The position numbers and the translations under genes are program-made. Shown in pieces: positions 1 to 64,000 of a DNA stretch of 64,000 bases. How positions within the stretch are numbered: the first letter of the stretch is position 1; each line of letters starts with the position of its first letter. This DNA comes from Salinigranum halophilum (GTDB lineage Archaea > Halobacteriota > Halobacteria > Halobacteriales > Haloferacaceae), in NCBI RefSeq assembly GCF_007004735.1, contig NZ_SSNL01000003.1, positions 744,001-808,000 of the forward strand, read 5' to 3'. Below the pieces are notes generated by a model. That model was not told the origin of the DNA. It searched no databases and was given only the letters and a program-made list of their open reading frames with translations.

Positions 1-894
1 AAGATGCCGTACGTCTTCGTCGGCGCACCGGGTGAGAGTGCGCAAGGAAGCAACGCTGGCGCGGTGTACGCATACCGTGGCAGACCCGGCAATCCGACGG
101 ACTGGAGCCAGCACTGGAAGTTCACCGCGCTCGATGGGAGGCCCGGCGACGAACTCGGGCACGCGCTCGCCGCCGCAGGCGACTTCATCGTCGTCGGCGC
201 GCCGGGGGCTGACGGGAACGTCGGCGTGGCGTACGTCCTCGATTACCGGGGGAAACAGCTCTACCGACTGGTGCCCCGAGACGGTGCGTCGGCCGACCGG
301 TTCGGGACCGCCGTCGCGACCGACGGCCGGTACTTCCTCGTCGGCGCGCCGGGTGCGGGGAACACGGGTGCAGCGTACCTCTTCGACGGTAAGAAGCAGG
401 CCGCGAAGCTCGTCCCGTCCGACGCGGCAGGTGGTGACCGGTTCGGCGCGGCTGTCGCCAGCGGGTGGTACTTCGTCATCGGTGCACCGAACGCGTCGAC
501 GGAGAACGGGAGGACGGGACGCGTCTACGTGTATCGGGACGCGAAACCGACGCCCCTCACGACGCTCGACCCAGAAGACGGTGCGCCCGGCGACCGCTTC
601 GGTGCCGCCGTCGACACCGAGGGCACGTCCATCCTGGTCGGCGAGCCAGGTGGCAGTTCCGGTGGGGGAGGAAACGCCGGTGCGGCCTTCCTGTACACCC
701 TCAAGGGGGACCGAGTCGGGACGTTTACCGCGACCGACGCCGACCAGGGCGATAACCTCGGCACCGCCGTCGCCATGACCGCCAACGAACTCATCGTCGG
801 GAGCCCCGGCGACGACGACGTCGCCGCCAACAGCGGCGCCGCGTACGTCTTCGAGCTGCGGTACGACCCGCTGCTGTCGAAGTTCACCGGCTGA
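1..894 (+). CDS. FG-GAP repeat (integrin-alpha-like) protein, 5' truncated
   Basis: The reading frame is open to the first base, so the gene starts left of the window; the ATG at base 4 is probably internal. The visible part is built of repeats of about 50 residues, each with a VGAPG-type loop, a following GAAY-hydrophobic strand, and a GDxxG-x-AVA segment. This is the FG-GAP/beta-propeller pattern of integrin alpha chains and archaeal surface proteins. About six repeats are visible. The product is probably secreted, but its signal peptide lies outside the window. The function is unknown; adhesion or carbohydrate contact is an inference from the fold. It could be part of a larger multidomain protein. 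Confidence 0.8.
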   Translation, partial: KMPYVFVGAPGESAQGSNAGAVYAYRGRPGNPTDWSQHWKFTALDGRPGDELGHALAAAGDFIVVGAPGADGNVGVAYVLDYRGKQLYRLVPRDGASADRFGTAVATDGRYFLVGAPGAGNTGAAYLFDGKKQAAKLVPSDAAGGDRFGAAVASGWYFVIGAPNASTENGRTGRVYVYRDAKPTPLTTLDPEDGAPGDRFGAAVDTEGTSILVGEPGGSSGGGGNAGAAFLYTLKGDRVGTFTATDADQGDNLGTAVAMTANELIVGSPGDDDVAANSGAAYVFELRYDPLLSKFTG

Positions 895-1086
895 CCCCGT
901 CGGCCGTCTGCATCGAACAACGCGTTCGCGGCCACCGTGAACCCGGGGACAGGTGCGACAGTCACGCTCTCGTGACTGGGTCCGAGTTACCCCGCATTCG
1001 GCGGAGAGTTGGAAGAGAGTGGGCGCGAAGTCGACCCACATCTTGGAAAATGGATATGATTCGACCGCGCCTCGGTCCGGCTGTCG

Positions 1087-1866
1087 ATGACCAGTGATTC
1101 CCGACTCCCGACGTCGCGCAGAGCGTTCCTCGCAGCCACCGGTGCTACCGTCGGTGGCCTCGCCCTCGGTGGAACTGCCCTCGCCCAGCAAGACGGCGGC
1201 AACGGTGCGAACGGCAACGCCGCCCGCACGTATCGCGTCACCGTGACCAACCTCACCCCGTACCAGCCCTTCACCCCGCCCGCCATCGCGCTCCACCGAC
1301 CGAGCGTCGAGGTGTTCCCCGTGGGCGACCCCGCGAGCACGGCCGTCCAGGAGATTGCCGAGAACGGCAACCTCGACCCACTCCTCGACGTCGTCTCTAG
1401 CACGAACGCTATCCGCGGTGCCGCCGTGGGCGACGGCCCGCTCGTTCCCGCGAGCGACCCCGGTGACACCGGCCTCCCGTACGTCGCCGAACTCGAGGTC
1501 GGTGCCGACGCCAGCGCCCGCTACCTCTCGTTCATCTCGATGCTCGTCGCGACGAACGACGGCTTCGTCGGCCTCGACACGGTGCCGCTCCCCGTCGACG
1601 TGAACGGCTCGCTCACCTACTTCGCACAGGGGTACGACGCCGGTACCGAGACCAACACCGAGCAGTTCGCCGACCTGGTCCCGCCCGCACAGGCGCTCAC
1701 GGGTGAGAACCGCGAGGGAATCGACGGCACGGGGACGAGTGACCCGGCCCTCGCGGAGGACGGCGTCATCACGCCCCACCCCGGCATCACCGGTATCGGC
1801 GACGTCCCCGAGGCGTTCGACTGGCCCGAACCCGCGGCCTCGGTCGTCGTCGAACGCATCAGCTAG
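1087..1866 (+). CDS. Tat-exported spondin-domain protein
   Basis: A 259-residue protein. Residues 9-35 form a Tat-type signal (SRRAFLAATGA, then a glycine/alanine-rich hydrophobic stretch) ending near ALAQ. The mature part begins with YRVTVTNLTPYQPFTPP and carries the phrases expected of the spondin N-terminal domain: tolerance of 'hot' P-rich starts, LSFISMLVATNDGF near residue 145, and a late TNTEQFADLVPP. In the family this is a secreted beta-sandwich domain whose role in prokaryotes is unknown. The ATG at 1087 puts the twin-arginine motif close to the N-terminus, which supports the start. No operon partner is evident; the next gene is convergent. It is likely folded before export and released or loosely bound outside the cell. 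Confidence 0.82.
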   Translation: MTSDSRLPTSRRAFLAATGATVGGLALGGTALAQQDGGNGANGNAARTYRVTVTNLTPYQPFTPPAIALHRPSVEVFPVGDPASTAVQEIAENGNLDPLLDVVSSTNAIRGAAVGDGPLVPASDPGDTGLPYVAELEVGADASARYLSFISMLVATNDGFVGLDTVPLPVDVNGSLTYFAQGYDAGTETNTEQFADLVPPAQALTGENREGIDGTGTSDPALAEDGVITPHPGITGIGDVPEAFDWPEPAASVVVERIS

Positions 1867-1980
1867 CGCGTGGGCGACAGCGGTGAGAAACCCGCGACAC
1901 GAACCGAGCAGCACAGGGACGCGAGACCGAGACCGCGTCCGTTTTTCAGGCGCGTTTCAGCGCTTCAGCGGTTCAACGCT

Positions 1981-4900
1981 TCAGCACTCCGACCAGCCGC
2001 AGGACTCACACGTCTTGCAGCCTTCGGAGAAGTACAGCGTCATGTTCCCACACTCGGGACACTCGGGGCTCTCGCCCGCGTCGAGGAGGTCCTGCGTGGC
2101 GTCCTGCGCCGCGTCGGGCGCGCCCTGCATGTCCTCACCCGGAGCCGGGGGTGCGACTGCCGCACCGCCGTCGGTCTCGCTCTGGGTGGCGCGTTCGGTC
2201 TCGCCCTCACGGGCGCGCGCCTCCGCTTCGAGTTCGGAGAGGTTCTTCTGCTGTGGGTACTGCTTGTCGATCTCGCCGTCGAGGTAGCGGCGCATGGCCG
2301 TCCCGATGGCGTCGGGGATGGAGTTGATCTGTTCGCCCTTGTCCCAGGCGACCTTGGGCGACCGGATGCCCTGGAGTTCGCTCGCGATCTCCTCGGGGTC
2401 CACACCGGAGCGCAGCGCCGTCGAGATGGTCTTCGCCAGCGCCTCGGTGAAGGAGGCGGTGAAGCCACCGGAGTTACCGATGTTGGCGAACAGCTCGAAG
2501 GCGTTGCCCCGCTCGTCCTCGTTGATGTTGACGTAGAGCTTCCCGTAACCGGTGTCGATGCGCTGGGTCACGCCGTACAGCACGTCGGGACGCGGCCGTT
2601 TCTTGCCGAGCTTCTGCTCGCTGCCGAGGAGCGACTCGACGTCGGCTTCGAGCTGGGCGCGGACCTCTTCGTTGTCGAGGAAGCCCTCGATGCCGCCGAA
2701 GACCTCCTCGATCTGTCCGACGATGGCCTCCGCAGCCTCCTCGTCGTCGGCGAACTCGGTGTTCTTCGCCCGCGTCGTGAGCACCTGCTTCGAGCGCGTG
2801 CCGTCGCGGTAGACGGTGACGCCCTTCCCGCCGTTGTCGTAGATGTAGCGGTAGACCTCGTCCATGTCCTCGCGGGTGGCCGCGTTGGGGAAGTTGCAGG
2901 TCTTCGAGATGGCCGAGTCCACGCCCTCCTGGCAGGCGCACTGGACGGCCGCGTGGTCTTTCCCACTCAGGTCCGCCGTGACGACGAACAGCTCGCCGAT
3001 GGCGTTCGGGACCGACGAGAGCCCGTCGACGCCGTCGAACTCGTTGCTCTGCATCTGCTCGACGGCCTCTTGCTTGACGCTCTCGACGTCGATGTCGTTC
3101 GCCTCTAACACGCGGAGGAAGTAGTCGTCGAACTCGACGAGCATCTCGTCGCCCTGGACGTCGTCGGAGACGTTCTTGAAGTACGCGACGGAGAAGATGG
3201 GCTCACAGCCACCGGAGGTGTTGCCGATCATCGACGTCGTTCCGGTGGGGGCGATGGTCGTCGTGTTGTGGTTGCGGATGGGGAAGCCGTCGGCCCACTC
3301 CTCGGCGGAGCGCCCGGTGTGGTGTTCGAACCACTCGCGGTACTCGAGAGGGTCGGCGTACTTCGAGTCGGCCCAGTCGTCGAAGCTCCCGCGCGCCTCG
3401 GCGAGTTCGTGGGAGGCCCACTTCGACTCGTGGTTGATGTGTTTCATCAGCTGGCGGGCGACCTCGTTGCCCTCGTCGGAGCCGTACCGGACGCCGAGCT
3501 GGATGTACAGCTGTGCCAGCCCCATCACGCCGAGGCCGATCTTCCGCATCTCGCGGACCTTCTTCTCGATCTTGTCGACCGGGAAGTCCGACATCGTGAC
3601 CACGTTCTCGAGGAATCGGGTCCCGTACTCGATGCGGTGGTCGAACTCCTCGAAGTCGATGGCCGCCTGCAGGAAGGCGTCGACGGCCTCGTCGAGCGAG
3701 TCGTACTCGTCGGCGTGTTCGTCGGACCAGACGCGCCAGTCGGGCGCGTCGAGGTCGGCGACCGTAGATAAGTTAATATGGCCGAGATTACACGCTTCGT
3801 ACTCTTCGAGCGGCTGTTCGCCACAGGGATTTGTAGCTAATATACGATGTTCTGGATGTTTGTCCACATCGAACGAGTGTTCTTTGTTCACCCGCTCGAG
3901 GTAGATGACGCCCGGTTCGCCGTTCTCGTAGGCACCTTCGACCATGTGGTCCCAGAGTTTATCGGCGGGAATCGAGAGGACCTCGCCGACCTCGACGTGC
4001 TCGCCGAGGCCGAACATGTCGTACAGCTCCTTGGTCTCGGGCGTGGCGATGTGCGGCTCCTCGGTCCGGGGGTTGGTGAAGACGAACTCCTCGTCGTTGT
4101 ACAGCGCCTCCATGAAGTCGTCGGTGACGCCGACGGAGATGTTGAAGTTCGAGAGATGGCCCTCGACGGCGTTCCGCAGATGCTTGGGGACGCGACCCTC
4201 CTCGTCGATGAGTTCGCGCGCCTCCTCGAGCGCGTCGGCGAAGGAGGTGTGGGTGAAGTCGTCGGGATCGTTGAGTCGGAGCGAGTGTGCGAGCGAGACG
4301 TCCTTGTTCTTCGCGTGGATGAACTGGATGACGTCGGGGTGTGAGACGCGCATGACGCCCATCTGTGCGCCGCGGCGGGCGCCACCCTGGGCGATGGTCT
4401 CACACATCTGGTCGTACGTCCGCATGAACGTAATTGGACCAGAGGCGATTCCACCTGTCGAGCCGACGGCGTCGCCGTAGGGGCGGAGTCGCCAGAAGGC
4501 ATATCCCATGCCGCCGCCGGACTGGAACACCTCGGCGGCCTCTTTCGCGGTCTGGTGGATGTCGGTGATGTCGTCGTCGGGCGAGTCGACGAAACACGCC
4601 GAGAGCTGCTGGAGTTCGTCGCCCGCGTTCATCAGCGTCGGCGAGTTCGGCATGAACGACAGCGACTCCATCAGCTCCTGGAACTCCTCGCGGTAGCTGA
4701 CGACCGCCGCTCGAACCTCGTCGGGGAGTTCGGGGACGACGGTGTCGTACGCGAACTTGTTGACGTTGTGGACCGAGAGCGTGGTGGTGACGTCGTCGTC
4801 GGCCGTGACGCCCTTCCCGAAGACCTCCGCGGCGAGTTCGTCCCGGCGGGGATGACCGGGCTTCAACTGCGCGGGGGTGACCTCGATGGTCTCGTCGTGC

Positions 4901-5124
4901 TGGTCGGCCGCGTAGACGGCCTCGGCGAGCGCGATGTTCTTCGCGACGCGCGCGAACAGTTCTTCCTGGCTCTCGGTGACGTTCCCGTCGGCGTCCTTGC
5001 GGAGGTAGCGCGCGGGGAGGATGTTGTTGTACGCGTTCGCCGTGAGCCGGTCTTCGAGGGTGTCGCCCTCGGTTCGCTTGATGGGTCGGACGAGTTCGTC
5101 CGCCTCGATATCCGCGTTGCTCAT
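1981..5124 (-). CDS. nrdJ: Adenosylcobalamin-dependent ribonucleotide reductase (class II)
   Basis: A 1047-residue class II ribonucleotide reductase that makes deoxynucleotides using vitamin B12. Visible motifs: LSACFVDSP with the first redox cysteine (Cys177), NPCGEQPL with the active-site Cys434 and Glu436, PTGTTSMIGNTSGGCEP in the substrate-binding barrel, and a C-terminal zinc-ribbon-like segment with CxxC pairs (CPECG, CESCGWSEC) typical of NrdJ. Length fits the family. The ATG at 5124 is preceded by an AGGAGG ribosome site and a TATA element. It stands alone and is divergent from the photolyase. Codons around Cys434 (about 3765-3890) and around 4428-4462 are unusually AT-rich for this gene (see findings). 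No intein is present now. Confidence 0.96.
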   Translation of the reverse strand: MSNADIEADELVRPIKRTEGDTLEDRLTANAYNNILPARYLRKDADGNVTESQEELFARVAKNIALAEAVYAADQHDETIEVTPAQLKPGHPRRDELAAEVFGKGVTADDDVTTTLSVHNVNKFAYDTVVPELPDEVRAAVVSYREEFQELMESLSFMPNSPTLMNAGDELQQLSACFVDSPDDDITDIHQTAKEAAEVFQSGGGMGYAFWRLRPYGDAVGSTGGIASGPITFMRTYDQMCETIAQGGARRGAQMGVMRVSHPDVIQFIHAKNKDVSLAHSLRLNDPDDFTHTSFADALEEARELIDEEGRVPKHLRNAVEGHLSNFNISVGVTDDFMEALYNDEEFVFTNPRTEEPHIATPETKELYDMFGLGEHVEVGEVLSIPADKLWDHMVEGAYENGEPGVIYLERVNKEHSFDVDKHPEHRILATNPCGEQPLEEYEACNLGHINLSTVADLDAPDWRVWSDEHADEYDSLDEAVDAFLQAAIDFEEFDHRIEYGTRFLENVVTMSDFPVDKIEKKVREMRKIGLGVMGLAQLYIQLGVRYGSDEGNEVARQLMKHINHESKWASHELAEARGSFDDWADSKYADPLEYREWFEHHTGRSAEEWADGFPIRNHNTTTIAPTGTTSMIGNTSGGCEPIFSVAYFKNVSDDVQGDEMLVEFDDYFLRVLEANDIDVESVKQEAVEQMQSNEFDGVDGLSSVPNAIGELFVVTADLSGKDHAAVQCACQEGVDSAISKTCNFPNAATREDMDEVYRYIYDNGGKGVTVYRDGTRSKQVLTTRAKNTEFADDEEAAEAIVGQIEEVFGGIEGFLDNEEVRAQLEADVESLLGSEQKLGKKRPRPDVLYGVTQRIDTGYGKLYVNINEDERGNAFELFANIGNSGGFTASFTEALAKTISTALRSGVDPEEIASELQGIRSPKVAWDKGEQINSIPDAIGTAMRRYLDGEIDKQYPQQKNLSELEAEARAREGETERATQSETDGGAAVAPPAPGEDMQGAPDAAQDATQDLLDAGESPECPECGNMTLYFSEGCKTCESCGWSEC

Positions 5125-5133
5125 CTCACTGTG

Positions 5134-5182
5134 CCTCCTGCCCGGAACCGGTGGTCCGAGTCGTCTGTACTGGGTATAGTCC
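5134..5182 (-). promoter_or_regulatory. nrdJ promoter and ribosome binding site
   Basis: Read on the minus strand, a TATA-like GGACTATACC lies at about 5173-5182, which would place transcription start near 5148. An AGGAGG Shine-Dalgarno sits about 10 bases before the nrdJ ATG (5124). A Shine-Dalgarno plus short leader is less common than leaderless starts in this group, and it supports the chosen start codon. Confidence 0.55.
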
Positions 5183-5352
5183 GCTCATTCGTGACGATAT
5201 CTTTGTGGGTGACTGCTGCGGTTAACTCTTGGGACTCCCGTCTACAGCCCCATACCTCTCTGATTCGTTACCGTTTCAGCGTGGACCGCGTTCGCCCGCG
5301 AGTCCGCGACGCCCGTATGAATGGACGGCACCGTCTTAACGGATGCTAAACC

Positions 5353-5376
5353 GGAGTGAAAGTGATTTTTCACTCC
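5353..5376. repeat. Perfect 9-bp inverted repeat between nrdJ and phr
   Basis: GGAGTGAAA is followed after a 6-base spacer by TTTCACTCC. The two arms are exactly complementary. Because both flanking genes point away from it, it is not their terminator; an operator or the site of a small structured RNA is more likely. No regulator can be named from the sequence. Confidence 0.6.
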
Positions 5377-5791
5377 CCAAATCCGGCAGACAGCACTGTA
5401 GTGTGCAGTAGAACGAAGGGGGGGTTCACCACGCGTACAGATTGGGTCTTGACCCCCATCTCGGGCCGTCTGACGACCCCTCGCCCGCGCCCGGATTCGA
5501 TTACATCCGCCGGAATTATTTGAATTTAGTCATGTAATATAGATATCTATTCTGGGGCCTGACGAACGGTCGCGTCGCTCGATTCGCCCCCTGTCGACTC
5601 CCGTCGTTCGTCGGCGGTTCTGTTCGCTGCCGAGGACGTCTCGTATCGCGACACTGTCGTGTCTCCCCCCGGCCACAACGGTCATGCGTCGCGCGTCCCT
5701 CCGCCGACGCAGTGACTCCTCAGGCGTCACCGTCTCGGCGGAAGGCTCGGACGGCGCGGTCGGCTCAGTGCGCTCGGGGAGGGGGCGGACC

Positions 5792-7315
5792 GTGAGTGCC
5801 CCGGACGCCATCGCCTCGCCCTCCGGCGACGGCTGTGTGGTCTGGCACCGCCGACAGCTCCGGACCGCCGACCACCTCGCCGTCGCACGAGCGACCCGCG
5901 AGTACGACGTCGTCTGTCCCCTCTTCGTCTTCGACCCCGCGTTCCACGACGACGGCCTCGCCTGTGACAGCCGGATTCGGTTCCTCCACGAGTGTCTCGC
6001 CGACCTACAACGCGCGTACGACCGACACGGGACGACGCTCGTGTTCGCCCACGACGACCCGCTGTCGACGCTCGAGGCGTTCGTCGCCGCCGGTTGGGAC
6101 GTCGTCGCCACCGCCGACCCGACGGGTCGATACGGACTCCACCGCGACGAGGCGGCGGCCACGCTCGGAGTCGACTTCGTCGCCGACGACGGCATCAAGC
6201 GCGACGGCGACAGCCGCGAGGGCTGGAGCGACCACGCCGAGGCCTACCTGACCGACGAGACGCACTCCCCGGATGCGAGCGCGTTCGGCGACCACGGAGT
6301 GTCGAGCGACGTCACCATCGACGCCATCGAGGCCGAGTACGACGTCTCGCCGTCGAAGTCACGCGTGCCCACCGGTGGACGCGAGGCCGCACTCGACCGC
6401 CTCGAGGCGTTCGTCGCCGACATCGCGACGTATCCCGAATCCATCTCCGCTCCGTCGAAAGCCGAGTCGAAGACGAGTCGGCTCTCGCCGTCTCTCCGCT
6501 TCGGGTGTCTCTCGGTCCGCGAACTCTTCCAGTACGTCGACGACCACGCCGACGACGGCCGCGCCCGCGAACTGTTCGTCTCAAGACTCTACTGGAACCG
6601 CCACTACACCCAGAAACTCGAAGACTGGCCAGGGTGGATGGACCACGCCGTGAACCCGGTGTTCAGGGGATTCAACCGGTCCCGTCACGACTCGGCCCTC
6701 GTCGACGCGTGGAAACAGGGACAGACGGGCTTTCCGATGGTCGACGCGTCGATGCGGTGTCTGCGAGCGACGGGCTGGCTCAACTTCCGGATGCGCGCGA
6801 TGTGTGCCTCGTTCTTCAGCGACATCCTCCACCAGCCCTGGCGCATCGGTGCCGACTACTTCTACTATCATCTCGTCGACGCCGACCCCGCCATCAACTA
6901 CACCCAGTGGCAACAGCAAGCGGGCGTCACGGGCGTGAACGCGATGCGCATCTACAACCCGCGCAAACAGGTCCGCGACAACGACCCCAACGGGACGTTC
7001 GTCCACGAGTGGGTGCCCGAACTCCGCCCCGTCCCGCCCGAGTACCTCGACCGCCCCGAACGGCTTCCACTCCACCTCCAGACGGAGTTCGGCGTCGACG
7101 TCGGCACCGACTATCCCTACCCTCTCGTCGACTACGAGGCCCGGCGCGAGGAGACCACGGACCGCCACCGTGCCCTCGACGACCGCGCGCACGAAGCGCT
7201 GTCCGACCCCGAGATTCGGCGGCGCGCGTCGCTCTCGCGGCGGCGTCGCCGCCGACGGTCCTCCGACGACTCGTCGACCCCGGGTGACCAGACGGACCTC
7301 TCGGAGTTCGGCTGA
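5792..7315 (+). CDS. phr: Deoxyribodipyrimidine photolyase / cryptochrome family
   Basis: A flavoprotein that repairs UV-induced pyrimidine dimers with blue light. From the GTG at 5792 it has 507 residues. The N-terminal alpha/beta antenna domain begins CVVWHRRQLRTADHLAVA. The C-terminal FAD domain shows TGFPMVDASMRCL, TGWLNFRMR, the HQPWRIGADYFYYHLVDADP helix region and a YTQWQQQAGVTG stretch, all standard for class I photolyases. An ATG at 5684 is in frame, but the extra 36 residues are Arg/Ser-rich and not photolyase-like; GGGGAGGGGG just before 5792 can serve as ribosome site. The tail is Arg-rich (SRRRRRRRSS), probably a flexible extension. Whether it is a CPD photolyase or a cryptochrome cannot be settled by eye. 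Confidence 0.92.
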   Translation: MSAPDAIASPSGDGCVVWHRRQLRTADHLAVARATREYDVVCPLFVFDPAFHDDGLACDSRIRFLHECLADLQRAYDRHGTTLVFAHDDPLSTLEAFVAAGWDVVATADPTGRYGLHRDEAAATLGVDFVADDGIKRDGDSREGWSDHAEAYLTDETHSPDASAFGDHGVSSDVTIDAIEAEYDVSPSKSRVPTGGREAALDRLEAFVADIATYPESISAPSKAESKTSRLSPSLRFGCLSVRELFQYVDDHADDGRARELFVSRLYWNRHYTQKLEDWPGWMDHAVNPVFRGFNRSRHDSALVDAWKQGQTGFPMVDASMRCLRATGWLNFRMRAMCASFFSDILHQPWRIGADYFYYHLVDADPAINYTQWQQQAGVTGVNAMRIYNPRKQVRDNDPNGTFVHEWVPELRPVPPEYLDRPERLPLHLQTEFGVDVGTDYPYPLVDYEARREETTDRHRALDDRAHEALSDPEIRRRASLSRRRRRRRSSDDSSTPGDQTDLSEFG

Positions 7316-7378
7316 GGCTCGCGTCGCTCGCTCCCGGTGAGACCGTCAACCACATACCTCCCGACTCCAACGCCTCCC

Positions 7379-7852
7379 ATGAACCTCACTCCGCTCGTGA
7401 CGACGCTGTCGGTGCCGCTGCAGTTCGTCGTCGGTGTCGTCGCAGCCGTGATCGCGACGCGCGTGATGGACGTCGTGATGGCCCGGCTCCCGGAAGGAGA
7501 GACGTCACCGTTCGTCGCCTCGGGCGTCCTCACCGACAGCCGACCCAGTGTCGCGCCCGCCCGCCTCGCGAGTGTCGTCCACTACGTTGCCGGGCTGCTG
7601 ACGGGCCCGCTGTTCGTCTGGGTGCTCCTCGCGAGCCAGGGGCTCCTGGGCGGCCCCTCGCTCGTGGCGACACTCCTCGCCGCGGGCGTGCTGTACCTTC
7701 TGATGGTCGGCTTCTTCGCTGTCGTGGTCCTCCCGCGCTCGCAGATCGCAGGCCAGCGTCTCGGCCCCGTCCGGCGCGACTGGGCACTCTCTGCCGCGGC
7801 GTATCTGCTCGTCCTCGTGCCACTCGTCGCACTGGGCTCGACTCTCGTCTGA
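7379..7852 (+). CDS. Small polytopic membrane protein, unknown function
   Basis: A 157-residue protein with about four membrane segments: residues 9-29, roughly 58-85, 90-112 and 128-155. Short loops carry Arg and Pro. I do not recognise the family. I chose the ATG at 7379; a GTG at 7337 is in frame but would add a Pro/Thr-rich stretch unlike a membrane-protein start. It follows the photolyase on the same strand after 63 bases, so co-transcription is possible but not shown. No catalytic motif is visible. Confidence 0.65.
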   Translation: MNLTPLVTTLSVPLQFVVGVVAAVIATRVMDVVMARLPEGETSPFVASGVLTDSRPSVAPARLASVVHYVAGLLTGPLFVWVLLASQGLLGGPSLVATLLAAGVLYLLMVGFFAVVVLPRSQIAGQRLGPVRRDWALSAAAYLLVLVPLVALGSTLV

Positions 7853-7899
7853 GCCGCCGACGCCCCCAGACTTATGCCGCCGATGACTGAGAGGTGCGT

Positions 7900-8103
7900 A
7901 TGGACCTCGCCACGACACCACTCCAGTTCGGCCTCGCGTCCGGGAACCCGCTCGTCCAACTCCTCGTTTTGATCGCCGCGATCGGCGTCGTCGTCCTCGT
8001 CGGACGCATCGTTCTCAAGGTCGCGTGGCGACTCGTGACTATCGCTGCGGTCGTCATCGGCCTGCTCCTTCTGGCGTCGATGGTCCTGCCGCAGATACTC
8101 TGA
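7900..8103 (+). CDS. Small two-helix membrane protein, hypothetical
   Basis: A 67-residue protein that is almost entirely hydrophobic: segments at about 19-40 (LVQLLVLIAAIGVVVLVGRIV) and 44-65, separated by a short basic turn (LKVAWR). An upstream in-frame GTG at 7894 would add only two residues; the ATG at 7900 is preferred. No family is recognised. It lies 47 bases after the previous membrane protein on the same strand and ends about 115 bases before the 3' end of the convergent trpG. Confidence 0.55.
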   Translation: MDLATTPLQFGLASGNPLVQLLVLIAAIGVVVLVGRIVLKVAWRLVTIAAVVIGLLLLASMVLPQIL

Positions 8104-8217
8104 AACCGTCGGCGCTCCCGACTGCTGTGCTGTATCGAATCGTCTCATCGACACCCACAGCGTGGGCTCCGGTGTGTGTCGAGCGTCCCGCTCGACTCGA
8201 TATCGACTCCGTCCCGC

Positions 8218-8934
8218 TCAGGATTCGACGGTGTCGGTGACGGCCTCCTCGTCGAGCCCGACTCGAGTGAGAAAGTTCCGCACGACGTCGTGTCCCACCG
8301 CGGTGAGCACCGACTCGGGGTGGAACTGCACGCACTCGATGGGGTACTCGCGATGTCTGATTCCCATGACGAGTTCGTGTCCCTCGTGGTCCGTCGTCGC
8401 CGAGACGACGAAGCACTCCGGGACCGCGGTCGCGACGAGCGAGTGGTAGCGGCCGGCGCGGAAGCCCTGGTCGAGCCCCGCGAAGACACCCTCGCCGTCG
8501 TGGTCGACGGGGAAGGCCTTCCCGTGGATGGGTTCGGGCGCGTGTCCGACGGTCCCGCCGTAGGCGTAGACGGCGGCTTCGAGGCCGAGACAGACACCGA
8601 GGGTGGGGACCGTGGGTGAGAGTTCGCGGAGGACGTCGTTCGTCACGCCGACGTCGCGGTCGTTCTTCGGGTGACCCGGGCCGGGGCTGATGACGAGCGC
8701 GTCGGGGTCGGCCGCCTCGACGTCGGCGAGCGACGCCGTGTTCTTGAACACGACAATCTCGGGGGCGGGCTCCTGCTCGGAGAAGTACTCCACGAGGTTG
8801 TACGTGAACGAGTCGAAGTTGTCGACGACGACGAGCGTCATGCTGCCCTCGTCGCCGGGTTCGACGTGTGCACCCGCCTCGCGTAGCCGAGCGAGTCGTT
8901 CGTCTCCAGCGTCGGGAGTCGTCGTCGAACTCAT
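8218..8934 (-). CDS. trpG: Anthranilate synthase glutamine amidotransferase subunit
   Basis: Component II of anthranilate synthase: it releases ammonia from glutamine for TrpE in tryptophan synthesis. 238 residues, including a non-family N-terminal extension of about 31 residues before MTLVVVDNFDSFTYN. The class I amidotransferase landmarks are present: SPGPGHP, the nucleophile Cys115 in GVCLGLE, and the HPES His/Glu pair. The usual CLGHQ reads CLGLE (Leu118, Glu119), which is unusual at the glutamine-binding position. The ATG overlaps the trpE stop (ATGA), typical of translational coupling, and it is the last gene of trpDFEG. An internal ATG at MTLVVVD is an alternative start, but the overlap favours 8934. 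Confidence 0.92.
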   Translation of the reverse strand: MSSTTTPDAGDERLARLREAGAHVEPGDEGSMTLVVVDNFDSFTYNLVEYFSEQEPAPEIVVFKNTASLADVEAADPDALVISPGPGHPKNDRDVGVTNDVLRELSPTVPTLGVCLGLEAAVYAYGGTVGHAPEPIHGKAFPVDHDGEGVFAGLDQGFRAGRYHSLVATAVPECFVVSATTDHEGHELVMGIRHREYPIECVQFHPESVLTAVGHDVVRNFLTRVGLDEEAVTDTVES

Positions 8935-10577
8935 CGCGACGCCTCCTGTCCCGCGACGGGCTCACCCTCGGTGTCGTCGGTGCCGCCCTCGCCGTCGGTC
9001 TCGATCGCCTCGAGCGCCGCCAGTACGCCGCCCATCTTCTGTTCGGTCTCCTCGTACTCGCTCTTGGGGACGGAGTCGGCGACGATGCCGGCCCCGGCCT
9101 GGACGGTGACGACGTCTTCGGTCGCGCCGTGCTCGTCCCCCTCGATGGGAACACCGTGTTCGATGGTCGCCGTCCGGATGACGATGGCGAAGTCGGCGTC
9201 GCCGGCCCACGAGTAGTAGCCGACGCCCCCGCCGTACACCCCGCGTGGCTCGCGTTCGAGGTCGTCGATGATTTCCATCGCACGGACCTTCGGCGCGCCC
9301 GTGAGCGTCCCCGCAGGGAACGTCGCACGGGTGGCGTCGAAGGCGTCGTTCTCACCCGCGAGCGTCCCGGTCACCGTCGATTCGATGTGCTGGACGTGTG
9401 AGTATTTGAGGACGCTCATGAACTCCTCGACGCGGACCGAACCAGGCTCGGCGACCCGACGCACGTCGTTGCGCGCGAGGTCGACGAGCATCGTGTGTTC
9501 GGAGCGCTCCTTCGCGTCGGCGAGCATCTCTCCGGCGAGTCGGCGGTCCTCGACGGGCGACGAGCCACGGGGGCAGGTGCCGGCGATGGGGTTCGACACG
9601 ACGTGTGAGCCCTGGACCGAGACGAGCGTCTCGGGGGACGCACCGACGATGGAGCGGTCGTCGTGTCTGAGGAGGTACATGTACGGCGAGGGGTTGACCT
9701 CCCGGAGCGCCCGGTAGAAGCCGCGGGCGTCGACCTCGCCGCGGAGTTCGCGCTTGCGGGAGATGACACCCTGGTAGATGTCGCCGTCGAGGACGTGCTC
9801 TTTCGCGCGGCGCACGGCGTCCTCGTACGCCTCGCGCTGCCCCGTCCGTTCGCTCCGCGGGACGAAGCCGCCGGGTTCGTCGGCCTCGTGTGTGGCGAGC
9901 GTCTCCGCGACCGACGCGGCCTCGGCGACGAGGTCGTCGTACACCGCTTCGCCGTCGGCGGCGCGCACGACGGGGGTGAACACGAGCGAGACGGTGTCGG
10001 CCGCGTGGTCGAAGACGAGCGTCCGCGTCGTCAGGACGAACTGCGCGTCGGGGACGATGGGCTCGGGGCGCTCGATGCCGACCTCTTCGAGCCAGAGGTC
10101 GTAGACGGCGTCGTAGGCGAGAAAGCCCACGAGGCCGCCGTCGAGTTGCTGGCGCTCGCGCGGCGGGAAGCCGACGCGGGGAAGGTCCGGTAGCGCCGCG
10201 CGAAGCGAGTCGAGCGTGTCGCCGCCGTTCGGCGTCACGTACGCTGCTGCGGCCCCACCGAGGTCTTCGACCTCTGTCTCCTGGGGCCAGACGGAGACGA
10301 CGGCGTCGGGGTCGTAGCCAACGAACGAGTAGCGCGCGTGCCGGTCGCCCGCGCCGTCGGGGTCGAACGCGCCGTCGGGGTCCGACGACGGCGTCTTCTC
10401 CGCGGACTCGAGGAGGAAGCCGTAGTCGCTCTCCCCCGACAGCGCCGTGTAGGCCGCCAGCGGCTCGATGTCGACGTCGAGCGTCGCCTCCAGTCGGGCG
10501 ACGACGGGCTCTTCGTCGACTCCGTCGAGCAGCGACGCGAACTCGTCGGCCGAGCGGTCGAACGACACGTCGGTCAT
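8931..10577 (-). CDS. trpE: Anthranilate synthase component I
   Basis: The chorismate-binding subunit, converting chorismate and ammonia to anthranilate. 548 residues. The N-terminal regulatory domain (about 1-200) contains LESA, part of the tryptophan feedback site in the family. The catalytic domain shows DIYQGVISRKRELRG, NPSPYMYLL, SPETLVSV, PIAGTCPRG, DLARNDVRRV, FPAGTLTGAPKVRAMEII and GGVGYYSWAGDADFAI, the classic chorismate-enzyme series. Start and stop overlap trpF and trpG by four bases each, so the operon is tightly coupled. The C-terminal tail (TDGEGGTDDTEGEP) is acidic and low in complexity. Confidence 0.96.
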   Translation of the reverse strand: MTDVSFDRSADEFASLLDGVDEEPVVARLEATLDVDIEPLAAYTALSGESDYGFLLESAEKTPSSDPDGAFDPDGAGDRHARYSFVGYDPDAVVSVWPQETEVEDLGGAAAAYVTPNGGDTLDSLRAALPDLPRVGFPPRERQQLDGGLVGFLAYDAVYDLWLEEVGIERPEPIVPDAQFVLTTRTLVFDHAADTVSLVFTPVVRAADGEAVYDDLVAEAASVAETLATHEADEPGGFVPRSERTGQREAYEDAVRRAKEHVLDGDIYQGVISRKRELRGEVDARGFYRALREVNPSPYMYLLRHDDRSIVGASPETLVSVQGSHVVSNPIAGTCPRGSSPVEDRRLAGEMLADAKERSEHTMLVDLARNDVRRVAEPGSVRVEEFMSVLKYSHVQHIESTVTGTLAGENDAFDATRATFPAGTLTGAPKVRAMEIIDDLEREPRGVYGGGVGYYSWAGDADFAIVIRTATIEHGVPIEGDEHGATEDVVTVQAGAGIVADSVPKSEYEETEQKMGGVLAALEAIETDGEGGTDDTEGEPVAGQEASR

Positions 10578-11236
10578 ACGGCCACCTCGCCTTCGCCCTC
10601 GGCGTCGGCCTGTCGCACCGCGCGGACGAACGCGTGGACGGCGCGGGCGTCTTTCGTCCCGCCGTCGCTCTCGACGCCGCTCGCGACGTCGACGCCGTAC
10701 GGCTCCGCGGTCGTGACCGCTTCGGCGACGTTGTCGGGGGTGAGTCCCCCCGCGAGGATGACGGGCGAGTCCAGTGCCGACGCGAGGTCGCGCGTGGCGT
10801 CCCAGTCGTGGGTCTCGCCGGTCCCGCCGGCCCCGTCGTCCGTCGTGGAGTCGACGAGGAGCGCGTCGGCGACGTCGTCGAGGTCGTGCGCCCGTTCGCC
10901 TTCCGTCGCGTCGACGGTGACGACGAGCTTCGTCGACGACTCCGCGCGGACGAACTGCAGTTCCTCGCGGTCGAAATCACAGTGCAACTGGAGGACGTCC
11001 GGCTGGATGGTCCGAGCGAGCGTGACCGCGTGGCTCGGCGACTCGGGCATGAGCACGAGGGTCGTCGTCACGAACGGGGGCGTCGCGGCGACGAGGTCGG
11101 CGGCCGTACAGGAGTCGACCTCGCGGGGGGTGTCGACAGGGACGTCGGCGATGAACCCGACCGCGTCCGCCCCGGCAGCGACGGTCGTTTCGAGGTCTTC
11201 CTCGGACGTCAGCCCGCAGACTTTCACGCGCGTCAT
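10574..11236 (-). CDS. trpF: Phosphoribosylanthranilate isomerase
   Basis: Catalyses the Amadori rearrangement of phosphoribosylanthranilate in tryptophan synthesis. 220 residues, a normal TIM-barrel size. It opens with TRVKVCGLTSEEDLE, where the Cys is the family's general base, and later has VLQLHCDF, a barrel-wall Asp in TVDATEG, and PVILAGGLTPDNV with the phosphate-binding loop and catalytic Asp. The 3' end overlaps trpE by four bases; trpD ends 6 bases upstream of its start. The order trpD-trpF-trpE-trpG is usual for haloarchaea, with trpCBA elsewhere. Confidence 0.95.
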   Translation of the reverse strand: MTRVKVCGLTSEEDLETTVAAGADAVGFIADVPVDTPREVDSCTAADLVAATPPFVTTTLVLMPESPSHAVTLARTIQPDVLQLHCDFDREELQFVRAESSTKLVVTVDATEGERAHDLDDVADALLVDSTTDDGAGGTGETHDWDATRDLASALDSPVILAGGLTPDNVAEAVTTAEPYGVDVASGVESDGGTKDARAVHAFVRAVRQADAEGEGEVAV

Positions 11237-11242
11237 CGAGGG

Positions 11243-12268
11243 TTACGCCTCCGAGGCCTGTTCGGCCTCGTCGGTCCCCGCACAGAGGTCGGCGAGTTTC
11301 TCCGCCGCGCTCCCCTCTTCGATGGCGACGCGGGCCGCCTCGACCCCGTCTTCGATGGAGTCGGCGCGGCCGGCAACGTACACTGCCGCGCCCGCGTTCG
11401 CGAGGATGATGTCGCGCTTCGGACCCGTGACGTCGCCCGTGACGATTCCGCGGAGGTCCGCGGCGTTCTCCTGGGGTGTGCCGCCCGCGACGGCGTCGAC
11501 CGGGGCGGTCTCGAGGCCGATGTCCTCCGGGACCAGGGTGTACTCGTCGATCTCCTCGCCGTGCACCTCGGCGACGGCCGTCTCGCCGTGGAGGCCGATC
11601 TCGTCCATGCCCGCACCGTGGACGACGAGGGCGCGCTCGACGGGCATATGCGCGAGCGCGCGGGCGATGATGGGAACGAGGTCGGCGTCGTAGACCCCGA
11701 GCACCTGTGCCTGCGCGCCCGCGGGGTTCGTGAGCGGGCCGAGGATGTTGAACAGCGTCCGCATCCCCAGCTCCTTGCGCGGGCCGATGACGGCCTTCAT
11801 CGCGGGGTGGAACACCGGCGCGAGCATGAAACCGATGCCGTCGCGCTCGATGGCGCGTTCGACCGACGCAGGCTCGGCGTCCACGTCGACGCCGGCGACG
11901 TCGAGCACGTCCGCGCTCCCCGACGAGGACGAGACGGAGTAGTTGCCGTGCTTGGCGACGGCGACGCCCGTCCCGGCCGCGACGATGGCGCTCGTCGTCG
12001 AGACGTTGATGGTGTTGTAGTCGTCGCCGCCGGTCCCGCACGTATCGACGAGGGGCCGTCTCGCGGGGTCGATGGTGCGCGCCGCGTCGCGCATGCCCTG
12101 GGCGAACCCGGCAATCTCGGCTTCTGTCTCACCCTTCGCCCGGAGCGCTGTCAAGAGCGCGCCGATCTGTGCCTCCGTCGCCTCCTCGAAGACGAGGCGG
12201 GCGGCTTCTCGTGCCTCCTCGATTGTGAGGTCCTCTCCGTCGGTCACGCGTCTGATGTACTCCTGCAT
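11243..12268 (-). CDS. trpD: Anthranilate phosphoribosyltransferase
   Basis: Transfers phosphoribosyl from PRPP to anthranilate, the second committed step to tryptophan. 341 residues. The helical N-terminus (MQEYIRRVTDGEDLT) is followed by the PRPP loop DTCGTGGDDYNTINVST, KHGNYSVSSSSGSADVL, the FHPAMK stretch and NILGPLTNPAGA, all diagnostic. It is the first gene of the operon, with promoter signals expected in 12290-12340. The C-terminus (DEAEQASEA) is an acidic tail. Confidence 0.96.
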   Translation of the reverse strand: MQEYIRRVTDGEDLTIEEAREAARLVFEEATEAQIGALLTALRAKGETEAEIAGFAQGMRDAARTIDPARRPLVDTCGTGGDDYNTINVSTTSAIVAAGTGVAVAKHGNYSVSSSSGSADVLDVAGVDVDAEPASVERAIERDGIGFMLAPVFHPAMKAVIGPRKELGMRTLFNILGPLTNPAGAQAQVLGVYDADLVPIIARALAHMPVERALVVHGAGMDEIGLHGETAVAEVHGEEIDEYTLVPEDIGLETAPVDAVAGGTPQENAADLRGIVTGDVTGPKRDIILANAGAAVYVAGRADSIEDGVEAARVAIEEGSAAEKLADLCAGTDEAEQASEA

Positions 12269-12829
12269 TGGTAGTCACCGATGTATGTATTCGGGTTGTG
12301 ATGGACAAATCAGTACATCTGCTTAAGACTGTCGGGTTGACGGTTCGACCGTCGACGACACCGTGTCAGAATCTCGCCCCTCGAATACCGAAGTACATCG
12401 GCATCAGAGTTATTCGGTCTAGCAGCGTTCGTTCGAACGTCCCTCCGAGGGTGACCGTCGAAGGACTTCGACCCGGATGTCACCGTCTTGGGGACCAGTG
12501 GGGGGAGGGGATGTTTCGCCAGCCGGCTGGGGAGGGCGCGGTCGGTCCTCGTGGCTCACCCCGTCCGTTGGGAACGACGGCGTCAACGGCGATGGGGGTA
12601 GTCTGCCGTCGGCGCCGGACACGGCTCGGGCCGCGCTTCGGCCCGTTCACGGTCGTTCAGCGTGAATTCCCGCGGCCGACACTCCGTCCGTCCGACGTCA
12701 CACGCTGACGATGTGTTATCTACTTTGATACTCCCCACCGAGTGTTGATTACCTCCGGATGCTAGCTCGACGCATGCATCGTCCGCCAACTGGGTTCTCG
12801 TACACGGGGCGTCCGGCGTGGTCGTAAGC
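12269..12829. other. Intergenic region upstream of trp operon and pilin-like gene
   Basis: About 560 bases between divergent genes with no convincing coding frame; the long open frames are basic and Pro/Arg-rich, unlike haloarchaeal proteins. On the trp side a weak TATA-like CTTAAG lies near 12322-12327, with nearby GTACAT and TGTATGTA half-sites. Two perfect short palindromes are visible: CGTTCGAACG near 12430-12439 and GTCGAAG-GA-CTTCGAC at 12457-12472. Near 12717-12740 an AT-rich stretch could be the promoter of the plus-strand gene. Confidence 0.4.
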
Positions 12830-14857
12830 ATGCCGACGGATCGCGCACAGGCGAACATCGTCGGGTTCGCGCTGCTCATCGGGCTCACCCTCGTGAGCGT
12901 GACTGGCATCGTCGTCATCGGGGCACAGGGAATCGGAGCGCTTCAAGACCAGGCGAGCGGGACGCAAGTCGAACACGCCTTCACCCAGCTCGACTCGGTC
13001 GGTGCGGAGGTGGCACTCGGTCGGTCGGAAGCCCGGACCGTCGAGCTCGGCGTCCGTGACGACACCGTCCGCACGGTACCGGCGGGCGAACTCCGCCTCA
13101 CCTACGAGGACGGCCCTACCATCCACACACAGCAACTCGGGGCCGTCGTCTACCGTCGCGGTGACACCGTCGTCGCCTATCAGGGCGGTGGCGTCTGGCG
13201 GGGCACCGGGACCGAGTCGCGGATGGTCTCGCCGCCGGAGATTCACTTCCACGACGGCACGCTGACGATGCCGCTCATCGCCGTCCGCTCGGGTGGGCCA
13301 CGCTCCGGTGACGAGGTGGTCGTCCGCCGACTCGCCCAACAGCCGAACCTCGGCCCCGGGACGGTCCAGAACGACGTCGTCCGCCTCTCGGTCACGAGCG
13401 ACTACTACATGGGCTGGGCGCAGTACTTCGAGACGCGCGTCGACGACGCCCACGTGACGGTCGACCACGACACGCGGACGACGACCGTCGAACTCGGTCG
13501 CCTCGAGTTCGACACGACCTTCGAGGACGCCATCCAGGCGCACGGCGGCGGCGTCGAGGTGTCGACCGGCAACGCGGAGGTCAACGGTCCCGTCACGTCC
13601 GAGGGACCCATCACCGTCGCACAGGCCGGAAGCATCAGCGGGGTGACGGCAGCCCACCAGTCGCTGTCGACGCCAGCCATCGATGGAGTGATCGAGCAAC
13701 GGGTCGGTGACGCCGCCAGCGACCCCGACGTGACGACGCAGGACATCGCGGCAGGACAGACGCTGACGAACGGGACGTACTACGACAGTGACGGCTTCGC
13801 ACTGAGCGGAACGACGACCGTCGACCTCTCCGGCGGGAACGTCACGCTCCTCGTCGACGGCGATATGAACGTCGATGGGGGCGAACTCCGCGTCGTCAAC
13901 GCCGGGACGACCCACCGACTGCGGGTGTTCACGACCGGCGACCTCACCATCAAGGGAGGGAACGTGTACGTCGCACCGCGCAGCCCCGGTACTGATACCG
14001 ACATGGACGCCGACCGACTGGTCATCTACGGCACCTCGGCCATGCAGGTGGCGATGGTCAACGGCGGGGCGTACTTCGAGGGTGTCATCTACGCGCCGCG
14101 CCAGGCAGACGCCCCCGGCATCAACGACGCGATGCCGACGTCACAGACACAGTGTGCACTCGCCGACGGGAGCTACGCCGACACCTGCCTCGGGACGGGT
14201 AACTTCGTCGTCGACGGCGCCATCGTCGGCGGCCCGGCCGTCGTCAAGCAGTCGACGGAGGTGAACTACGACGACGACCTCGACGGACTGACCATCACCG
14301 TCACCGCCGACGAGGTGCTCGCACCCGAGTTGACGTATCTGCACCTCTCCGTGAACGAGATCGCGATCGAGGGTGGGGCCGTCGCGGGTGGGACTCTCAC
14401 CTCGACGGCGACGCCGACGCCGACGCCGGCCACCTCGACCCCCACTCCGGGCTCCGGACCGACACCGACCACCGCGACGCCGGTACCGCCAAGCGACGAG
14501 GACGGCGACGAGTCGCCGGAGGCGGACGTCGACTCCCTCGACGTCGACCGGTACGACACCCAGCCCGGTCCGAACACGAAGTACCAGGACGACGTCACGG
14601 TCGACTGGGACGTCGCCGACGAGAACGGCGACCTCGACACGGTCGAACTCCGCATCGAGGACGTCAACGGTGCGTGTGGCGTCCGGACCCTCACGCCCGA
14701 CGTGAACGGGGGAGCCGCCGCGGGCGTGGAGACTGTCACCTTCGGCAGCTACACCGGGCCGTCGAAGTGTACTCCTGGCGGGGTGTACGAGGTGACCATC
14801 ACGGCCACGGACGAGAACGGGAACACCGCCAGCGAGACCGAGTCCGAGACCGCCTGA
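12830..14857 (+). CDS. Type IV pilin-like surface protein with Thr/Pro linker and Ig-like C-terminus
   Basis: A 675-residue protein. It opens MPTDRAQANIVGF, then a hydrophobic helix (about residues 10-35), the layout of haloarchaeal pilin/archaellin-type N-termini; cleavage by a prepilin peptidase is possible. Residues about 40-520 are mostly beta-rich, with repeated GGNVTLLVDGDMNV and GGNVYVAPRS turns suggesting a beta-helix, as in the family annotated in haloarchaea with a pilin N-terminal domain. A Thr/Pro/Ser-rich linker (about 520-560, STATPTPTPATSTPTPGSG) precedes an Ig/fibronectin-like domain (about 575-675) with two Cys (CGVRTL, SKCTPGG). An in-frame GTG at 12818 would add four residues. 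The linker is a likely O-glycosylation site. The exact function is unknown. Confidence 0.75.
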   Translation: MPTDRAQANIVGFALLIGLTLVSVTGIVVIGAQGIGALQDQASGTQVEHAFTQLDSVGAEVALGRSEARTVELGVRDDTVRTVPAGELRLTYEDGPTIHTQQLGAVVYRRGDTVVAYQGGGVWRGTGTESRMVSPPEIHFHDGTLTMPLIAVRSGGPRSGDEVVVRRLAQQPNLGPGTVQNDVVRLSVTSDYYMGWAQYFETRVDDAHVTVDHDTRTTTVELGRLEFDTTFEDAIQAHGGGVEVSTGNAEVNGPVTSEGPITVAQAGSISGVTAAHQSLSTPAIDGVIEQRVGDAASDPDVTTQDIAAGQTLTNGTYYDSDGFALSGTTTVDLSGGNVTLLVDGDMNVDGGELRVVNAGTTHRLRVFTTGDLTIKGGNVYVAPRSPGTDTDMDADRLVIYGTSAMQVAMVNGGAYFEGVIYAPRQADAPGINDAMPTSQTQCALADGSYADTCLGTGNFVVDGAIVGGPAVVKQSTEVNYDDDLDGLTITVTADEVLAPELTYLHLSVNEIAIEGGAVAGGTLTSTATPTPTPATSTPTPGSGPTPTTATPVPPSDEDGDESPEADVDSLDVDRYDTQPGPNTKYQDDVTVDWDVADENGDLDTVELRIEDVNGACGVRTLTPDVNGGAAAGVETVTFGSYTGPSKCTPGGVYEVTITATDENGNTASETESETA

Positions 14858-14918
14858 CGGCATCGGGACAGCCCGCTCGAACTCTCCGGAATCGCTTGCC
14901 GACTCCTGACTTCGCAAC

Positions 14919-14930
14919 CCTTAATTAGGT
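14919..14930 (+). promoter_or_regulatory. Possible tRNA-Val promoter
   Basis: The AT-rich element CTTAATTAGG lies about 55-60 bases before the mature 5' end of the tRNA. It would place a start near 14948 and leave a short 5' leader for RNase P removal. It is the only TATA-like site in this GC-rich gap. Confidence 0.4.
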
Positions 14931-14981
14931 CCCCCGGATACGGAGTAATGCGTTCGAGACGAACGCTGCACGCAGCCAGAC

Positions 14982-15056
14982 GGGTTGGTGGTCTAGTCTG
15001 GTTATGACACCTCCTTGACATGGAGGAGGCCGGCAGTTCAAATCTGCCCCAACCCA
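14982..15056 (+). tRNA. tRNA-Val (anticodon GAC)
   Basis: A complete cloverleaf: acceptor GGGTTGG (14982-14988) pairs with CCAACCC (15049-15055), discriminator A at 15056. The D arm closes GTC/GAC. The anticodon stem CCTCC/GGAGG (15010-15014, 15022-15026) holds the loop TTGACAT with anticodon GAC at 15017-15019. The T arm GGCAG/CTGCC encloses TTCAAAT. CCA is not encoded and there is no intron. GAC reads GUC/GUU valine codons. Confidence 0.95.
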
Positions 15057-15371
15057 CTTCTCAGCTCTTCCACAGTCAGAGTGGAACGTTCCGGTCGGAT
15101 GCGTGATTAGTACAGCGAGTCGAGCACCCGGCGATTCGTTCTGCTACCTGTTGCTTGCCGGTCGGAGAACCTCGCCGTTCGACTCGACAAGACGCTGTCA
15201 GATTTACAAGGCTCGAAGACGAAGCGGATACCGCCCCCTGCAACGTGCCACCCGTCCCTCCACAGTCGCTCGACCTGTTCGACAGTGACAGCGATAGCGG
15301 CAGCACTCGGGCCACTGGCCGCCGAGTGCGGGCACGAACGCGCGGGTGTACATCACGGAGTGACACCACCC
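15057..15371. other. Gap after tRNA-Val, no gene seen
   Basis: About 315 bases between the tRNA and the next likely start. Open frames here are short and Arg/Ser-rich and not convincing. TCAGATTTACAAGG near 15197-15210 is the only AT-rich element. No duplicated tRNA 3' end or integrase remnant is visible, so there is no sign that the tRNA is a used integration site. Confidence 0.4.
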
Positions 15372-15647
15372 ATGCAAGACATCACCACCCTGGTTCCCGG
15401 TGACCTCGTCAAAGTCCCCGTCGAAGACCAAGCAGACAAACGACTCCTCATCGTCGACAAACGGTTCCCCGACCGCGACGGGACCGTCCCACTCCTCGGT
15501 AGGCGAGGTGGACAGTATCACCTGGAGCAGACGAAGGACGTCGTCCATCTGAACCACTACACGCATCGGCGCAACGACTGGGTCGGTGCGGAGACGTTCG
15601 CTGTCGACCGAATCGAGGTCAATCCCGACGTCGAAATCGAACGCTGA
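15372..15647 (+). CDS. Small hypothetical protein
   Basis: A 91-residue acidic soluble protein from the ATG at 15372 (MQDITTLVPGDLVKVPVEDQ). A longer in-frame version starting at 15285 would add residues without acidic bias. The pattern LVPGDLVKVP with later strands (RLLIVDKRF, VPLLGRRGGQYHLEQ) suggests a small beta-barrel, but I do not recognise a family. Codon use and acidity match the neighbours, so it is probably real. It stands alone between the tRNA and the convergent ABC transporter genes. Confidence 0.6.
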   Translation: MQDITTLVPGDLVKVPVEDQADKRLLIVDKRFPDRDGTVPLLGRRGGQYHLEQTKDVVHLNHYTHRRNDWVGAETFAVDRIEVNPDVEIER

Positions 15648-15666
15648 CGGCGAGGACGGCGTTCAC

Positions 15667-16530
15667 TCAGTAATCACCCAGGACGCCCAGCCGGCGTGCT
15701 CGGCGGGTCGCGACCTGGAACACCACGTATCCCAGTAGCATGTAGGCCACGGCCACGACGAGCAGGACCGCGAGGTCTGTCAGCGGGAACTCCCAGAGGC
15801 GTGTGCCGTCCACCATCGCCCGCTGAAGCAGGGCACTGCCCTGTGCGAGCGGGAGGAACCGGGTCCAACCGAGGTCGAACGCGGGCGCGGAGATGAGGAC
15901 GATGAAGCCGAACTGAAGCAGGTTGAGCCAGTTTCCGATGCGCTTGTAAAGAATCGAGACGCCGCCCGCGGCGAGACCGAGGCCGAGCACCGAGACGATG
16001 GCCAACACAGCCACGGGGACCACGGTCACGACGTTCAACTCGAGCGTGGTGCCGCTGATGAGAAGCATCGCCGCGAGGATGACACTCGAGGTGATGAACG
16101 TCCGGACCACCTTCGCCACACCCTTGAGGAGGACGACGGGCGCGAACCCGAACGGGGTCATGAGATGTCGCTCCAGCGTGCCCCACTGCACCTCGCTCGC
16201 GATGTCGTTCGAGATGGCGCTGTACGCGCCGACAGAGAGCGTCCACAGGAAGTAGCCGACGATGATCCCCTCGAGTGAGTCTGTCAGCGCCTGCCCGGCG
16301 ACCATCCGCCCGCCGTAAAAGAGGAGGCCGAAGAAGAACAGCGAGATGACGATGCCACCGACGGCGTTCGCGGGGTAGCGCACGAAGATGAGGTACTCGC
16401 GGTAGAGGACGGCACGGGTGAGATGCCAGTATCCCGCCGAGCGCGGCGTCTCGCCGACCGTCCCGACTGCCCCGTCGGTGGTGCCAGCAGCCTCGCCGTC
16501 GACGGCCGCACGCGACTCGCGCGAGGTCAC
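15667..16530 (-). CDS. ABC-2 type transporter permease
   Basis: The membrane subunit of an ABC exporter, 287 residues. After a hydrophilic N-terminus of about 30 residues come about six membrane segments, starting near LIFVRYPANAVGGIVISLFF and ending near the C-terminus (LAVLLVVAVAYMLLGYVVF). The ABC-2 pattern is visible: an amphipathic entry helix, a central cytoplasmic loop (EVQWGTLERHLMTPF), then four closely packed helices. The ATG overlaps the stop of the ATPase gene by four bases, so the two are translated together. The substrate is not evident; ABC-2 systems export lipids, polysaccharides, drugs or act in metal-enzyme maturation. Confidence 0.88.
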   Translation of the reverse strand: MTSRESRAAVDGEAAGTTDGAVGTVGETPRSAGYWHLTRAVLYREYLIFVRYPANAVGGIVISLFFFGLLFYGGRMVAGQALTDSLEGIIVGYFLWTLSVGAYSAISNDIASEVQWGTLERHLMTPFGFAPVVLLKGVAKVVRTFITSSVILAAMLLISGTTLELNVVTVVPVAVLAIVSVLGLGLAAGGVSILYKRIGNWLNLLQFGFIVLISAPAFDLGWTRFLPLAQGSALLQRAMVDGTRLWEFPLTDLAVLLVVAVAYMLLGYVVFQVATRRARRLGVLGDY

Positions 16531-17585
16531 TGGTGTGGTCTCCCGGAGCGTTCCGTGTCCGGTCCACCGGTGAGCTCGACGAACACCGATTCGAGGTCGC
16601 GAGCGACAGTGGTGACCGAATCGAGGGTCACGTCGTGGTCACGGAGGGTGTCGACGAGGCGGTAGAAGCCGTCGCTATCGACGCGGACGTCGACGTGCGC
16701 CCGGCTATCGAGTCGGTCGACGCCGACGACCTCGAACCGCGCTTCGAGAGCGGTGAGTGTCGCGTCGTTGAGGTCCGAACTGGTGATGCGGTACGTCTGC
16801 GTCCCCGACCGGTGGAGCAGGTTCGACACGCTGTCGTCCGCGATGACCCGTCCGTCTCGCATGATGACGACGCGGTCACAGACGTCCTCGATGACGTCCA
16901 TGTCGTGACTGCAGAGGACGACCGTGAGGTCGCGCTCGTCGACGATTCGGCGGAGTTCACGGCGGAGCGTGAGCGAACTCTCGACGTCCAACCCGAGGGT
17001 CGGCTCGTCGAGGAAGACGATGTCGGACTCCGTCGCGAGCACGGACGCGAGCGACACCTTCTGTTTCATCCCCCGGGAGAGCTTCCGCACCGGAGTGTCC
17101 GCCTTGTCGGCGAGGTCGAGCTGGTCGAGCAGCCGGTCGTGTCGCGCGCTGATGGAGTCGGGGTCGACGCCGCTGATAGTTGCGAAGTACCGGAGGTTCT
17201 CGCGGACGGTCAGCCGCCAGTAGTCGTTGCGCGCGCCTTCGAGCATCGCGTCGACGTGGGCGTACGCCGTCCGCGGCTCGTCGTACACGTCGTGGCCGTG
17301 GACCGAGACCCGCCCCTCGTCGGGGAGGATCATCCCGAGGATGCACTTGATGAGCGTGGTCTTCCCGGCACCGTTCGGGCCCAACAGGCCGACCACGGAA
17401 CCGCGCTCGATGGAGAGAGAGACAGAATCGACCGCAGTGACCGTGTCCGGGGCACTTCCGAACCGCTTCGTGACCCCGTCGACGACGATCGCTGGCGAGG
17501 TGGTAGTGTTCGCGCTGGCGTCCGACGATTTCCCGACCGGGTCCGTCAGCTGTCCGTTTCCCACATGGGCCCCCGAGCGAGTCAT
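16527..17585 (-). CDS. ABC transporter ATP-binding protein
   Basis: The ATPase partner of the ABC-2 permease, 352 residues from the ATG at 17585. Walker A is GPNGAGKTT, the signature is LSRGMKQKVSLA, Walker B is IVFLDEPTLGLD, and the H-loop is CSHDMD. A C-terminal extension of about 80 residues (after MRDGRVIADDSVSNLL) is typical of ABC-2 exporter ATPases. Further upstream in-frame starts add Arg/Ser-rich sequence with no haloarchaeal character; a TTTATG element about 30 bases before 17585 suggests a leaderless transcript and supports this start. It lies 73 bases downstream of the lipoprotein gene on the same strand, so the three may form one unit. Confidence 0.92.
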   Translation of the reverse strand: MTRSGAHVGNGQLTDPVGKSSDASANTTTSPAIVVDGVTKRFGSAPDTVTAVDSVSLSIERGSVVGLLGPNGAGKTTLIKCILGMILPDEGRVSVHGHDVYDEPRTAYAHVDAMLEGARNDYWRLTVRENLRYFATISGVDPDSISARHDRLLDQLDLADKADTPVRKLSRGMKQKVSLASVLATESDIVFLDEPTLGLDVESSLTLRRELRRIVDERDLTVVLCSHDMDVIEDVCDRVVIMRDGRVIADDSVSNLLHRSGTQTYRITSSDLNDATLTALEARFEVVGVDRLDSRAHVDVRVDSDGFYRLVDTLRDHDVTLDSVTTVARDLESVFVELTGGPDTERSGRPHQ

Positions 17586-17658
17586 TACCCGAGTCAGGGG
17601 CCTGAGACACATAAACCGCCGCACGACGTCCGCTAGTATCTCGGTCACCGCCGAGCTA

Positions 17659-18936
17659 CTAAAGCCGGTGTCCGCACGCGCAGTTACCGATACAGTACGT
17701 GGTCTCGGTCTCGCGGAACGACACGCCCATGGTGGCGAGCGCGGTGACGATGTCGTTCGACGTCTCGAACTGTGGCCGGACGTTCGCGGCCGTCGCTCCG
17801 TACGGACGCGCCCCGACGGGAATCTTCGCCGTGATCTCTCCCGACGCGTGGTCGACGACGGCCACCTCGTCGTTCGTCTGCACCGGGACGTACAGCTTCT
17901 CGTGAGCGGGGTCCCAGGTGCCGACGAACGCCGACCCGCCGAGGTCGAGCCGCTCGCGCACTGACCCCTCGACGAGGTCGACGACAGTGACATCGTTCGT
18001 TCCCGGGGTGAACACGTAGCCCGTCTCAGAATCCGGGCCGATTTCGTTCGTCAGTGGACCCTCTCCGAGGTCATCGTCGCTCGTGAGGCGGACGCGTTCG
18101 TCAGGAGCGGCCGGGTCCGACAAATCCCAGATGCTCTCTGTCCCAGTCGCGCCCTCGTTGTGCTCGACGAGGAGTGTCTCGCCGTCGGGCGCGACCGTCG
18201 CCATCCAGGGTCGGGCGTACCCACCAGCGACCGGTTCGACGTCGACCTGTGTGACGATTTCGAACGCCTCGATGTCGAGGACGGTGAGCGTGTCGCCGAA
18301 GAGGTCCGGGACGTACGCGTACTGTCCATCTGGATGGATCGTCACGTCACACGGTCCCGGACCGTCGTTGTCCCCGGTTCCGCCCTCACTCCGGCGGTCG
18401 AGTTCGGCCGTGACCTCACCGAACGTCTCCGAGGAGGGGTCGGCGTCGAGACGGATTTGTCTGTGCGCGGGCTCGCGCGCACTGACGACGAGTGTGGTCC
18501 CGTCCGGGGTCTGCTCGAGCCAGTTCGCCCCCGACCCGGTCTCGACGGCGACCCGCTCGGCGAGCGACCCGGCCCCGAGGCCGCGAACCCCCCGGCCGAC
18601 GTTGAGCCAGAGCGTGTCTTCGGGACTGTCGGTCAGCGCGGGAGTGTACTGGTTCGAGGGGAACGACGACGTGAGTCCGAGGTGCTGAGTAGTGAGGACC
18701 TCGTCCGTCGTCGGGTCGATGACGCTGACGGTACTGTCGCCGGTGTTGAAGACGAAGACGGACGGGCGGGTGCGCTCGTCGGCGCTATCGCCCGTTCTGT
18801 TCCCCGTACAGCCGGCCGTGGCTGCTGCGCCCGCGGCGACAGACCCCGCGAGCAGTCGTCGTCGGGAGACGTCCCGACGCGGGCGAGCGCCGTCCGCGTT
18901 CGGATACAGGACGGGGTCTCGGTCGGAGTCGCTCAT
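17659..18936 (-). CDS. Tat-exported lipoprotein with YVTN-type beta-propeller
   Basis: 425 residues from the ATG at 18936. A Tat signal (DVSRRRLLAGSVAAGAAATAGC) ends in a lipobox Cys, so it should be anchored outside the membrane by lipid. The rest is a beta-propeller of repeats such as FVFNTGDSTVSVIDPTTDEV, PDLFGDTLTVLDIEAF and NDVTVVDLVEGSV, the YVTN family pattern. The extreme C-terminus is cysteine-rich (CIGNCACGHRL), which could bind a metal or iron-sulfur species and is not part of the propeller. It is upstream of the ABC exporter genes on the same strand. The ligand is unknown. Confidence 0.82.
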   Translation of the reverse strand: MSDSDRDPVLYPNADGARPRRDVSRRRLLAGSVAAGAAATAGCTGNRTGDSADERTRPSVFVFNTGDSTVSVIDPTTDEVLTTQHLGLTSSFPSNQYTPALTDSPEDTLWLNVGRGVRGLGAGSLAERVAVETGSGANWLEQTPDGTTLVVSAREPAHRQIRLDADPSSETFGEVTAELDRRSEGGTGDNDGPGPCDVTIHPDGQYAYVPDLFGDTLTVLDIEAFEIVTQVDVEPVAGGYARPWMATVAPDGETLLVEHNEGATGTESIWDLSDPAAPDERVRLTSDDDLGEGPLTNEIGPDSETGYVFTPGTNDVTVVDLVEGSVRERLDLGGSAFVGTWDPAHEKLYVPVQTNDEVAVVDHASGEITAKIPVGARPYGATAANVRPQFETSNDIVTALATMGVSFRETETTYCIGNCACGHRL

Positions 18937-19392
18937 CGTGGGTCGCCCCCGGTGTGGTGTTCGCTGGTGAACGGAGGACGCCGACGACAGGGAGGGCCAA
19001 TCGTTTCGGTGCATCGTGGCTGGCTGGCCGGAGAACGTCGTGGAGAGTGAGGGCGTCTGACGGTCACTGTCTGTTCCTCTGTGGCTGAATCGTCATAAGC
19101 AGTCGTCTCGATGGACTCGGCCGTGCACGGCCGTTCGTGCTGTCTCCAGCCGCTATCCATTTTATCGGAAATAGTATCGAAACGACAGTCACAGTGGGTC
19201 TCATATCGCGCGTGAACGTGGCAACGAGGCTGTGATAGGGGGCGGCGATGTTTTGTAGTCACTAAATATCTGATTTGATTTCTGGCCCGATTGTTGTAAA
19301 TACGGTTCGTCGAAAGTATCGGTATCAATGTCAGGCGGAGGGACGCACTCCACGTGCGCGAGAGACATCTCTCGATTGAGAGGCGGGCAGCC
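18937..19392. other. Divergent intergenic region, no gene seen
   Basis: About 455 bases between the lipoprotein gene and the rhomboid gene. Composition becomes more AT-rich from about 19150. Several short frames exist but none has acidic or conserved-looking sequence. It should contain promoters for both genes; TTTTATCGG near 19158 and TAAATATCTG near 19263 are candidate elements. Confidence 0.4.
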
Positions 19393-20211
19393 ATGAGCAG
19401 CCGACATGACCGCCCTCGACCGGGTTCGCGGCAGCCGAAGATGCGTGATGATGGGGCGTACCGGCCCGACGTGCGTGTCGTCGGTGGGCTCCCTCGGCCG
19501 ACGTGGCGGGAGGCGGCGACCATCGTGTCTGTCCCCATTCTCCTACTCACCGTTCACTTTCTCGTCCAACCGATGTTCGACACGTGGATGCGACTCAAAT
19601 ACGTGAGATACACTGTCGCGCAGACGATCCCGGTGCGTCGGCTCGCACCAGAGCCGTTCACTCCGTACGCGTGGGCCTGGCACGAACTCACCCGCGTTGC
19701 GCACGCGTTAGTTCACGACCCGTCAGGGTACCATACCCACGTCATCGGTAACGTCGTCCTCATTATGCTGGCTGCTTGGGTACTGCTCCTGTTCCTCGCC
19801 ACGATAGGATTACGTAGTTGGTTTACTGTTATCTATTGGGAACTCGTTTTGGTATCTCCCATCGTTGGGTCGTATGCGTTTGATCTCTTTGGGATGACCA
19901 CACACGGCTATGGTGCCTCCACAGTTGGATTCGCATTTCTCGGAACAACATTAACAATTGGTATATTTACACTTTGGAGTCAGGTGAGATCACCTCTCGG
20001 CCAACAGACCTGTTCATCTCGTGATTTTGTAAGCGGCAACAGTTTCACACCGAGTCCCCTGATGGTTATCACCCTCTTGTTCGTCGTCGGTCTCGTAATC
20101 GCACTGGATTTATTTACTGGGTCACCTGCAACACCTGTCCACCAGTCAGGGGCTGGTTTCGGTGCACTTGTCGGAAGTGTCACGGTTGTTGCCCTGCGAG
20201 GGTCGGTCTAA
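19393..20211 (+). CDS. Rhomboid-family intramembrane serine protease
   Basis: A membrane protein of 272 residues from the ATG at 19393. After about 50 hydrophilic residues it has about six membrane segments. Rhomboid landmarks: HTHVIGNVV (the HxxxN pair of the second helix), GYGASTVGF with the predicted nucleophile Ser (usual GxSG here GAST), and HQSGAGFGALVG with the catalytic His and HxxGxxxG helix. These enzymes cut substrates inside the membrane; the substrate here is unknown. An upstream ATG at 19354 adds 13 basic residues. Base composition changes sharply near 19795 inside this gene (see findings). Confidence 0.82.
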   Translation: MSSRHDRPRPGSRQPKMRDDGAYRPDVRVVGGLPRPTWREAATIVSVPILLLTVHFLVQPMFDTWMRLKYVRYTVAQTIPVRRLAPEPFTPYAWAWHELTRVAHALVHDPSGYHTHVIGNVVLIMLAAWVLLLFLATIGLRSWFTVIYWELVLVSPIVGSYAFDLFGMTTHGYGASTVGFAFLGTTLTIGIFTLWSQVRSPLGQQTCSSRDFVSGNSFTPSPLMVITLLFVVGLVIALDLFTGSPATPVHQSGAGFGALVGSVTVVALRGSV

Positions 20212-20395
20212 TTCAGATGAATTATATACGAACCGAGTGGCTTCCATCCAACAAGGACTTTTGCTTGGCTATGCTATACACGAATACTCATGACATACGT
20301 GTCGTCTCTGAAATCTACGAACGAGTATGTCTCTTCCGTCGTATCCCGTGAGGTTGGCGCCTCGTGTTCTTTGAGATGGATTGAACCGACCGTTT

Positions 20396-22117
20396 ATGAA
20401 CTCTTCACTGAATCCAGGCGGTGTAAATAAATTGACAGAGACTACTCGAACGCCTTCGTCTAAAGCGGATGTCTGTATCATCGGTGCGGGTCCTGCGGGG
20501 GCTCTCGTTGCACACTCTCTATCCCAACGTGGTCACAGCGTAATCCTGCTCGAGGCAGGGAAGTCGTTCGAGTCGACTGACCGTCCCGAGAGAATGGAGA
20601 GGTTTCTCCGCCCCGGTGGGGAAAGGCGGTCTGTGTGGGATGTTGATGAGGAGCGTGACGCGTTCTCCTCGAGTGGACGCGAACGCTACACCTTGAACAC
20701 GAAGCGAGTGAAAGGTGTCGGGGGATCGACTTTACACTGGGGGGGACGGGTTGAACGATTCCCGGAGAAGGATTTCGAGATGGAGACGCGGTACGGTGTC
20801 GCATCAGACTGGCCACTCAGCTATGACGACCTTGAGCCGTACTACGCACTCGCCGAACGAGAGCTCGGTGTTGCAGGTACCGATGATAACCCGGTAACAC
20901 CTCGACACGAAGAGCCGTATCCGATGGAACCCTTCCCCCCGAGCTACTCCGACGAGCTGTTCGTTGAGGCTTGTGAAAAACTCGGTATCGAGACACACTC
21001 AGTTCCGAACGCACGGAATTCGAGAGGGTACGATGGGCGGTCTTCCTGTGTCGGATACGGAACCTGCTCGCCGGTCTGTCCGTCGGGTGCGAAGTATAGC
21101 GCGGACGTACACGTAGAGAAGGCACAGGACGAAGGGGCTCGACTAATCGACCAGGCAGCCGTTCGCCGACTTGAGTACGACTCAAGTGCCAACCGAGTCA
21201 CAGCCGCGCTCTATCAGACACCAGAAGGTGATCTCTATCGACAGGAAGCCCGACAGTTCGTCCTCGCAGCAGGGGCCGTCGAAAACGCACGTCTCCTCCT
21301 CTTGTCTCGCTCTGACGCCTTCCCCAACGGATTAGCCAATTCATCCGGGGCGGTAGGGCGGTACTTCATGGAGCACCCATATGTCGGTGTCATCGGGCGA
21401 CTGGCCCAATCGACTGGTCAACATCGAATTGGATTCGGAACCACCGAGTCGTATCAGTTCTACGAACCAGAGGGTCCTCCTCCTGGGTCGTTCAAACTGG
21501 AGTTCGAGAACGAAGCAGGTCCGAAAGTCCTCGACATCGCATTGCAACAGCGTGGGACACTGGCTGACCTCTCAAACGTGCTCGCCGACCCAAGTCGATC
21601 AACGCTAGCTGAACCGTTAAAGAACAATCAACCAGTAATCTGGGGGGATGAGCTATTAGATTCCGTTCGAGACCACTATGGTAACTACTTCGGTATCTCT
21701 GCCGAAATTGAACCGCTACCGGACCCGAATAACCGTGTGACACTGAACGACGACCAGACAGATGCCTTCGGAGATCCCGTTCCTGATGTCTCGTGGAGCC
21801 CCGGTTCGTATAGTAAGCGAACTGCCGAGCGTGCGTTCGATGTGATCGAAGAAATCGTCGACACCCTTGACGCAACGGTGGAAGCGGTCGAACGCGTCAG
21901 CTTTTGGGATGGCGCTGGTCATTCGTCTGGAACGACACGAATGGGAACTGACCCCTCGGAAAGTGTGGTCAACCCAAATCTCCGGACTCACGACGTGGAG
22001 AACCTGTATGTCTCCGGTGCAAGCACCTTCGTCACGATTGGAGCGACCCAGCCAACGCTCACGATCGCAGCAACAGCGCTTCGGTTGGCTGAGCATCTCG
22101 ATTCAGAAGTCCTCTGA
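20396..22117 (+). CDS. GMC-family FAD oxidoreductase (membrane dehydrogenase large-subunit type)
   Basis: 573 residues. The FAD-binding DVCIIGAGPAGALVAHSL lies near residue 25, followed by the GMC signature GVGGSTLHWGGRVERF and a C-terminal catalytic block with the active-site His (AGHSSGTTRMG), VNPNLRTHDVENLYVSGAS and PTLTIAATALRLAEHL. Near residues 215-230 is CVGYGTCSPVCPSGAK, resembling the cysteine cluster that holds a 3Fe-4S centre in bacterial three-subunit glucose and gluconate dehydrogenases. It lacks its own signal peptide; in such systems it is co-exported with a Tat-bearing small subunit, and one lies at 29923-30438. Likely substrate: a sugar or sugar alcohol outside the cytoplasm (inference). 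Confidence 0.88.
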   Translation: MNSSLNPGGVNKLTETTRTPSSKADVCIIGAGPAGALVAHSLSQRGHSVILLEAGKSFESTDRPERMERFLRPGGERRSVWDVDEERDAFSSSGRERYTLNTKRVKGVGGSTLHWGGRVERFPEKDFEMETRYGVASDWPLSYDDLEPYYALAERELGVAGTDDNPVTPRHEEPYPMEPFPPSYSDELFVEACEKLGIETHSVPNARNSRGYDGRSSCVGYGTCSPVCPSGAKYSADVHVEKAQDEGARLIDQAAVRRLEYDSSANRVTAALYQTPEGDLYRQEARQFVLAAGAVENARLLLLSRSDAFPNGLANSSGAVGRYFMEHPYVGVIGRLAQSTGQHRIGFGTTESYQFYEPEGPPPGSFKLEFENEAGPKVLDIALQQRGTLADLSNVLADPSRSTLAEPLKNNQPVIWGDELLDSVRDHYGNYFGISAEIEPLPDPNNRVTLNDDQTDAFGDPVPDVSWSPGSYSKRTAERAFDVIEEIVDTLDATVEAVERVSFWDGAGHSSGTTRMGTDPSESVVNPNLRTHDVENLYVSGASTFVTIGATQPTLTIAATALRLAEHLDSEVL

Positions 22118-22210
22118 GTGACGAAATAGTCGGTGATACTACAGCCGTCTGAGAATTGGATTCTTCCCGAACGTGGGCAAATACGACTTTGCTTTTGTGA
22201 TATTCCAGAG

Positions 22211-22217
22211 GATATAT
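22211..22217 (+). promoter_or_regulatory. TATA box of the epimerase gene
   Basis: GATATAT is centred about 29 bases before the ATG at 22244, the distance expected for a leaderless archaeal transcript. Confidence 0.5.
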
Positions 22218-22243
22218 CATCGTAGGCGAGTCCCCTAACAGAT

Positions 22244-23233
22244 ATGGAAATCTTAGTGACCGGGGGAGCGGGGTTCATCGGTGGGCACCTCTCGGCACGA
22301 TTCATATCCGAAGGGTACAGTGTCGTCGCTTTGGACGAAATGCATCCGTACTACGACCTCGACATCAAGCGACACACAATTGACCAATGCGAGCGTCTCG
22401 CAGCCGAGACAGATGGTGCTTACGAGTTCGTTGAGGGTGACATTCGCGATTCCTCGCTGGTAAGCCAGCTTGTAAAGACAGCAGACTACGTCTATCATCA
22501 AGCTGGCCGAGCTGGCGTCCGAGATTCCGTTGCGGAGCCCCGTGTGTACAACGAGGTAAACGTCGATGGAACTCTAAATATTCTCGATTCCGCACGAGAG
22601 TGGGGGATTGAACGTATGGTGATGGCGTCGTCGTCGTCTGTTTACGGTGGACGCGAAGAGTACCTCCCGTTTGGCGAGACCGACCCCACTCTACCGGTGA
22701 GCCCGTACGGCGCGTCAAAATTGGCCGCAGAGCGATACCTTTGCTCGTATCATCAAGTATACGACCTTCCTACGGTCGCACTCCGCTACTTTACTGTCTA
22801 CGGTCCGCGGATGCGCCCCAACATGGCAATCTCGAACTTCGTTTCGCGATGCACAAATGGGGACCCACCAGTCGTTTATGGTGACGGAACTCAAACTCGT
22901 GACTTCACCTTCGTCGACGACATCGTAGATGCTAACGTCTCCTTACTCTCGACTGATTGCGCCGATGGGGAAGCGCTCAATATCGGATCTGCGGATAATA
23001 TCGCGATTCGTGACCTCGCGACCGAGATTCGTGACCAGATTGACCCAGAGCTTGAACTGGAATATGCCGACCGATACGCGGCTGACGCTGATCATACGCA
23101 TGCCGATATCACAAAAGCCGCCAAGCTCATTGGATACGACCCTAACCACACGATTTCGGAGGGCGTAACGAAATTCATCGAATGGTACCAGGCGAATCGA
23201 GACTGGTATGAGCCACTCGTGTTGTCGTCGTAA
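22244..23233 (+). CDS. NAD-dependent sugar-nucleotide epimerase/dehydratase
   Basis: An extended short-chain dehydrogenase of 329 residues. The NAD loop is VTGGAGFIGGHL; the catalytic Ser lies in ASSSSVYGG and the Tyr/Lys pair in YGASK; later PTVALRYFTVYGPRMRPNMAI, YGDGTQTRDFTFVDDIVDA and the C-terminal helix are typical of UDP-glucose 4-epimerase and UDP-glucuronate 4-epimerase relatives. It probably interconverts a UDP-sugar used by the nearby glycosyltransferases. Exact substrate cannot be assigned. It is followed by a 380-base gap, so it may be transcribed on its own. Confidence 0.88.
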   Translation: MEILVTGGAGFIGGHLSARFISEGYSVVALDEMHPYYDLDIKRHTIDQCERLAAETDGAYEFVEGDIRDSSLVSQLVKTADYVYHQAGRAGVRDSVAEPRVYNEVNVDGTLNILDSAREWGIERMVMASSSSVYGGREEYLPFGETDPTLPVSPYGASKLAAERYLCSYHQVYDLPTVALRYFTVYGPRMRPNMAISNFVSRCTNGDPPVVYGDGTQTRDFTFVDDIVDANVSLLSTDCADGEALNIGSADNIAIRDLATEIRDQIDPELELEYADRYAADADHTHADITKAAKLIGYDPNHTISEGVTKFIEWYQANRDWYEPLVLSS

Positions 23234-23613
23234 GACGACTGCTGTTGTTGAATTTGTCACGGTTGTTGATTCAGACAGCGTCGAGCGCGACCGTCTAGTT
23301 CTACGACACTCTCCACAATTTATAATAAAACGCGACGTCTTTGATGACGAGGAAAACTATCGATGTAGGAACACGGGAGAAAGTCGTCTTACTTGAAGCG
23401 GCCTCCAAATAGATTGAACCGTCTTATCCGCTGTAATTCGTCTATGAACAGCGGAGTCGATATCGTTCCCAGGATGTAATTTTGGCCTTCTGAATAGTAT
23501 CGTGTCCAGATGTCCGGTTAGAATCATATAATAAAATTTTGTAATCAGTCAGCTGATTCGAATTTCCAGCGACTAGAAAACGTATTTATGTGATTACTAT
23601 CTAGGTGAAGGAA
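23234..23613. other. AT-rich gap before the nonulosonic acid genes
   Basis: About 380 bases with no coding frame I would support. It is rich in A/T runs (AATTTATAATAAAA near 23318, ATATAATAAAATTTTG near 23527) and ends in the LegB promoter. Its low GC contrasts with the GC-rich genes that follow. Confidence 0.45.
23583..23590 (+). promoter_or_regulatory. TATA box for the legB operon
   Basis: TATTTATG is centred about 28 bases before the ATG at 23614. This implies a leaderless start there rather than at the GTG at 23605. Confidence 0.5.
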
Positions 23614-24606
23614 ATGCAACACGAGGAGCGCGTATTAGTGACAGGAGGGTGTGGCTCACTCGGTTCTGCTATCGTCGATGAGTTTCTTACGCGCCGCGAT
23701 GTCGAGCAGGTCTACGTCTTCGATCACGACGAACGGGGGCTGTTCAACGCGGAACAGGACCTCAAGGAGTACTCCGACCGTCTCACGTTCGTTCTCGGCG
23801 ACGTCCGTGATCAGGAGGCACTCGAACAGGCGTTCGCCGACGTCGACTGTGTGGTTCACGCGGCCGCTCTGAAACACGTCCCGGTCAGCGAACAGAACCC
23901 GTACGAGGCGATCAAGACGAACGCCCTCGCCACGCAGAACGTGATCGACGCGGCCCGAGCAACGGGAGTCACGCGCGTGCTCGGCGTGAGCACCGACAAG
24001 GCCGCACAGCCGACGTCGACGATGGGTGCGACGAAGATGCTCGCCGAGCGCCTGCTCATGGCGGCCGACCGCGAGACTGACGATGTCGTCTTCGGCGGCG
24101 TCCGACTCGGCAACGTCCTCGGCAGCAGCGGGTCCGTCGTCCGCATCTTCGAGAAACAGATCGCAGACGGCGGCCCGGTGACCGTGACCCACTCTGACAT
24201 GACTCGCTTCATGTTCACCCCGTCGGAAGCAGCCGAGTTCATCGTCGACTCACTCGATACGCTGTCCGGTGGTGAGATGCTCGTGCCGAAGATGGAGTCG
24301 GTTCGAATCATGGACCTCGCGGACGCGATGATAGAGACCACAGCGCCCGCTGAACCCGGTTCGGCAGACATCGATATCGACCTCATCGGCATGCGACCGG
24401 GAGAGCGACTCCACGAACGGTTGCTCACCGAGACGGAGGCACGAAGTGCGATCGAACTCGAGGACTCGTTCCTCATCCCACCGCAGTCCGAGGCCGGGAA
24501 CGAACTGGTCTCAGATGGCGGTGCAGAACTCGAGACCCCGTACCGCTCCGACCGCGCGACTCACCTCTCCCGTGACGAGGTCGCTGAACTGCTCTCCGGC
24601 CTGTAA
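23614..24606 (+). CDS. legB: Nucleotide-sugar 4,6-dehydratase, LegB/FlaA1-like
   Basis: An extended SDR of 330 residues; first dedicated step of nonulosonic acid synthesis, making a 4-keto-6-deoxy intermediate from UDP- or GDP-GlcNAc. The NAD loop is VTGGCGSLGSAI. The active site is GVSTDKAAQPTSTMGATK, where Met replaces the usual SDR Tyr, as in FlaA1/PseB-type dehydratases. MRPGERLHERLL near the C-terminus is also typical. It heads a tight run of genes (the next starts 6 bases later). Retaining versus inverting activity (LegB or PseB type) cannot be read directly; LegG and PIG-L neighbours favour the legionaminic route. Confidence 0.85.
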   Translation: MQHEERVLVTGGCGSLGSAIVDEFLTRRDVEQVYVFDHDERGLFNAEQDLKEYSDRLTFVLGDVRDQEALEQAFADVDCVVHAAALKHVPVSEQNPYEAIKTNALATQNVIDAARATGVTRVLGVSTDKAAQPTSTMGATKMLAERLLMAADRETDDVVFGGVRLGNVLGSSGSVVRIFEKQIADGGPVTVTHSDMTRFMFTPSEAAEFIVDSLDTLSGGEMLVPKMESVRIMDLADAMIETTAPAEPGSADIDIDLIGMRPGERLHERLLTETEARSAIELEDSFLIPPQSEAGNELVSDGGAELETPYRSDRATHLSRDEVAELLSGL

Positions 24607-24612
24607 CGTTCG

Positions 24613-25788
24613 ATGAGCGACAACATCTCTCCCCAGGTGAGCAACGGGACTCCGTCGCCGATCCCGCTCTTCGAGATCGACTGGGATCGAGCCGAGATAC
24701 AGAACGCCGTCGACTCCATCACCCGCGGTGGGTACTGGGCGAACGGACCGTACGTCGACGAGTTCGAGCACGGCCTGGAGTCGTCGCTCGGCGTCCAACA
24801 CGCCGTCGTCTGCAACTCCGGAACCACGGCACTCACCGCTGCGCTCGAAGCGTGTGGTATCGGCCACGGCGACGAGGTCATCGTGCCGTCGTTCACCTTC
24901 ATCTCGACGGCGAACGCCGTCGTCGCCACCGGTGCGACACCCGTGTTCGCCGACATCGAGCCCGAACGGTACGGTCTCGACCCCGACTCGGTCGAAGCCC
25001 GACTCACCGCCGACACCGCGGCGATCGTCCCCGTCCACTACGCGGGGCGGGCGTGTCGAATCCACGAGCTCGCGCGGCTCGTCGACGACCACGACCTCAC
25101 CCTCATCGAGGACGCCGCCGAGGCGCAAGGTGCGCGGGCGGCCGGTGAGTACGTGGGAACCATTGGCGACGTGGGAATGTTGAGCTTCTGTCAGAACAAG
25201 ATCGTCGCGACCGGTGAGGGCGGTGCAGTCGTCACGGACGACGACGAACTCGCCGAGCGCGTCGGCCTGCTCCGGTCGCACGGCCGCGTCTCGGGGGACT
25301 ACTTCGGCTCGACCGGCGGCGGCGAGTACACCACGCTCGGGTCGAACTACCGGATGCCCGACATCGTGGCCGCGCTCGGCGTCGCCCAGCTCGACCGGAT
25401 CGAAGACCTCGTCGCTCGACGTCGTGCCGTCGCCCACGCGTACACCGAGCGTCTCGCGGCAGTCGACGGCGTGACGCCGCCGGCCGACGGCGCGGGTGAC
25501 GAACGCCACGTCTACCAGCTGTACACGGTCCGGTTCGCCCCGTGGGTCGACCGCGACGCGGTCGCAGAACGGCTGGCCGAACACGACATCGCCTCGAAGG
25601 TGTATTTCGACCCGGCCCACCTCTCGACGTACTACCGAACCGAACACGACTGTGAGCCGGGGACGCTGCCGGTGACTGAGGACCTCTCCTCGCGGGTGCT
25701 GTCGCTTCCGATGCATCCGAACCTCTCCGAACCGGCGGTCGAGCGCGTCGTGACCACGCTGTCGGCCGCGCTCGACGAACAGCGGTGA
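24613..25788 (+). CDS. legC: PLP aminotransferase, LegC-like (DegT/DnrJ/EryC1)
   Basis: A sugar aminotransferase of 391 residues that would add an amino group at C4 of the keto sugar from the dehydratase. Cofactor motifs: CNSGTTALTAALEA (phosphate contact), LIEDAAEAQGA (Asp to pyridoxal), and the Schiff-base Lys in FCQNKIVATGEGGAVV. NYRMPDIVAALGVAQLDRI is also typical. It begins 6 bases after legB and is presumably co-transcribed. A 108-base gap separates it from the next gene. Confidence 0.9.
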   Translation: MSDNISPQVSNGTPSPIPLFEIDWDRAEIQNAVDSITRGGYWANGPYVDEFEHGLESSLGVQHAVVCNSGTTALTAALEACGIGHGDEVIVPSFTFISTANAVVATGATPVFADIEPERYGLDPDSVEARLTADTAAIVPVHYAGRACRIHELARLVDDHDLTLIEDAAEAQGARAAGEYVGTIGDVGMLSFCQNKIVATGEGGAVVTDDDELAERVGLLRSHGRVSGDYFGSTGGGEYTTLGSNYRMPDIVAALGVAQLDRIEDLVARRRAVAHAYTERLAAVDGVTPPADGAGDERHVYQLYTVRFAPWVDRDAVAERLAEHDIASKVYFDPAHLSTYYRTEHDCEPGTLPVTEDLSSRVLSLPMHPNLSEPAVERVVTTLSAALDEQR

Positions 25789-25896
25789 CGGTGGCTGAAG
25801 GGCCACTCGACGGTCGCGCGCGTCGCTGCGGTGCCCAGGCTGACGTTTCGATACGCTGTCGGAACGACTAACTGACAGAGCGGCCGTGGTTCTCAC

Positions 25897-26976
25897 ATGA
25901 CTGAAACCGGTGTCGGCGAGGCCGACAGCGTCGGGACCCTCGACGGTTTCCTCCCGAGTAACGGAGCGTACTTCATCGCGGAAGCGGGCGTCAACCACGA
26001 CGGCGATCTGGCGCAGGCTCGTGAACTCGTCGATGCAGCGGCCGACGCCGGTGCCGATGCGGTCAAGTTCCAGACGTTCGCTGCGGACCGACTGGTCTCG
26101 CCGGACGCGCCCAAAGCCGAGTACCAAGAGGAGACCGACGAGGCCGACTCGCAGTACGAGATGCTCCGGCGACTCGAACTCCCGCCGACGGCACACGACG
26201 AACTCATCGAGTACTGCGCCGACCGCGGTATCCAGTTCCTCTCGACGCCGTTCGACCCCGAGAGCGCCGACCTGCTTGACGATTTGGACCTGCCCGCAAT
26301 CAAACTCGGGTCGGGCGAACTCGACAACGTCCCGCTGTTGCGACACGTCGCCGGGTTCGGCCGACCGCTGCTCATCAGCACGGGCATGGGAACGCTCGAA
26401 GAGGTGCAGAGCGCACTCGACACCGTCCGCGAGGCGGGGTCGCCACCGGTCGCGCTGTTTCACTGTACGTCGGCGTATCCGGCCCCGCTCGAAGACGTGA
26501 ACCTCCGCGCGATGCAGACGATGGACGAGGCGTTCGACGTCCCGGTGGGATACTCCGACCACACGACGGCGGTCGAAACGCCCGCACTGGCAGTCGCGGC
26601 CGGCGCGCGCCTCGTCGAGAAACACTTCACGCTCGACAAGACGCTTCCGGGCCCCGACCACGCCGCGTCGCTCGAACCGGACGAACTCGCGCGGGCCGTG
26701 TCGCTTGTCCGGGACGCGACAACCGCGCTCGGTCGTCCGGAGAAACGGCCGACAGAGACGGAGACCGCGAACCGCGACGTCATCCGCAAGAGCCTCCACG
26801 CGACGACCACGATCGAGCGCGGCGAGCACTTCGACCGCTCGAACGTCTCGGTCGTGCGGCCGGCCGACGGTCTCGCACCGGGCGAACTGGACGCGCTCGT
26901 CGGACACCGCACGGCGACGACGCTCGAAGCCGGCGACCCGGTCACCGCCGACACCGTCGAGGGGTGGGACCGGTGA
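25897..26976 (+). CDS. legI: Nonulosonic acid synthase, LegI/NeuB family
   Basis: Condenses phosphoenolpyruvate with a six-carbon diamino sugar to make the nine-carbon acid. 359 residues. N-terminal NeuB barrel: AEAGVNHDGDLAQARELVDA, DAVKFQTF, FLSTPFD, IKLGSGELDN, STGMGTLEEV, LFHCTSAYPAPLEDVNLRAM, VGYSDHTT and KHFTLDK. C-terminal SAF (antifreeze-like) domain: KSLHATTTIERGEHF through LDALVGHR. All are standard for the family. The stop overlaps the GTG of the next gene. The substrate epimer (leg versus pse versus sialic type) is inferred from neighbours. Confidence 0.92.
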   Translation: MTETGVGEADSVGTLDGFLPSNGAYFIAEAGVNHDGDLAQARELVDAAADAGADAVKFQTFAADRLVSPDAPKAEYQEETDEADSQYEMLRRLELPPTAHDELIEYCADRGIQFLSTPFDPESADLLDDLDLPAIKLGSGELDNVPLLRHVAGFGRPLLISTGMGTLEEVQSALDTVREAGSPPVALFHCTSAYPAPLEDVNLRAMQTMDEAFDVPVGYSDHTTAVETPALAVAAGARLVEKHFTLDKTLPGPDHAASLEPDELARAVSLVRDATTALGRPEKRPTETETANRDVIRKSLHATTTIERGEHFDRSNVSVVRPADGLAPGELDALVGHRTATTLEAGDPVTADTVEGWDR

Positions 26977-27647
26977 GCGACCGGACGGTCCTCGCGGTCG
27001 GCGCGCACCCCGACGACGAGGTACTCGGTCCGGGAGGGACGCTCGCCCGACACGCCGACGCGGGCGACGAGGTGCACCTCCTCATCGTCACCGAGGGGAC
27101 GACGGCGCAGTACGACGACGAGTCGCTCATCGAGACGAAACGCCGGGAGGCACGGGCGTGTGCCGAGACGCTCGCGGCGACCGACGTCCACTTCGGTGAC
27201 CTCCCCGACATGCGTCTCGACGACGTACCGCACGTAGAGGTCAACGCCGTCATCGAGTCCGTCGTGGACGAGGTCGCCCCGGACATCGTGTACACGCACG
27301 CGCGAAACGAGGTGAATCGGGACCACGTCGCCGTCCACGAGTCGACGGTCGTCGCGACGCGGCCCGGTTCGGGCGTCACGCGAGTGTTGGCGTACGAGAC
27401 ACCGTCCTCGACGGAGTGGACCGGTGGGTCGACGCCGCAGTTCAACCCTTCGGCGTACGTCGACGTGAGCGGCGTCCTCGACAGGAAGATCGAGGCGTTC
27501 GGCGCGTACGAGACCGAGACACGGTCGTACCCACATCCGCGCTCCGCCGAGGCGCTCCGCGCGCGCGCACAGACTCGCGGGACGGAAGCCGGGTTCGCGG
27601 CCGCGGAGGCGTTCGAGGTCGTCACTGAACGGCTGGAGGTGCCCTAA
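26973..27647 (+). CDS. PIG-L family N-deacetylase
   Basis: A zinc-dependent deacetylase of 224 residues; family members remove acetyl from GlcNAc-type sugars. The metal motif AHPDDEVLG is at the N-terminus, and YTHARNEVNRDHVAVHEST supplies the further His ligands. The GTG at 26973 overlaps the synthase stop (GTGA); its TAA shares one base with the next ATG, so the block is translationally coupled. Placed between synthase and epimerase genes, it probably acts on a pathway intermediate or on the finished sugar, exposing an amine for formylation by the formyltransferase downstream. That role is inference. Confidence 0.86.
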   Translation: MSDRTVLAVGAHPDDEVLGPGGTLARHADAGDEVHLLIVTEGTTAQYDDESLIETKRREARACAETLAATDVHFGDLPDMRLDDVPHVEVNAVIESVVDEVAPDIVYTHARNEVNRDHVAVHESTVVATRPGSGVTRVLAYETPSSTEWTGGSTPQFNPSAYVDVSGVLDRKIEAFGAYETETRSYPHPRSAEALRARAQTRGTEAGFAAAEAFEVVTERLEVP

Positions 27648-28810
27648 TGGCACCACCACGACGTATCGCCGTCGTCACGGGCACCCGCGCCGAGTACGGC
27701 CTTCTCGAATCGTCGATGCGGGGTATCGACGCGCACCCCGAACTCGAACTGCTCACGGTCGTCACCGGGATGCACCTCTCGCCACGTCACGGGATGACCG
27801 TCGACGAGGTCGAAGCGGACGGCTTCACCGTCGACGAGCGCGTCCACATGCAGGTCGACGGTGACTCGGGGTTGACGATGGCGAAGTCACTCGGCCTCGG
27901 CCTCTCGGGACTGGCCGAGTCGTTCGGTCGGCTCGATCCCGACGTCGTGCTCGTCCTCGGCGACCGCGACGAGGCGTTCGCCGCGGGTGTCGCGGCCGCG
28001 CACATGAACATTCCCATCGCGCACGTCCACGGCGGTGACTCGATGGACGGCGCCATCATCGACGACAGTATTCGACACGCGCTGACGAAGTTCGCTCACC
28101 TGCACTTCCCGGTCTCCGAGCAGAGCGCCGCGCGCATCGAACAACTCGGTGAAGAACCGTGGCGAGTCACGACGGTGGGCGCACCCGGGCTCGACGACAT
28201 CCTGGCGGGAGAGTACACGTCTCCGGAGGCGGTCCGAGAGCGATACGGACTCGACACCGCGCGACCGCTGGCACTCGTCGTCCAGCACCCCGTCACGACG
28301 GAGGCCGAGGCAGCGGGCGACCAGATGCGGGCCACGCTCGACGCGCTCGAGACGTTCGACGAACTCCAGGTGGTGCTCGTGTATCCGAACTCGGATGCCG
28401 GTGGCCAACGCGCCATCGAGGCCATCGAGTCGCACCCGCTCGGCGCGCGTGCGATGACCACGCGGAGCCTCCCCCGACGTGACTTTCTGGGTGTGATGGC
28501 CGCCGCGGACGTGATGGTCGGCAACTCCAGCAGCGGGATCATCGAAGCGCCGTCGTTCGGCCTCCCGGTCGTCGACGTCGGGCCGCGTCAGTCAGGCCGA
28601 CAGCGGGCGGAGAACGTCGTCTCGGTGAGTCACGAGGCGGACGCTGTACGAGAGGCCGTCGAACGCTGCCTGACCGACGACGCGCTGCGTCAGCGCGCGG
28701 CGACGTGTGAGAGCCCCTACGACTACGGTGGGGCTGGCGAGCGCATCGTCGACCGCCTCGCCACGGTCGACCTCGACGAGCGTCTCGTGCGGAAGCGCCT
28801 GACGTTCTGA
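27647..28810 (+). CDS. legG: Hydrolysing UDP/GDP-sugar 2-epimerase, LegG/NeuC type
   Basis: 387 residues. It inverts C2 and removes the nucleotide, giving the free mannose-type sugar used by LegI. GT-B fold landmarks: RIAVVTGTRAEYGLL at the start, VLVLGDRDEAFAAG, IPIAHVHGGDSMDG with the catalytic-site His/Gly region, LTKFAHLHFPVSE, and NSSSGIIEAPSFGLPVVDVGPRQSGR. The sequence is NeuC/LegG-like rather than WecB-like (HGGD...DDSIRHA). It follows the deacetylase with a one-base overlap and ends the coupled block; then comes an AT-rich gap before the formyltransferase. Confidence 0.9.
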   Translation: MAPPRRIAVVTGTRAEYGLLESSMRGIDAHPELELLTVVTGMHLSPRHGMTVDEVEADGFTVDERVHMQVDGDSGLTMAKSLGLGLSGLAESFGRLDPDVVLVLGDRDEAFAAGVAAAHMNIPIAHVHGGDSMDGAIIDDSIRHALTKFAHLHFPVSEQSAARIEQLGEEPWRVTTVGAPGLDDILAGEYTSPEAVRERYGLDTARPLALVVQHPVTTEAEAAGDQMRATLDALETFDELQVVLVYPNSDAGGQRAIEAIESHPLGARAMTTRSLPRRDFLGVMAAADVMVGNSSSGIIEAPSFGLPVVDVGPRQSGRQRAENVVSVSHEADAVREAVERCLTDDALRQRAATCESPYDYGGAGERIVDRLATVDLDERLVRKRLTF

Positions 28811-28930
28811 TTTCGGTCGGCGGCAGACTGCTCGCACGATTTTATATTTTGAATAATAAGTATATTTATCGCGGGGGTTCGGTCAGGCTGACACGCCCAA
28901 GGAGTCCCCTCGGCAACAGGCGAGCAACAC

Positions 28931-28936
28931 TATACC
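28931..28936 (+). promoter_or_regulatory. TATA box of the formyltransferase gene
   Basis: TATACC is centred 27-28 bases before the ATG at 28961. The gap 28811-28960 also contains a TTTTATATTTTG stretch near 28840. The gene may therefore have its own start in addition to read-through from the leg block. Confidence 0.5.
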
Positions 28937-28960
28937 ACTGCACTACGCACTCTTCCAGGT

Positions 28961-29902
28961 ATGCGAACGGTCTTCGTGAGCCACAACGACCTCGGGCTGG
29001 CCTGTCTGGAGGAACTCGATCGAGCGGGTGCGGACCTCCAGGCAGTCCTCACTCGACCGGAACTGGACCGAATCGCCGACCAGACGGACTTCGCGGGGTT
29101 CGCCGCGGAGCGTGACGTCGACCTTCACCGCGTCGAGTCGCTCAACACCGACGAGTGGGTCGACCGCCTCACCGACTACGACCCTGACCTCCTGTTCGTC
29201 GTCGGCTGGTCGCGACTCGTCGAAGCGCGGATTCTCGATATCCCCTCCGTCGCCGCGTTCGGGATGCACCCTGCGCCACTCCCCCGCGGACGAGGCCGCG
29301 CCCCCATCGCGTGGAGTCTCATCAAGGGGCTGGACGAGACGGCACTCACGATGTTCCACCTCGTCGAGGCGGCAGACGCGGGCGATATCGCGGGACAGGT
29401 GTCGATTCCGATCGACGAGCGCGACGACGCAGCCTCGCTGTACGAGAAGGTCGTCGATGCCGGTCGAACGCTCGTCCGGGAGGTGTATCCGCGACTCGCC
29501 GCGTGCGAGGTTCCACGGACGCCGCAGGACGAAGACGAGGCGACGTGGTGGCCGCGGCGGCGGCCGGAACACGGACGGATCGACTGGACGAAGACACCGC
29601 GAGAGATCTACGACTGGATTCGCGGGCAGTCACACCCGTACCCCGGAGCGTTCAGCTTCCTCGACGGCCAGCGGGTGACGATCTGGGCGGCGAACCCGCC
29701 ATCGGATGAACCGACGTTCGTCAGACCCGGCACGATCCGCTATGTCGATGGAGACGCACTCGGGGTGGGTGCGTGGGAAGGCGTCGTCGAACTCACTCGC
29801 ATCGAAATCGAGAGGAGCGAACGGCCGGCGAGCGCGCTCGTGACGGAATGCGGTTTCGACGTCGGCGATCGGTTCGAACACGACCTCACAGAGAAGACCT
29901 GA
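28961..29902 (+). CDS. Sugar N-formyltransferase (formyl-H4F dependent family), atypical active site
   Basis: 313 residues, with an N-terminal formyltransferase fold (about 1-180) and a C-terminal barrel-like domain (GRIDWTKTPREIYDWIR, HPYPGAFSF). In the family, an Asn-x-His motif and a later Asp transfer formyl from formyltetrahydrofolate to an amine. Here the motif reads FGMHPAPLPRGRGRAP: His103 and Asp139 (AADAGDI) are present, but the Asn position is Gly101. That substitution may mark a subfamily rather than loss of activity. It is placed right after the leg genes. Expected role: N-formylation of an amino sugar on the way to the nonulosonic acid. Confidence 0.82.
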   Translation: MRTVFVSHNDLGLACLEELDRAGADLQAVLTRPELDRIADQTDFAGFAAERDVDLHRVESLNTDEWVDRLTDYDPDLLFVVGWSRLVEARILDIPSVAAFGMHPAPLPRGRGRAPIAWSLIKGLDETALTMFHLVEAADAGDIAGQVSIPIDERDDAASLYEKVVDAGRTLVREVYPRLAACEVPRTPQDEDEATWWPRRRPEHGRIDWTKTPREIYDWIRGQSHPYPGAFSFLDGQRVTIWAANPPSDEPTFVRPGTIRYVDGDALGVGAWEGVVELTRIEIERSERPASALVTECGFDVGDRFEHDLTEKT

Positions 29903-29922
29903 CCGTAACTTTGTATCGGCTA

Positions 29923-30438
29923 TCAGGTATCCGGTTCCTGTTGGTACACTTCGACTCCCCCGGGGTATCCCTTCGGGTTTCGATTACCAACAAGTCTCCC
30001 ACCTTTTGGTGTGGTGTAGAACGCATAGAGGAGGTCGTTTATTATATAGTACCGAACCCGCTGTGCGTCGGTGCCGCTCGGGTCAGGGTACGCACGATCT
30101 CCGCCCGTGGCTCTTAGAACCTTATCGCGAGTGTCGATATCAAGAGCACCGAGCGGCTTCCCAGTCTCCCGTCTACTCGTCCGCTGTACGACCCGTAGCG
30201 CGGATTTTAGATTGGCAAGTCGCTCACCATCTGAACGGTACCGTCCGACAACGTACGCTTTGATAAACTCTCGTGAGGGTTCGACGACTGACGGATACAA
30301 CACCTCCGCTAGCTGAACAAGCGTGTCGATATCCGTATCTGAAAGTTCTTCGTCCAGCGTGTCGGAACTAAGTACCATCGATGCGACAATTCCCCCGCTG
30401 GCGAGCGCGAGTAAGGCGTCTCGCCTCGTCAACTCCAT
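29923..30438 (-). CDS. Gluconate 2-dehydrogenase subunit 3 family, Tat-exported small subunit
   Basis: 171 residues from the ATG at 30438. A twin-arginine-like start (MELTRRDALLALASGGIVA) is followed by a small helical domain with LVQLAEVLYP, IKAYVVGRY, YIINDLLYAFYTTPKGG and GNRNPKGYPGG, the pattern of the small subunit of membrane sugar dehydrogenases. In those enzymes the small subunit carries the signal and brings the GMC large subunit outside. The only GMC gene in the window is at 20396-22117, on the other strand and about 8 kb away, with the leg block between. It converges with the formyltransferase gene. Confidence 0.82.
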   Translation of the reverse strand: MELTRRDALLALASGGIVASMVLSSDTLDEELSDTDIDTLVQLAEVLYPSVVEPSREFIKAYVVGRYRSDGERLANLKSALRVVQRTSRRETGKPLGALDIDTRDKVLRATGGDRAYPDPSGTDAQRVRYYIINDLLYAFYTTPKGGRLVGNRNPKGYPGGVEVYQQEPDT

Positions 30439-30544
30439 ACTTGCTAGTAACATAGTTTTGATTTAGTAAATAAGCGTTGTTAGCCAGTGCGTACCCGGAC
30501 CACCGATGAGGAGTGAGTCTGTGCGTGGTAAGGACGCTGTTAAG

Positions 30545-31363
30545 CTAGTTAGAAGAATCCAGTTCGAATCGAAGTGCAGTAAACAGTGCAACGAGTGCGA
30601 TAAGCCCCAGAAGGAACACTGCGTACTGCCCCTGGGGGCCACCGAGCCTGACGACACCCTCTACGGAATCGCCGAGACGCCGGCCGAACAGTTCAATGGG
30701 GACTGTATAGGCTGCTTGATATAAAAAGCTCCCGACATATCCGCCGATGATCCATAGCGAGAGGATGCCCAATACGAGGAGCCGCTCGCTCATCGAGATT
30801 GCACGCGGAGGTCTCAACTCTCCCCACCGCCTCCCGATATCAGCGACTGCCCACGCGACTGGGGCCCCGAGTAATGCGAAAACCAGATTTGCAGTGAACG
30901 ACTGGCTGACCACGATTGAGAACTGCGCGATATTAAACGCGTCAGCAAGCCAGGCAGTGGCTGCAGCGAGTGTAAGCGTCGAGACGAGTGCGACGAACCC
31001 GTAATGGGTGAGCCAGCGATACCAGACTAAGTTCTCGTGGTCGGAAACCCACAGTTGACTGCCCACGACTGCTGCGATGAACACGGCGAGCCCGCTTGCA
31101 ACACCACCGGACCAGTCACCAGCGATTATTCCAGACAAAAGTACACCAAACGAGAGTCCCCATCGCGCGTGAGCTCCAATGGCTACCACTCCGAGGGTGA
31201 CGAGGAACGCGAACGGTTGGATGAAGACACTTAGTACAGCAGCAAGCGCCCACGAGACTACCGTGTCGAATAGAAGTGCGCTTCCTACTGTCACGGCGAT
31301 CGTGATGATTCCAGTCGGAAATAATTCGACTGAAAATCTCTCGCGGATGTCTGTGCTACCCAT
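30545..31363 (-). CDS. Polytopic membrane protein, unknown function
   Basis: 272 residues from the ATG at 31363; about eight to nine hydrophobic segments with short loops, starting IITIAVTVGSALLF and ending YAVFLLGLIALVALFTAL. A large polar loop (SDHENLVWYRWLTHYG) lies near residue 110. I recognise no transporter or transferase motif. It could be a substrate-binding-type membrane component or a small flippase-like protein, but neither is supported. It lies between the small dehydrogenase subunit and the NodB-type deacetylase on the same strand. Confidence 0.7.
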   Translation of the reverse strand: MGSTDIRERFSVELFPTGIITIAVTVGSALLFDTVVSWALAAVLSVFIQPFAFLVTLGVVAIGAHARWGLSFGVLLSGIIAGDWSGGVASGLAVFIAAVVGSQLWVSDHENLVWYRWLTHYGFVALVSTLTLAAATAWLADAFNIAQFSIVVSQSFTANLVFALLGAPVAWAVADIGRRWGELRPPRAISMSERLLVLGILSLWIIGGYVGSFLYQAAYTVPIELFGRRLGDSVEGVVRLGGPQGQYAVFLLGLIALVALFTALRFELDSSN

Positions 31364-31566
31364 GAGCACAGCCCCCGTGGGTGCACATAGCCGAGACACT
31401 CATTTCATTCATCCATCTCTAGATGAGGCATGGTTCGTCGGTAATTAAATTATTCTGAATCGAACGTATTTGAGCTCGCTAGTGGGACAGGGAGATCGCG
31501 TTCCCGACTGAGCCTCATCTCCAACATATCGTGGCAACTTGTCATACCTTGATTGGACAGAGGGGG

Positions 31567-32517
31567 CTAAGGAAGTTCGAAGGTCGCACTACCGTAGTCG
31601 AACTCGTTACAGTCACGTCGGGGGAGAGAGAACATCTCTGCTTCTCGATGACGTCCGGCAAGTGTACCTGATTCTGTTGTGAACGCGTACTCACATCCTG
31701 CATAGGCGAGTGCACCGACTGTCGTATCGGTGAACGTATCCTCTCCACCGTATGGATACGCAAACGTCGTCACGGGTTGAGAACCTACCAGATTATCCAG
31801 CCAGGTAACCGACGATTCGATTTCTGACCGCTGTCTCTTCTCGTCAAGCCGTGCGAGCACTGGATGGGTAACCGAGTGTGCCCCGAGAAGCATTCCAGCA
31901 TCCACCATCTCTAGTAGTTGTGTCTCTGAGAGATAGTATTCTGACACAGTCGGTGGTTCGTAGTCTGTGAGTCTACCCTCCAGTCTATCGAGCACGCCCT
32001 GAACGTCTTCGGGTGCCACGACGAAGTTTAACAGCCGCTTGAACTCGCTCACAGTAGCGCTTGAAGATTGTTCGTCGTACGCGTCTGTGACGCCTCTCGA
32101 CTCGCCGGATATCGATGGCTCCGTATCCAAGACAGACTCCAGTTCATAGTGAAGTTCATTCGCGGGAAGCGATCCGACAAGCGCGTGAATCCGATGAACT
32201 GGGAGGATGCGGTCGTTCACGAACGGGCCAGTCGGCACGAAAAACAACCCCCACAGATTACGTCGCTGAAGTTCCGGAAGGACCCACTCGTGATGGTCGA
32301 ACAACGCGTCATCGAACGTCAAGACGATGCCGTCGGGTGTGTCTCGGTTACCGCGGAGGAAGTTGATGAACGAATCGCGATCGACGAACCCATACTCTTC
32401 TTCGAAGTAGCTGAGTTGTCGTTTAAAATCGTCGAGGGAGAGGTGATAGTAACCGTGCGGAGGGCGATTTGGTGTCGGCCGCACGTAGTGGTACATCACC
32501 GCGTTCATCTCGGACAT
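31567..32517 (-). CDS. Polysaccharide deacetylase (NodB-like)
   Basis: A metal-dependent N- or O-deacetylase of about 316 residues from the ATG at 32517 (MSEMNAVMYHYV; the in-frame ATG at 32541 adds eight residues). NodB motif 1, VLTFDDALFDHHE, supplies the catalytic Asp pair; motif 2, GAHSVTHPVLARL, supplies the metal His pair; FAYPYGG is motif 3. No signal peptide is visible, so it should act in the cytoplasm, unlike cell-wall deacetylases. It follows the second formyltransferase by 42 bases, making a deacetylase/formyltransferase pair like the PIG-L/formyltransferase pair on the other strand. Confidence 0.86.
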   Translation of the reverse strand: MSEMNAVMYHYVRPTPNRPPHGYYHLSLDDFKRQLSYFEEEYGFVDRDSFINFLRGNRDTPDGIVLTFDDALFDHHEWVLPELQRRNLWGLFFVPTGPFVNDRILPVHRIHALVGSLPANELHYELESVLDTEPSISGESRGVTDAYDEQSSSATVSEFKRLLNFVVAPEDVQGVLDRLEGRLTDYEPPTVSEYYLSETQLLEMVDAGMLLGAHSVTHPVLARLDEKRQRSEIESSVTWLDNLVGSQPVTTFAYPYGGEDTFTDTTVGALAYAGCEYAFTTESGTLAGRHREAEMFSLPRRDCNEFDYGSATFELP

Positions 32518-32559
32518 TTTCGTCCCGTGCTGGTAGAGCAATGGTCTTGAGAGTTATCT

Positions 32560-33276
32560 TCAGTAAGATGACAGTGTTCCGTACGTGTCTTCGGCCTCGT
32601 CTTCACCGTCGGCTGCAGTTCTGATATCGATATCTACGTAGTACTGCTCACCGTTAATCTCGATGCGCGCGTTGTCGAACGGGGGGAACGTGAGCGCGCG
32701 CAGGCGATTAAGGAAATCGACGGCACGCACTTGTTCGTCGGGGTCGAGCTCACACAGCTCGATGAACTCCTGTTTCCGATAATAGTTCTCTCCAGCCTCG
32801 TCCTGCTCTCTCGATTCGACGGTGCCCGCCTCGACTTCCGGCCACACTTCACAAAAGAGTTCGACACATGCTCGCTCGACTCGCTGATAGACGTCCTTGC
32901 CGGTGTCGGCGAACGACGTCTCCACTGCTCGTGTCGCGATGACGTCTCCGGTGTCGATACCTTCGTCCATGTAGTGAACTGTTGCACCGGCAGGGAGGTC
33001 GTCGACGATACTCCAGACGTTTGGGTTGAACCCTCGTGTCGCAGGGAGAACCCCTGGATGCACATTGAGACAGCCCTTCTCGGGAATCGAAAGGACCTCC
33101 GGCGGGACGACATGAGTGAACCCGGCCGCGACGATGAGATCCGGCCCGATTGTCGAGATGAGGTCGAGCTGATTGCTCTCCGTCAGCATCGCCCGCACAT
33201 TAACTCCGTCGCGGTCGCAGAGCCAGTCGTAGATGTCGCGGCCGTAGTTGTTTGTGCCGAGAAAGACGACGTCCAT
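32560..33276 (-). CDS. Sugar N-formyltransferase, canonical active site
   Basis: 238 residues. The formyltransferase core is present: MDVVFLGTNNYGRDIY (N-terminal fold), DLIVAAGFTHVVP, NVHPGVLPATRGFNPN with the catalytic Asn71 and His73, and MDEGIDTGDVIATR with Asp108. The C-terminus has a short domain with INGEQYYVDIDI. Unlike the formyltransferase at 28961-29902 the Asn is intact. It lies between the Gfo/Idh gene and the NodB-like deacetylase on the minus strand. Probable job: N-formylation of a second amine, but the acceptor is unknown. Confidence 0.84.
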   Translation of the reverse strand: MDVVFLGTNNYGRDIYDWLCDRDGVNVRAMLTESNQLDLISTIGPDLIVAAGFTHVVPPEVLSIPEKGCLNVHPGVLPATRGFNPNVWSIVDDLPAGATVHYMDEGIDTGDVIATRAVETSFADTGKDVYQRVERACVELFCEVWPEVEAGTVESREQDEAGENYYRKQEFIELCELDPDEQVRAVDFLNRLRALTFPPFDNARIEINGEQYYVDIDIRTAADGEDEAEDTYGTLSSY

Positions 33277-33320
33277 GTAGGCTGTATTGTCTCCCGGATA
33301 ATCGGTCTACTGGTCGCACC

Positions 33321-34250
33321 TCAGATTTCGATACTATCGAGTTTGACGTGGTCACCCGTCTCTATCGCTCGCTGTCCCGCGATAGCGACGCGCATCGTCT
33401 TCAGGGTTTCATCTGGGTGAATCGCTGGCTCGCCCGTCTCGACCTGTGTGATAAACTCGGAGAGTAACCGTCGAAACGCACGGAAGTTGTCTCGAATCGG
33501 ATGACGTGTTGTCTTCTCGGTCCCATAGAAGTCCACATCGAATGCCATCGCCGCGTCACCGAGCGTGTCGATTTGCACGAGCGGGCCATCTGTTTCGATA
33601 GCGACCGAACCATGGGGAGCATCGGCCGCCCGGACAGCGACAGGGTCTGCATCAATAACGTTGAAGATCGCATCGAGCATGTGGACGCTGTACCGGTCCC
33701 AGTCTTTGATCACCGTCCCACGAACGAGTGTCATCTCCCCGTAGTCGTCGATGTTCGCCCGTGGGGTGTCGAGCTCACGCGCATAGCGCATCCCAGAACA
33801 CGACATGAGTCGACCGGCTTCGAGGTGGGGGCGCATCCACGCGAGTTCGTCGGTGTCGAGCGACAGGGGTTTGTCGACGAACGTCGGGACCCCCGCCTCG
33901 AGGAAGGGTCGGGCGAATCTGGCGTGTGTCTCGTAGTCGTCGCGAGCGATGACGACTGCATCGACGTCGTCGATCATGTCGGTGAACTCGTCGGGCTGTT
34001 CGGGAATGTCGGCCGCAGCACAGAGTCGCTCCGTCTCCGCATCGTCCTGCGTCCACGCGTGGGTGACTTGGACGCCGTCGAGTCCGATTTCGGAGGGGTG
34101 TTTCTCACGGACGTAGTCGTAGATGACGTCCCACTCGGACTCTGCGAGACCGGCGTCGTCGTAGCCGTTGACGATCGACGAGAACGAGTACGGATGCCCG
34201 TTACCCGCGCTAACGCCGATCATCCCGAGCGCGAGTTGGTCGTCTACCAC
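33321..34250 (-). CDS. Gfo/Idh/MocA family oxidoreductase
   Basis: 309 residues from a GTG at 34250, whose first bases overlap the stop of the upstream SDR gene (7-base overlap), a strong cue for this start over the ATG at 34295. The N-terminal Rossmann part reads LALGMIGVSAGNGHPYSF with the usual glycine loop changed. The family motif PTFVDKPLSLD (catalytic Lys region) and a later SVHMLDAIFN His are visible. Similar oxidoreductases sit in bacterial legionaminic acid loci, but its substrate here is unknown. It lies between the SDR and the second formyltransferase. Confidence 0.78.
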   Translation of the reverse strand: MVDDQLALGMIGVSAGNGHPYSFSSIVNGYDDAGLAESEWDVIYDYVREKHPSEIGLDGVQVTHAWTQDDAETERLCAAADIPEQPDEFTDMIDDVDAVVIARDDYETHARFARPFLEAGVPTFVDKPLSLDTDELAWMRPHLEAGRLMSCSGMRYARELDTPRANIDDYGEMTLVRGTVIKDWDRYSVHMLDAIFNVIDADPVAVRAADAPHGSVAIETDGPLVQIDTLGDAAMAFDVDFYGTEKTTRHPIRDNFRAFRRLLSEFITQVETGEPAIHPDETLKTMRVAIAGQRAIETGDHVKLDSIEI

Positions 34251-35056
34251 GCCGTCCACCCGCCGTCGAGGACGAGGTTCTGCCCGGTCATCCACTTGCT
34301 GGCGTCCGACGCGAGGTAGACGATGATTCCCTTCATGTCCGTCTCGTCACCCATCCGTCCAAGCGGCGTCCGGTGTTCGTACTCGGGGACGAACACCTCG
34401 GTGTAGTCGTCGATGTCTTCCATCTCCTCGTTGTAGAACCCGCCCGGACTGATCGAGTTGACGCGAATCCCGTCCGCAGCGAGGTAGGATGCGAGCCACC
34501 GGGTGAACTGGATGACGCCGGCCTTCGCCGCGCCATACGTCGGCGGGTTGTTGATGTCCGCATCTCCGTAGACACGGTGGTCGGGCGCGACGACACCGTA
34601 GTGGCTCCCGATGTTGACGATGGTTCCGTGGTCGCTCTCACGGATGTACGGGAGTGCCTTCTGTGAGCAGAGGAATGTCTGCGTGACGACTCCCTCGAGA
34701 GTGCGTTCCCACTCATCGACAGTGAGGTCCTCGAACGCGACGCCGTACCCGTGGGCATCGTACGCGTTGTTCACGAGGATGTCGATTGCACCGAATTCGT
34801 CGACCACTGTCTCGACCATCCGCTCGACGGCGTCCTCGTCGGTCACGTCTACCTCGACGGCCATCGCCTCGCCGTGTTCTGCGGAGAGCTCTTCGGCCTT
34901 CTCGACGCACTTCTCGTACGTTCGTGCGGCGACGACGACGTTCGCGCCTGCCTCGGCGAGCGCGTCGCACATCTGTGACCCGAGTTGGCCATACCCTCCT
35001 GTGACGATTGCGACCCGTCCCTCGAGGTCGAACAGGTCCCAGACAGATTCAGTCAT
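34244..35056 (-). CDS. Short-chain dehydrogenase/reductase
   Basis: 270 residues from the ATG at 35056, overlapping the stop of the CMP transferase gene by 8 bases. NAD(P) loop VTGGYGQLGSQM, NNAYDAHG (NNAG equivalent), catalytic Ser in NIGSHYG, Tyr/Lys in TYGAAKAG, and SPGG with a late DGGWTAW. It resembles the SDR at 35855-36628, suggesting an old duplication. Its position next to LegF is like PtmA-type genes of bacterial nonulosonic loci, but I cannot assign the reaction. Confidence 0.85.
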   Translation of the reverse strand: MTESVWDLFDLEGRVAIVTGGYGQLGSQMCDALAEAGANVVVAARTYEKCVEKAEELSAEHGEAMAVEVDVTDEDAVERMVETVVDEFGAIDILVNNAYDAHGYGVAFEDLTVDEWERTLEGVVTQTFLCSQKALPYIRESDHGTIVNIGSHYGVVAPDHRVYGDADINNPPTYGAAKAGVIQFTRWLASYLAADGIRVNSISPGGFYNEEMEDIDDYTEVFVPEYEHRTPLGRMGDETDMKGIIVYLASDASKWMTGQNLVLDGGWTAW

Positions 35057-35801
35057 GTCCGGGTGTGACTCCTGCATCGGGGTCTTTCTTTCGTTCGTGG
35101 ATGCCCTCCTCGACGAGCACCTTCGCGAACGTGAGGTCGAGCTCGGTGTCGATGTCGACCGAGCGCTCACGCGGCATCAACACTGCCCCGGGCTCGTCGA
35201 AGAGGAGTGACGTCCCGTCGTCGGGAAGCGCGTCGATCTCGAATGCGTAGACCGCTCCCGTGAGTTCGTACGCAGTCGGCTGCTGCTGCCGAGGGAGCCA
35301 AGGGTCGGCGTTCTCGTGATACGGTGTCGGGACACCGTCGTCGATATCCCAGTAGCGGTGCGGACTCAGCTCTGCTTCCGTGAAGGTCGCGACGGAGTCG
35401 TGTGTCTGCGCCTCGTCGACGAGGAGGTCTAAGCAGGCCTCGACGTCTTCGACAGCTCGCAGGGGACTCGTCGGTTCGAGCATGACGAGATACGCGGCGT
35501 CCTCGCCTTCCTCGCGCAGCGTTTCGACGAGGTGACGGAGCGCATCGATCACGAGTGCATCGTCCGTCGCGAGTTCTGGTGGACGATCGACGACCTCTGC
35601 GCCGAACTCGCGGGCTGTGGACGCGATCTCTGCGTCGTCCGTGGTCACGAGTGTTCTGTCCACGTACTCGGTTTCCCGTGCGACGTCGATCGGCCACGCC
35701 ACGAGTGGTTTTCCACCGAGGTCGCGGAGGTTCTTTCGCGGAACCGTCGTGCTTCCCCCTCGGGCGGGAATCACCGCGACAACTCGTTCGTCACGTATCA
35801 T
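35049..35801 (-). CDS. legF: CMP-nonulosonic acid cytidylyltransferase (LegF/NeuA family)
   Basis: Activates the nine-carbon acid with CTP, giving the CMP-sugar donor. 250 residues. Nucleotide motif VIPARGGSTTVPRKNLRDL, then LVAWPIDVA, TDDAEIA, MLEPTSPLR, LTGAVYAF and SVDIDTELDL, the metal-binding end. The family is clear; whether it prefers legionaminic, pseudaminic or sialic acid rests on the neighbouring leg-type genes on the other strand. It is separated from them by about 5 kb and lies in a minus-strand operon with two SDRs, an oxidoreductase and a formyltransferase. Confidence 0.9.
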   Translation of the reverse strand: MIRDERVVAVIPARGGSTTVPRKNLRDLGGKPLVAWPIDVARETEYVDRTLVTTDDAEIASTAREFGAEVVDRPPELATDDALVIDALRHLVETLREEGEDAAYLVMLEPTSPLRAVEDVEACLDLLVDEAQTHDSVATFTEAELSPHRYWDIDDGVPTPYHENADPWLPRQQQPTAYELTGAVYAFEIDALPDDGTSLLFDEPGAVLMPRERSVDIDTELDLTFAKVLVEEGIHERKKDPDAGVTPGHD

Positions 35802-35854
35802 GAACTGGTTCGATTGAATCCGTACGGAGGGTTAATCGTTCGGACTCTCGAAGG

Positions 35855-36628
35855 TCACGAGATAGTCCAGCCACCGTCGACGACGAGGTTGTGCCCAGTG
35901 ATGTACTCCGCTGCGTCGGATGCCAGGAACACCACTGCACTGGCGATGTCTTCGGGCGTCGCCATCCGACCGAGAGGTGTACGGCGTTCGTATGCCTCGA
36001 CGAACGTCTGATCTTGCTCGTCGAACACACCACCCGGGCTCACCGCGTTGACGCGAACGCCTTTCGGGCCGAGATAAGACGCGAGGTAGCGGGTTAGATT
36101 GATAATCGCACCTTTGATGGCCGCATACTCGACAGGGCTGGTCATCCCTGTCCCATCGTATACCGTGAAGTCAGGTGCTTGGACGCCATAAATCGAGCCG
36201 AAATTTATTATATTCCCACTCCCTTGTTTGGCCATCTGTTTTGTTGCATAGAATGTCGGAATGTAACACCCTGCGAGATGATTATTGACGTTCTCTCGCC
36301 AGTCGTCTATATCGACCTGCTCATACCTTCGACCGTACTGGTCGTTCCGGGGATACGCAGCGTTGACGAGTATATCGAGTCCATCGAACTCGTCCACCGT
36401 GGTCTCGATCAGTGCCTCGACGTCCGTTTCTGATGTCACATCGGCCTCGACGGCTCGAGCATCGCTGAGGTCTTCTGCGACAGCGACCGCTCGCCGCTGG
36501 TCGACATCTGCAACGACGACATGTCCACCCTGCTCGTCAAGCGCGGTACAAATCGCTGACCCAAGTAGTCCCGCACCACCGGTGACCACCACCGATTTAT
36601 TTTCAATCCCGAATCGGTTTGTCATCAA
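35855..36628 (-). CDS. Short-chain dehydrogenase/reductase, first gene of the minus-strand set
   Basis: 257 residues. The NAD(P) loop is VTGGAGLLGSAI; the NAG-like motif is NAAYPRND; catalytic Ser in NFGSIYG, and Tyr/Lys in VEYAAIKGA; late SPGGVFDEQ and DGGWTIS. Its tail and loop spacing match the SDR at 34244-35056. An ATG one codon downstream is an alternative start. It is 53 bases ahead of LegF on the same strand, with an AT-rich promoter region upstream. Composition is lower in GC than LegF. Confidence 0.85.
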   Translation of the reverse strand: MMTNRFGIENKSVVVTGGAGLLGSAICTALDEQGGHVVVADVDQRRAVAVAEDLSDARAVEADVTSETDVEALIETTVDEFDGLDILVNAAYPRNDQYGRRYEQVDIDDWRENVNNHLAGCYIPTFYATKQMAKQGSGNIINFGSIYGVQAPDFTVYDGTGMTSPVEYAAIKGAIINLTRYLASYLGPKGVRVNAVSPGGVFDEQDQTFVEAYERRTPLGRMATPEDIASAVVFLASDAAEYITGHNLVVDGGWTIS

Positions 36629-36820
36629 TCGGGTATTGCCAAGTCATGGTGATAATCCCTTACCATTTATTCGCGATTGATTTCACTACTATCTAATAAA
36701 ATCGAACGACAGTACTAATTCCTCTGGCTATTTCAGCCACCATAATATATTATAATAATCATTGCTCAGATTACATGCTCGAAATTAGTAAGTTCTATGT
36801 ACCGCCTCTCTCAATCAGTG

Positions 36821-36830
36821 TCTATAAAAT
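36821..36830 (+). promoter_or_regulatory. TATA box of the GT2 gene at 36877
   Basis: TCTATAAAAT is a strong archaeal TATA element. Transcription would start near 36852, giving a leader of about 25 bases that begins at or inside the hairpin described below. Confidence 0.55.
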
Positions 36831-36837
36831 ACCATTT

Positions 36838-36857
36838 CCGGCTGGGGGGGGAGCCGG
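36838..36857 (+). repeat. Hairpin with G8 loop in the promoter/leader of the GT2 gene
   Basis: CCGGCT (36838-36843) and AGCCGG (36852-36857) are perfectly complementary, and the loop between them is eight G residues. It lies between the TATA box and the ATG at 36877. A homopolymer here could slip during replication and change promoter or leader spacing. Confidence 0.55.
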
Positions 36858-36876
36858 TTACTCTCGGTAATCAAAT

Positions 36877-38097
36877 ATGTCCATAAAGAAATCTAAGAAG
36901 GTAGCCGCTGACGAGCCTAATGCCTCAAACGGTCTCGATACGACGGGAACGCTCAGCGGTGACGAATTACTGTTGTCTGAGGCGAGCTCTCAGCAACCGA
37001 GCCTCTCGGTAGTGATGCCGACGCTTAACGAGGAGGAGGGCATCGCCGAGTGTATTCAGCGGGTGAAGAACGCGCTCGAAGAGTTGCAGATTTACGGTGA
37101 AATCGTTGTTTCTGATTCTTCGACCGACGACACTCCACTCATCGCGGAGGAGATGGGGGCGAGAGTGATTTCCCCTGATAAGAAAGGCTACGGTTACGCC
37201 TACCTATTCGCATTCAGGCATGTACGTGGGGATATCATCGCGATGGGTGATGCAGACACGACATACGATTTCGAGGAACTCCCGAAACTCTTCGAACTGG
37301 TCGACTCGGGCGAAGCTGACATGGCGATGGGCTCGCGCTTAAATGGAGAAATCCTCCCTGGGTCGATGCCGAAACTTCACAAATACGTCGGGAACCCCTT
37401 CCTCACGAAATTCCTCAACTTCTTCTACGGTGCAGGGGTTTCAGACGCGCACTCGGGCATGCGAGTGTTCACCCGCAGTGCGTACGAAGAGATGGAATTA
37501 CAGACCACTGGGATGGAATTCGCTTCAGAGATGATCATGAAGGCGGGCGAGAAGGACCTCGTTATCAAGGAGCTTCCGATAACGTATCACCCCCGAAAAG
37601 GTGAGGCGGAGTTAGAGTCGTTCAAGGACGGATGGCGACACGTTCGGTTCATGCTCGCTAACGCCCCTGGATACCTTTTTTCAGCGCCTGGGCTCATCCT
37701 TGCGGTGACTGGTGTGATTACCATGGCAATCGCGGGATTGGGTGTCTCGATTAACGGTGGCACGTTCGGCATCAATTCGATGATCGCGGGCAGTCTGTTC
37801 ACGCTGGTCGGGACACAGGTTGCCTGTTTCGGAGCGTTCGCCACCGTTGCTGGAGAGCCGATTCGGAAGGCTGAGGACCCGATTACCAACTTCCTCACGA
37901 CTCACGTCGACTTGGAACACGGGGCTGTGGCGGGTCTGGTCGTCTTCGCTGTCAGTGCTGCTTACATGGCACTGGTTGGGTTCGGGTGGACGTCGAGTGG
38001 GCTCATCAGTCCTCCAGTCGTCGTAGCACTGACCACGCTTGTCCTCGGAATCCAGCTCATCTTCACCTCCTTCTTCTTGGGTGTCCTTTCCGAGTAA
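36877..38097 (+). CDS. Membrane-anchored family 2 glycosyltransferase (polyprenyl/dolichyl-phosphate-sugar synthase type)
   Basis: 406 residues. A polar N-terminus of about 40 residues precedes the GT2 domain: LSVVMPTLNEEEGIAECIQR, EIVVSDSSTDDT, and the metal motif IAMGDADTTYDFEEL. The sequence MGSRLNGEI followed by SDAHSGMRVFTR is typical of dolichol-phosphate mannose/glucose synthase relatives. The C-terminal half has about four membrane helices (from LFSAPGLILAVTGVITMAI to the C-terminus). Likely charges dolichyl phosphate with a sugar for surface glycan assembly; the sugar is unknown. It stands alone. Confidence 0.86.
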   Translation: MSIKKSKKVAADEPNASNGLDTTGTLSGDELLLSEASSQQPSLSVVMPTLNEEEGIAECIQRVKNALEELQIYGEIVVSDSSTDDTPLIAEEMGARVISPDKKGYGYAYLFAFRHVRGDIIAMGDADTTYDFEELPKLFELVDSGEADMAMGSRLNGEILPGSMPKLHKYVGNPFLTKFLNFFYGAGVSDAHSGMRVFTRSAYEEMELQTTGMEFASEMIMKAGEKDLVIKELPITYHPRKGEAELESFKDGWRHVRFMLANAPGYLFSAPGLILAVTGVITMAIAGLGVSINGGTFGINSMIAGSLFTLVGTQVACFGAFATVAGEPIRKAEDPITNFLTTHVDLEHGAVAGLVVFAVSAAYMALVGFGWTSSGLISPPVVVALTTLVLGIQLIFTSFFLGVLSE

Positions 38098-38536
38098 TCG
38101 CACAGGTCGGAACTCAGTACCTCGGCCACTCCGTCTCTCCCCCGAGAGTAACCGTCAGCATCTGTCTTTCATTACTACTTGGGGAGCATCATCATTTCTG
38201 AGCGGTGCCGCGGAGGCTTTCGCGACGCAAACGAGCGTGGTGAGGGATTAAGGGGAGCAAAGCACGCAATCGGTTCGGTCCGTAATCAATTCCACGGACG
38301 ACTGTTCACTCATAACATGATTCCACACATACAACCGACCCCCTACAGAGGAGGACATAGCAATCTTGCGGGGGTCCACACTCTGAGGCTCTCCGGGCAG
38401 AACCGGCACCGTCACTGGCTTCCGCCGAGAACGATACCACTAAACGTGACGCCATGCGCGTCTTCGTACCCAGACGGTCTAAAGTGTGAGAACACCGACC
38501 GTTAGATTATGACGGCTGATCCGATCGGCCGGTAAA

Positions 38537-38672
38537 ACATGTTCGGGATGTGGAACCCATTCCGCTGGAGCCACACAATACTAGTCCTTGAATCGCCGCA
38601 GACGGTTCGGCTGAGGCCACTCACATAGAATCGGGGGTGGAAGCCCACGATCTCAGTCGTAAGAGGAAGCCG
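38537..38672 (+). pseudogene. Degenerate TnpB C-terminus (IS200/IS605 family), copy 1
   Basis: In one frame KTCSGCGTHS appears, the first CxxC of the TnpB zinc finger, then stops. In another frame the tail reads ESGVEAHDLSRKRK, like the EAHGFSRG-type ends of haloarchaeal TnpB proteins, and overlaps an imperfect hairpin (GAAGCCCACGATCTCAGTCGT). Frames are broken. The call is based on recalled tail patterns and needs a search. Confidence 0.35.
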
Positions 38673-38985
38673 ACAGGTCCAACACGTTCCACGAGCGACG
38701 AACCGCCGGTTTCGTCACCGTCCGAGCTATTTTTCAGCGCCCCGTAACGTCCAGTACACTCCCGGTCAGCCAAACGTGTCGTCCGTGGAGGGGCGTCCGT
38801 AGGTACGCCCTGAAACCGGGGACGAATGACACTTCGTCGCTCTCGGTGCGCTACGCACCGATGAAACGAAGAGAGTCCACCAATAATTAATGCGGTGTGA
38901 GACGGCTTCGGACATAGACCACATGTCCGAAAGGCACGCAGGAACTCTCTCTGTGTGACCGACTTGTCGTCATGCAACCCCACTC

Positions 38986-39096
38986 GACAGCGGACGAAGT
39001 CGTCTCGTGATGACGGAAGACGTGACGCGTCTTCCGAACCATGTGGGCCGAAACCCTTCGCGGGGGAAGGTCCACGACTTCAGTCGGCGGTAACTT
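38986..39096 (+). pseudogene. Degenerate TnpB C-terminus, copy 2
   Basis: The frame ending at the TAA at 39094-39096 reads RNPSRGKVHDFSRR before the stop, again like a TnpB tail, and it overlaps a second imperfect hairpin (CCACGACTTCAGTCGGCGG). Copy 1 and copy 2 point the same way, about 430 bases apart. No tnpB body or left end is visible between them. Confidence 0.3.
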
Positions 39097-39145
39097 ACTA
39101 ACGATACGCTCAGTGTTCATTGCGCGGGGCTGGAGGGAAACCGCC

Positions 39146-41320
39146 TCAGCTGTCGGAGTCGAGCTGGTCACTCTCGAGTAACGAACGGGCTGCGGACAGG
39201 GCGGCTTCAGCCTCTTCAACCGAAACTTGTCGACGCCGATACTGTACTGCTTCATACGCATCGGTCAGCGTTCGCAGAGCGTCACGGTCGAATCCGGCGG
39301 CGAGGGTCGCATCGTAGAACTGCCGATGTGTGTAGGGTTGGTCCCCAGAAACGCTCGTCCGGAGTCTGTGCCGAACGGTCGCATACGCACTGGTAACTGC
39401 AGTATCGACGTCGCCTTCGTTGAGGCTGTCGACCGCTATATCCAGTGACTGCGGTCCAACGACAGAACCCGTACGAGCCACCGCGGATTTGAAACTCTGC
39501 ATCCGTGTTGTGTCTCTGGTCCCTTCCGACGATCCACGACGGCGGAGAACGGTGACGAGTCCGAACCCGATGACGAACAGCACAACTCCTCCGACGACAG
39601 TCCTACTTCGTGTAGAGATTACTGAAGTAAGATACTCGATTGCCTCCGGAGGTATGAACCGCACCGGTTCTACCTCATCCGAGCGGGAATTAAAAACCTG
39701 CTGTGGGGCGGGTAATGTAACCTCGGACGATTCAGATGCGATATTCGTCCCTCGTCCGTCGAACGTGACGACCGCTGTGCTTTCCCGTTCAACAGCTACC
39801 AACTGAACACTGAAAGTCCCGTTTGATCCCGTTCGAGTGGTCGCAACCGTCTCCCCACTCCTGGATAATTGGATCGGTTGTGCTTCGAGAGGTACCCCAC
39901 CCGCCGTCAGCTGGCCGGAGACGGTGACCAGACCGGCTTGTCGCTCCGCGGACACTGCCAGCTGTGGCGCTGTGGGCCTCACTCGAAGCGGACGGACAGT
40001 TGGTTGCGCCTCTACGGCCCGTCCATCGACATCGAAACTAACCACGACTGACGACGCCCCCGTAGGCACGTCTGAGGGCAGTGTCGCCTCGAAGGTGAAC
40101 GACCCGTTGAGGTCCGTCCTCACCTGTCCTAACGACCGCTCTCTGAGCGTTACGTTGAGCGGAACGTCGGCTACTGGTCGCTCCCCAGCGACTACTCGCC
40201 CATTGACACGGACTGTCTCATTGAAACCTACAGAGGAGGTTGAACTCGAAACCTCGATTGTTGCGGGGACTCCCTCCACATTGATGGGAACCGGTGTCTG
40301 TGTCCCGAGGTACGCACTCTCCTCTGCTGGTACGTACTGGAGATACACTTCTGTCGAATTACGCGCAATGAGCTGTGGACTGTACTCAACGAAGAATTGA
40401 CCGTCTGCGTCCGTTCTGGCTTCGTATGATTGCTCGCCCACAACGACCGTAATTGTCCGGTCTGCAATCGGCTCGCCCTGGCTCGTCAGCCTCGCTTGTA
40501 TCCGCATCGGGTTAAGGAACGAACTGCTTGGTTCCGCTTCGGTTACTGTGACCTCCGTCGGAACGAACGTACTTTGCCTGGCGTTCATTTGGCGTTCCGA
40601 CACCGAGGTCTGAACACGTTCGATGCGGCTCGTGGTCGCTGCGAGGTCAACGTCCGTCTGTTCTTCCAGCTGGGTGTAGTTCGCCTGTAGATAGGTTGCG
40701 TTCTCGGTAGCCCATTCACCTAACTGGTTGACCCGACGAGCGAGCTGTCGTGTTCCCGTCTCGTTCCCACCAGAACGGGCCTGGAGATAGTCGACGTACG
40801 TTTCATCGAACTCGGCGACTGTCGCGGCGTATTGGTCGTGTGCTCGACTCGCCGCGCGGTAGTTGGCAACGGATTGCTCAGCCTTCTCGTCGTTACGGAG
40901 CTCAGCAACGGCTCTGTACTTTTGCAGCACTGATTCGTACTCGTCGCCGAACACTTGTTGCGCCGCTTCGTATTCTTCCTGAGCTATAAGAATCGATCCC
41001 TGGTCGTGGTGCGCGACGAGACGACTTTCGAGTCCACTCTGCAACTCGTCGAGAGTGTCCTCGTCGCTGGTCTCATCCGGGTTCTGATGCCGAATTGAGG
41101 AATTATTGACCTGTGGATATGTCTGTGGATTCTCACGCGTCTCAGTTATCGAGGAGAACTCACTAGTCGATACGTCGGTTGCTCGATTACTGTCGCCCTG
41201 TAAAGGTGTACCCTGTGGGTGCGGTGCTGCCATCACGCTCATGGGTGTCGTGCCGACGAGCACAGCTACGGCTACAGTGACGACCACCAGCGAACGCGTG
41301 AGCGTCCAGATGCGCTGCAC
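39146..41320 (-). CDS. Secreted/membrane protein with Ig-like repeats and cytoplasmic DUF4129 domain
   Basis: 724 residues. A Sec-type signal (SLVVVTVAVAVLVGTTPMSVMA) is followed by a Gln/Glu-rich helical region (about 95-230) and about three Ig-like beta domains (about 250-545), with phrases such as VRTDLNGSFTFEATLP. One membrane helix lies near 573-593 (VVGGVVLFVIGFGLVTVL). The C-terminal domain (about 640-715, YATVRHRLRTSV to RRRQVSVEEAEAAL) matches DUF4129. In bacteria and archaea DUF4129 proteins sit with MoxR and DUF58 genes, as here: the divergent neighbour is DUF58. The extracellular part may sense or bind surface material (inference). Confidence 0.82.
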   Translation of the reverse strand: MQRIWTLTRSLVVVTVAVAVLVGTTPMSVMAAPHPQGTPLQGDSNRATDVSTSEFSSITETRENPQTYPQVNNSSIRHQNPDETSDEDTLDELQSGLESRLVAHHDQGSILIAQEEYEAAQQVFGDEYESVLQKYRAVAELRNDEKAEQSVANYRAASRAHDQYAATVAEFDETYVDYLQARSGGNETGTRQLARRVNQLGEWATENATYLQANYTQLEEQTDVDLAATTSRIERVQTSVSERQMNARQSTFVPTEVTVTEAEPSSSFLNPMRIQARLTSQGEPIADRTITVVVGEQSYEARTDADGQFFVEYSPQLIARNSTEVYLQYVPAEESAYLGTQTPVPINVEGVPATIEVSSSTSSVGFNETVRVNGRVVAGERPVADVPLNVTLRERSLGQVRTDLNGSFTFEATLPSDVPTGASSVVVSFDVDGRAVEAQPTVRPLRVRPTAPQLAVSAERQAGLVTVSGQLTAGGVPLEAQPIQLSRSGETVATTRTGSNGTFSVQLVAVERESTAVVTFDGRGTNIASESSEVTLPAPQQVFNSRSDEVEPVRFIPPEAIEYLTSVISTRSRTVVGGVVLFVIGFGLVTVLRRRGSSEGTRDTTRMQSFKSAVARTGSVVGPQSLDIAVDSLNEGDVDTAVTSAYATVRHRLRTSVSGDQPYTHRQFYDATLAAGFDRDALRTLTDAYEAVQYRRRQVSVEEAEAALSAARSLLESDQLDSDS

Positions 41321-41416
41321 AGGTGTCTGTCGTGGTGACGGTACATTATCGTTCTCTTTGCCTGTCGGTTACGAACCCGTAGATTCAATTACTGGTGAAA
41401 ACAATACCATCGAAAC

Positions 41417-42835
41417 GTGAGCCCAACATCGGAGTTCTGGGCAGCTGTAGGGGTGGTCGGTATACTCTACGTTGCCGGAATCCTTGGTAATCTCCCTCTC
41501 TTGATCTTCGCAGGTTCAGGCCTGACAGCGTGGCTTCTCATCTCGGCAATGCTAACGAGTTCCACTTTGGTCGAAACCCATGACTCGGTTTCAGTACACG
41601 TTGTATCTGATACAAAGCAGGTAGCACTTGGTGAACAAATTAAGCTCCCGGTGACCGTTTCGGCATCTGAACCAGTTAGCCATCCGGTCACGGTCGATGT
41701 GGAGTTTCCGGCCGGCATCGACGCGTCGAACGTCACGCTGCAGTTGTCTCCGGGTCAGTACCAAGCGCGGGAGGTCATACCAGTCTCGCTCCCTCTCGCT
41801 GGCCGGTTCACGCTCCCGAAGATGACTGTCCGCTACGTGAGTGGGGACGGATTGTTTACGCAATCAGTGTCGCTCGAGAGTGGCGTGACAATTACGGCCA
41901 CTCCACGCGGTCCTGAGGGTATTCATGTCGGGACCGGTGGCGAACGCACGAAGCTCTTTGGCGGTCATAACGGGCGGTGGTATACGGACCGCGGGGACGA
42001 TGTCGCTTCGACCCGTGAGTACCAACCGGGCGACGCCTTCAGACGAATCGACTGGAAGGCTACTGCTCGGCTTGATGAACCAATCGTCAGGGAGTTTGAC
42101 TCCGATCAGGAGCTCCGAATTCACGTTGTGGTCGATGCACAATCACGGCTCCGGGCGGGCACGTCCGGACGGACGAAACTAGATTATCTCCGAGAAGTCG
42201 CCATGCGAACTGTTGCTGGTGCGGAGATGAACGACAACCCGCTGAGTCTGACGATTGTCAACGATGACGGGATTCAAACCGCCACTGACCTCGCTCGGAC
42301 GAACGACCATTATCAACGTGCACGCGATTCGTTGCTCGCTCTTGATACAAGCGTCAGTGGGACACGCGTCGCTCCCCCACCGATTAATAGCGATAATCCA
42401 GTGTCGGCTCAGTGGAAAGCCGAGGTCTTCCGGCGCCGAGATGAAACGACGTTCACTAGGACGCTCGGTCCCTATTTCAGACGGGGTGGAAGCTTTGACC
42501 CCGGAGAGTCTGACGACCATCTGTTCAATGCCGTGCAACGACACGTTTCTAGGGGGAATGCAGGTGGTACAACCGTCATTTTCACCGATGACGAGCAGCG
42601 ACGGAGGCTGATGGACATTGTCCAGCTCGCGACGTGGAAACGTGGCAAGGCGACGGTTTGTCTCACTCCGACCGCACTTTTCGACGAAGGCGATGATTCC
42701 TCAGCGCATACGTTCGAACGACTTTCTGACTTCGAGGAGTACCGTCGGAGCTTGGATCAACTCCCTGGCGTTGCAGCCCTCGAGGTCGGACCCGATAACC
42801 GTCTCAAGAGTGTCCTCAATGGTCGTAACCCATGA
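41417..42835 (+). CDS. DUF58 domain protein (MoxR-associated)
   Basis: 472 residues starting from a GTG. Two membrane helices lie near the N-terminus (residues 9-45). A beta-rich middle part follows, and then the DUF58 hallmark GDDVASTREYQPGDAFRRIDWKATARLDEPIVREF (about 194-228), with a von Willebrand-A-like tail (LRIHVVVDAQSRL). DUF58 proteins work with MoxR AAA+ ATPases in complex maturation. It is divergent from the DUF4129 gene (96 bases between) and begins a plus-strand run with two membrane proteins. Confidence 0.86.
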   Translation: MSPTSEFWAAVGVVGILYVAGILGNLPLLIFAGSGLTAWLLISAMLTSSTLVETHDSVSVHVVSDTKQVALGEQIKLPVTVSASEPVSHPVTVDVEFPAGIDASNVTLQLSPGQYQAREVIPVSLPLAGRFTLPKMTVRYVSGDGLFTQSVSLESGVTITATPRGPEGIHVGTGGERTKLFGGHNGRWYTDRGDDVASTREYQPGDAFRRIDWKATARLDEPIVREFDSDQELRIHVVVDAQSRLRAGTSGRTKLDYLREVAMRTVAGAEMNDNPLSLTIVNDDGIQTATDLARTNDHYQRARDSLLALDTSVSGTRVAPPPINSDNPVSAQWKAEVFRRRDETTFTRTLGPYFRRGGSFDPGESDDHLFNAVQRHVSRGNAGGTTVIFTDDEQRRRLMDIVQLATWKRGKATVCLTPTALFDEGDDSSAHTFERLSDFEEYRRSLDQLPGVAALEVGPDNRLKSVLNGRNP

Positions 42836-42866
42836 ACCGCAGACTTATATATGAGGTGCTACTCGA

Positions 42867-43364
42867 ATGGTGACAATGGAACGGTCGGCACCCTCACGCA
42901 ATCGAATCATGCGTGGGCTTTTGCTGTTCTTCTCGTTTTCTGCAGCGGTAGCTGCCGTCTGGATTGGTAGAGGGATGGACGACAATGCACTCGCGCTCGG
43001 CATTGCTGCGGTGGGAGTGGCTGTCGCAGTGATAACGACGGGGCCGTTCGGGGTCGCGACGTACTATCTCGGAGCTGTGGCGACAGGTGATGAGATGACC
43101 CCCATCGGAATCGTCCTTCTGGGGCTAGCATCCTTCTTTTTATTATTAGTAGAAACACCATCAGGTGCAAGAGTCAAAACGGGCGTACTGTTGATCCCGT
43201 TGATGACACTGTTCGGGATAGGTATCGATTTCAGTAGAGCAGTGTGGGGACCGGTAATCACAGTGTTTTTACTGCTCGGATTGTTGGGCACTGGCATATA
43301 CGTGTTCCGTCGACTGACAATTGCTCGGCTCGGACTCACGACAGGGGAGCGCAGCCATGAGTGA
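42867..43364 (+). CDS. Small polytopic membrane protein of the MoxR module
   Basis: 165 residues, with about five hydrophobic segments (from GLLLFFSFSAAVAAVWI to GPVITVFLLLGLLGTGIYVF). No motif is recognised. It starts 31 bases after the DUF58 gene and its 3' end overlaps the next ATG by 8 bases, so it belongs to the same transcription unit. Members of this position are seen in haloarchaeal MoxR/DUF58 clusters but have no assigned role. Confidence 0.65.
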   Translation: MVTMERSAPSRNRIMRGLLLFFSFSAAVAAVWIGRGMDDNALALGIAAVGVAVAVITTGPFGVATYYLGAVATGDEMTPIGIVLLGLASFFLLLVETPSGARVKTGVLLIPLMTLFGIGIDFSRAVWGPVITVFLLLGLLGTGIYVFRRLTIARLGLTTGERSHE

Positions 43365-44310
43365 AGACCGAGCGAACAGGGGCGTCCCCACTGATTCAGT
43401 GGCGGCGACAGACGGTCGAAACGATTCCGACAGTCGACGGTCCGACGGCGAGCCGATTGACGACCTCCAAGACGAGATTCGCCGTCTCAGGCAAAAAAAT
43501 CGGCGTTTGAGAGACAAATATGAAGAAACCCAGCAGACTCGAACCCTCCAAACTGTGCTTGGCCTCGCCGCGGTCGGGCTGCTCGCGGGTGTGACGGCAA
43601 TCGTTGTACCGAGCACACAGGAGGTGTTGTTCACTATCGCAGCCACCGGGCTGTTTGCAGCAGTGCTCACATACACCCTCACATCCGATCGCTTCGTTCC
43701 TGTTGAGGTCGGTGAGGGAATCTACGAGTCTCTTTCGTACAACGAGCAGGCAATCGCTAACAGCTTGGGGCTCTCGGAAGTCCGAGTGTACGTTCCGACA
43801 GACTTCGGCCCTCGACTCTTTGTGCCCGAAATAGATGCGTACAATCGTTCAGTTACCGAGTTGCGAGGTGATACTGATACTGTCCACCAACTCCGGGAGC
43901 CGTTCGTCGTGAGCGAGTTGGCCTCAGAGTCCGGACTCTCTCTCCGGCCGACTGCGAGTACACTGCTTTCGACGTTCTCCGAGCAGCGCGGTAACTCGCT
44001 CCCATCAGAGCCGACAGAGGCAGTCGTGGTGCTCGCGGAAGGGGTGACCGACGTCCTCGAACTCGCACGGGAGGTGCAGACAGATGTAGATGCCAGATCC
44101 GGGCGAGCCACATTCGAGGTCCAGGGGCAGCTATTTGGCCCACTAACGCGTTTCGACCATCCAGTTACGTCATTTTTCGGTGCAGGCCTCACGAAAGCAC
44201 TCTCGAAGCCTGTCGAGGTCTCTCTCAGCGAAACTGATGATGGACCGTTCGTCATTTGTCAGTGGCCTACTGTCGCGGACGAGAGGAACGATACCGACCG
44301 GTCACTCTGA
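43357..44310 (+). CDS. Membrane protein of the MoxR module, unknown
   Basis: 317 residues from the ATG at 43357. An acidic N-terminus (to about 45) leads to a short coiled coil (IDDLQDEIRRLRQKNRRLR), two membrane helices near 70-115 (VLGLAAVGLLAGVTAIVV and VLFTIAATGLFAAVLTYTL), then a soluble mixed domain. The in-frame TTG at 43321 would lie inside the previous gene, and the 8-base overlap favours 43357. The coiled coil may mediate oligomerisation. No family is named with confidence. Confidence 0.68.
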   Translation: MSEDRANRGVPTDSVAATDGRNDSDSRRSDGEPIDDLQDEIRRLRQKNRRLRDKYEETQQTRTLQTVLGLAAVGLLAGVTAIVVPSTQEVLFTIAATGLFAAVLTYTLTSDRFVPVEVGEGIYESLSYNEQAIANSLGLSEVRVYVPTDFGPRLFVPEIDAYNRSVTELRGDTDTVHQLREPFVVSELASESGLSLRPTASTLLSTFSEQRGNSLPSEPTEAVVVLAEGVTDVLELAREVQTDVDARSGRATFEVQGQLFGPLTRFDHPVTSFFGAGLTKALSKPVEVSLSETDDGPFVICQWPTVADERNDTDRSL

Positions 44311-44384
44311 CCCCACGAAGAAAAATAAAAACCAACCGGTGACGACACTGCCACACTGACTCTCGCTGCCTCCTCACACCCTCT

Positions 44385-45377
44385 TCAAGCGGAGCCAGAA
44401 GTAGATTCGCTGGGTGCGTTTCGCTCTATGAGAGCGTCTTCTGGGAGCTCGACCGATGACAGAACCTCTGCAAGCACTTCTTCTGTCGAACGACCGCGGA
44501 GATCCGCGTCCGTATTGAGTACGAGCCGGTGGGCAAGCGCAGGTTCCACGAGCGCCATGATGTCGTCGGGGATGACGTAGTTCCGGTCGTGGATTATCGC
44601 TCGGGCTTTCGCACCTCGAAGCAACATCAAGCTAGCCCGGGTCGATGCACCGTGCGCGACGTCGTCCGAGGAGCGAGTCGCATCGATGACGTCGATCAGG
44701 TAGTCTTTGACTGCGTCCGACACATGAACTTGCAAGGTCGTCTCTTGTGCAGCGGCGATTTCTGTGGGTGTCACAACCTGTTCGATCTCTCCGGGGCCGA
44801 GGTCTGGCTGTGAGTCGAACCGGTCTACAATCCGTCTTTCATTCGTTTTGTCCGGGAGGCCCATGGAGTAACGAAATTGGAACCGGTCACGTTGCGCTTC
44901 CGGGAGTTCGTACACGCCTTCCATTTCGATCGGGTTCTGCGTTGCAACCACCATGAACGGTTCAGGCAGTGCGAGCGTTTCACGACCAATCGTCACCTGC
45001 CGCTCCTGCATTGACTCGAGGAGTGCTGATTGAGTCTTGGCTGTCGCACGGTTGATTTCGTCGACGAGAACAAGATTCGCAAACACCGGCCCTCGTTGCA
45101 GTTCGAAGTCTCCTGTCTGTTTTCGGTACACTTCTGTCCCGGTGATGTCTGCTGGAAGGATGTCCGGTGTCATCTGGATACGGCTGTAATCGAGCCCTGT
45201 TGCTCCTGCGAACAGCTTTGCAATCGTAGTCTTCGCGATTCCCGGAACACCCTCTAATAGGATATGACCTTCTGTGAGTAAAGAGATAAATAACCCTTCA
45301 ATAATCTCGTCGTTTCCGATGAGGACGGTACCGATTTCAGAGTGAACACGGTCGTAGAGCTCGGCGGGAGTCGACAT
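44385..45377 (-). CDS. MoxR-family AAA+ ATPase
   Basis: 330 residues. AAA+ motifs: GVPGIAKTTIAKLF (Walker A), NLVLVDEINRATAKTQSALLE (Walker B with MoxR continuation), VATQNPIEMEGVYELPEAQRDRFQFR (sensor 1/arginine-finger region), then a helical lid. MoxR ATPases act as chaperones in maturation of enzyme or surface complexes with DUF58 partners. It runs toward the DUF58 run's end (convergent) and is followed upstream by the DUF4350-like gene on the same strand, about 144 bases away. Confidence 0.92.
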   Translation of the reverse strand: MSTPAELYDRVHSEIGTVLIGNDEIIEGLFISLLTEGHILLEGVPGIAKTTIAKLFAGATGLDYSRIQMTPDILPADITGTEVYRKQTGDFELQRGPVFANLVLVDEINRATAKTQSALLESMQERQVTIGRETLALPEPFMVVATQNPIEMEGVYELPEAQRDRFQFRYSMGLPDKTNERRIVDRFDSQPDLGPGEIEQVVTPTEIAAAQETTLQVHVSDAVKDYLIDVIDATRSSDDVAHGASTRASLMLLRGAKARAIIHDRNYVIPDDIMALVEPALAHRLVLNTDADLRGRSTEEVLAEVLSSVELPEDALIERNAPSESTSGSA

Positions 45378-45521
45378 CAGTTGTGTAAGCAGAGTTATTG
45401 TAAATACATAATTCCTCGTATCGAATCGGATATTATCAGCGACGAGCGAGTGAGCTATGACTCGGCAGACATTATATTAATATCGTACCGCCCGAGGAAC
45501 TTACGAAGAGCTGAGTACGAC

Positions 45522-46487
45522 TCAGGTAACAGACCGCCTCGTACGTCGTACGAGGAGTTCGAGTGCGAGTAAGCCAAGGAGGCTACTCAATGCGACTGCC
45601 TCCGGCGTCTGACGAAGCCACTGCAGAGCCATCCAGATTGGGGGCTGTTCCTCAGCGTGGGAGTAGTCGAGTAGAATACGCTCGTGACCGGTGAGAATCG
45701 CCGACACTAATGCTTGGTTCGATGCCTCGTCCTGCATCGAGTTGATGAACAGACTGGCATCACTTACTGCTACGACCCGACCGTTACCGACAGTCTCAAC
45801 AGCCATCACCGGATATGACTGCAGCCGCTCGTCGTCGAGGTCGCCGTCACCGTCACTGTCGACGACCGAATAAGACGAGGTGGAGATGAGGACGGATGCA
45901 TCTCTCGTCGCGTTCGACGAACCAAGGGGTATCAGAGAACCAGTTTCGTTTTCAGTAACGAGTGTTGTCCCATTGTTGAGCATCACCGTTTCTACATTCC
46001 GTGTCAGCGGATCTGGCGAAACTTCTGTCGCAAGGGGCATCTCGGCCGTGGGTCCGTGAAACCGGAGGTCTCTCACGATTTTATCATCGAATCGAGTTTC
46101 TGCACCGACTCCACTGAGGATTCGGTTGCCGCCTCCGCCGACGTCCTCGGCGACTACGAGCATTCCCCCTGCCCGGACAAACGACCGGATACGGGCGAGG
46201 TCTTGGTCGTCGTACTGGTCTGATGGGGCGATAGCGATAATAACTGTAGAACCCGGTTGGGCCTGCGTGTACGGGGTCGTCTCTGTGATTACCTCGACGG
46301 AAGCACCAGTCGACGCACCGAGTTCACGAATTGTCGTCGATCCCTCCCATCCTGGATTATACGTCCCAAACGCTTCGGTGGTCGTGCTTCCGGCTATCAC
46401 GAGAGTGAGGAGCACGGCAAGGATGAGCATCGATAGAACCACTCGTGGCCAAGACCAGTCGGTCATCGGGGCCGGGAGTGATGGCAT
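45522..46487 (-). CDS. DUF4350-like membrane protein of the MoxR module
   Basis: 321 residues from the ATG at 46487, two bases after the stop of the upstream small gene. One membrane helix near the start (VVLSMLILAVLLTLVIAG), then a periplasm-side domain with the pattern GTYNPGWEGSTTIRELG, a flavodoxin-like fold with GGMLVVAEDVGGGGNRIL, and VGNGRVVAVSDASLFIN, typical of DUF4350 proteins that sit with MoxR. A second helix is near the C-terminus (VALSSLLGLLALELLV). The longer frame to 46592 would overlap the upstream gene and is unlikely. Confidence 0.78.
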   Translation of the reverse strand: MPSLPAPMTDWSWPRVVLSMLILAVLLTLVIAGSTTTEAFGTYNPGWEGSTTIRELGASTGASVEVITETTPYTQAQPGSTVIIAIAPSDQYDDQDLARIRSFVRAGGMLVVAEDVGGGGNRILSGVGAETRFDDKIVRDLRFHGPTAEMPLATEVSPDPLTRNVETVMLNNGTTLVTENETGSLIPLGSSNATRDASVLISTSSYSVVDSDGDGDLDDERLQSYPVMAVETVGNGRVVAVSDASLFINSMQDEASNQALVSAILTGHERILLDYSHAEEQPPIWMALQWLRQTPEAVALSSLLGLLALELLVRRTRRSVT

Positions 46488-46489
46488 CG

Positions 46490-46771
46490 TCAAAACACTC
46501 CTTCTGGGAGATACCTCAATATCTCCTGGATTGCGATGTACACCAGCCCGAGGCATCCCAACGCGATCAATATGTAAAACCGCCGCTGCCACTTAGGTGC
46601 GACAGCGTCCGGCAGTGCCAGTTGTGTCGTGACGAGCAGGCCGATGAAGGACACAACGAAGAACAGTTCATACGAAAAGGATGAGAACACAACCAAGATT
46701 AGAATTGTTGCCATCATCCATCCGAGTTGGGTGGAAACGACGCGGTTGCGAGAGGCAAGCATGATGGACAC
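46490..46771 (-). CDS. Small membrane protein upstream of the DUF4350-like gene
   Basis: 93 residues with three hydrophobic segments (MMATILILVVFSSFSYELFFVV, IGLLVTTQLAL and FYILIALGCLGLVYIAI). The stop is two bases before the next ATG, so it is the first gene of the minus-strand MoxR-module operon. No family is recognised. An ATG three codons downstream (46762) is an alternative start. Confidence 0.65.
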   Translation of the reverse strand: MSIMLASRNRVVSTQLGWMMATILILVVFSSFSYELFFVVSFIGLLVTTQLALPDAVAPKWQRRFYILIALGCLGLVYIAIQEILRYLPEGVF

Positions 46772-46864
46772 TAAGTCGACATGGTTCAGGAAACTATCGG
46801 TTGATGATATTCTATTCGACTACTCTGGTCACACTGCTGCTGGTGGTACCCTATCAGACCGACC

Positions 46865-48586
46865 TCAGTTCGGAGTTGTAGTGTCGCGTCGCGAGAACAT
46901 CATCGTGTGACCGTTTGAGTACGTCTGGTGATATCGAGAGCTCGCGGCCATCGACGCCACAGGGTCCCATGTTAGAACCCATCGGCCCATGTCCATCCGA
47001 TAGGTCCCGACGTTTGTCCGCAGTAGCACGTATTGATGCTCTTCTTGCAACAGCGTTCCCTCGGTGAGTTCTTGTTCAAGTATTCCGTCGAAGTAGCTCC
47101 CAGCAGCGGGTGCTTGATACTGTGGCCCACCATCAGCAGCTGCTCGCTCGAAATCGATGACCTCGTCCCAGTAGTATCGATCCATGTAGACAATACCCTG
47201 TGTGTGCTGTTGGGCGAACGCCTTTCCATTGACCTCTCCTTGCGTCAGATAGTGTCGCGCTCCGTCACGATAGTCTGGAGTCGATGCCGCAGAGAGCGGC
47301 TGTGAGACGAGGATTATCACAATCGCGATAATCGAGAGGTAATGCAGGTACCGCCTCGGGCTTTTGACTGCGAAGTATCGGCCCACTGCAACGAGGGCAC
47401 CGAGCCCGGCCGTCGCGAAAAAGAACGTTCGTTGGGTTCCTGCAGCCGCGTCGGAGAACCTACCAGGAAGAACGATTGCGACAGTGCCTCCGGCGATGGC
47501 CAGTAATCGTGCAATCTTGGCATCGTATCGGAACTTCAAGAGCCCGAGCCAGACGAGCCCACCGACGGCCAGCGTCGTCAGAACGAAAGAGAACGCGAGC
47601 ACTTGAAACGCTAGCTGGGGCTCGTAGGGAACCGCAGCTGCCCGCGACAACTCTGGAGGTGGTTCGACGACCCCGATGATTGCCAGAATTCGTGGCAGTG
47701 CCCGTGAGATATACTGTGTGAGAAACATCCATTGGATGACCAGTGCGGCTCCTGCGATAAGGGCTAGACTGTACGCAGTTCTCACTGAACGGTTGCCGAA
47801 CGCCCTGCCGAACGGTGCATGGCTCCCGATAAGCAACAGAAGGCAGACTAACACAACTACAATGACAGCGATCTTGTGTGAGACCATCAATGCGAATAGG
47901 AGGACGGAGCTGAGAACGAGGTGGGATATCTTTCTCCGATTCGGGTACGAAATTAGTGTGACCGCGAAGGCTGAAAAGATGAGTCCAGAAAAGAAAATCG
48001 GGTTCGGTCGGATTCCGTATTTAATGGTCGCTGGGCCAAGGGTGGTCAGCACCGCCGCAAGCACGAACGTCTGTCGGTGGGACGTAACTCGGTGTGCGAT
48101 AGCCATCGCCGAAACAGGAATAACGAACGCGGCCAACAGCGGAATGGTCACGAAGGCGCTGTCCGTTGGCAGCCCCAACACGAGAATCGATTCCGCGTTG
48201 AACACGCTAAACGCAGTTGCGGCGCTATAGAATTCACTAAGTATCAGTTGTTCGGTTGAGCCTGTCTGAGCAATGATGAGTGCTTGGACAGCGTAAGCGT
48301 CCGGATCGAAACTCACCATACTGGCCGGAAACTCGAACGCATAGATGCGATACACCAGTCCGACTGCAATCGCAACCAGAGCGACTGATGTAGAGACGGC
48401 ACGAGATTGAAGCACAACGCCGGCGAGCAGGAGCACCCCGAATCCGGCAGCAAACGGGAGCCCTGGATAGAGACTCCCTGTCTGATGTGAATAAATAACC
48501 CCCCCGGCCAGGGCCACAAAGACGACGACACTAGCCGCTTTTTCGATTCGTCTCAACGTATAAGACGTCAGATTCAACAAGAACAT
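46865..48586 (-). CDS. Large polytopic membrane protein, possible GT-C glycosyltransferase
   Basis: 573 residues with about a dozen membrane helices over residues 15-440, then a soluble domain of about 130 residues. An early luminal loop contains SFDPDAYAVQAL, which resembles the acidic metal-binding loop of GT-C transferases (the DxD/ExD position). RTFFFATAGLGALVA and the soluble C-terminus also fit polyprenyl-phosphate-sugar-dependent enzymes. No oligosaccharyltransferase WWDxG motif is visible, so it is not AglB. It lies between the MoxR module and the malectin gene, on the same strand as both. Function is inferred from the overall layout only. Confidence 0.6.
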   Translation of the reverse strand: MFLLNLTSYTLRRIEKAASVVVFVALAGGVIYSHQTGSLYPGLPFAAGFGVLLLAGVVLQSRAVSTSVALVAIAVGLVYRIYAFEFPASMVSFDPDAYAVQALIIAQTGSTEQLILSEFYSAATAFSVFNAESILVLGLPTDSAFVTIPLLAAFVIPVSAMAIAHRVTSHRQTFVLAAVLTTLGPATIKYGIRPNPIFFSGLIFSAFAVTLISYPNRRKISHLVLSSVLLFALMVSHKIAVIVVVLVCLLLLIGSHAPFGRAFGNRSVRTAYSLALIAGAALVIQWMFLTQYISRALPRILAIIGVVEPPPELSRAAAVPYEPQLAFQVLAFSFVLTTLAVGGLVWLGLLKFRYDAKIARLLAIAGGTVAIVLPGRFSDAAAGTQRTFFFATAGLGALVAVGRYFAVKSPRRYLHYLSIIAIVIILVSQPLSAASTPDYRDGARHYLTQGEVNGKAFAQQHTQGIVYMDRYYWDEVIDFERAAADGGPQYQAPAAGSYFDGILEQELTEGTLLQEEHQYVLLRTNVGTYRMDMGRWVLTWDPVASMAASSRYHQTYSNGHTMMFSRRDTTTPN

Positions 48587-48856
48587 GAAACTATCGAATC
48601 CCGAACTGACGAGACACTCCAGACGTGGCTTCGGTGTGCGAGCTATCAGTAATCAATCTTCTCCGCTTGTCCGGGAGCTCGTCAGCTGTCTCGTCACGCC
48701 GACGTAGCCATGATATTGAAGAAGTGAAATCCCGACCTCATGCTACTGCAACTGACTGAAAGCGTCTGACTGCACACTTTTCTGAGCGGTTAGAACCCCT
48801 CGGTGGATATCCATCGCTGAGCCAGACGTGGGCATCTCGTCGTGGCGCGACGTGCC

Positions 48857-51800
48857 CTACGCCTCGGCTGAGAGCACCTCGATTGCGGATATCTTGGGGT
48901 TGTCGGCCGAGGCGTTGAAGTCGATGTCGAGCGACCCATCGGTGACCTCGACGGTGTACTCTTTGACGGTGGCCGTATTCGGTCCGACGTCTGCGTGGAT
49001 ATCGTATCCGGTGAGTTCGACGGGTTCACCTTCGAGGTTCGCACTCATCACACGCCCCCCGTCGCCCGTGCTACTCTGTGAGCCGAAGTAAATCTCGGCG
49101 AGGTGTAACCGGACCGTGTAATTGCCGTCCTCGACCGGGAGGCTGTACTCGGTCCCGGTCGTGTTCGTCCAGAATCGCTCGGTCAGATACAGCCGGTCGT
49201 CGGCCGTCCCGGCGATATCGGTCGTTCCGTACTTCGCCTCTGCGTCGGCAACATATCCGGGAGCGTTGAAGTAGTCGTCCGCGGCCCACTGATTCCCGAG
49301 TTCGTCAGTGTAAGCGTCCCCTCCAGTGTTGATCCGGTACACTACCGCCTCGTTAGTAGTGGTGGTCGTGACGTCGACAGAGAACGTCTCGCTCGTCGAC
49401 ACTGTGCCGTCGTCAGCGACGACTTCGACGGTGTACGTGCCGTTGTCGCCCACTCCTGGGGAGATGGCGATCGTCCCCGTTCCATCCCCGTTGTCGGTCA
49501 GCGAGACGAACTCCGGGGCCTGACTGAGTGACAACGAGAGCGTGTCGTCACCGTCAGCGTCAGAGGCCGTGACGGACACGCCAGTCGAGTCACCTTCGAC
49601 GATGGTCTGGTCTGCAATCGGTTCGATCGACGGGGCGGTGTTCGCGTCGTCATCGGCTGAGAGCACCTCGATTGCGGATATCTTGGGGTTGTCGGCCGAG
49701 GCGTTGAAGTCGATGTCGAGCGACCCATCGGTGACCTCGACAGTGTACTCTTTGACGGTGGCCGTATTCGGTCCGACGTCCGCGTGGATATCGTATCCGG
49801 TGAGTTCGACGGGTTCACCTTCGAGGTTCGCACTCATGACACGACCCCCATCGCCCGTACTACTCTGTGAGCCGAAGTAAATCTCGGCGAGGTGTAATCG
49901 GACCGTGTAATTGCCGTCCTCGATCGGGAGGCTGTACTCGGTCCCAGTCGTGTCCGTCCAGAACCGCTCGGTCAGATACAGCCGGTCGTCGGCCGTCCCG
50001 GCGATATCAGTCGTTCCGTACTTCGCTTCTGCGTCGGCAACATATCCGGGAGTGTTGAAGTAGTCGTCCGCGGCCCACTGATTCCCGAGTTCGTCAGTGT
50101 AAGCGTCCCCTCCAGTGTTGATCCGGTACACTACCGCCTCGTTAGTAGTGGTGGTCGTGACGTCGACAGAGAACGTCTCGCTCGTCGACACTGTGCCGTC
50201 GTCAGCGACGACTTCGACGGTGTACGTGCCGTTGTCGCCGGCTCCTGGGGCGATGGTGATTGTCCCCGTTCTATCCCCGTTGTCGGTCAGCGAGACGAAC
50301 TCCGGGGCCTGACTGAGTGACAACGAGAGCGTGTCGTCACCGTCAGCGTCGGATGCACTGACCGAGAGATCAGTCGAGTCACCTTCGACGATGGTCTGAT
50401 CCGTGATCGGTTCGATCGACGGGGCAGTGTTCGCGTCATCATCGGCTGAGAGCACCTCGATTGCGGATATCTTGGGGTTGTCGGCCGAGGCGTTGAAGTC
50501 GATGTCGAGCGACCCATCGGTGACCTCGACAGTGTACTCTTTGACGGTGGCCGTGTTCGGTCCGACGTCCGCGTGGATATCGTATCCGGTGAGTTCGACG
50601 GGTTCACCTTCGAGGTTCGCACTCATCACACGCCCCCCGTCGCCCGTACTACTCTGTGAGCCGAAGTAAATCTCGGCGAGGTGTAACCGGACCGTGTAAT
50701 TGCCGTCCTCGACTGGGAGGCTGTACTCGGTCCCAGTCGTGTCCGTCCAGAACCGCTCGGTCAGATACAGCCGGTCGTCGGCCGTCCCGGCGATATCAGT
50801 CGTTCCGTACTTCGCTTCTGCGTCGGCAACATATCCGGGAGTGTTGAAGTAGTCGTCCGCGGCCCACTGATTCCCGAGTTCGTCAGTGTAAGCGTCCCCT
50901 CCGGTGTTGATCCGGTACACTACCGTCTCGTTGGTTGTCGGTTCAACCGTGACGTTTACGCTGTCGGTGTCAGAGCTGGTCCCGTCTGAGACGGTGAGCT
51001 CAATGACGCCACTGATGGTCTCATCGGTCTCCGTGACAGCAAGTGTCGGCGTTGCACTCTCGTTGTCAGAGAGAACACCAACGGATGGGCCTCCGATCTG
51101 GTCCCAAGAGTACGTGAGTGTCTCGTCGGTCGGGTCGCTGGACCCCGTTCCATCAAGCTGGATTGTCTCGCCGGGCGCGACTGTCACATCCGGACCAGCA
51201 TCAGCCACTGGCGGCTCGTTGACCGGGACAACAGTGACGTTCACCGTGTCGGTATCGGTATCGGTTCCGTCGGTCGCTTCTACTTGGAACGTCAACGTGG
51301 TGTTCTGGTCAACGTCGGGCGCGGTGAACGACGCGTTGACGGCCATACTACTCTCTAAGGTGACGCTGGGCCCATCGATTTGCTCCCACACGTACGTGAC
51401 GACATCACCCTCGTCGGGGTCGGTCGTGTTGGAGGCGTCAAGGACGACTGTGGCCCCTTCGTCGACCGATTGGTCGTCTCCCGCATCAGCTGTTGGCGCT
51501 GTGTTGGGAGTGATTTCCGTCACCGAAAGTCGGTCCCACGATGCCGGATGCGTGGAACTGGCACCCCTTGCTGTGCTGATGACTCCTACCGCGAGCCCCC
51601 GAGTACTGGTCGCGTACCAGCTTTCCGACATGGTAAGCGTCTGGTCGAAGTACACCCGCTCGCCACCGTTAATCGAGTAGCTCGCTTCGACGGTATCGTT
51701 CGATGGGTAGACATCGAGGTATAAGTCGATAGTCTGTCCACTGCCGATTACTTCGCTCTCTGAGAGTACTGCTCTGGAGTTGACGACAGTCCCATTGACC

Positions 51801-54799
51801 TCGTGGAGGAGCTGTACGCCGCCGGAAGCACTCCCAGTGGCGTCCTGCGCTGTGGCAACAAGCTTGATGTAGTTGTCCTGATCACCAGGCCCGATCTGCA
51901 TCCCGACAGATTGGTTCGGCTCCGGACTCACACCGTCAGGGAAGGGCGATTCAACCGTCGTCCGAACAGTGAACGGGCTGTCTCCGGTCGCGTTCACCCC
52001 ATACTGGAAGGCATAGGACTGCGAATTCTGCTCTTCGTACGCGTCGCCGAACGGGATTGCATCGATGGAAATACGCTCGGTTGCGCCGCCGGCACGTACC
52101 TGTGAACCGTTGTAGAGGTCTGCATAGTCGGTCCCATTGGTCATCAGGCCCGTGAACCCAACTCCGAACAACGACTCGGGGTGCTGACCGGCAACGAACT
52201 GACGTTCGACGGGAAGGTCGTTGTCAAGGCCGTTCAGCGGGTCGATCGCGAAGGGATCCTCCCCGTCGGAGAGGCCGTCGTTGTCGTCATCGGGGTCGAG
52301 CGAATCAGGGGAACCGTCCTGATCACCATCGACAGGTTGTGAGGCCTGCGAGCACGGGTTCGTCCCGACCGTATTCTCGTCTTCGTTGGTGTAGCCGTCG
52401 TTGTCGGCATCACCGTCAGGGTCGTATTCCGGCGACGTCGGGTCGTCTGCCGTGCACTGTTCGACATCACCTCCACCGTAATCGTTCGGCTCGAAGACCG
52501 TGATCGTGTTACTACCATAGGTTGCAGCCCAGACCGTCCCTGGGAACTTGTCGTCGTCACCCTGCGCGTGGACGTCAAGCGGGTTCACCCCAATGTTCTG
52601 GAAGATGGGGTCTGAGCCCGTCGCCTCCGTCCCAGCTGGATTGAGCTTGACTCGCTCGACGTCACCAGAGTTCCACATCGCGAGGAGGAGGTCACCTTTC
52701 AGCGCACTGTCGAAGTTGGACGCCGTGTAGACATCCATCCCCTGTGGGGTCGGGCCGTAGAACTCGAGTGGTGCACTTGGCGAGGTCTCGTTCGCCGGAG
52801 AGATGAAGTCACACTCAACTGGGTTGTGGAGGCCGCTCTCTACTGCTGCGGCGAATTCGCTCGTCGAGTTCCCACGCGTTGGATTCGGATGTCCGGCGTA
52901 GTAATCTTCACCCTCAACGTGATACACGCCTGGTGCGGAGTACGCGTCGTCTTCGTTCGGCTCGTTCGTACAGACGCCCTGTGGTCCCTCATCGACGACG
53001 ATTCCACCCCAGCCGGGATTAGCACCGTTGTCAGTCGCGTACAGCTGGTTGTCCTCATTGAGTGCGATATCGTACGAGTTCCGGTACCCCGGGGAGTACA
53101 CGTCGACGGGGCTGTCGGAAACCCACATCGCCATGTTCGTGCCATTCTGTCCACCGAACGGTGTCGCAGTGCCCTGTAGCGTCGGCAGGTCGTACAGATA
53201 CGTCGCGTTCGTGTGGTTTGCGTCCTTTTCGGCCATTCCCTCGATTTGATCGAGGTCTACCGAGAGTATCGCGGCAGAGAGCGCATACTCTGGTGTGAAC
53301 GCGAAGTTGGCCGACGGTGCACCCTTGTTCGTGTTCCCTCCCGACGCGACGTAGAGCGTATTCGTCTCGGCTTCGTATTGGATGCCGTTTGTCGCGTGGT
53401 TCTCCTCTGATCGCGGGAGTCCTCGGACCAGCATGTCGTGGTCCCATCCGGAATCAGTCTTGGTCAATCGAGAGATGACCCCGGAGTTCGTATCGAGCCC
53501 ACTGTCACCCCCGCTCTCGCCAGCGCCGATTCGCGGATCGCTTGAAGCAGCATAGATAACCGGGTTAGACGCGTTGCCTTCTACGAGGAGCCCGGTCACC
53601 TGTCGTTTGTTCACGTTCGGATTGTACGACCCATCGTCGTTGTAGTTCGGGAGCTCCTGAACGGTGGTGATCACCTCCGTATCGACCACTTGGTAATCGT
53701 TCGTCCCGTTCCGGGTTATCTCGAACGCTGTGATTTTTCCGTTCTGTTGTGAAACGTACAGCCTGCCATCCGGACCGAAGTCGAGCGAAGTCGGATTGAA
53801 CGGTTCGACACCGAGTCCACTGATGCCGAATCCTACAGTGGCTGCGGGCACCCCATCACCAGACAAGTCGACAGTTACTGGCGAATTGCTCCCTGAGTGA
53901 TTGACCACGAGTGTTGCCCTCTTCGCCTGTGTATCCGACGGACTGAACGTGACGTTGACCGTCGTGGATTCTCCGGGGGCAAGTGACACGTCTGCTGGCT
54001 CCTCGGCAGAAAACTCACTCGCATTGCGCCCGGTTATCGAGACGTCGTCGAGCGTTATCGAGGGATCGGTGTCGTTCCCGAGGTTGGTCAACTGGACCGT
54101 CTCGCTTCCACTTTGGTTCACGACGACATCCCCGAAATCCACCGTCCCAAGCGTCCCCATCGTGTTAGATTGGGGCTCCGCTTCGACGATCTCGATCGCC
54201 GATATTTTTGCGTTGTCTACCTCGCTGGAAAGGCTAATATTAATCGCGCTGTCCGTCGGCGTCACAGTAAACGATTTCATCACACCAGTTTCGGTACCCA
54301 CGTCCGCGATGATGTCGTAGTCGTCGATTACCGGCTGGTCTTCCAGTAAGACGTCGAACACGCGCGAGCCCTCTGCTCCGCCTTCGCTGACGCCGAAGTA
54401 GACCTCTGCAAAGTAGAGACGGACTTCATACGTTTCCCCACTTTGGATACCACTGGAAAATGTCCATTGCTGATCACCGTACCGCTCGCTTTGGAATACC
54501 TCAGTCGGGGTTCCGTTGGCGACCGAACCATCCAGTGTCACCGTCCCGTCGTACGAACTCGAGGTTTGCCCTCCTGTGGCATACTGACTAGTACCCCCGG
54601 CCCAGTCAGATTTCCCATCGATTGAACCTACTGTTCCCCCGCCTGCGTTTATCCGGTACAGGACATCACCGGGAGCAGCCGTGGCCGACCCGGTCAACGA
54701 CACCGGTCCTACAATCGGTGACAGCACGACTATCATTATCAACCCGAGAACAGCCCCCCTCTGAACGAGGTCCCACCCCGATTTCCACACACCCATCAT
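48857..54799 (-). CDS. Giant secreted malectin / beta-propeller / PKD multidomain protein
   Basis: 1980 residues. Order (approximate): Sec signal 1-42; malectin-like domain 43-206 (VLYRINAGG start); ASH/DUF1573-like beta domain 210-310; beta-propeller like a glucose/sorbosone dehydrogenase 313-773 (LDFGPDGRLYVSQQNG, ATDNGANPGWGG); calcium-binding thrombospondin type 3 region 780-856 (DADNDGYTNEDE, DDDNDGLSDGED); laminin-G/lectin-like domain 866-1090; two PKD/Ig-like domains 1100-1285; then malectin-like domains at about 1286-1450, 1550-1713 and 1813-1976, joined by two Ig-like linkers. No C-terminal anchor is visible after the last malectin. Likely a secreted carbohydrate-binding protein; the propeller's catalytic state is not certain. 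Confidence 0.85.
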   Translation of the reverse strand: MMGVWKSGWDLVQRGAVLGLIMIVVLSPIVGPVSLTGSATAAPGDVLYRINAGGGTVGSIDGKSDWAGGTSQYATGGQTSSSYDGTVTLDGSVANGTPTEVFQSERYGDQQWTFSSGIQSGETYEVRLYFAEVYFGVSEGGAEGSRVFDVLLEDQPVIDDYDIIADVGTETGVMKSFTVTPTDSAINISLSSEVDNAKISAIEIVEAEPQSNTMGTLGTVDFGDVVVNQSGSETVQLTNLGNDTDPSITLDDVSITGRNASEFSAEEPADVSLAPGESTTVNVTFSPSDTQAKRATLVVNHSGSNSPVTVDLSGDGVPAATVGFGISGLGVEPFNPTSLDFGPDGRLYVSQQNGKITAFEITRNGTNDYQVVDTEVITTVQELPNYNDDGSYNPNVNKRQVTGLLVEGNASNPVIYAASSDPRIGAGESGGDSGLDTNSGVISRLTKTDSGWDHDMLVRGLPRSEENHATNGIQYEAETNTLYVASGGNTNKGAPSANFAFTPEYALSAAILSVDLDQIEGMAEKDANHTNATYLYDLPTLQGTATPFGGQNGTNMAMWVSDSPVDVYSPGYRNSYDIALNEDNQLYATDNGANPGWGGIVVDEGPQGVCTNEPNEDDAYSAPGVYHVEGEDYYAGHPNPTRGNSTSEFAAAVESGLHNPVECDFISPANETSPSAPLEFYGPTPQGMDVYTASNFDSALKGDLLLAMWNSGDVERVKLNPAGTEATGSDPIFQNIGVNPLDVHAQGDDDKFPGTVWAATYGSNTITVFEPNDYGGGDVEQCTADDPTSPEYDPDGDADNDGYTNEDENTVGTNPCSQASQPVDGDQDGSPDSLDPDDDNDGLSDGEDPFAIDPLNGLDNDLPVERQFVAGQHPESLFGVGFTGLMTNGTDYADLYNGSQVRAGGATERISIDAIPFGDAYEEQNSQSYAFQYGVNATGDSPFTVRTTVESPFPDGVSPEPNQSVGMQIGPGDQDNYIKLVATAQDATGSASGGVQLLHEVNGTVVNSRAVLSESEVIGSGQTIDLYLDVYPSNDTVEASYSINGGERVYFDQTLTMSESWYATSTRGLAVGVISTARGASSTHPASWDRLSVTEITPNTAPTADAGDDQSVDEGATVVLDASNTTDPDEGDVVTYVWEQIDGPSVTLESSMAVNASFTAPDVDQNTTLTFQVEATDGTDTDTDTVNVTVVPVNEPPVADAGPDVTVAPGETIQLDGTGSSDPTDETLTYSWDQIGGPSVGVLSDNESATPTLAVTETDETISGVIELTVSDGTSSDTDSVNVTVEPTTNETVVYRINTGGDAYTDELGNQWAADDYFNTPGYVADAEAKYGTTDIAGTADDRLYLTERFWTDTTGTEYSLPVEDGNYTVRLHLAEIYFGSQSSTGDGGRVMSANLEGEPVELTGYDIHADVGPNTATVKEYTVEVTDGSLDIDFNASADNPKISAIEVLSADDDANTAPSIEPITDQTIVEGDSTDLSVSASDADGDDTLSLSLSQAPEFVSLTDNGDRTGTITIAPGAGDNGTYTVEVVADDGTVSTSETFSVDVTTTTTNEAVVYRINTGGDAYTDELGNQWAADDYFNTPGYVADAEAKYGTTDIAGTADDRLYLTERFWTDTTGTEYSLPIEDGNYTVRLHLAEIYFGSQSSTGDGGRVMSANLEGEPVELTGYDIHADVGPNTATVKEYTVEVTDGSLDIDFNASADNPKISAIEVLSADDDANTAPSIEPIADQTIVEGDSTGVSVTASDADGDDTLSLSLSQAPEFVSLTDNGDGTGTIAISPGVGDNGTYTVEVVADDGTVSTSETFSVDVTTTTTNEAVVYRINTGGDAYTDELGNQWAADDYFNAPGYVADAEAKYGTTDIAGTADDRLYLTERFWTNTTGTEYSLPVEDGNYTVRLHLAEIYFGSQSSTGDGGRVMSANLEGEPVELTGYDIHADVGPNTATVKEYTVEVTDGSLDIDFNASADNPKISAIEVLSAEA
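48866..50935. repeat. 789-bp tandem DNA repeats inside the malectin protein gene
   Basis: Three near-identical malectin copies, at about 48871-49350, 49660-50150 and 50449-50935, with two intervening Ig-like linkers that are also nearly identical. The same landmark (start of AGAGCACCTCG) recurs at 48871, 49660 and 50449: exactly 789 bases, or 263 codons, each time. Most third positions match, so duplication or gene conversion is recent. Confidence 0.85.
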
Positions 54800-55051
54800 A
54801 CCTTTTGTGTCACTGAATCGACCCGTATTAAACTTGTTGATTGGTGAAAGTGTATGGTTATTTGATGTGACTGCCCATCCCGGTCGTCGATGGAGTGACT
54901 AACCGAGAGCGTGCCACCCGCCGCGGCTCTCCGCAAAATATCATACACTCTTGGTGTGCTCGGAACGATAATGTCGACGGAGACCAGACTCCCGCAGGCG
55001 GATAATAAAATGCAAAAAATATTCTTTTTCGGCCTACTCGGTCACCTACGG

Positions 55052-56218
55052 ATGGTCGATGAGACTGGTGAAGACCAATGTCCCCGTGAACAGGAGGACG
55101 AGCAACTGTGTATCTTGGCGTTGAACAAGCGGAGCTGGCTCAGTCCTGAAGCAGGCGGCGCGGAGATTAATCTCGAAAAGACGTTGAAGGAACTGGCCGA
55201 CCGCGGGCACGAGGTCCACGTGCTGACCGGGTCTGATGGTGGCCGGCCGAAGTTCGAGCGTGACGGCAAAGTTTCGTTCCGCCGGGTCAGTGGTGATAAA
55301 CGATTTCCGACACCGCTTGACCTGATCGTCTCGTATCTCGTCGTCTCGGTCTACTTTTATTGGCATCTCTATCGCGTCTCTCCCGACGTCGTGTACACCG
55401 TATACGCGCCTCTTCCATGGCCGGTGTTCACTCGACGACCCAGAGTCACGATATTCCACCACGTTGCCATCAAATCGTTCATGAAAACGCATCCGTTTCC
55501 ACAGAACGTCCTCGGCGCTTCGGCACAGTGGCTTGGGGTCCTTCGGGAACGGCATAATCCCACAGTGTGTGTGAGTCAGAGCACCAAAGAGAGTCTCGTT
55601 TCTTATGGTCACGATCCGGAGACCGTGTACGAGGTGCGCAACGGCATCGATATCGACCAGTACCACGTCAGTTCTGACTCTCCCGAGCCTCGTATCCTGT
55701 TTATGGGTGGATTGGAAGAGTACAAGGGAGCCGACCGTCTCCCGGAGATCCACCAGAGCGTCGTCGAAGAGTGTGAGATGAACGTCTCTCTCGATATTGC
55801 TGGACGGGATGGCCCAGTACGCGAACAGGTCGTTGAGTACTGCTCACAGAACGATCATGCACAGTACCACGGGTACGTCTCACTGGAGACCAAGCTCGAA
55901 CTCCTCGCTTCCGCGTGGGTGCTCGTTGCGCCAAGCCGAATCGAGGGATGGGGAATCGTCGTAATCGAGGCTAATGCGTGCGGGACACCTGCAGTGGGGT
56001 CTCGCGTCAAAGGTCTCAAAGATTCGATTCGTGACGGTGAAACCGGCCTCCTTACCGACGGAAGTGACCCCGACACCTTCGCAGCGGACATCTGTCGGAT
56101 ACTGACCGACGATTCACTTCGAAGAGAACTTGGCGAGAACGCGCGCGAGTGGGCAGAAGAACACTCGTGGGAGCGCTCAGCTGCTGAACTCGAAGCTGTC
56201 TTCTACGCCCATACGTGA
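55052..56218 (+). CDS. Family 4 glycosyltransferase
   Basis: About 388 residues. The conserved part begins LCILALNKRSWLSPEAGGAEINLEKTL, then the linker HGVT-type motifs are replaced by IFHHVAIKSF, VSQSTKESL, and ILFMGGLEEYKGADRLPE; PSRIEGWGIVVIEANACGTPAV carries the EX7E catalytic pair. In-frame ATGs at 54971 and 55010 are possible, but 55052 (MVDETGEDQ) suits the nearby AT-rich TATA-like stretch. The last 42 bases overlap the 3' end of the convergent glycosyltransferase gene. The sugar and acceptor are unknown. Confidence 0.83.
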   Translation: MVDETGEDQCPREQEDEQLCILALNKRSWLSPEAGGAEINLEKTLKELADRGHEVHVLTGSDGGRPKFERDGKVSFRRVSGDKRFPTPLDLIVSYLVVSVYFYWHLYRVSPDVVYTVYAPLPWPVFTRRPRVTIFHHVAIKSFMKTHPFPQNVLGASAQWLGVLRERHNPTVCVSQSTKESLVSYGHDPETVYEVRNGIDIDQYHVSSDSPEPRILFMGGLEEYKGADRLPEIHQSVVEECEMNVSLDIAGRDGPVREQVVEYCSQNDHAQYHGYVSLETKLELLASAWVLVAPSRIEGWGIVVIEANACGTPAVGSRVKGLKDSIRDGETGLLTDGSDPDTFAADICRILTDDSLRRELGENAREWAEEHSWERSAAELEAVFYAHT

Positions 56219-57370
56219 CTCCCTCTCGGTTCGACTCCGTTCCGATTGGTTAACGAGTCGCTCGAGCACTGCTGTCGTCTCTTCGACCGAACTCTCCCAC
56301 GAGAGGCCCTCCTCTTTGATTAGCTGTCGACCGTCTCTCCCGAGCTGTTCTCTGAGTTCACTGTCACCGAGCAGTTCACGTAAGTGTTCAGCAATCGAAT
56401 CGACGTCCTCGACTGGTGCCACTCTCCCTGCTTTGCTAACGAGGCCCGACGTCTGCTCGAGATCACTCGCGATGACAGGTGTCTGGGTCGAGAACGCCTC
56501 CATCAGCGTTCGCGGGAACCCCTCTGAACGACTGGGAAGGACCAAGACATCCGCAGACCGGAATACGGCAGGCATCTCATCGTAGTCCACTAACCCGTGG
56601 AAGTGAATCGAATCACTGCTCTCCAGCTCTGCGACGTGGGCTTCTAATTCTTCGCGGAGCGGCCCATCACCGCAGATGCAGAGCTGCGCATCTTCGAACT
56701 CGTCTGTGACTTCGTGATATGCGTCGATGGCGTCTCGAGGACACTTCCCCTCAACGAGCCTCCCGACGAACAGTACCGTCTGTCCGTCGTTCTCAGGGAT
56801 GACAGAGGAGGATGGTCCATCGGGAGAGAATCGATGTCGGTCGATTCCGTTAGAGACTACCTGTATGTCGACAGAGTCGCAGAGATTGCGCAACTCTCGC
56901 CGCTCGTGCTCTGTGTAGCAGAAGATGACATCAGCACTGTTGAACGTGTACCGACCGAGGGTTCTCAGGTGGAGCTTCGCAATCCACTGTGGGACGCTCT
57001 GCGAAATCAGTGAGTGGTTCGTTATCGCGAAGGGGATATCATTGGAGCGGGCGAGGAACGCAGCGACGTTCGTTGCCATGTAGAAGTGTGCGTGCCCGTG
57101 AACGATGTCGAACTCTTCTATGTGAGTGCGAAGGAACTGGAGTGCGCTAACGGAGAACTCGTTTCCTAAAAAGTTGTGTGTCGACGGGCATCGTACTACC
57201 TTGTACCCGTCCCGCGTCTCCCACTGTCTGTCTCGAAGGTCTGGCGAGATGGTGAGAACAGTCACCTCATGGCCATTGGCTGCCTGATCACGACTCAAAG
57301 CATGTGCGTGGTAGGCCCCTCCCCCCACGACATCCGGATAGATCTCCTGAGCAACCCGGAGTATCTTCAT
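56177..57370 (-). CDS. Family 4 glycosyltransferase
   Basis: 397 residues. The N-terminal Gly-rich loop DVVGGGAYHAHALSRDQAANGHEVTV is typical, as are VVSNGIDRHRF, VLFVGRLVEGKCPRDAI and the catalytic-site PSRSEGFPRTLMEAF (EX7E). A retaining GT4 adding a sugar to a lipid-linked or protein-linked glycan is the reasonable guess. It converges with the GT4 at 55052-56218 and overlaps it by 42 bases. The next upstream gene (57438-58646) is another GT4 on the same strand. Confidence 0.88.
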   Translation of the reverse strand: MKILRVAQEIYPDVVGGGAYHAHALSRDQAANGHEVTVLTISPDLRDRQWETRDGYKVVRCPSTHNFLGNEFSVSALQFLRTHIEEFDIVHGHAHFYMATNVAAFLARSNDIPFAITNHSLISQSVPQWIAKLHLRTLGRYTFNSADVIFCYTEHERRELRNLCDSVDIQVVSNGIDRHRFSPDGPSSSVIPENDGQTVLFVGRLVEGKCPRDAIDAYHEVTDEFEDAQLCICGDGPLREELEAHVAELESSDSIHFHGLVDYDEMPAVFRSADVLVLPSRSEGFPRTLMEAFSTQTPVIASDLEQTSGLVSKAGRVAPVEDVDSIAEHLRELLGDSELREQLGRDGRQLIKEEGLSWESSVEETTAVLERLVNQSERSRTERESRMGVEDSFEFSS

Positions 57371-57437
57371 ACGAGAACCAACTCGAATTGATTGATATGT
57401 CTTATCATCTTTTGTGCGCTGGAATTCGACTGTGGGC

Positions 57438-58646
57438 TCATGTGCCGCGGTAACACCCGATTAGTTCGTCCACGTGATCCTCCATCGTGTGTTCCAGCGC
57501 CCACTGTCTCGCGTTCCGACTCAGAGCGTGCTGTGTTTCGATATCATCGACGAGTGTCCTGACACACTGAGCGAGAGCTGTGGCGTCACCGGCTTCGAAT
57601 AGCAGCCCCCGTTCACCGTGCTCTACCAGTTCTGGGATTCCACCCATGTCTGAGCCGATAACTGGAAGTCCAGACGCGAGGCTCTCGTAGATTACTAGTG
57701 GAGAGTTCTCCATCCACAGAGAAGGGACGACCGCTGCATGCGAACTCACTCGAAGCTCGTGGAGCCGGTCAGATGTCACGTATCCGTGATACCTCACGTT
57801 GTCCAGTTCCTGTGCCACCTCTTCGCAGTCCTCGCTCATCGGCCCACTCCCACAGAGGTGCACAGTCACTTGCGGAAGAGCCTCTGCGGCTTCGAAGAGC
57901 GTCTCTAACCCTTTCGAGCGCTGTTGTTTTCCTGCATACAGAACCGCGGGCTCCGCTGACGGTTCCGGAGGCTCGTCGATAACAGATGTTACACCGTGTT
58001 GAATCCGCGTTGCGGGGATATCCTCGAAGAACCCGCGGTCGAGGTGAACGTCAATGACGTGTTGGCTGGGAGAAACTACGTGGTCTGGAGGGCCCATCAC
58101 GTGTTTTTTTCCTTTCGCGTACATCCGACAGGGAAACGGAGAGTCGTGACAGACCCCCACTTCATCGCCAGGGAGGGTACGCTCCCGCATGAGACTCGTC
58201 TTGGGACAGAGAAGGCCGTAATCGTGGAGCATGTGCACGTATCTTGCATCCGACTTTGCGATTACTTTGCCAATACCCGCTGAAATGCCCATGAGATTGT
58301 TCGTGTGAACCACATCAGGCTCGAAATCCGAAATGAACCCCTTGAGGACGCGCCGAGCGTGTGGATTCAGGGTATCAAGCTGATGCCATGCAGCTTTCGC
58401 AGGAAGCGAATTTCCGGTTCCCTCGCCGCGATGAGAGAGGTTCAGCGGGAAAAACCGGTACGTCGGAACACCCTCATACATCTCACGTTCTAACGAGAGG
58501 CTTCGTGTTCCATCGTAGGGTTTCGTGGTCAGGATCGCCAGCTCATGCCCTCTTGCTTGGAGCGCTTGTGCGACACGGAGTACGTAGTTCTCTGCCCCCC
58601 CATTGACTGATGGTGGAAAAACACCATTGACTAAGCAGATGTTCAT
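57438..58646 (-). CDS. Family 4 glycosyltransferase
   Basis: 402 residues. Motifs: FPPSVNGGAENYVLRVAQALQARGHE (donor-side loop), VHMLHDYGLLCPKTSL, SQHVIDVHLDRGFF, VLYAGKQQRSKGLETLFEA, and PSLWMENSPLVIYESLASGLPVIGSDMGG with the EX7E motif. It sits 67 bases upstream of the GT4 at 56177-57370 on the same strand; both may be one operon. The HDY stretch is often seen in GT4 enzymes with UDP or GDP donors. Specificity unknown. Confidence 0.88.
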   Translation of the reverse strand: MNICLVNGVFPPSVNGGAENYVLRVAQALQARGHELAILTTKPYDGTRSLSLEREMYEGVPTYRFFPLNLSHRGEGTGNSLPAKAAWHQLDTLNPHARRVLKGFISDFEPDVVHTNNLMGISAGIGKVIAKSDARYVHMLHDYGLLCPKTSLMRERTLPGDEVGVCHDSPFPCRMYAKGKKHVMGPPDHVVSPSQHVIDVHLDRGFFEDIPATRIQHGVTSVIDEPPEPSAEPAVLYAGKQQRSKGLETLFEAAEALPQVTVHLCGSGPMSEDCEEVAQELDNVRYHGYVTSDRLHELRVSSHAAVVPSLWMENSPLVIYESLASGLPVIGSDMGGIPELVEHGERGLLFEAGDATALAQCVRTLVDDIETQHALSRNARQWALEHTMEDHVDELIGCYRGT

Positions 58647-58824
58647 GTTATTGATCTAGCCTCCCAGAATCTGATGTATGCACCGGTTCTCGGCGCCATC
58701 AAAAGGTTCCGACTCAACGTGGTCACACCGAGAGTGGATTTGATGATAACAGTACCGATGCGACTTCTTACTCGTATAACACGGCGTTCGAAACGAATAC
58801 AAACGGAAGCCGAATCACTGCTGG

Positions 58825-59787
58825 TCAGACACCAGGTTGATTACTCGCTTGATTAGCCATTGCTGTTCGCCACCACCTGCTTAGGTCACTCAGGGAACTG
58901 AATACTCTCGGACCAAAGAGGCTGATCATGAAAAGTACGGCCCGTTGAGTGGTCGGTTTGTATCCGAGTGCAATCCACAAATCACGAATCGCTTCGACGT
59001 GTTTCCCGTTTTCGAGCTGGTGGTATCCGCGTTCAGCGTGCCACTTCGAAAAAAACTCCGAACCGATGCTCTCGTCGTTTAATATTGGGGCCGGATACTT
59101 CGCGAGGATGTCCTTGCGCTGATTCGCGTGTGCTCGCTTTGACGAGACGTTCTCATCGTGTGAGAGCCGAATTGTGAGTGGTTCATCGACCGCGTCGAAT
59201 TTATATTGTTTGGCAAGTCTGATACTGAGGTCCCAGTCCTCACCGTGATCCATCATCTCATCAAACCCACCAACAGCACGGAACGCATCTGTGCGAATCA
59301 TATGTCCCGAATGTGGTGACATTCCCCAGGATGAGAGTACCTCTGGATAGATTTCGCCAATTCTCGATTCCGGTGGTGAGAACTGTTTCAGGACACGTCT
59401 TGGCTCACCCGTTGACCAGATCTCTCCACCGGTGTACACGACAGCGTACTCCGATGATAATTGGTTGAAGCGCGCCAACTGCTGCTCGATTTTGTCAGCA
59501 CGCCAGCGGTCGTCATCATCCAGAATACAGAGATATTCCCCATCAGCGTGGGCTGCTGCCTGGTTCCGACTCGCGGATATCCCCCGCCGTTCAGTGTTGT
59601 TGATTGCTGTAACTCGCGAGTCGTCCGTATATTCAGCTAGTGCATTTAATGTTGCCGTGTCGGATGCATCGTCGTTGACGACTATCACCTCCACCTCGCC
59701 GTGCGTCTGCCCCAAGACGGTCTGTATCGCTCCGGGTATGTAAGATGAGCGATGATATGTTGGTATTATGACACTAACCAGAGCCAT
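58825..59787 (-). CDS. Family 2 glycosyltransferase
   Basis: 320 residues. The N-terminus is LVSVIIPTYHRSSYIPGAIQTVLGQTH, followed by EVIVVNDDASDT, RGISASRNQAAAHADGEYLCILDDDDRW (metal DxD) and a later DHGEDWDLSIRLAKQY. This is a classic inverting GT2 of the polysaccharide type with no membrane domain. The divergent neighbour is the sulfatase-fold hydrolase, about 120 bases away. Confidence 0.9.
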   Translation of the reverse strand: MALVSVIIPTYHRSSYIPGAIQTVLGQTHGEVEVIVVNDDASDTATLNALAEYTDDSRVTAINNTERRGISASRNQAAAHADGEYLCILDDDDRWRADKIEQQLARFNQLSSEYAVVYTGGEIWSTGEPRRVLKQFSPPESRIGEIYPEVLSSWGMSPHSGHMIRTDAFRAVGGFDEMMDHGEDWDLSIRLAKQYKFDAVDEPLTIRLSHDENVSSKRAHANQRKDILAKYPAPILNDESIGSEFFSKWHAERGYHQLENGKHVEAIRDLWIALGYKPTTQRAVLFMISLFGPRVFSSLSDLSRWWRTAMANQASNQPGV

Positions 59788-59880
59788 TGTCCGTGTTCGA
59801 CTCGGACTCGGGATAAATATACTCCTTTAATCGGTCGAACGATATCCAGTTCTCCGATAGTAACACGTGTATGGTTAGAA

Positions 59881-59890
59881 TTATACTATG
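59881..59890 (+). promoter_or_regulatory. TATA box of the sulfatase-fold gene
   Basis: TTATACTATG is centred about 25-27 bases before the ATG at 59910, pointing to a leaderless start there. This argues against the in-frame ATG at 59871, which lies upstream of the TATA element. Confidence 0.5.
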
Positions 59891-59909
59891 TACACCTCGT
59901 CTACATCGT

Positions 59910-61253
59910 ATGACAAAAGACACAGCGTGGACGGAGAAGATAGCCCGTTCGCTTGCCGATACTCTCCCACCTTCGGCAAAGAACGCTGTTACGCCGGTGT
60001 ATTATTATTACCAGTCTAAAAGTTCGAACTCAAGCCACCAGTCACCGACTTGTAACCTCACGAAACTGCCGAATGCGCCCGAACACGTACTACTGGTCGT
60101 CGTCGACGCGCTTCGACCGGATGCAGCACCGGACATCGGTGTAGAGTTCGGGTCTGCAGTCACGCCGGGAACGTGGACGTTCCCTGCGGTGACGAGTCTC
60201 CACACTTCATTGTATCCCCATGAGCATGGATCGGTTGCCCACACGCACCCCGAAGATGAGGAGTTTGCAATGCCACAGCAGTACAGTTCGCGTGAAACGA
60301 TTGCACATACTTTGGAGTCGGCAGGGTACGAAACCTACGCTGGCTGTGCGTTCATCACTCCTTTCCTGGCCGTGAAATCTTGGTACCAGAGCACCAGAGT
60401 CTACGACTTCGAGCGGGCCGAGAACGTCATCAGTGATTACCTGTCGTGGCGCGACGAGCGTCCACAGACGTTCGGCTACCTGCATCTCGGTGACCTGCAC
60501 AACCCACTCAACCCTCCCGAACAGTACAAGAGACCGTACGATATCGACGAGTCTCTCGACCTTGCGTTCCCAGATCAGTGGGCGGCGGACTTCGACGGAA
60601 GCCCCGAGGCGCAGCATTTCCACGAGCAGCGCGTCAAACTCTATCGCGCGGCACTCGACTACGTGTCGGACCAGCTTCGAGATCTCCTCTCGGAGGTCGG
60701 TGACGACACACTTGTCGTCGTGACTGGTGACCACGGAGAGTCTCAGTTCGAACACGCGCAGAAGGACCGGGTGATGTCCGATTCCCGTCCGAACTACGGA
60801 GTCGGACATGGTGGAACGCCATTCGACGAACTGGCACGCGTCCCGGTCGCTGTCTCAGTTCCTGGTGAAGGGACCGTCGTTCCTACCGGTGGATGGGGGT
60901 CGTTGATTGATATCCCCCAGACGATTTCCGAGCGTGTCCTCGAAACACATCACTTCAGCGGATACGACTGGGCAGAAGATATTCCGGTAGAGCGAGCAGT
61001 GATCTGCGAGGCGTGTCGATACGGCACCGAACGTAAAGCAATCTACCGCGGGTCGGAGTTTCTTATTCATTCTAAGACGGATAATGTCACGTTCACCGGC
61101 ACTGTGACAAGTGATGGCGTCTCGTTCAACGGACAGGTTCAGGATGAAGGTGCGCTTCTATCTGAACTACCAGATGCGTGGGACGATTTCGGTTCGGGAC
61201 ACTCGGTCAGCGAGGTTGCAGAATCTCAGTTACGAGCACTCGGGTATAAATAA
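59910..61253 (+). CDS. Sulfatase / alkaline phosphatase-fold hydrolase or phosphotransferase
   Basis: 447 residues. Fold motifs: HVLLVVVDALRPD (metal Asp), VVVTGDHGE and NYGVGHGGTPFDELARVPVAV (metal Asp/His and His). The usual sulfatase C/SxPxR signature is replaced: TWTFPAVTSLHTSLYP, where Thr90 stands at the nucleophile position and no Arg follows. So it is probably not a formylglycine sulfatase. A Thr nucleophile is typical of phospho-transferring members of the superfamily. It could remove or add a phosphate- or sulfate-linked group on a glycan. No signal peptide is evident. Confidence 0.8.
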   Translation: MTKDTAWTEKIARSLADTLPPSAKNAVTPVYYYYQSKSSNSSHQSPTCNLTKLPNAPEHVLLVVVDALRPDAAPDIGVEFGSAVTPGTWTFPAVTSLHTSLYPHEHGSVAHTHPEDEEFAMPQQYSSRETIAHTLESAGYETYAGCAFITPFLAVKSWYQSTRVYDFERAENVISDYLSWRDERPQTFGYLHLGDLHNPLNPPEQYKRPYDIDESLDLAFPDQWAADFDGSPEAQHFHEQRVKLYRAALDYVSDQLRDLLSEVGDDTLVVVTGDHGESQFEHAQKDRVMSDSRPNYGVGHGGTPFDELARVPVAVSVPGEGTVVPTGGWGSLIDIPQTISERVLETHHFSGYDWAEDIPVERAVICEACRYGTERKAIYRGSEFLIHSKTDNVTFTGTVTSDGVSFNGQVQDEGALLSELPDAWDDFGSGHSVSEVAESQLRALGYK

Positions 61254-61271
61254 TTCAGCTAGCGTAATGCG

Positions 61272-62897
61272 TCACCTGACGAAGAACCTCCACCGAACGT
61301 TCGCGTCTCCGCTTCCAGTGGTCTCCTCGATGATGAACGATGGATTGTCGGCCGACGCGTTCCAGCCGACGCGCTGGGCGAGTTCCACGTTGTTCGTGGG
61401 GTCAGACGCAAACTCGATTGTTCCGTAGTGCTCTCCACCCGCACCACTTCCGAAGTTGGTCACGGCCCGTGACTCACCGGCTGGAATCGTGGTTGTCCCC
61501 TCGTCAAAAAGGCGCCATCCGTTTTGATAACGAACCGCGTACCAGGGTGCATCAGGATAATTGACAGTCTCGTTCCCCTGCCCGACAACAGCCTCGTGTG
61601 GGACAACGACTCGACTGGTCGATTGGTTCTCGTTGACGACGATTGCATCTCCGCCGACCGAATTGTACGAGATGTCGTTGGAGATGGTACAGGTCTTCGC
61701 TCCGTTGATGACGATCCCGTCTCCGTCAACCTGTGTCACGTAACTCGGTGCGATAATCGCCTTGTACCCATCAAAGTACACGCCGTGCGCACCGCTGTGA
61801 TTGTTCCCGATGTGTGCCTTCGGTGTGATGAAGACACAGCTCGGGCCGCCGGGATCACCGACGTCGATCGTTGCTCGCCCGTTTGCCCCTTCGTACTTCC
61901 CAGCGATATACGCCGAAGGCATCGGGTCACGGTACAGTACCGAGACGTTGTGGTCACCGTCGGTGTTTACTCCCTCTCCGATCATCACCTGAGCGGGTGC
62001 TTGCGTCCCGTAGGAGTTCTGGAAGACGATACAGTTCGCAGTCGGGGTCGACTGAGGGTCATCAGGCTTGAATCGACAGCGGCGGAACACCGCTTCGTAG
62101 GCGCGTGAGTCGAACACCACGCCATCTCCTCTGAAGTCCTTGAGCCACTCGAGAGCAATATCGACGTTCGTGACGTACTCGAAGGAGACGAGACCGGCGT
62201 TGTTCCCACCGAGGTTGAACGTCCCTCCGCGCCAAGTGAACCCACGCGTTGCACTGTTCCCCGTGTCACCGACGACGCGGAACATCTGTGACCCGTCGTT
62301 GATCGTGGTCGTCATGTGTCCCGACGCGTCAACCCGATACGGGAACCCGACGAAATAGAGGTTGTTTCTGACACGTGAGGCCTCGTCGGGGTCACCCACG
62401 ATAACAGTGTTCTCGATTACCCATTCGGATTTACTCGGGTGAGCTGCGGGAATGTAGATGTCACCGCCAGGGACAGAGTTCGAGGAGAGCCAGTCGTTGA
62501 CAGCCTGGATTGCAGCATCGTCAGAGGCGTACCCGTCCGGATTCGCGGAGATAACGTTCCCATTTGCTCCGAGACCGACACAGTGTCCTTGCGAAAGGTT
62601 CGCATGAATCGACTGCGGGACGTCTTGTTGGGGGGTGTGAGTTAATCCACCAGTTTCCAGTGAATTGACTAACCGATCAGCAGGTATCCAATCGCTTCCA
62701 TCACCATAATAGACCGCACCCGCATCGATGGCTTCGAACTTCGCCCCAGACCTAGGCTGGTAGTTACCCTTGTTCGCATCAACGTCACGGATTGGAACGT
62801 CCTTATCGATCTGGTTGAAGTTTTCATTGAGCGGTACGTGCCAGTCCCTCGTCCCCTTCTCTGGCATGCTGTATCGGTGGTTGTTAGTTTTCGTCAT
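61272..62897 (-). CDS. Right-handed beta-helix protein with phage-tail-like N-terminus
   Basis: 541 residues, no signal peptide. The first 40 residues (YSMPEKGTRDWHVPLNENFNQIDKDV) resemble the particle-binding start of tail fibre/tailspike proteins; residues about 100-460 form a parallel beta-helix with phrases like NVDIALEWLKDFRGDGVVFDS and GVYFDGYKAIIAPS, similar to pectate lyase-type folds. The C-terminus is a beta domain (GTIEFASDPTNN). It may bind or cleave a polysaccharide. In a glycan island it is plausibly a glycan-processing protein, but a virus origin is possible too. Confidence 0.7.
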   Translation of the reverse strand: MTKTNNHRYSMPEKGTRDWHVPLNENFNQIDKDVPIRDVDANKGNYQPRSGAKFEAIDAGAVYYGDGSDWIPADRLVNSLETGGLTHTPQQDVPQSIHANLSQGHCVGLGANGNVISANPDGYASDDAAIQAVNDWLSSNSVPGGDIYIPAAHPSKSEWVIENTVIVGDPDEASRVRNNLYFVGFPYRVDASGHMTTTINDGSQMFRVVGDTGNSATRGFTWRGGTFNLGGNNAGLVSFEYVTNVDIALEWLKDFRGDGVVFDSRAYEAVFRRCRFKPDDPQSTPTANCIVFQNSYGTQAPAQVMIGEGVNTDGDHNVSVLYRDPMPSAYIAGKYEGANGRATIDVGDPGGPSCVFITPKAHIGNNHSGAHGVYFDGYKAIIAPSYVTQVDGDGIVINGAKTCTISNDISYNSVGGDAIVVNENQSTSRVVVPHEAVVGQGNETVNYPDAPWYAVRYQNGWRLFDEGTTTIPAGESRAVTNFGSGAGGEHYGTIEFASDPTNNVELAQRVGWNASADNPSFIIEETTGSGDANVRWRFFVR

Positions 62898-63293
62898 CTG
62901 TGGTTACCTCGATTGTAGTGCGTTTGAGCTGTTATCTTCCGCGGCCGTCCAATATGCTGACAACATTGGATTAGCCATTTTCGACCGACATCCCCGAAAT
63001 TATCAGTCCTGACTTTACCATTGGATTCAGAAGTCACAATCGGCGAGATGAATTAAATCTTTCCCCGAGACAGCCACTATTTCTGTCAATTATTCATTTT
63101 TGATGAGTTACGACAAGGCGGGTTGAGCGCACCCCACCGTCTACCCCTTGTCTATCATATTCGATTATTGACTGTTCTATCGAACCAGTAGGTATAAACA
63201 TCAATACCATCACCCGTAAGACGAGAGGCAAGCCGTCTGGTGGTCGCATGAGGTTGCCCGTGTTTGTCAAAACGAATCGGAATCTACTATAGT
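62898..63293. other. Divergent gap, no gene seen
   Basis: About 395 bases between the beta-helix gene and the flippase gene. AT-rich, with several short frames but none convincing. It should contain both promoters; TAGGTATAAAC near 63190 is a candidate TATA element for the flippase with a leader of about 75 bases. Confidence 0.4.
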
Positions 63294-64000
63294 ATGAGTC
63301 TACAAAAGAAGTTATCTTCTGACGTCCTCGTCACGGTCTTGGTCCGACTGGGGACACGCTTTCAAGGACTAATCTTCATCCCTCTTATCGGCAAGCTTCT
63401 GGGCCTCGCTGCCTATGGCGCGTACGTACAGATAATCGCGATTACAGGGTTGCTTGCGACCGTCCTTGACCTCGGACTCCACTCCGCTCTCATCCGATAC
63501 GGTCAAGAGGAGTCACAGGACGTTGCGGACCTATACTATTCGCTGACAGCGTTCGCAGTCGCGTGTGGGAGTCTCGCTGCGATTCTCCTCATGACTTTCT
63601 CGACCTCGCTGTCGGAGCTAACCTTAGGGAATCGCCAATACGCGGAGGCACTGTTAATCGGCTCGACACTCGTCCCGCTCAAGGTGTTCTCCGGGATGGC
63701 TCGAAACTACTTCCGGATGGAAATGAACACCAAAATCTACTCTGTAATCGAGGCGATTCGTTCGTATGCTTCGATCGGGGCCGTTGCTCTAGTCATTCTC
63801 TACCTGAATTGGGAGCTAGAAGGAGTCATGACCGTTCTAGTGGCGATCGAGTTGGCCCTCGGAGTCGGGATACAGTATCTCATCGGACGGAAGATCGGAT
63901 ACACGATTCCGAGCTTTCAGGAGTTGGAACGGTGTCTCCGCTATTCGATTCCGCTCACAGGGTCGATGATTGCGAGCGAATTGGCCGCACAGGCGGACAA
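63294..64000 (+). CDS. Polysaccharide/lipid-linked glycan flippase (MOP/Wzx-like), 3' truncated
   Basis: The frame from the ATG at 63294 is open to the right edge, 235 codons so far. It starts MSLQKKLSSDVLVTVLVRLG, and continues LIFIPLIGKLLGLAAYGAYV, LLATVLDLGLHSALIRYG and repeated hydrophobic helices (at least six so far), the layout of the Wzx/RfbX family. The GAYVQIIAITG region is typical of the first helix pair. It would move lipid-linked sugars across the membrane, which fits the island. The downstream end lies outside the window. Confidence 0.85.
   Translation, partial: MSLQKKLSSDVLVTVLVRLGTRFQGLIFIPLIGKLLGLAAYGAYVQIIAITGLLATVLDLGLHSALIRYGQEESQDVADLYYSLTAFAVACGSLAAILLMTFSTSLSELTLGNRQYAEALLIGSTLVPLKVFSGMARNYFRMEMNTKIYSVIEAIRSYASIGAVALVILYLNWELEGVMTVLVAIELALGVGIQYLIGRKIGYTIPSFQELERCLRYSIPLTGSMIASELAAQAD

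Follow-up and report, generated by a model that had tools for sequence, protein, structure and literature searches.

The gene cluster described here lies in a 64,000-nucleotide stretch of the Salinigranum halophilum genome (contig NZ_SSNL01000003.1, positions 744,001 to 808,000; the window). We consider it rather likely that the cluster makes a CMP-activated legionaminic-type acid with formyl groups at both N-5 and N-7, the two being introduced by different mechanisms. A 5,7-di-N-formyl product with a residue mass of 288.10 Da, possibly with redox tailoring at C-8, is the most economical prediction from the genes. An initial annotation of this DNA had proposed a di-N-formyl product, and as such a prediction it is upheld by a formyltransferase (FmT2) in the slot of LegH and by a putative acetyl-to-formyl exchange by a deacetylase (PIG-L) and a second formyltransferase (FmT1). 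A search of largely open-access literature found no earlier description of PIG-L/formyltransferase exchange or of a di-N-formyl nonulosonate.

Profile searches of the called genes located a complete legionaminic-type pathway where the initial annotation had placed it, and Pfam and TIGR models matched LegB, LegC, LegI, LegG and LegF. The forward strand opens with LegB (23605..24606), a UDP-GlcNAc 4,6-dehydratase of the PseB/CapD type (PF02719, 316.9 bits; 280.8 bits with the PseB model, under its equivalog cut-off). LegC (24613..25788; PF01041, 391 bits), the C-4 aminotransferase giving a free 4-amine, follows and scores 299 bits with the PseC model and 260 bits with the LegC model. LegI (25897..26976), the NeuB-family legionaminic acid synthase (TIGR03569, 433.7 bits against a cut-off of 399.65), and LegG (27647..28810), a NeuC-family hydrolysing 2-epimerase (TIGR03568, 408.8 bits against 235.9), enclose a PIG-L/LmbE de-N-acetylase (26964..27647; PF02585) whose gene overlaps both. 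FmT1 (28961..29902; PF00551 and PF02911) is an ArnA/Fmt-like sugar N-formyltransferase. The upstream neighbour on this strand (22244..23233; PF01370/PF16363) is a GalE-type NAD-dependent sugar epimerase of uncertain pathway membership; an epimerase of this type is likewise found near LegI in two other loci (L041 and L047).

The reverse strand carries a NodB-family (CE4) hydrolase (31567..32541; PF01522), the VioF/PseJ-like sugar N-formyltransferase FmT2 (32560..33276; PF00551 and PF18216) and a Gfo/Idh/MocA oxidoreductase (33321..34295; PF01408; true start probably further in). These are joined by the short-chain dehydrogenase SDR1 (34244..35170; PF13561; true start about 35059-35077), the CMP-nonulosonate synthetase LegF (35049..35801; PF02348; 121 bits with the PseF model) and the PtmA-like short-chain dehydrogenase SDR2 (35855..36628; NF006619, 272.8 against 255; 183.8 bits with FlagModPtmA). 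Dehydratase, C-4 aminotransferase, NeuC-type 2-epimerase, NeuB-type synthase and CMP-synthetase are thus all present together, as are two deacetylases and two formyltransferases, one of each per strand as originally noted (PF02585, PF01522 and PF00551). In a LegI tree the window LegI groups with Leg loci and not with Pse loci (support 100/100). Further glycan genes, including glycosyltransferases, are found farther along the window.

The assignment of PIG-L and FmT1 as an acetyl-to-formyl exchange module for N-5, although predicted from sequence, is well supported. The PIG-L catalytic motifs HPDDE and NRDH are intact and invariant across eight relatives. The best PDB match of FmT1 is ArnA (161.8 bits); a Gly replaces the catalytic Asn of ArnA-type enzymes while the His and Asp are kept, and the same is seen in all FmT1 relatives. 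The structure model of FmT1 is of low quality around the active site. FmT1 is 57-64% identical to the FmT1 of other Leg clusters, including L043 and L046, which are of the type found in Halorubrum sp. PV6, and here it accompanies a PIG-L deacetylase beside LegI and LegG. It is present in 10 of 11 PIG-L clusters (p 6e-7); the 20 kb surveyed in L040 contained PIG-L and NeuD but not FmT1. The pair combines equally with FmT2, NeuD or PseH. The pairing recurs in nonulosonate clusters of bacteria: among 69 PIG-L loci, 46 carry a NeuB homologue and 36 a formyltransferase within 1.5 kb. In these bacterial clusters a methionyl-tRNA enzyme is a ready misannotation for the formyltransferase.

The pair is read as acting at N-5 because it also occurs in a cluster matching that of Halorubrum sp. 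PV6, whose glycan bears 5-N-formyl-legionaminic acid (PMC6137143), in agreement with the N-formylated legionaminic acid that the initial annotation mentioned for this organism. The PV6 lengths reported from RT-PCR for legC, legB, legF, legG, the formyltransferase and neuD are 1139, 1025, 722, 1163, 953 and 629 bp (PMC6137143); those of L046 are 1140, 1026, 723, 1164, 954 and 630, so that each PV6 length is one less. Gene order and orientation are identical, and the next L046 gene, before legI, is PIG-L. The last PV6 sugar adds 302.1 Da, equal to one formyl and one acetyl group, and therefore fits PIG-L and FmT1 plus NeuD. Judged from the synteny with L046 and the gene lengths, PIG-L is probably the deacetylase of the PV6 pathway (predicted PV6_1052). 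The PV6 pathway thus shares with the window LegB, LegC, LegG, LegI, LegF, an FmT1-type formyltransferase and, by L046 synteny, PIG-L. They differ at N-7, which would be acetylated through NeuD in the PV6 type, and in FmT2, NodB, Gfo/Idh, SDR1 and SDR2, all missing from L046; the window has these five genes and no NeuD.

The cluster contains no LegH of the NeuD/PglD type and no PseH. No PglD_N domain is present anywhere in the genome (4.2 Mb, 100% complete); a genome-wide NeuD search gave partial hexapeptide matches but no full-length NeuD, and a PseH search gave one GNAT, under the PseH cut-off. The earlier remark that no LegH is visible holds for the cluster and, for the NeuD/PglD type, genome-wide. 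A LegH encoded elsewhere was rejected as a candidate, the matches being partial hexapeptide hits and a generic GNAT, although the LegH step could be carried out by some generic acetyltransferase encoded outside the cluster. Were such hexapeptide or GNAT enzymes to complete an ordinary di-N-acetyl legionaminic acid, the formyltransferases would be unrelated to the pathway; they are, however, embedded in a conserved cluster and none of the acetyltransferase matches is a full-length NeuD or carries PglD_N, making this explanation highly improbable.

Instead, the free amine left by LegC is most likely the target of FmT2, which would take over from LegH with no need for deacetylation. FmT2 combines PF00551, the N-x-H...D triad and PF18216, as expected of a VioF/PseJ-type N-formyltransferase of C-4 amines, and its PDB relatives include 'formyltransferase PseJ', VioF and related 4-amino-sugar formyltransferases. 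VioF-type enzymes belong to the same fold family and have the same triad and C-terminal PF18216 domain, and the short N-terminal part of FmT2 can be aligned with PseJ. The substrates of PseJ and VioF are a Pse precursor or a dTDP sugar, whereas the predicted substrate of FmT2 is the D-gluco LegC product. Co-occurrence was examined in 35 haloarchaeal Leg/Pse clusters, each with LegC plus LegG or PseG. The N-4 acylating gene is FmT2 in 15, NeuD in 9 and PseH in 5, with none of the three recognised under the cut-offs used in the remaining 6; two never occur together, an exclusion with a chance probability of about 1.7e-5 in a calculation that ignores relatedness. The LegI tree forces at least five changes of the FmT2 label and at least seven of the PIG-L label, and sister clusters differ in these labels (L041 versus L046, L073 versus L058), so the genes have been swapped repeatedly. 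FmT2 also sits in the PseH slot of Pse loci (L063 compared with L058 and L080), and in a formyltransferase tree the window FmT2 groups with FmT2s from Leg as well as Pse loci. These placements bear on whether FmT2 and NodB act on another amino sugar of the same glycan, leaving the nonulosonate only 5-N-formylated as in PV6. Glycosyltransferases and glycan genes farther along the window are compatible with this, as is L184, in which none of the genes up to about 10 kb from the NodB-formyltransferase pair was recognised as a nonulosonate gene. We nevertheless find it improbable, since FmT2 of the same clade takes the place of PseH within Pse operons, FmT2 shares an operon with LegF in the window, and no other cluster gene supplies an N-4 acyl group.

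The initial annotation had read the two deacetylase/formyltransferase pairs as two exchange modules. Synteny with PV6 bears this out for PIG-L and FmT1; for NodB and FmT2 it does not stand as stated, with NodB missing from 10 of the 15 FmT2 clusters. NodB as an obligatory partner of FmT2 was rejected on the same count. FmT2 would normally work without NodB because LegC already leaves a free amine. NodB itself appears to be an additional cytoplasmic hydrolase. It has the PF01522 domain and D-H-H metal site of CE4 polysaccharide deacetylases (D78, H222 and H226 are invariant), intact catalytic motifs (TFDD and HSVTH) and no apparent signal peptide. The nearest folds to its structure model (pLDDT 81), among the 50 matches listed, are PplD, PgaB and IcaB, all de-N-acetylases. 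NodB and Gfo/Idh occur together (5 of 5; p 1.8e-5), whereas the association of NodB with FmT2 is weaker (p 0.06).

Every close NodB orthologue sits in a formyltransferase-bearing cluster. The NodB genes of L184 and L185 share a 4-bp overlap with a divergent formyltransferase. In L185 a CMP-transferase lies behind NodB with NeuC-NeuA-NeuB nearby, and no LegB or LegC in the stretch read, so formylation there would have to follow deacetylation. In the window NodB follows FmT2 immediately and is transcribed the same way, and its fold is closest to those of GlcNAc de-N-acetylases. All this would suit NodB and FmT2 as another acetyl-to-formyl exchange module alongside PIG-L and FmT1. We regard such a module as unlikely in the window, given the FmT2 clusters that lack NodB, the amine already left free by LegC, the tracking of NodB with Gfo/Idh and not FmT2, and the position of the L184 and L086/L185 formyltransferases far from FmT2 in the tree. 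ArnD is a NodB-family enzyme, and NodB may act in an ArnD-like deformylation; the FmT2 formyl group would then be transient and the mature sugar would have a free amine. The precedent is the aminoarabinose route, with formylation by ArnA and deformylation by ArnD (PMC12650200). FmT1 is closest to ArnA in the PDB, a formyltransferase is again paired with a NodB-family hydrolase, and the lack of an apparent signal peptide and the company of formyltransferases fit. However, no ArnC/ArnT-type genes were seen, PV6-type clusters retain the formyl group, and the nearest NodB folds are de-N-acetylases. ArnD is absent from both the NCBIfam matches (to E = 5) and the 50 listed fold matches, a result that bears on NodB as far as ArnD is represented in these libraries. 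We know of no report of a nonulosonate in a deformylated state, and judge this role quite unlikely. An exchange or deformylase role is favoured in L184 and L185, because NodB is coupled there to a different formyltransferase, and such a role may therefore apply to NodB in the window too.

By analogy with C-8 epimerisation, the oxidoreductases SDR2, SDR1 and Gfo/Idh are probably responsible for a redox modification of the sugar. The Acinetobacter modules ElaABC, AciABCD/E and EpaAB, for 8-epi-legionaminic, acinetaminic and 8-epi-pseudaminic acid (PMC9676051, PMC12053666), resemble the cluster, as compared by description, in grouping a CMP-transferase with oxidoreductases that include an adh_short_C2 SDR. 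SDR1 orthologues occur in L036 and L037, and another SDR in L038 and L042. Of 391 haloarchaeal genomes, just 5 have Gfo/Idh, and each of these has the full gene set; the gene serves as a marker of this cluster type. The initial annotation had suggested looking for both pairs in related genomes; all four genes co-occur, within the complete set, in four sampled haloarchaeal genomes (G156, G159, G259 and G301) and again in a plasmid collection, on a plasmid of Halorussus caseinilyticus, and the arrangement is therefore more than chance.

With the gene assignments in hand, we infer the following substrates, order of steps and final structure. LegB and LegC would convert UDP-GlcNAc to a 4-amino-4,6-dideoxy sugar, whose free 4-amine FmT2, as the stand-in for LegH, would formylate directly; this nitrogen becomes N-7. 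LegG would free the sugar and epimerise it at C-2. PIG-L would strip the original GlcNAc acetyl group and FmT1 add a formyl group to the nitrogen that becomes N-5, either before or after LegI condenses the sugar with phosphoenolpyruvate. LegF would activate the product with CMP, and the three oxidoreductases would probably modify it. More tentatively, the product may be a new nonulosonic acid, either 5,7-di-N-formyl legionaminic acid altered at C-8 or a sugar whose amine NodB unmasks after transient formylation. It would then be one point in an N-acyl code that haloarchaea build by exchanging cassettes: at N-7 either FmT2, NeuD or PseH, and at N-5 either PIG-L and FmT1 or neither. Both Leg and Pse clusters would include di-formyl combinations under this code.

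These results make PIG-L a candidate for the so far unassigned deacetylase of PV6, the one archaeon whose legionaminic acid pathway has been studied by experiment, and likely correct the LegH gene assignment there. Bacteria, too, commonly have PIG-L paired with a formyltransferase in their nonulosonate clusters. The N-acyl diversity of sialic-acid-like sugars would be predictable from gene content, with residues of 316.13 (two acetyls), 302.11 (one each) and 288.10 Da (di-formyl). Because S-layer glycans and a virus spike end in such sugars, the acyl pattern could matter in virus-host recognition.

The window (G000:C2:744001-808000) comes from a haloarchaeal genome. The genes named in the initial annotation are borne out by gene calls and by domain and family model matches on both strands. 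The plus-strand half comprises LegB, LegC, LegI, PIG-L, LegG and FmT1, the minus-strand half NodB, FmT2, Gfo/Idh, SDR1, LegF and SDR2; two minus-strand genes foreign to the pathway (29923-30453 and 30545-31399) sit between them. PIG-L (26964-27647) is overlapped by LegI on one side and abuts LegG on the other. A GMC oxidoreductase (20381-22117) and a weak match to gluconate 2-dehydrogenase subunit 3 (29923-30453) flank the plus-strand half, which makes the cluster look as if inserted between them. The window ‘LegB’ belongs to the PseB/CapD-type dehydratases (PF02719). For LegC the PseC model gives a better score than the LegC model, both under the equivalog cut-offs. The pathway is assigned to the Leg type because LegG is NeuC-type and because a tree of 35 synthases, which separates Leg from Pse at 100/100 support, puts LegI on the Leg side. 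SDR2 is PtmA-like. The CMP-transferase is grouped with oxidoreductases as in the Ela, Aci and Epa modules; by this analogy of gene grouping only, the oxidoreductases may act in C-8 tailoring.

No NeuD/PglD or PseH gene was found within the cluster and no PglD_N domain in the whole genome, where the NeuD search gave only partial hexapeptide matches and the PseH search a single GNAT (48 bits, under the 93.1-bit cut-off); the earlier remark that no LegH is visible thus stands. It is possible that a non-specific acetyltransferase elsewhere in the genome serves as LegH. Among 35 clusters having LegC plus LegG or PseG, FmT2 occurs in 15, NeuD in 9, PseH in 5 and none of the three in 6, never two together. 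FmT2 (32560-33276) retains the Asn of the N-x-H motif; in its tree the window protein groups with those of other Leg clusters (98/98), beside the Pse loci L057, L070 and L073.

NodB (31567-32541) and FmT2 had been read as a second exchange module. This is not supported as stated: NodB is missing from 10 of the 15 FmT2 clusters, and in Pse operons FmT2 stands between PseG and PseI, the position of the PseH-like GNAT. The original interpretation was half right, the cluster most likely holding one exchange module, one acetyltransferase replacement and one extra hydrolase, NodB. Every one of the five clusters with Gfo/Idh also contains NodB; L049 gave a weak match (132 bits, window protein as query). 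The nearest folds to its structure model (pLDDT 81) are PplD, PgaB and IcaB. No ArnD match to NodB was found among the NCBIfam matches up to E = 5 or the 50 fold matches listed; ArnD is a deformylase acting after ArnA (PMC12650200), so a deformylase role for NodB is worth considering. In two haloarchaeal genomes, G023 and G086, a close orthologue shares 4 bp with the gene of a divergent formyltransferase (L184:9344-11199 and L185:8699-11114), with a CMP-transferase behind NodB and NeuC-NeuA-NeuB nearby in L185. This arrangement is possibly an N-formyl neuraminic acid module.

The probable exchange module is PIG-L with FmT1, which accompanies it in 10 of 11 clusters. PIG-L is found alongside each N-4 acylating type (FmT2, NeuD, PseH), and the two modules vary independently among clusters; exact tests on co-occurrence treat clusters as unrelated and are indicative only. 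The LegI tree requires at least five changes for FmT2 and at least seven for PIG-L; the pattern therefore does not reflect inheritance of a single arrangement. FmT1 (28961-29902) and its relatives carry Gly at the catalytic Asn position of ArnA-type formyltransferases. The same genome's second glycan cluster (L189, G000:C1:781000-800999) encodes another FmT1-like protein with a G-R-H motif (12118-13026), beside which no PIG-L was recognised.

Halorubrum sp. PV6 makes 5-N-formyl-legionaminic acid, with a mass step of 302.1 Da (PMC6137143), hence one formyl and one acetyl. The available text of that paper gives 1050 as a possible formyltransferase and 1051 as neuD, leaves 1052 without description and nowhere mentions a deacetylase. 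Locus L046 matches PV6 in order and orientation (legC, legB, legF, legG, FmT1, neuD), each gene being 1 base longer than the RT-PCR length published there; PIG-L (10839-11507) and then legI (1059 versus 1053 in PV6) follow neuD. Because order and lengths match, HrrPV6_1052 is probably PIG-L, the deacetylase of this pathway. NeuD was assigned by TIGR03570 (194.5 bits, cut-off 160.8) and is probably the N-4 acetyltransferase (LegH) of PV6, rather than nucleotidyltransferase 1014. According to the same text PV6 LegI took a di-N-acetyl sugar as substrate, so the exchange may follow LegI condensation.

Bacterial nonulosonate clusters, too, contain PIG-L relatives of this subfamily. In 69 bacterial loci chosen by PIG-L similarity, a selection that the fractions describe, a NeuB homologue is present in 46, a formyltransferase within 1.5 kb in 36 and both in 29. 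In most of these formyltransferases the Asn of the N-x-H motif is missing, as it is in FmT1. One Planctomycetaceae locus (L108) contains PIG-L, FmT1-like and FmT2-like genes. A Sulfitobacter plasmid (L188, NZ_CP085169.1) carries consecutive aminotransferase, formyltransferase, PIG-L and sugar transferase genes (7867-11342), with no NeuB within the annotated stretch; the row perhaps encodes an N-formyl bacillosamine-type sugar.

A LegI-like synthase occurs in 65 of 341 haloarchaeal genomes, and stretches around most of these were examined, with genes called using profiles from the window and sampled loci. Co-occurrence of both pairs in relatives, the check initially proposed, was found: the full set (FmT1, FmT2, PIG-L, NodB, Gfo/Idh, SDR2) is also present in four haloarchaeal genomes (G156, G159, G259, G301), and Halorussus caseinilyticus carries it on plasmid NZ_CP119810.1. 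The Gfo/Idh marker occurs in only 5 of 391 genomes, spread over four genera. The annotation of the plasmid FmT1 (L186, 353195-354139) as a methionyl-tRNA formyltransferase is probably wrong. The prediction of a di-N-formyl product for the window cluster survives, unproven. Pse clusters L057 and L073 carry FmT2, PIG-L and FmT1, and the predicted combination therefore recurs on another backbone; L070, a short contig on which PseG was not seen, has all three too. These three haloarchaeal Pse-type loci are candidate sources of di-N-formyl pseudaminic acid.
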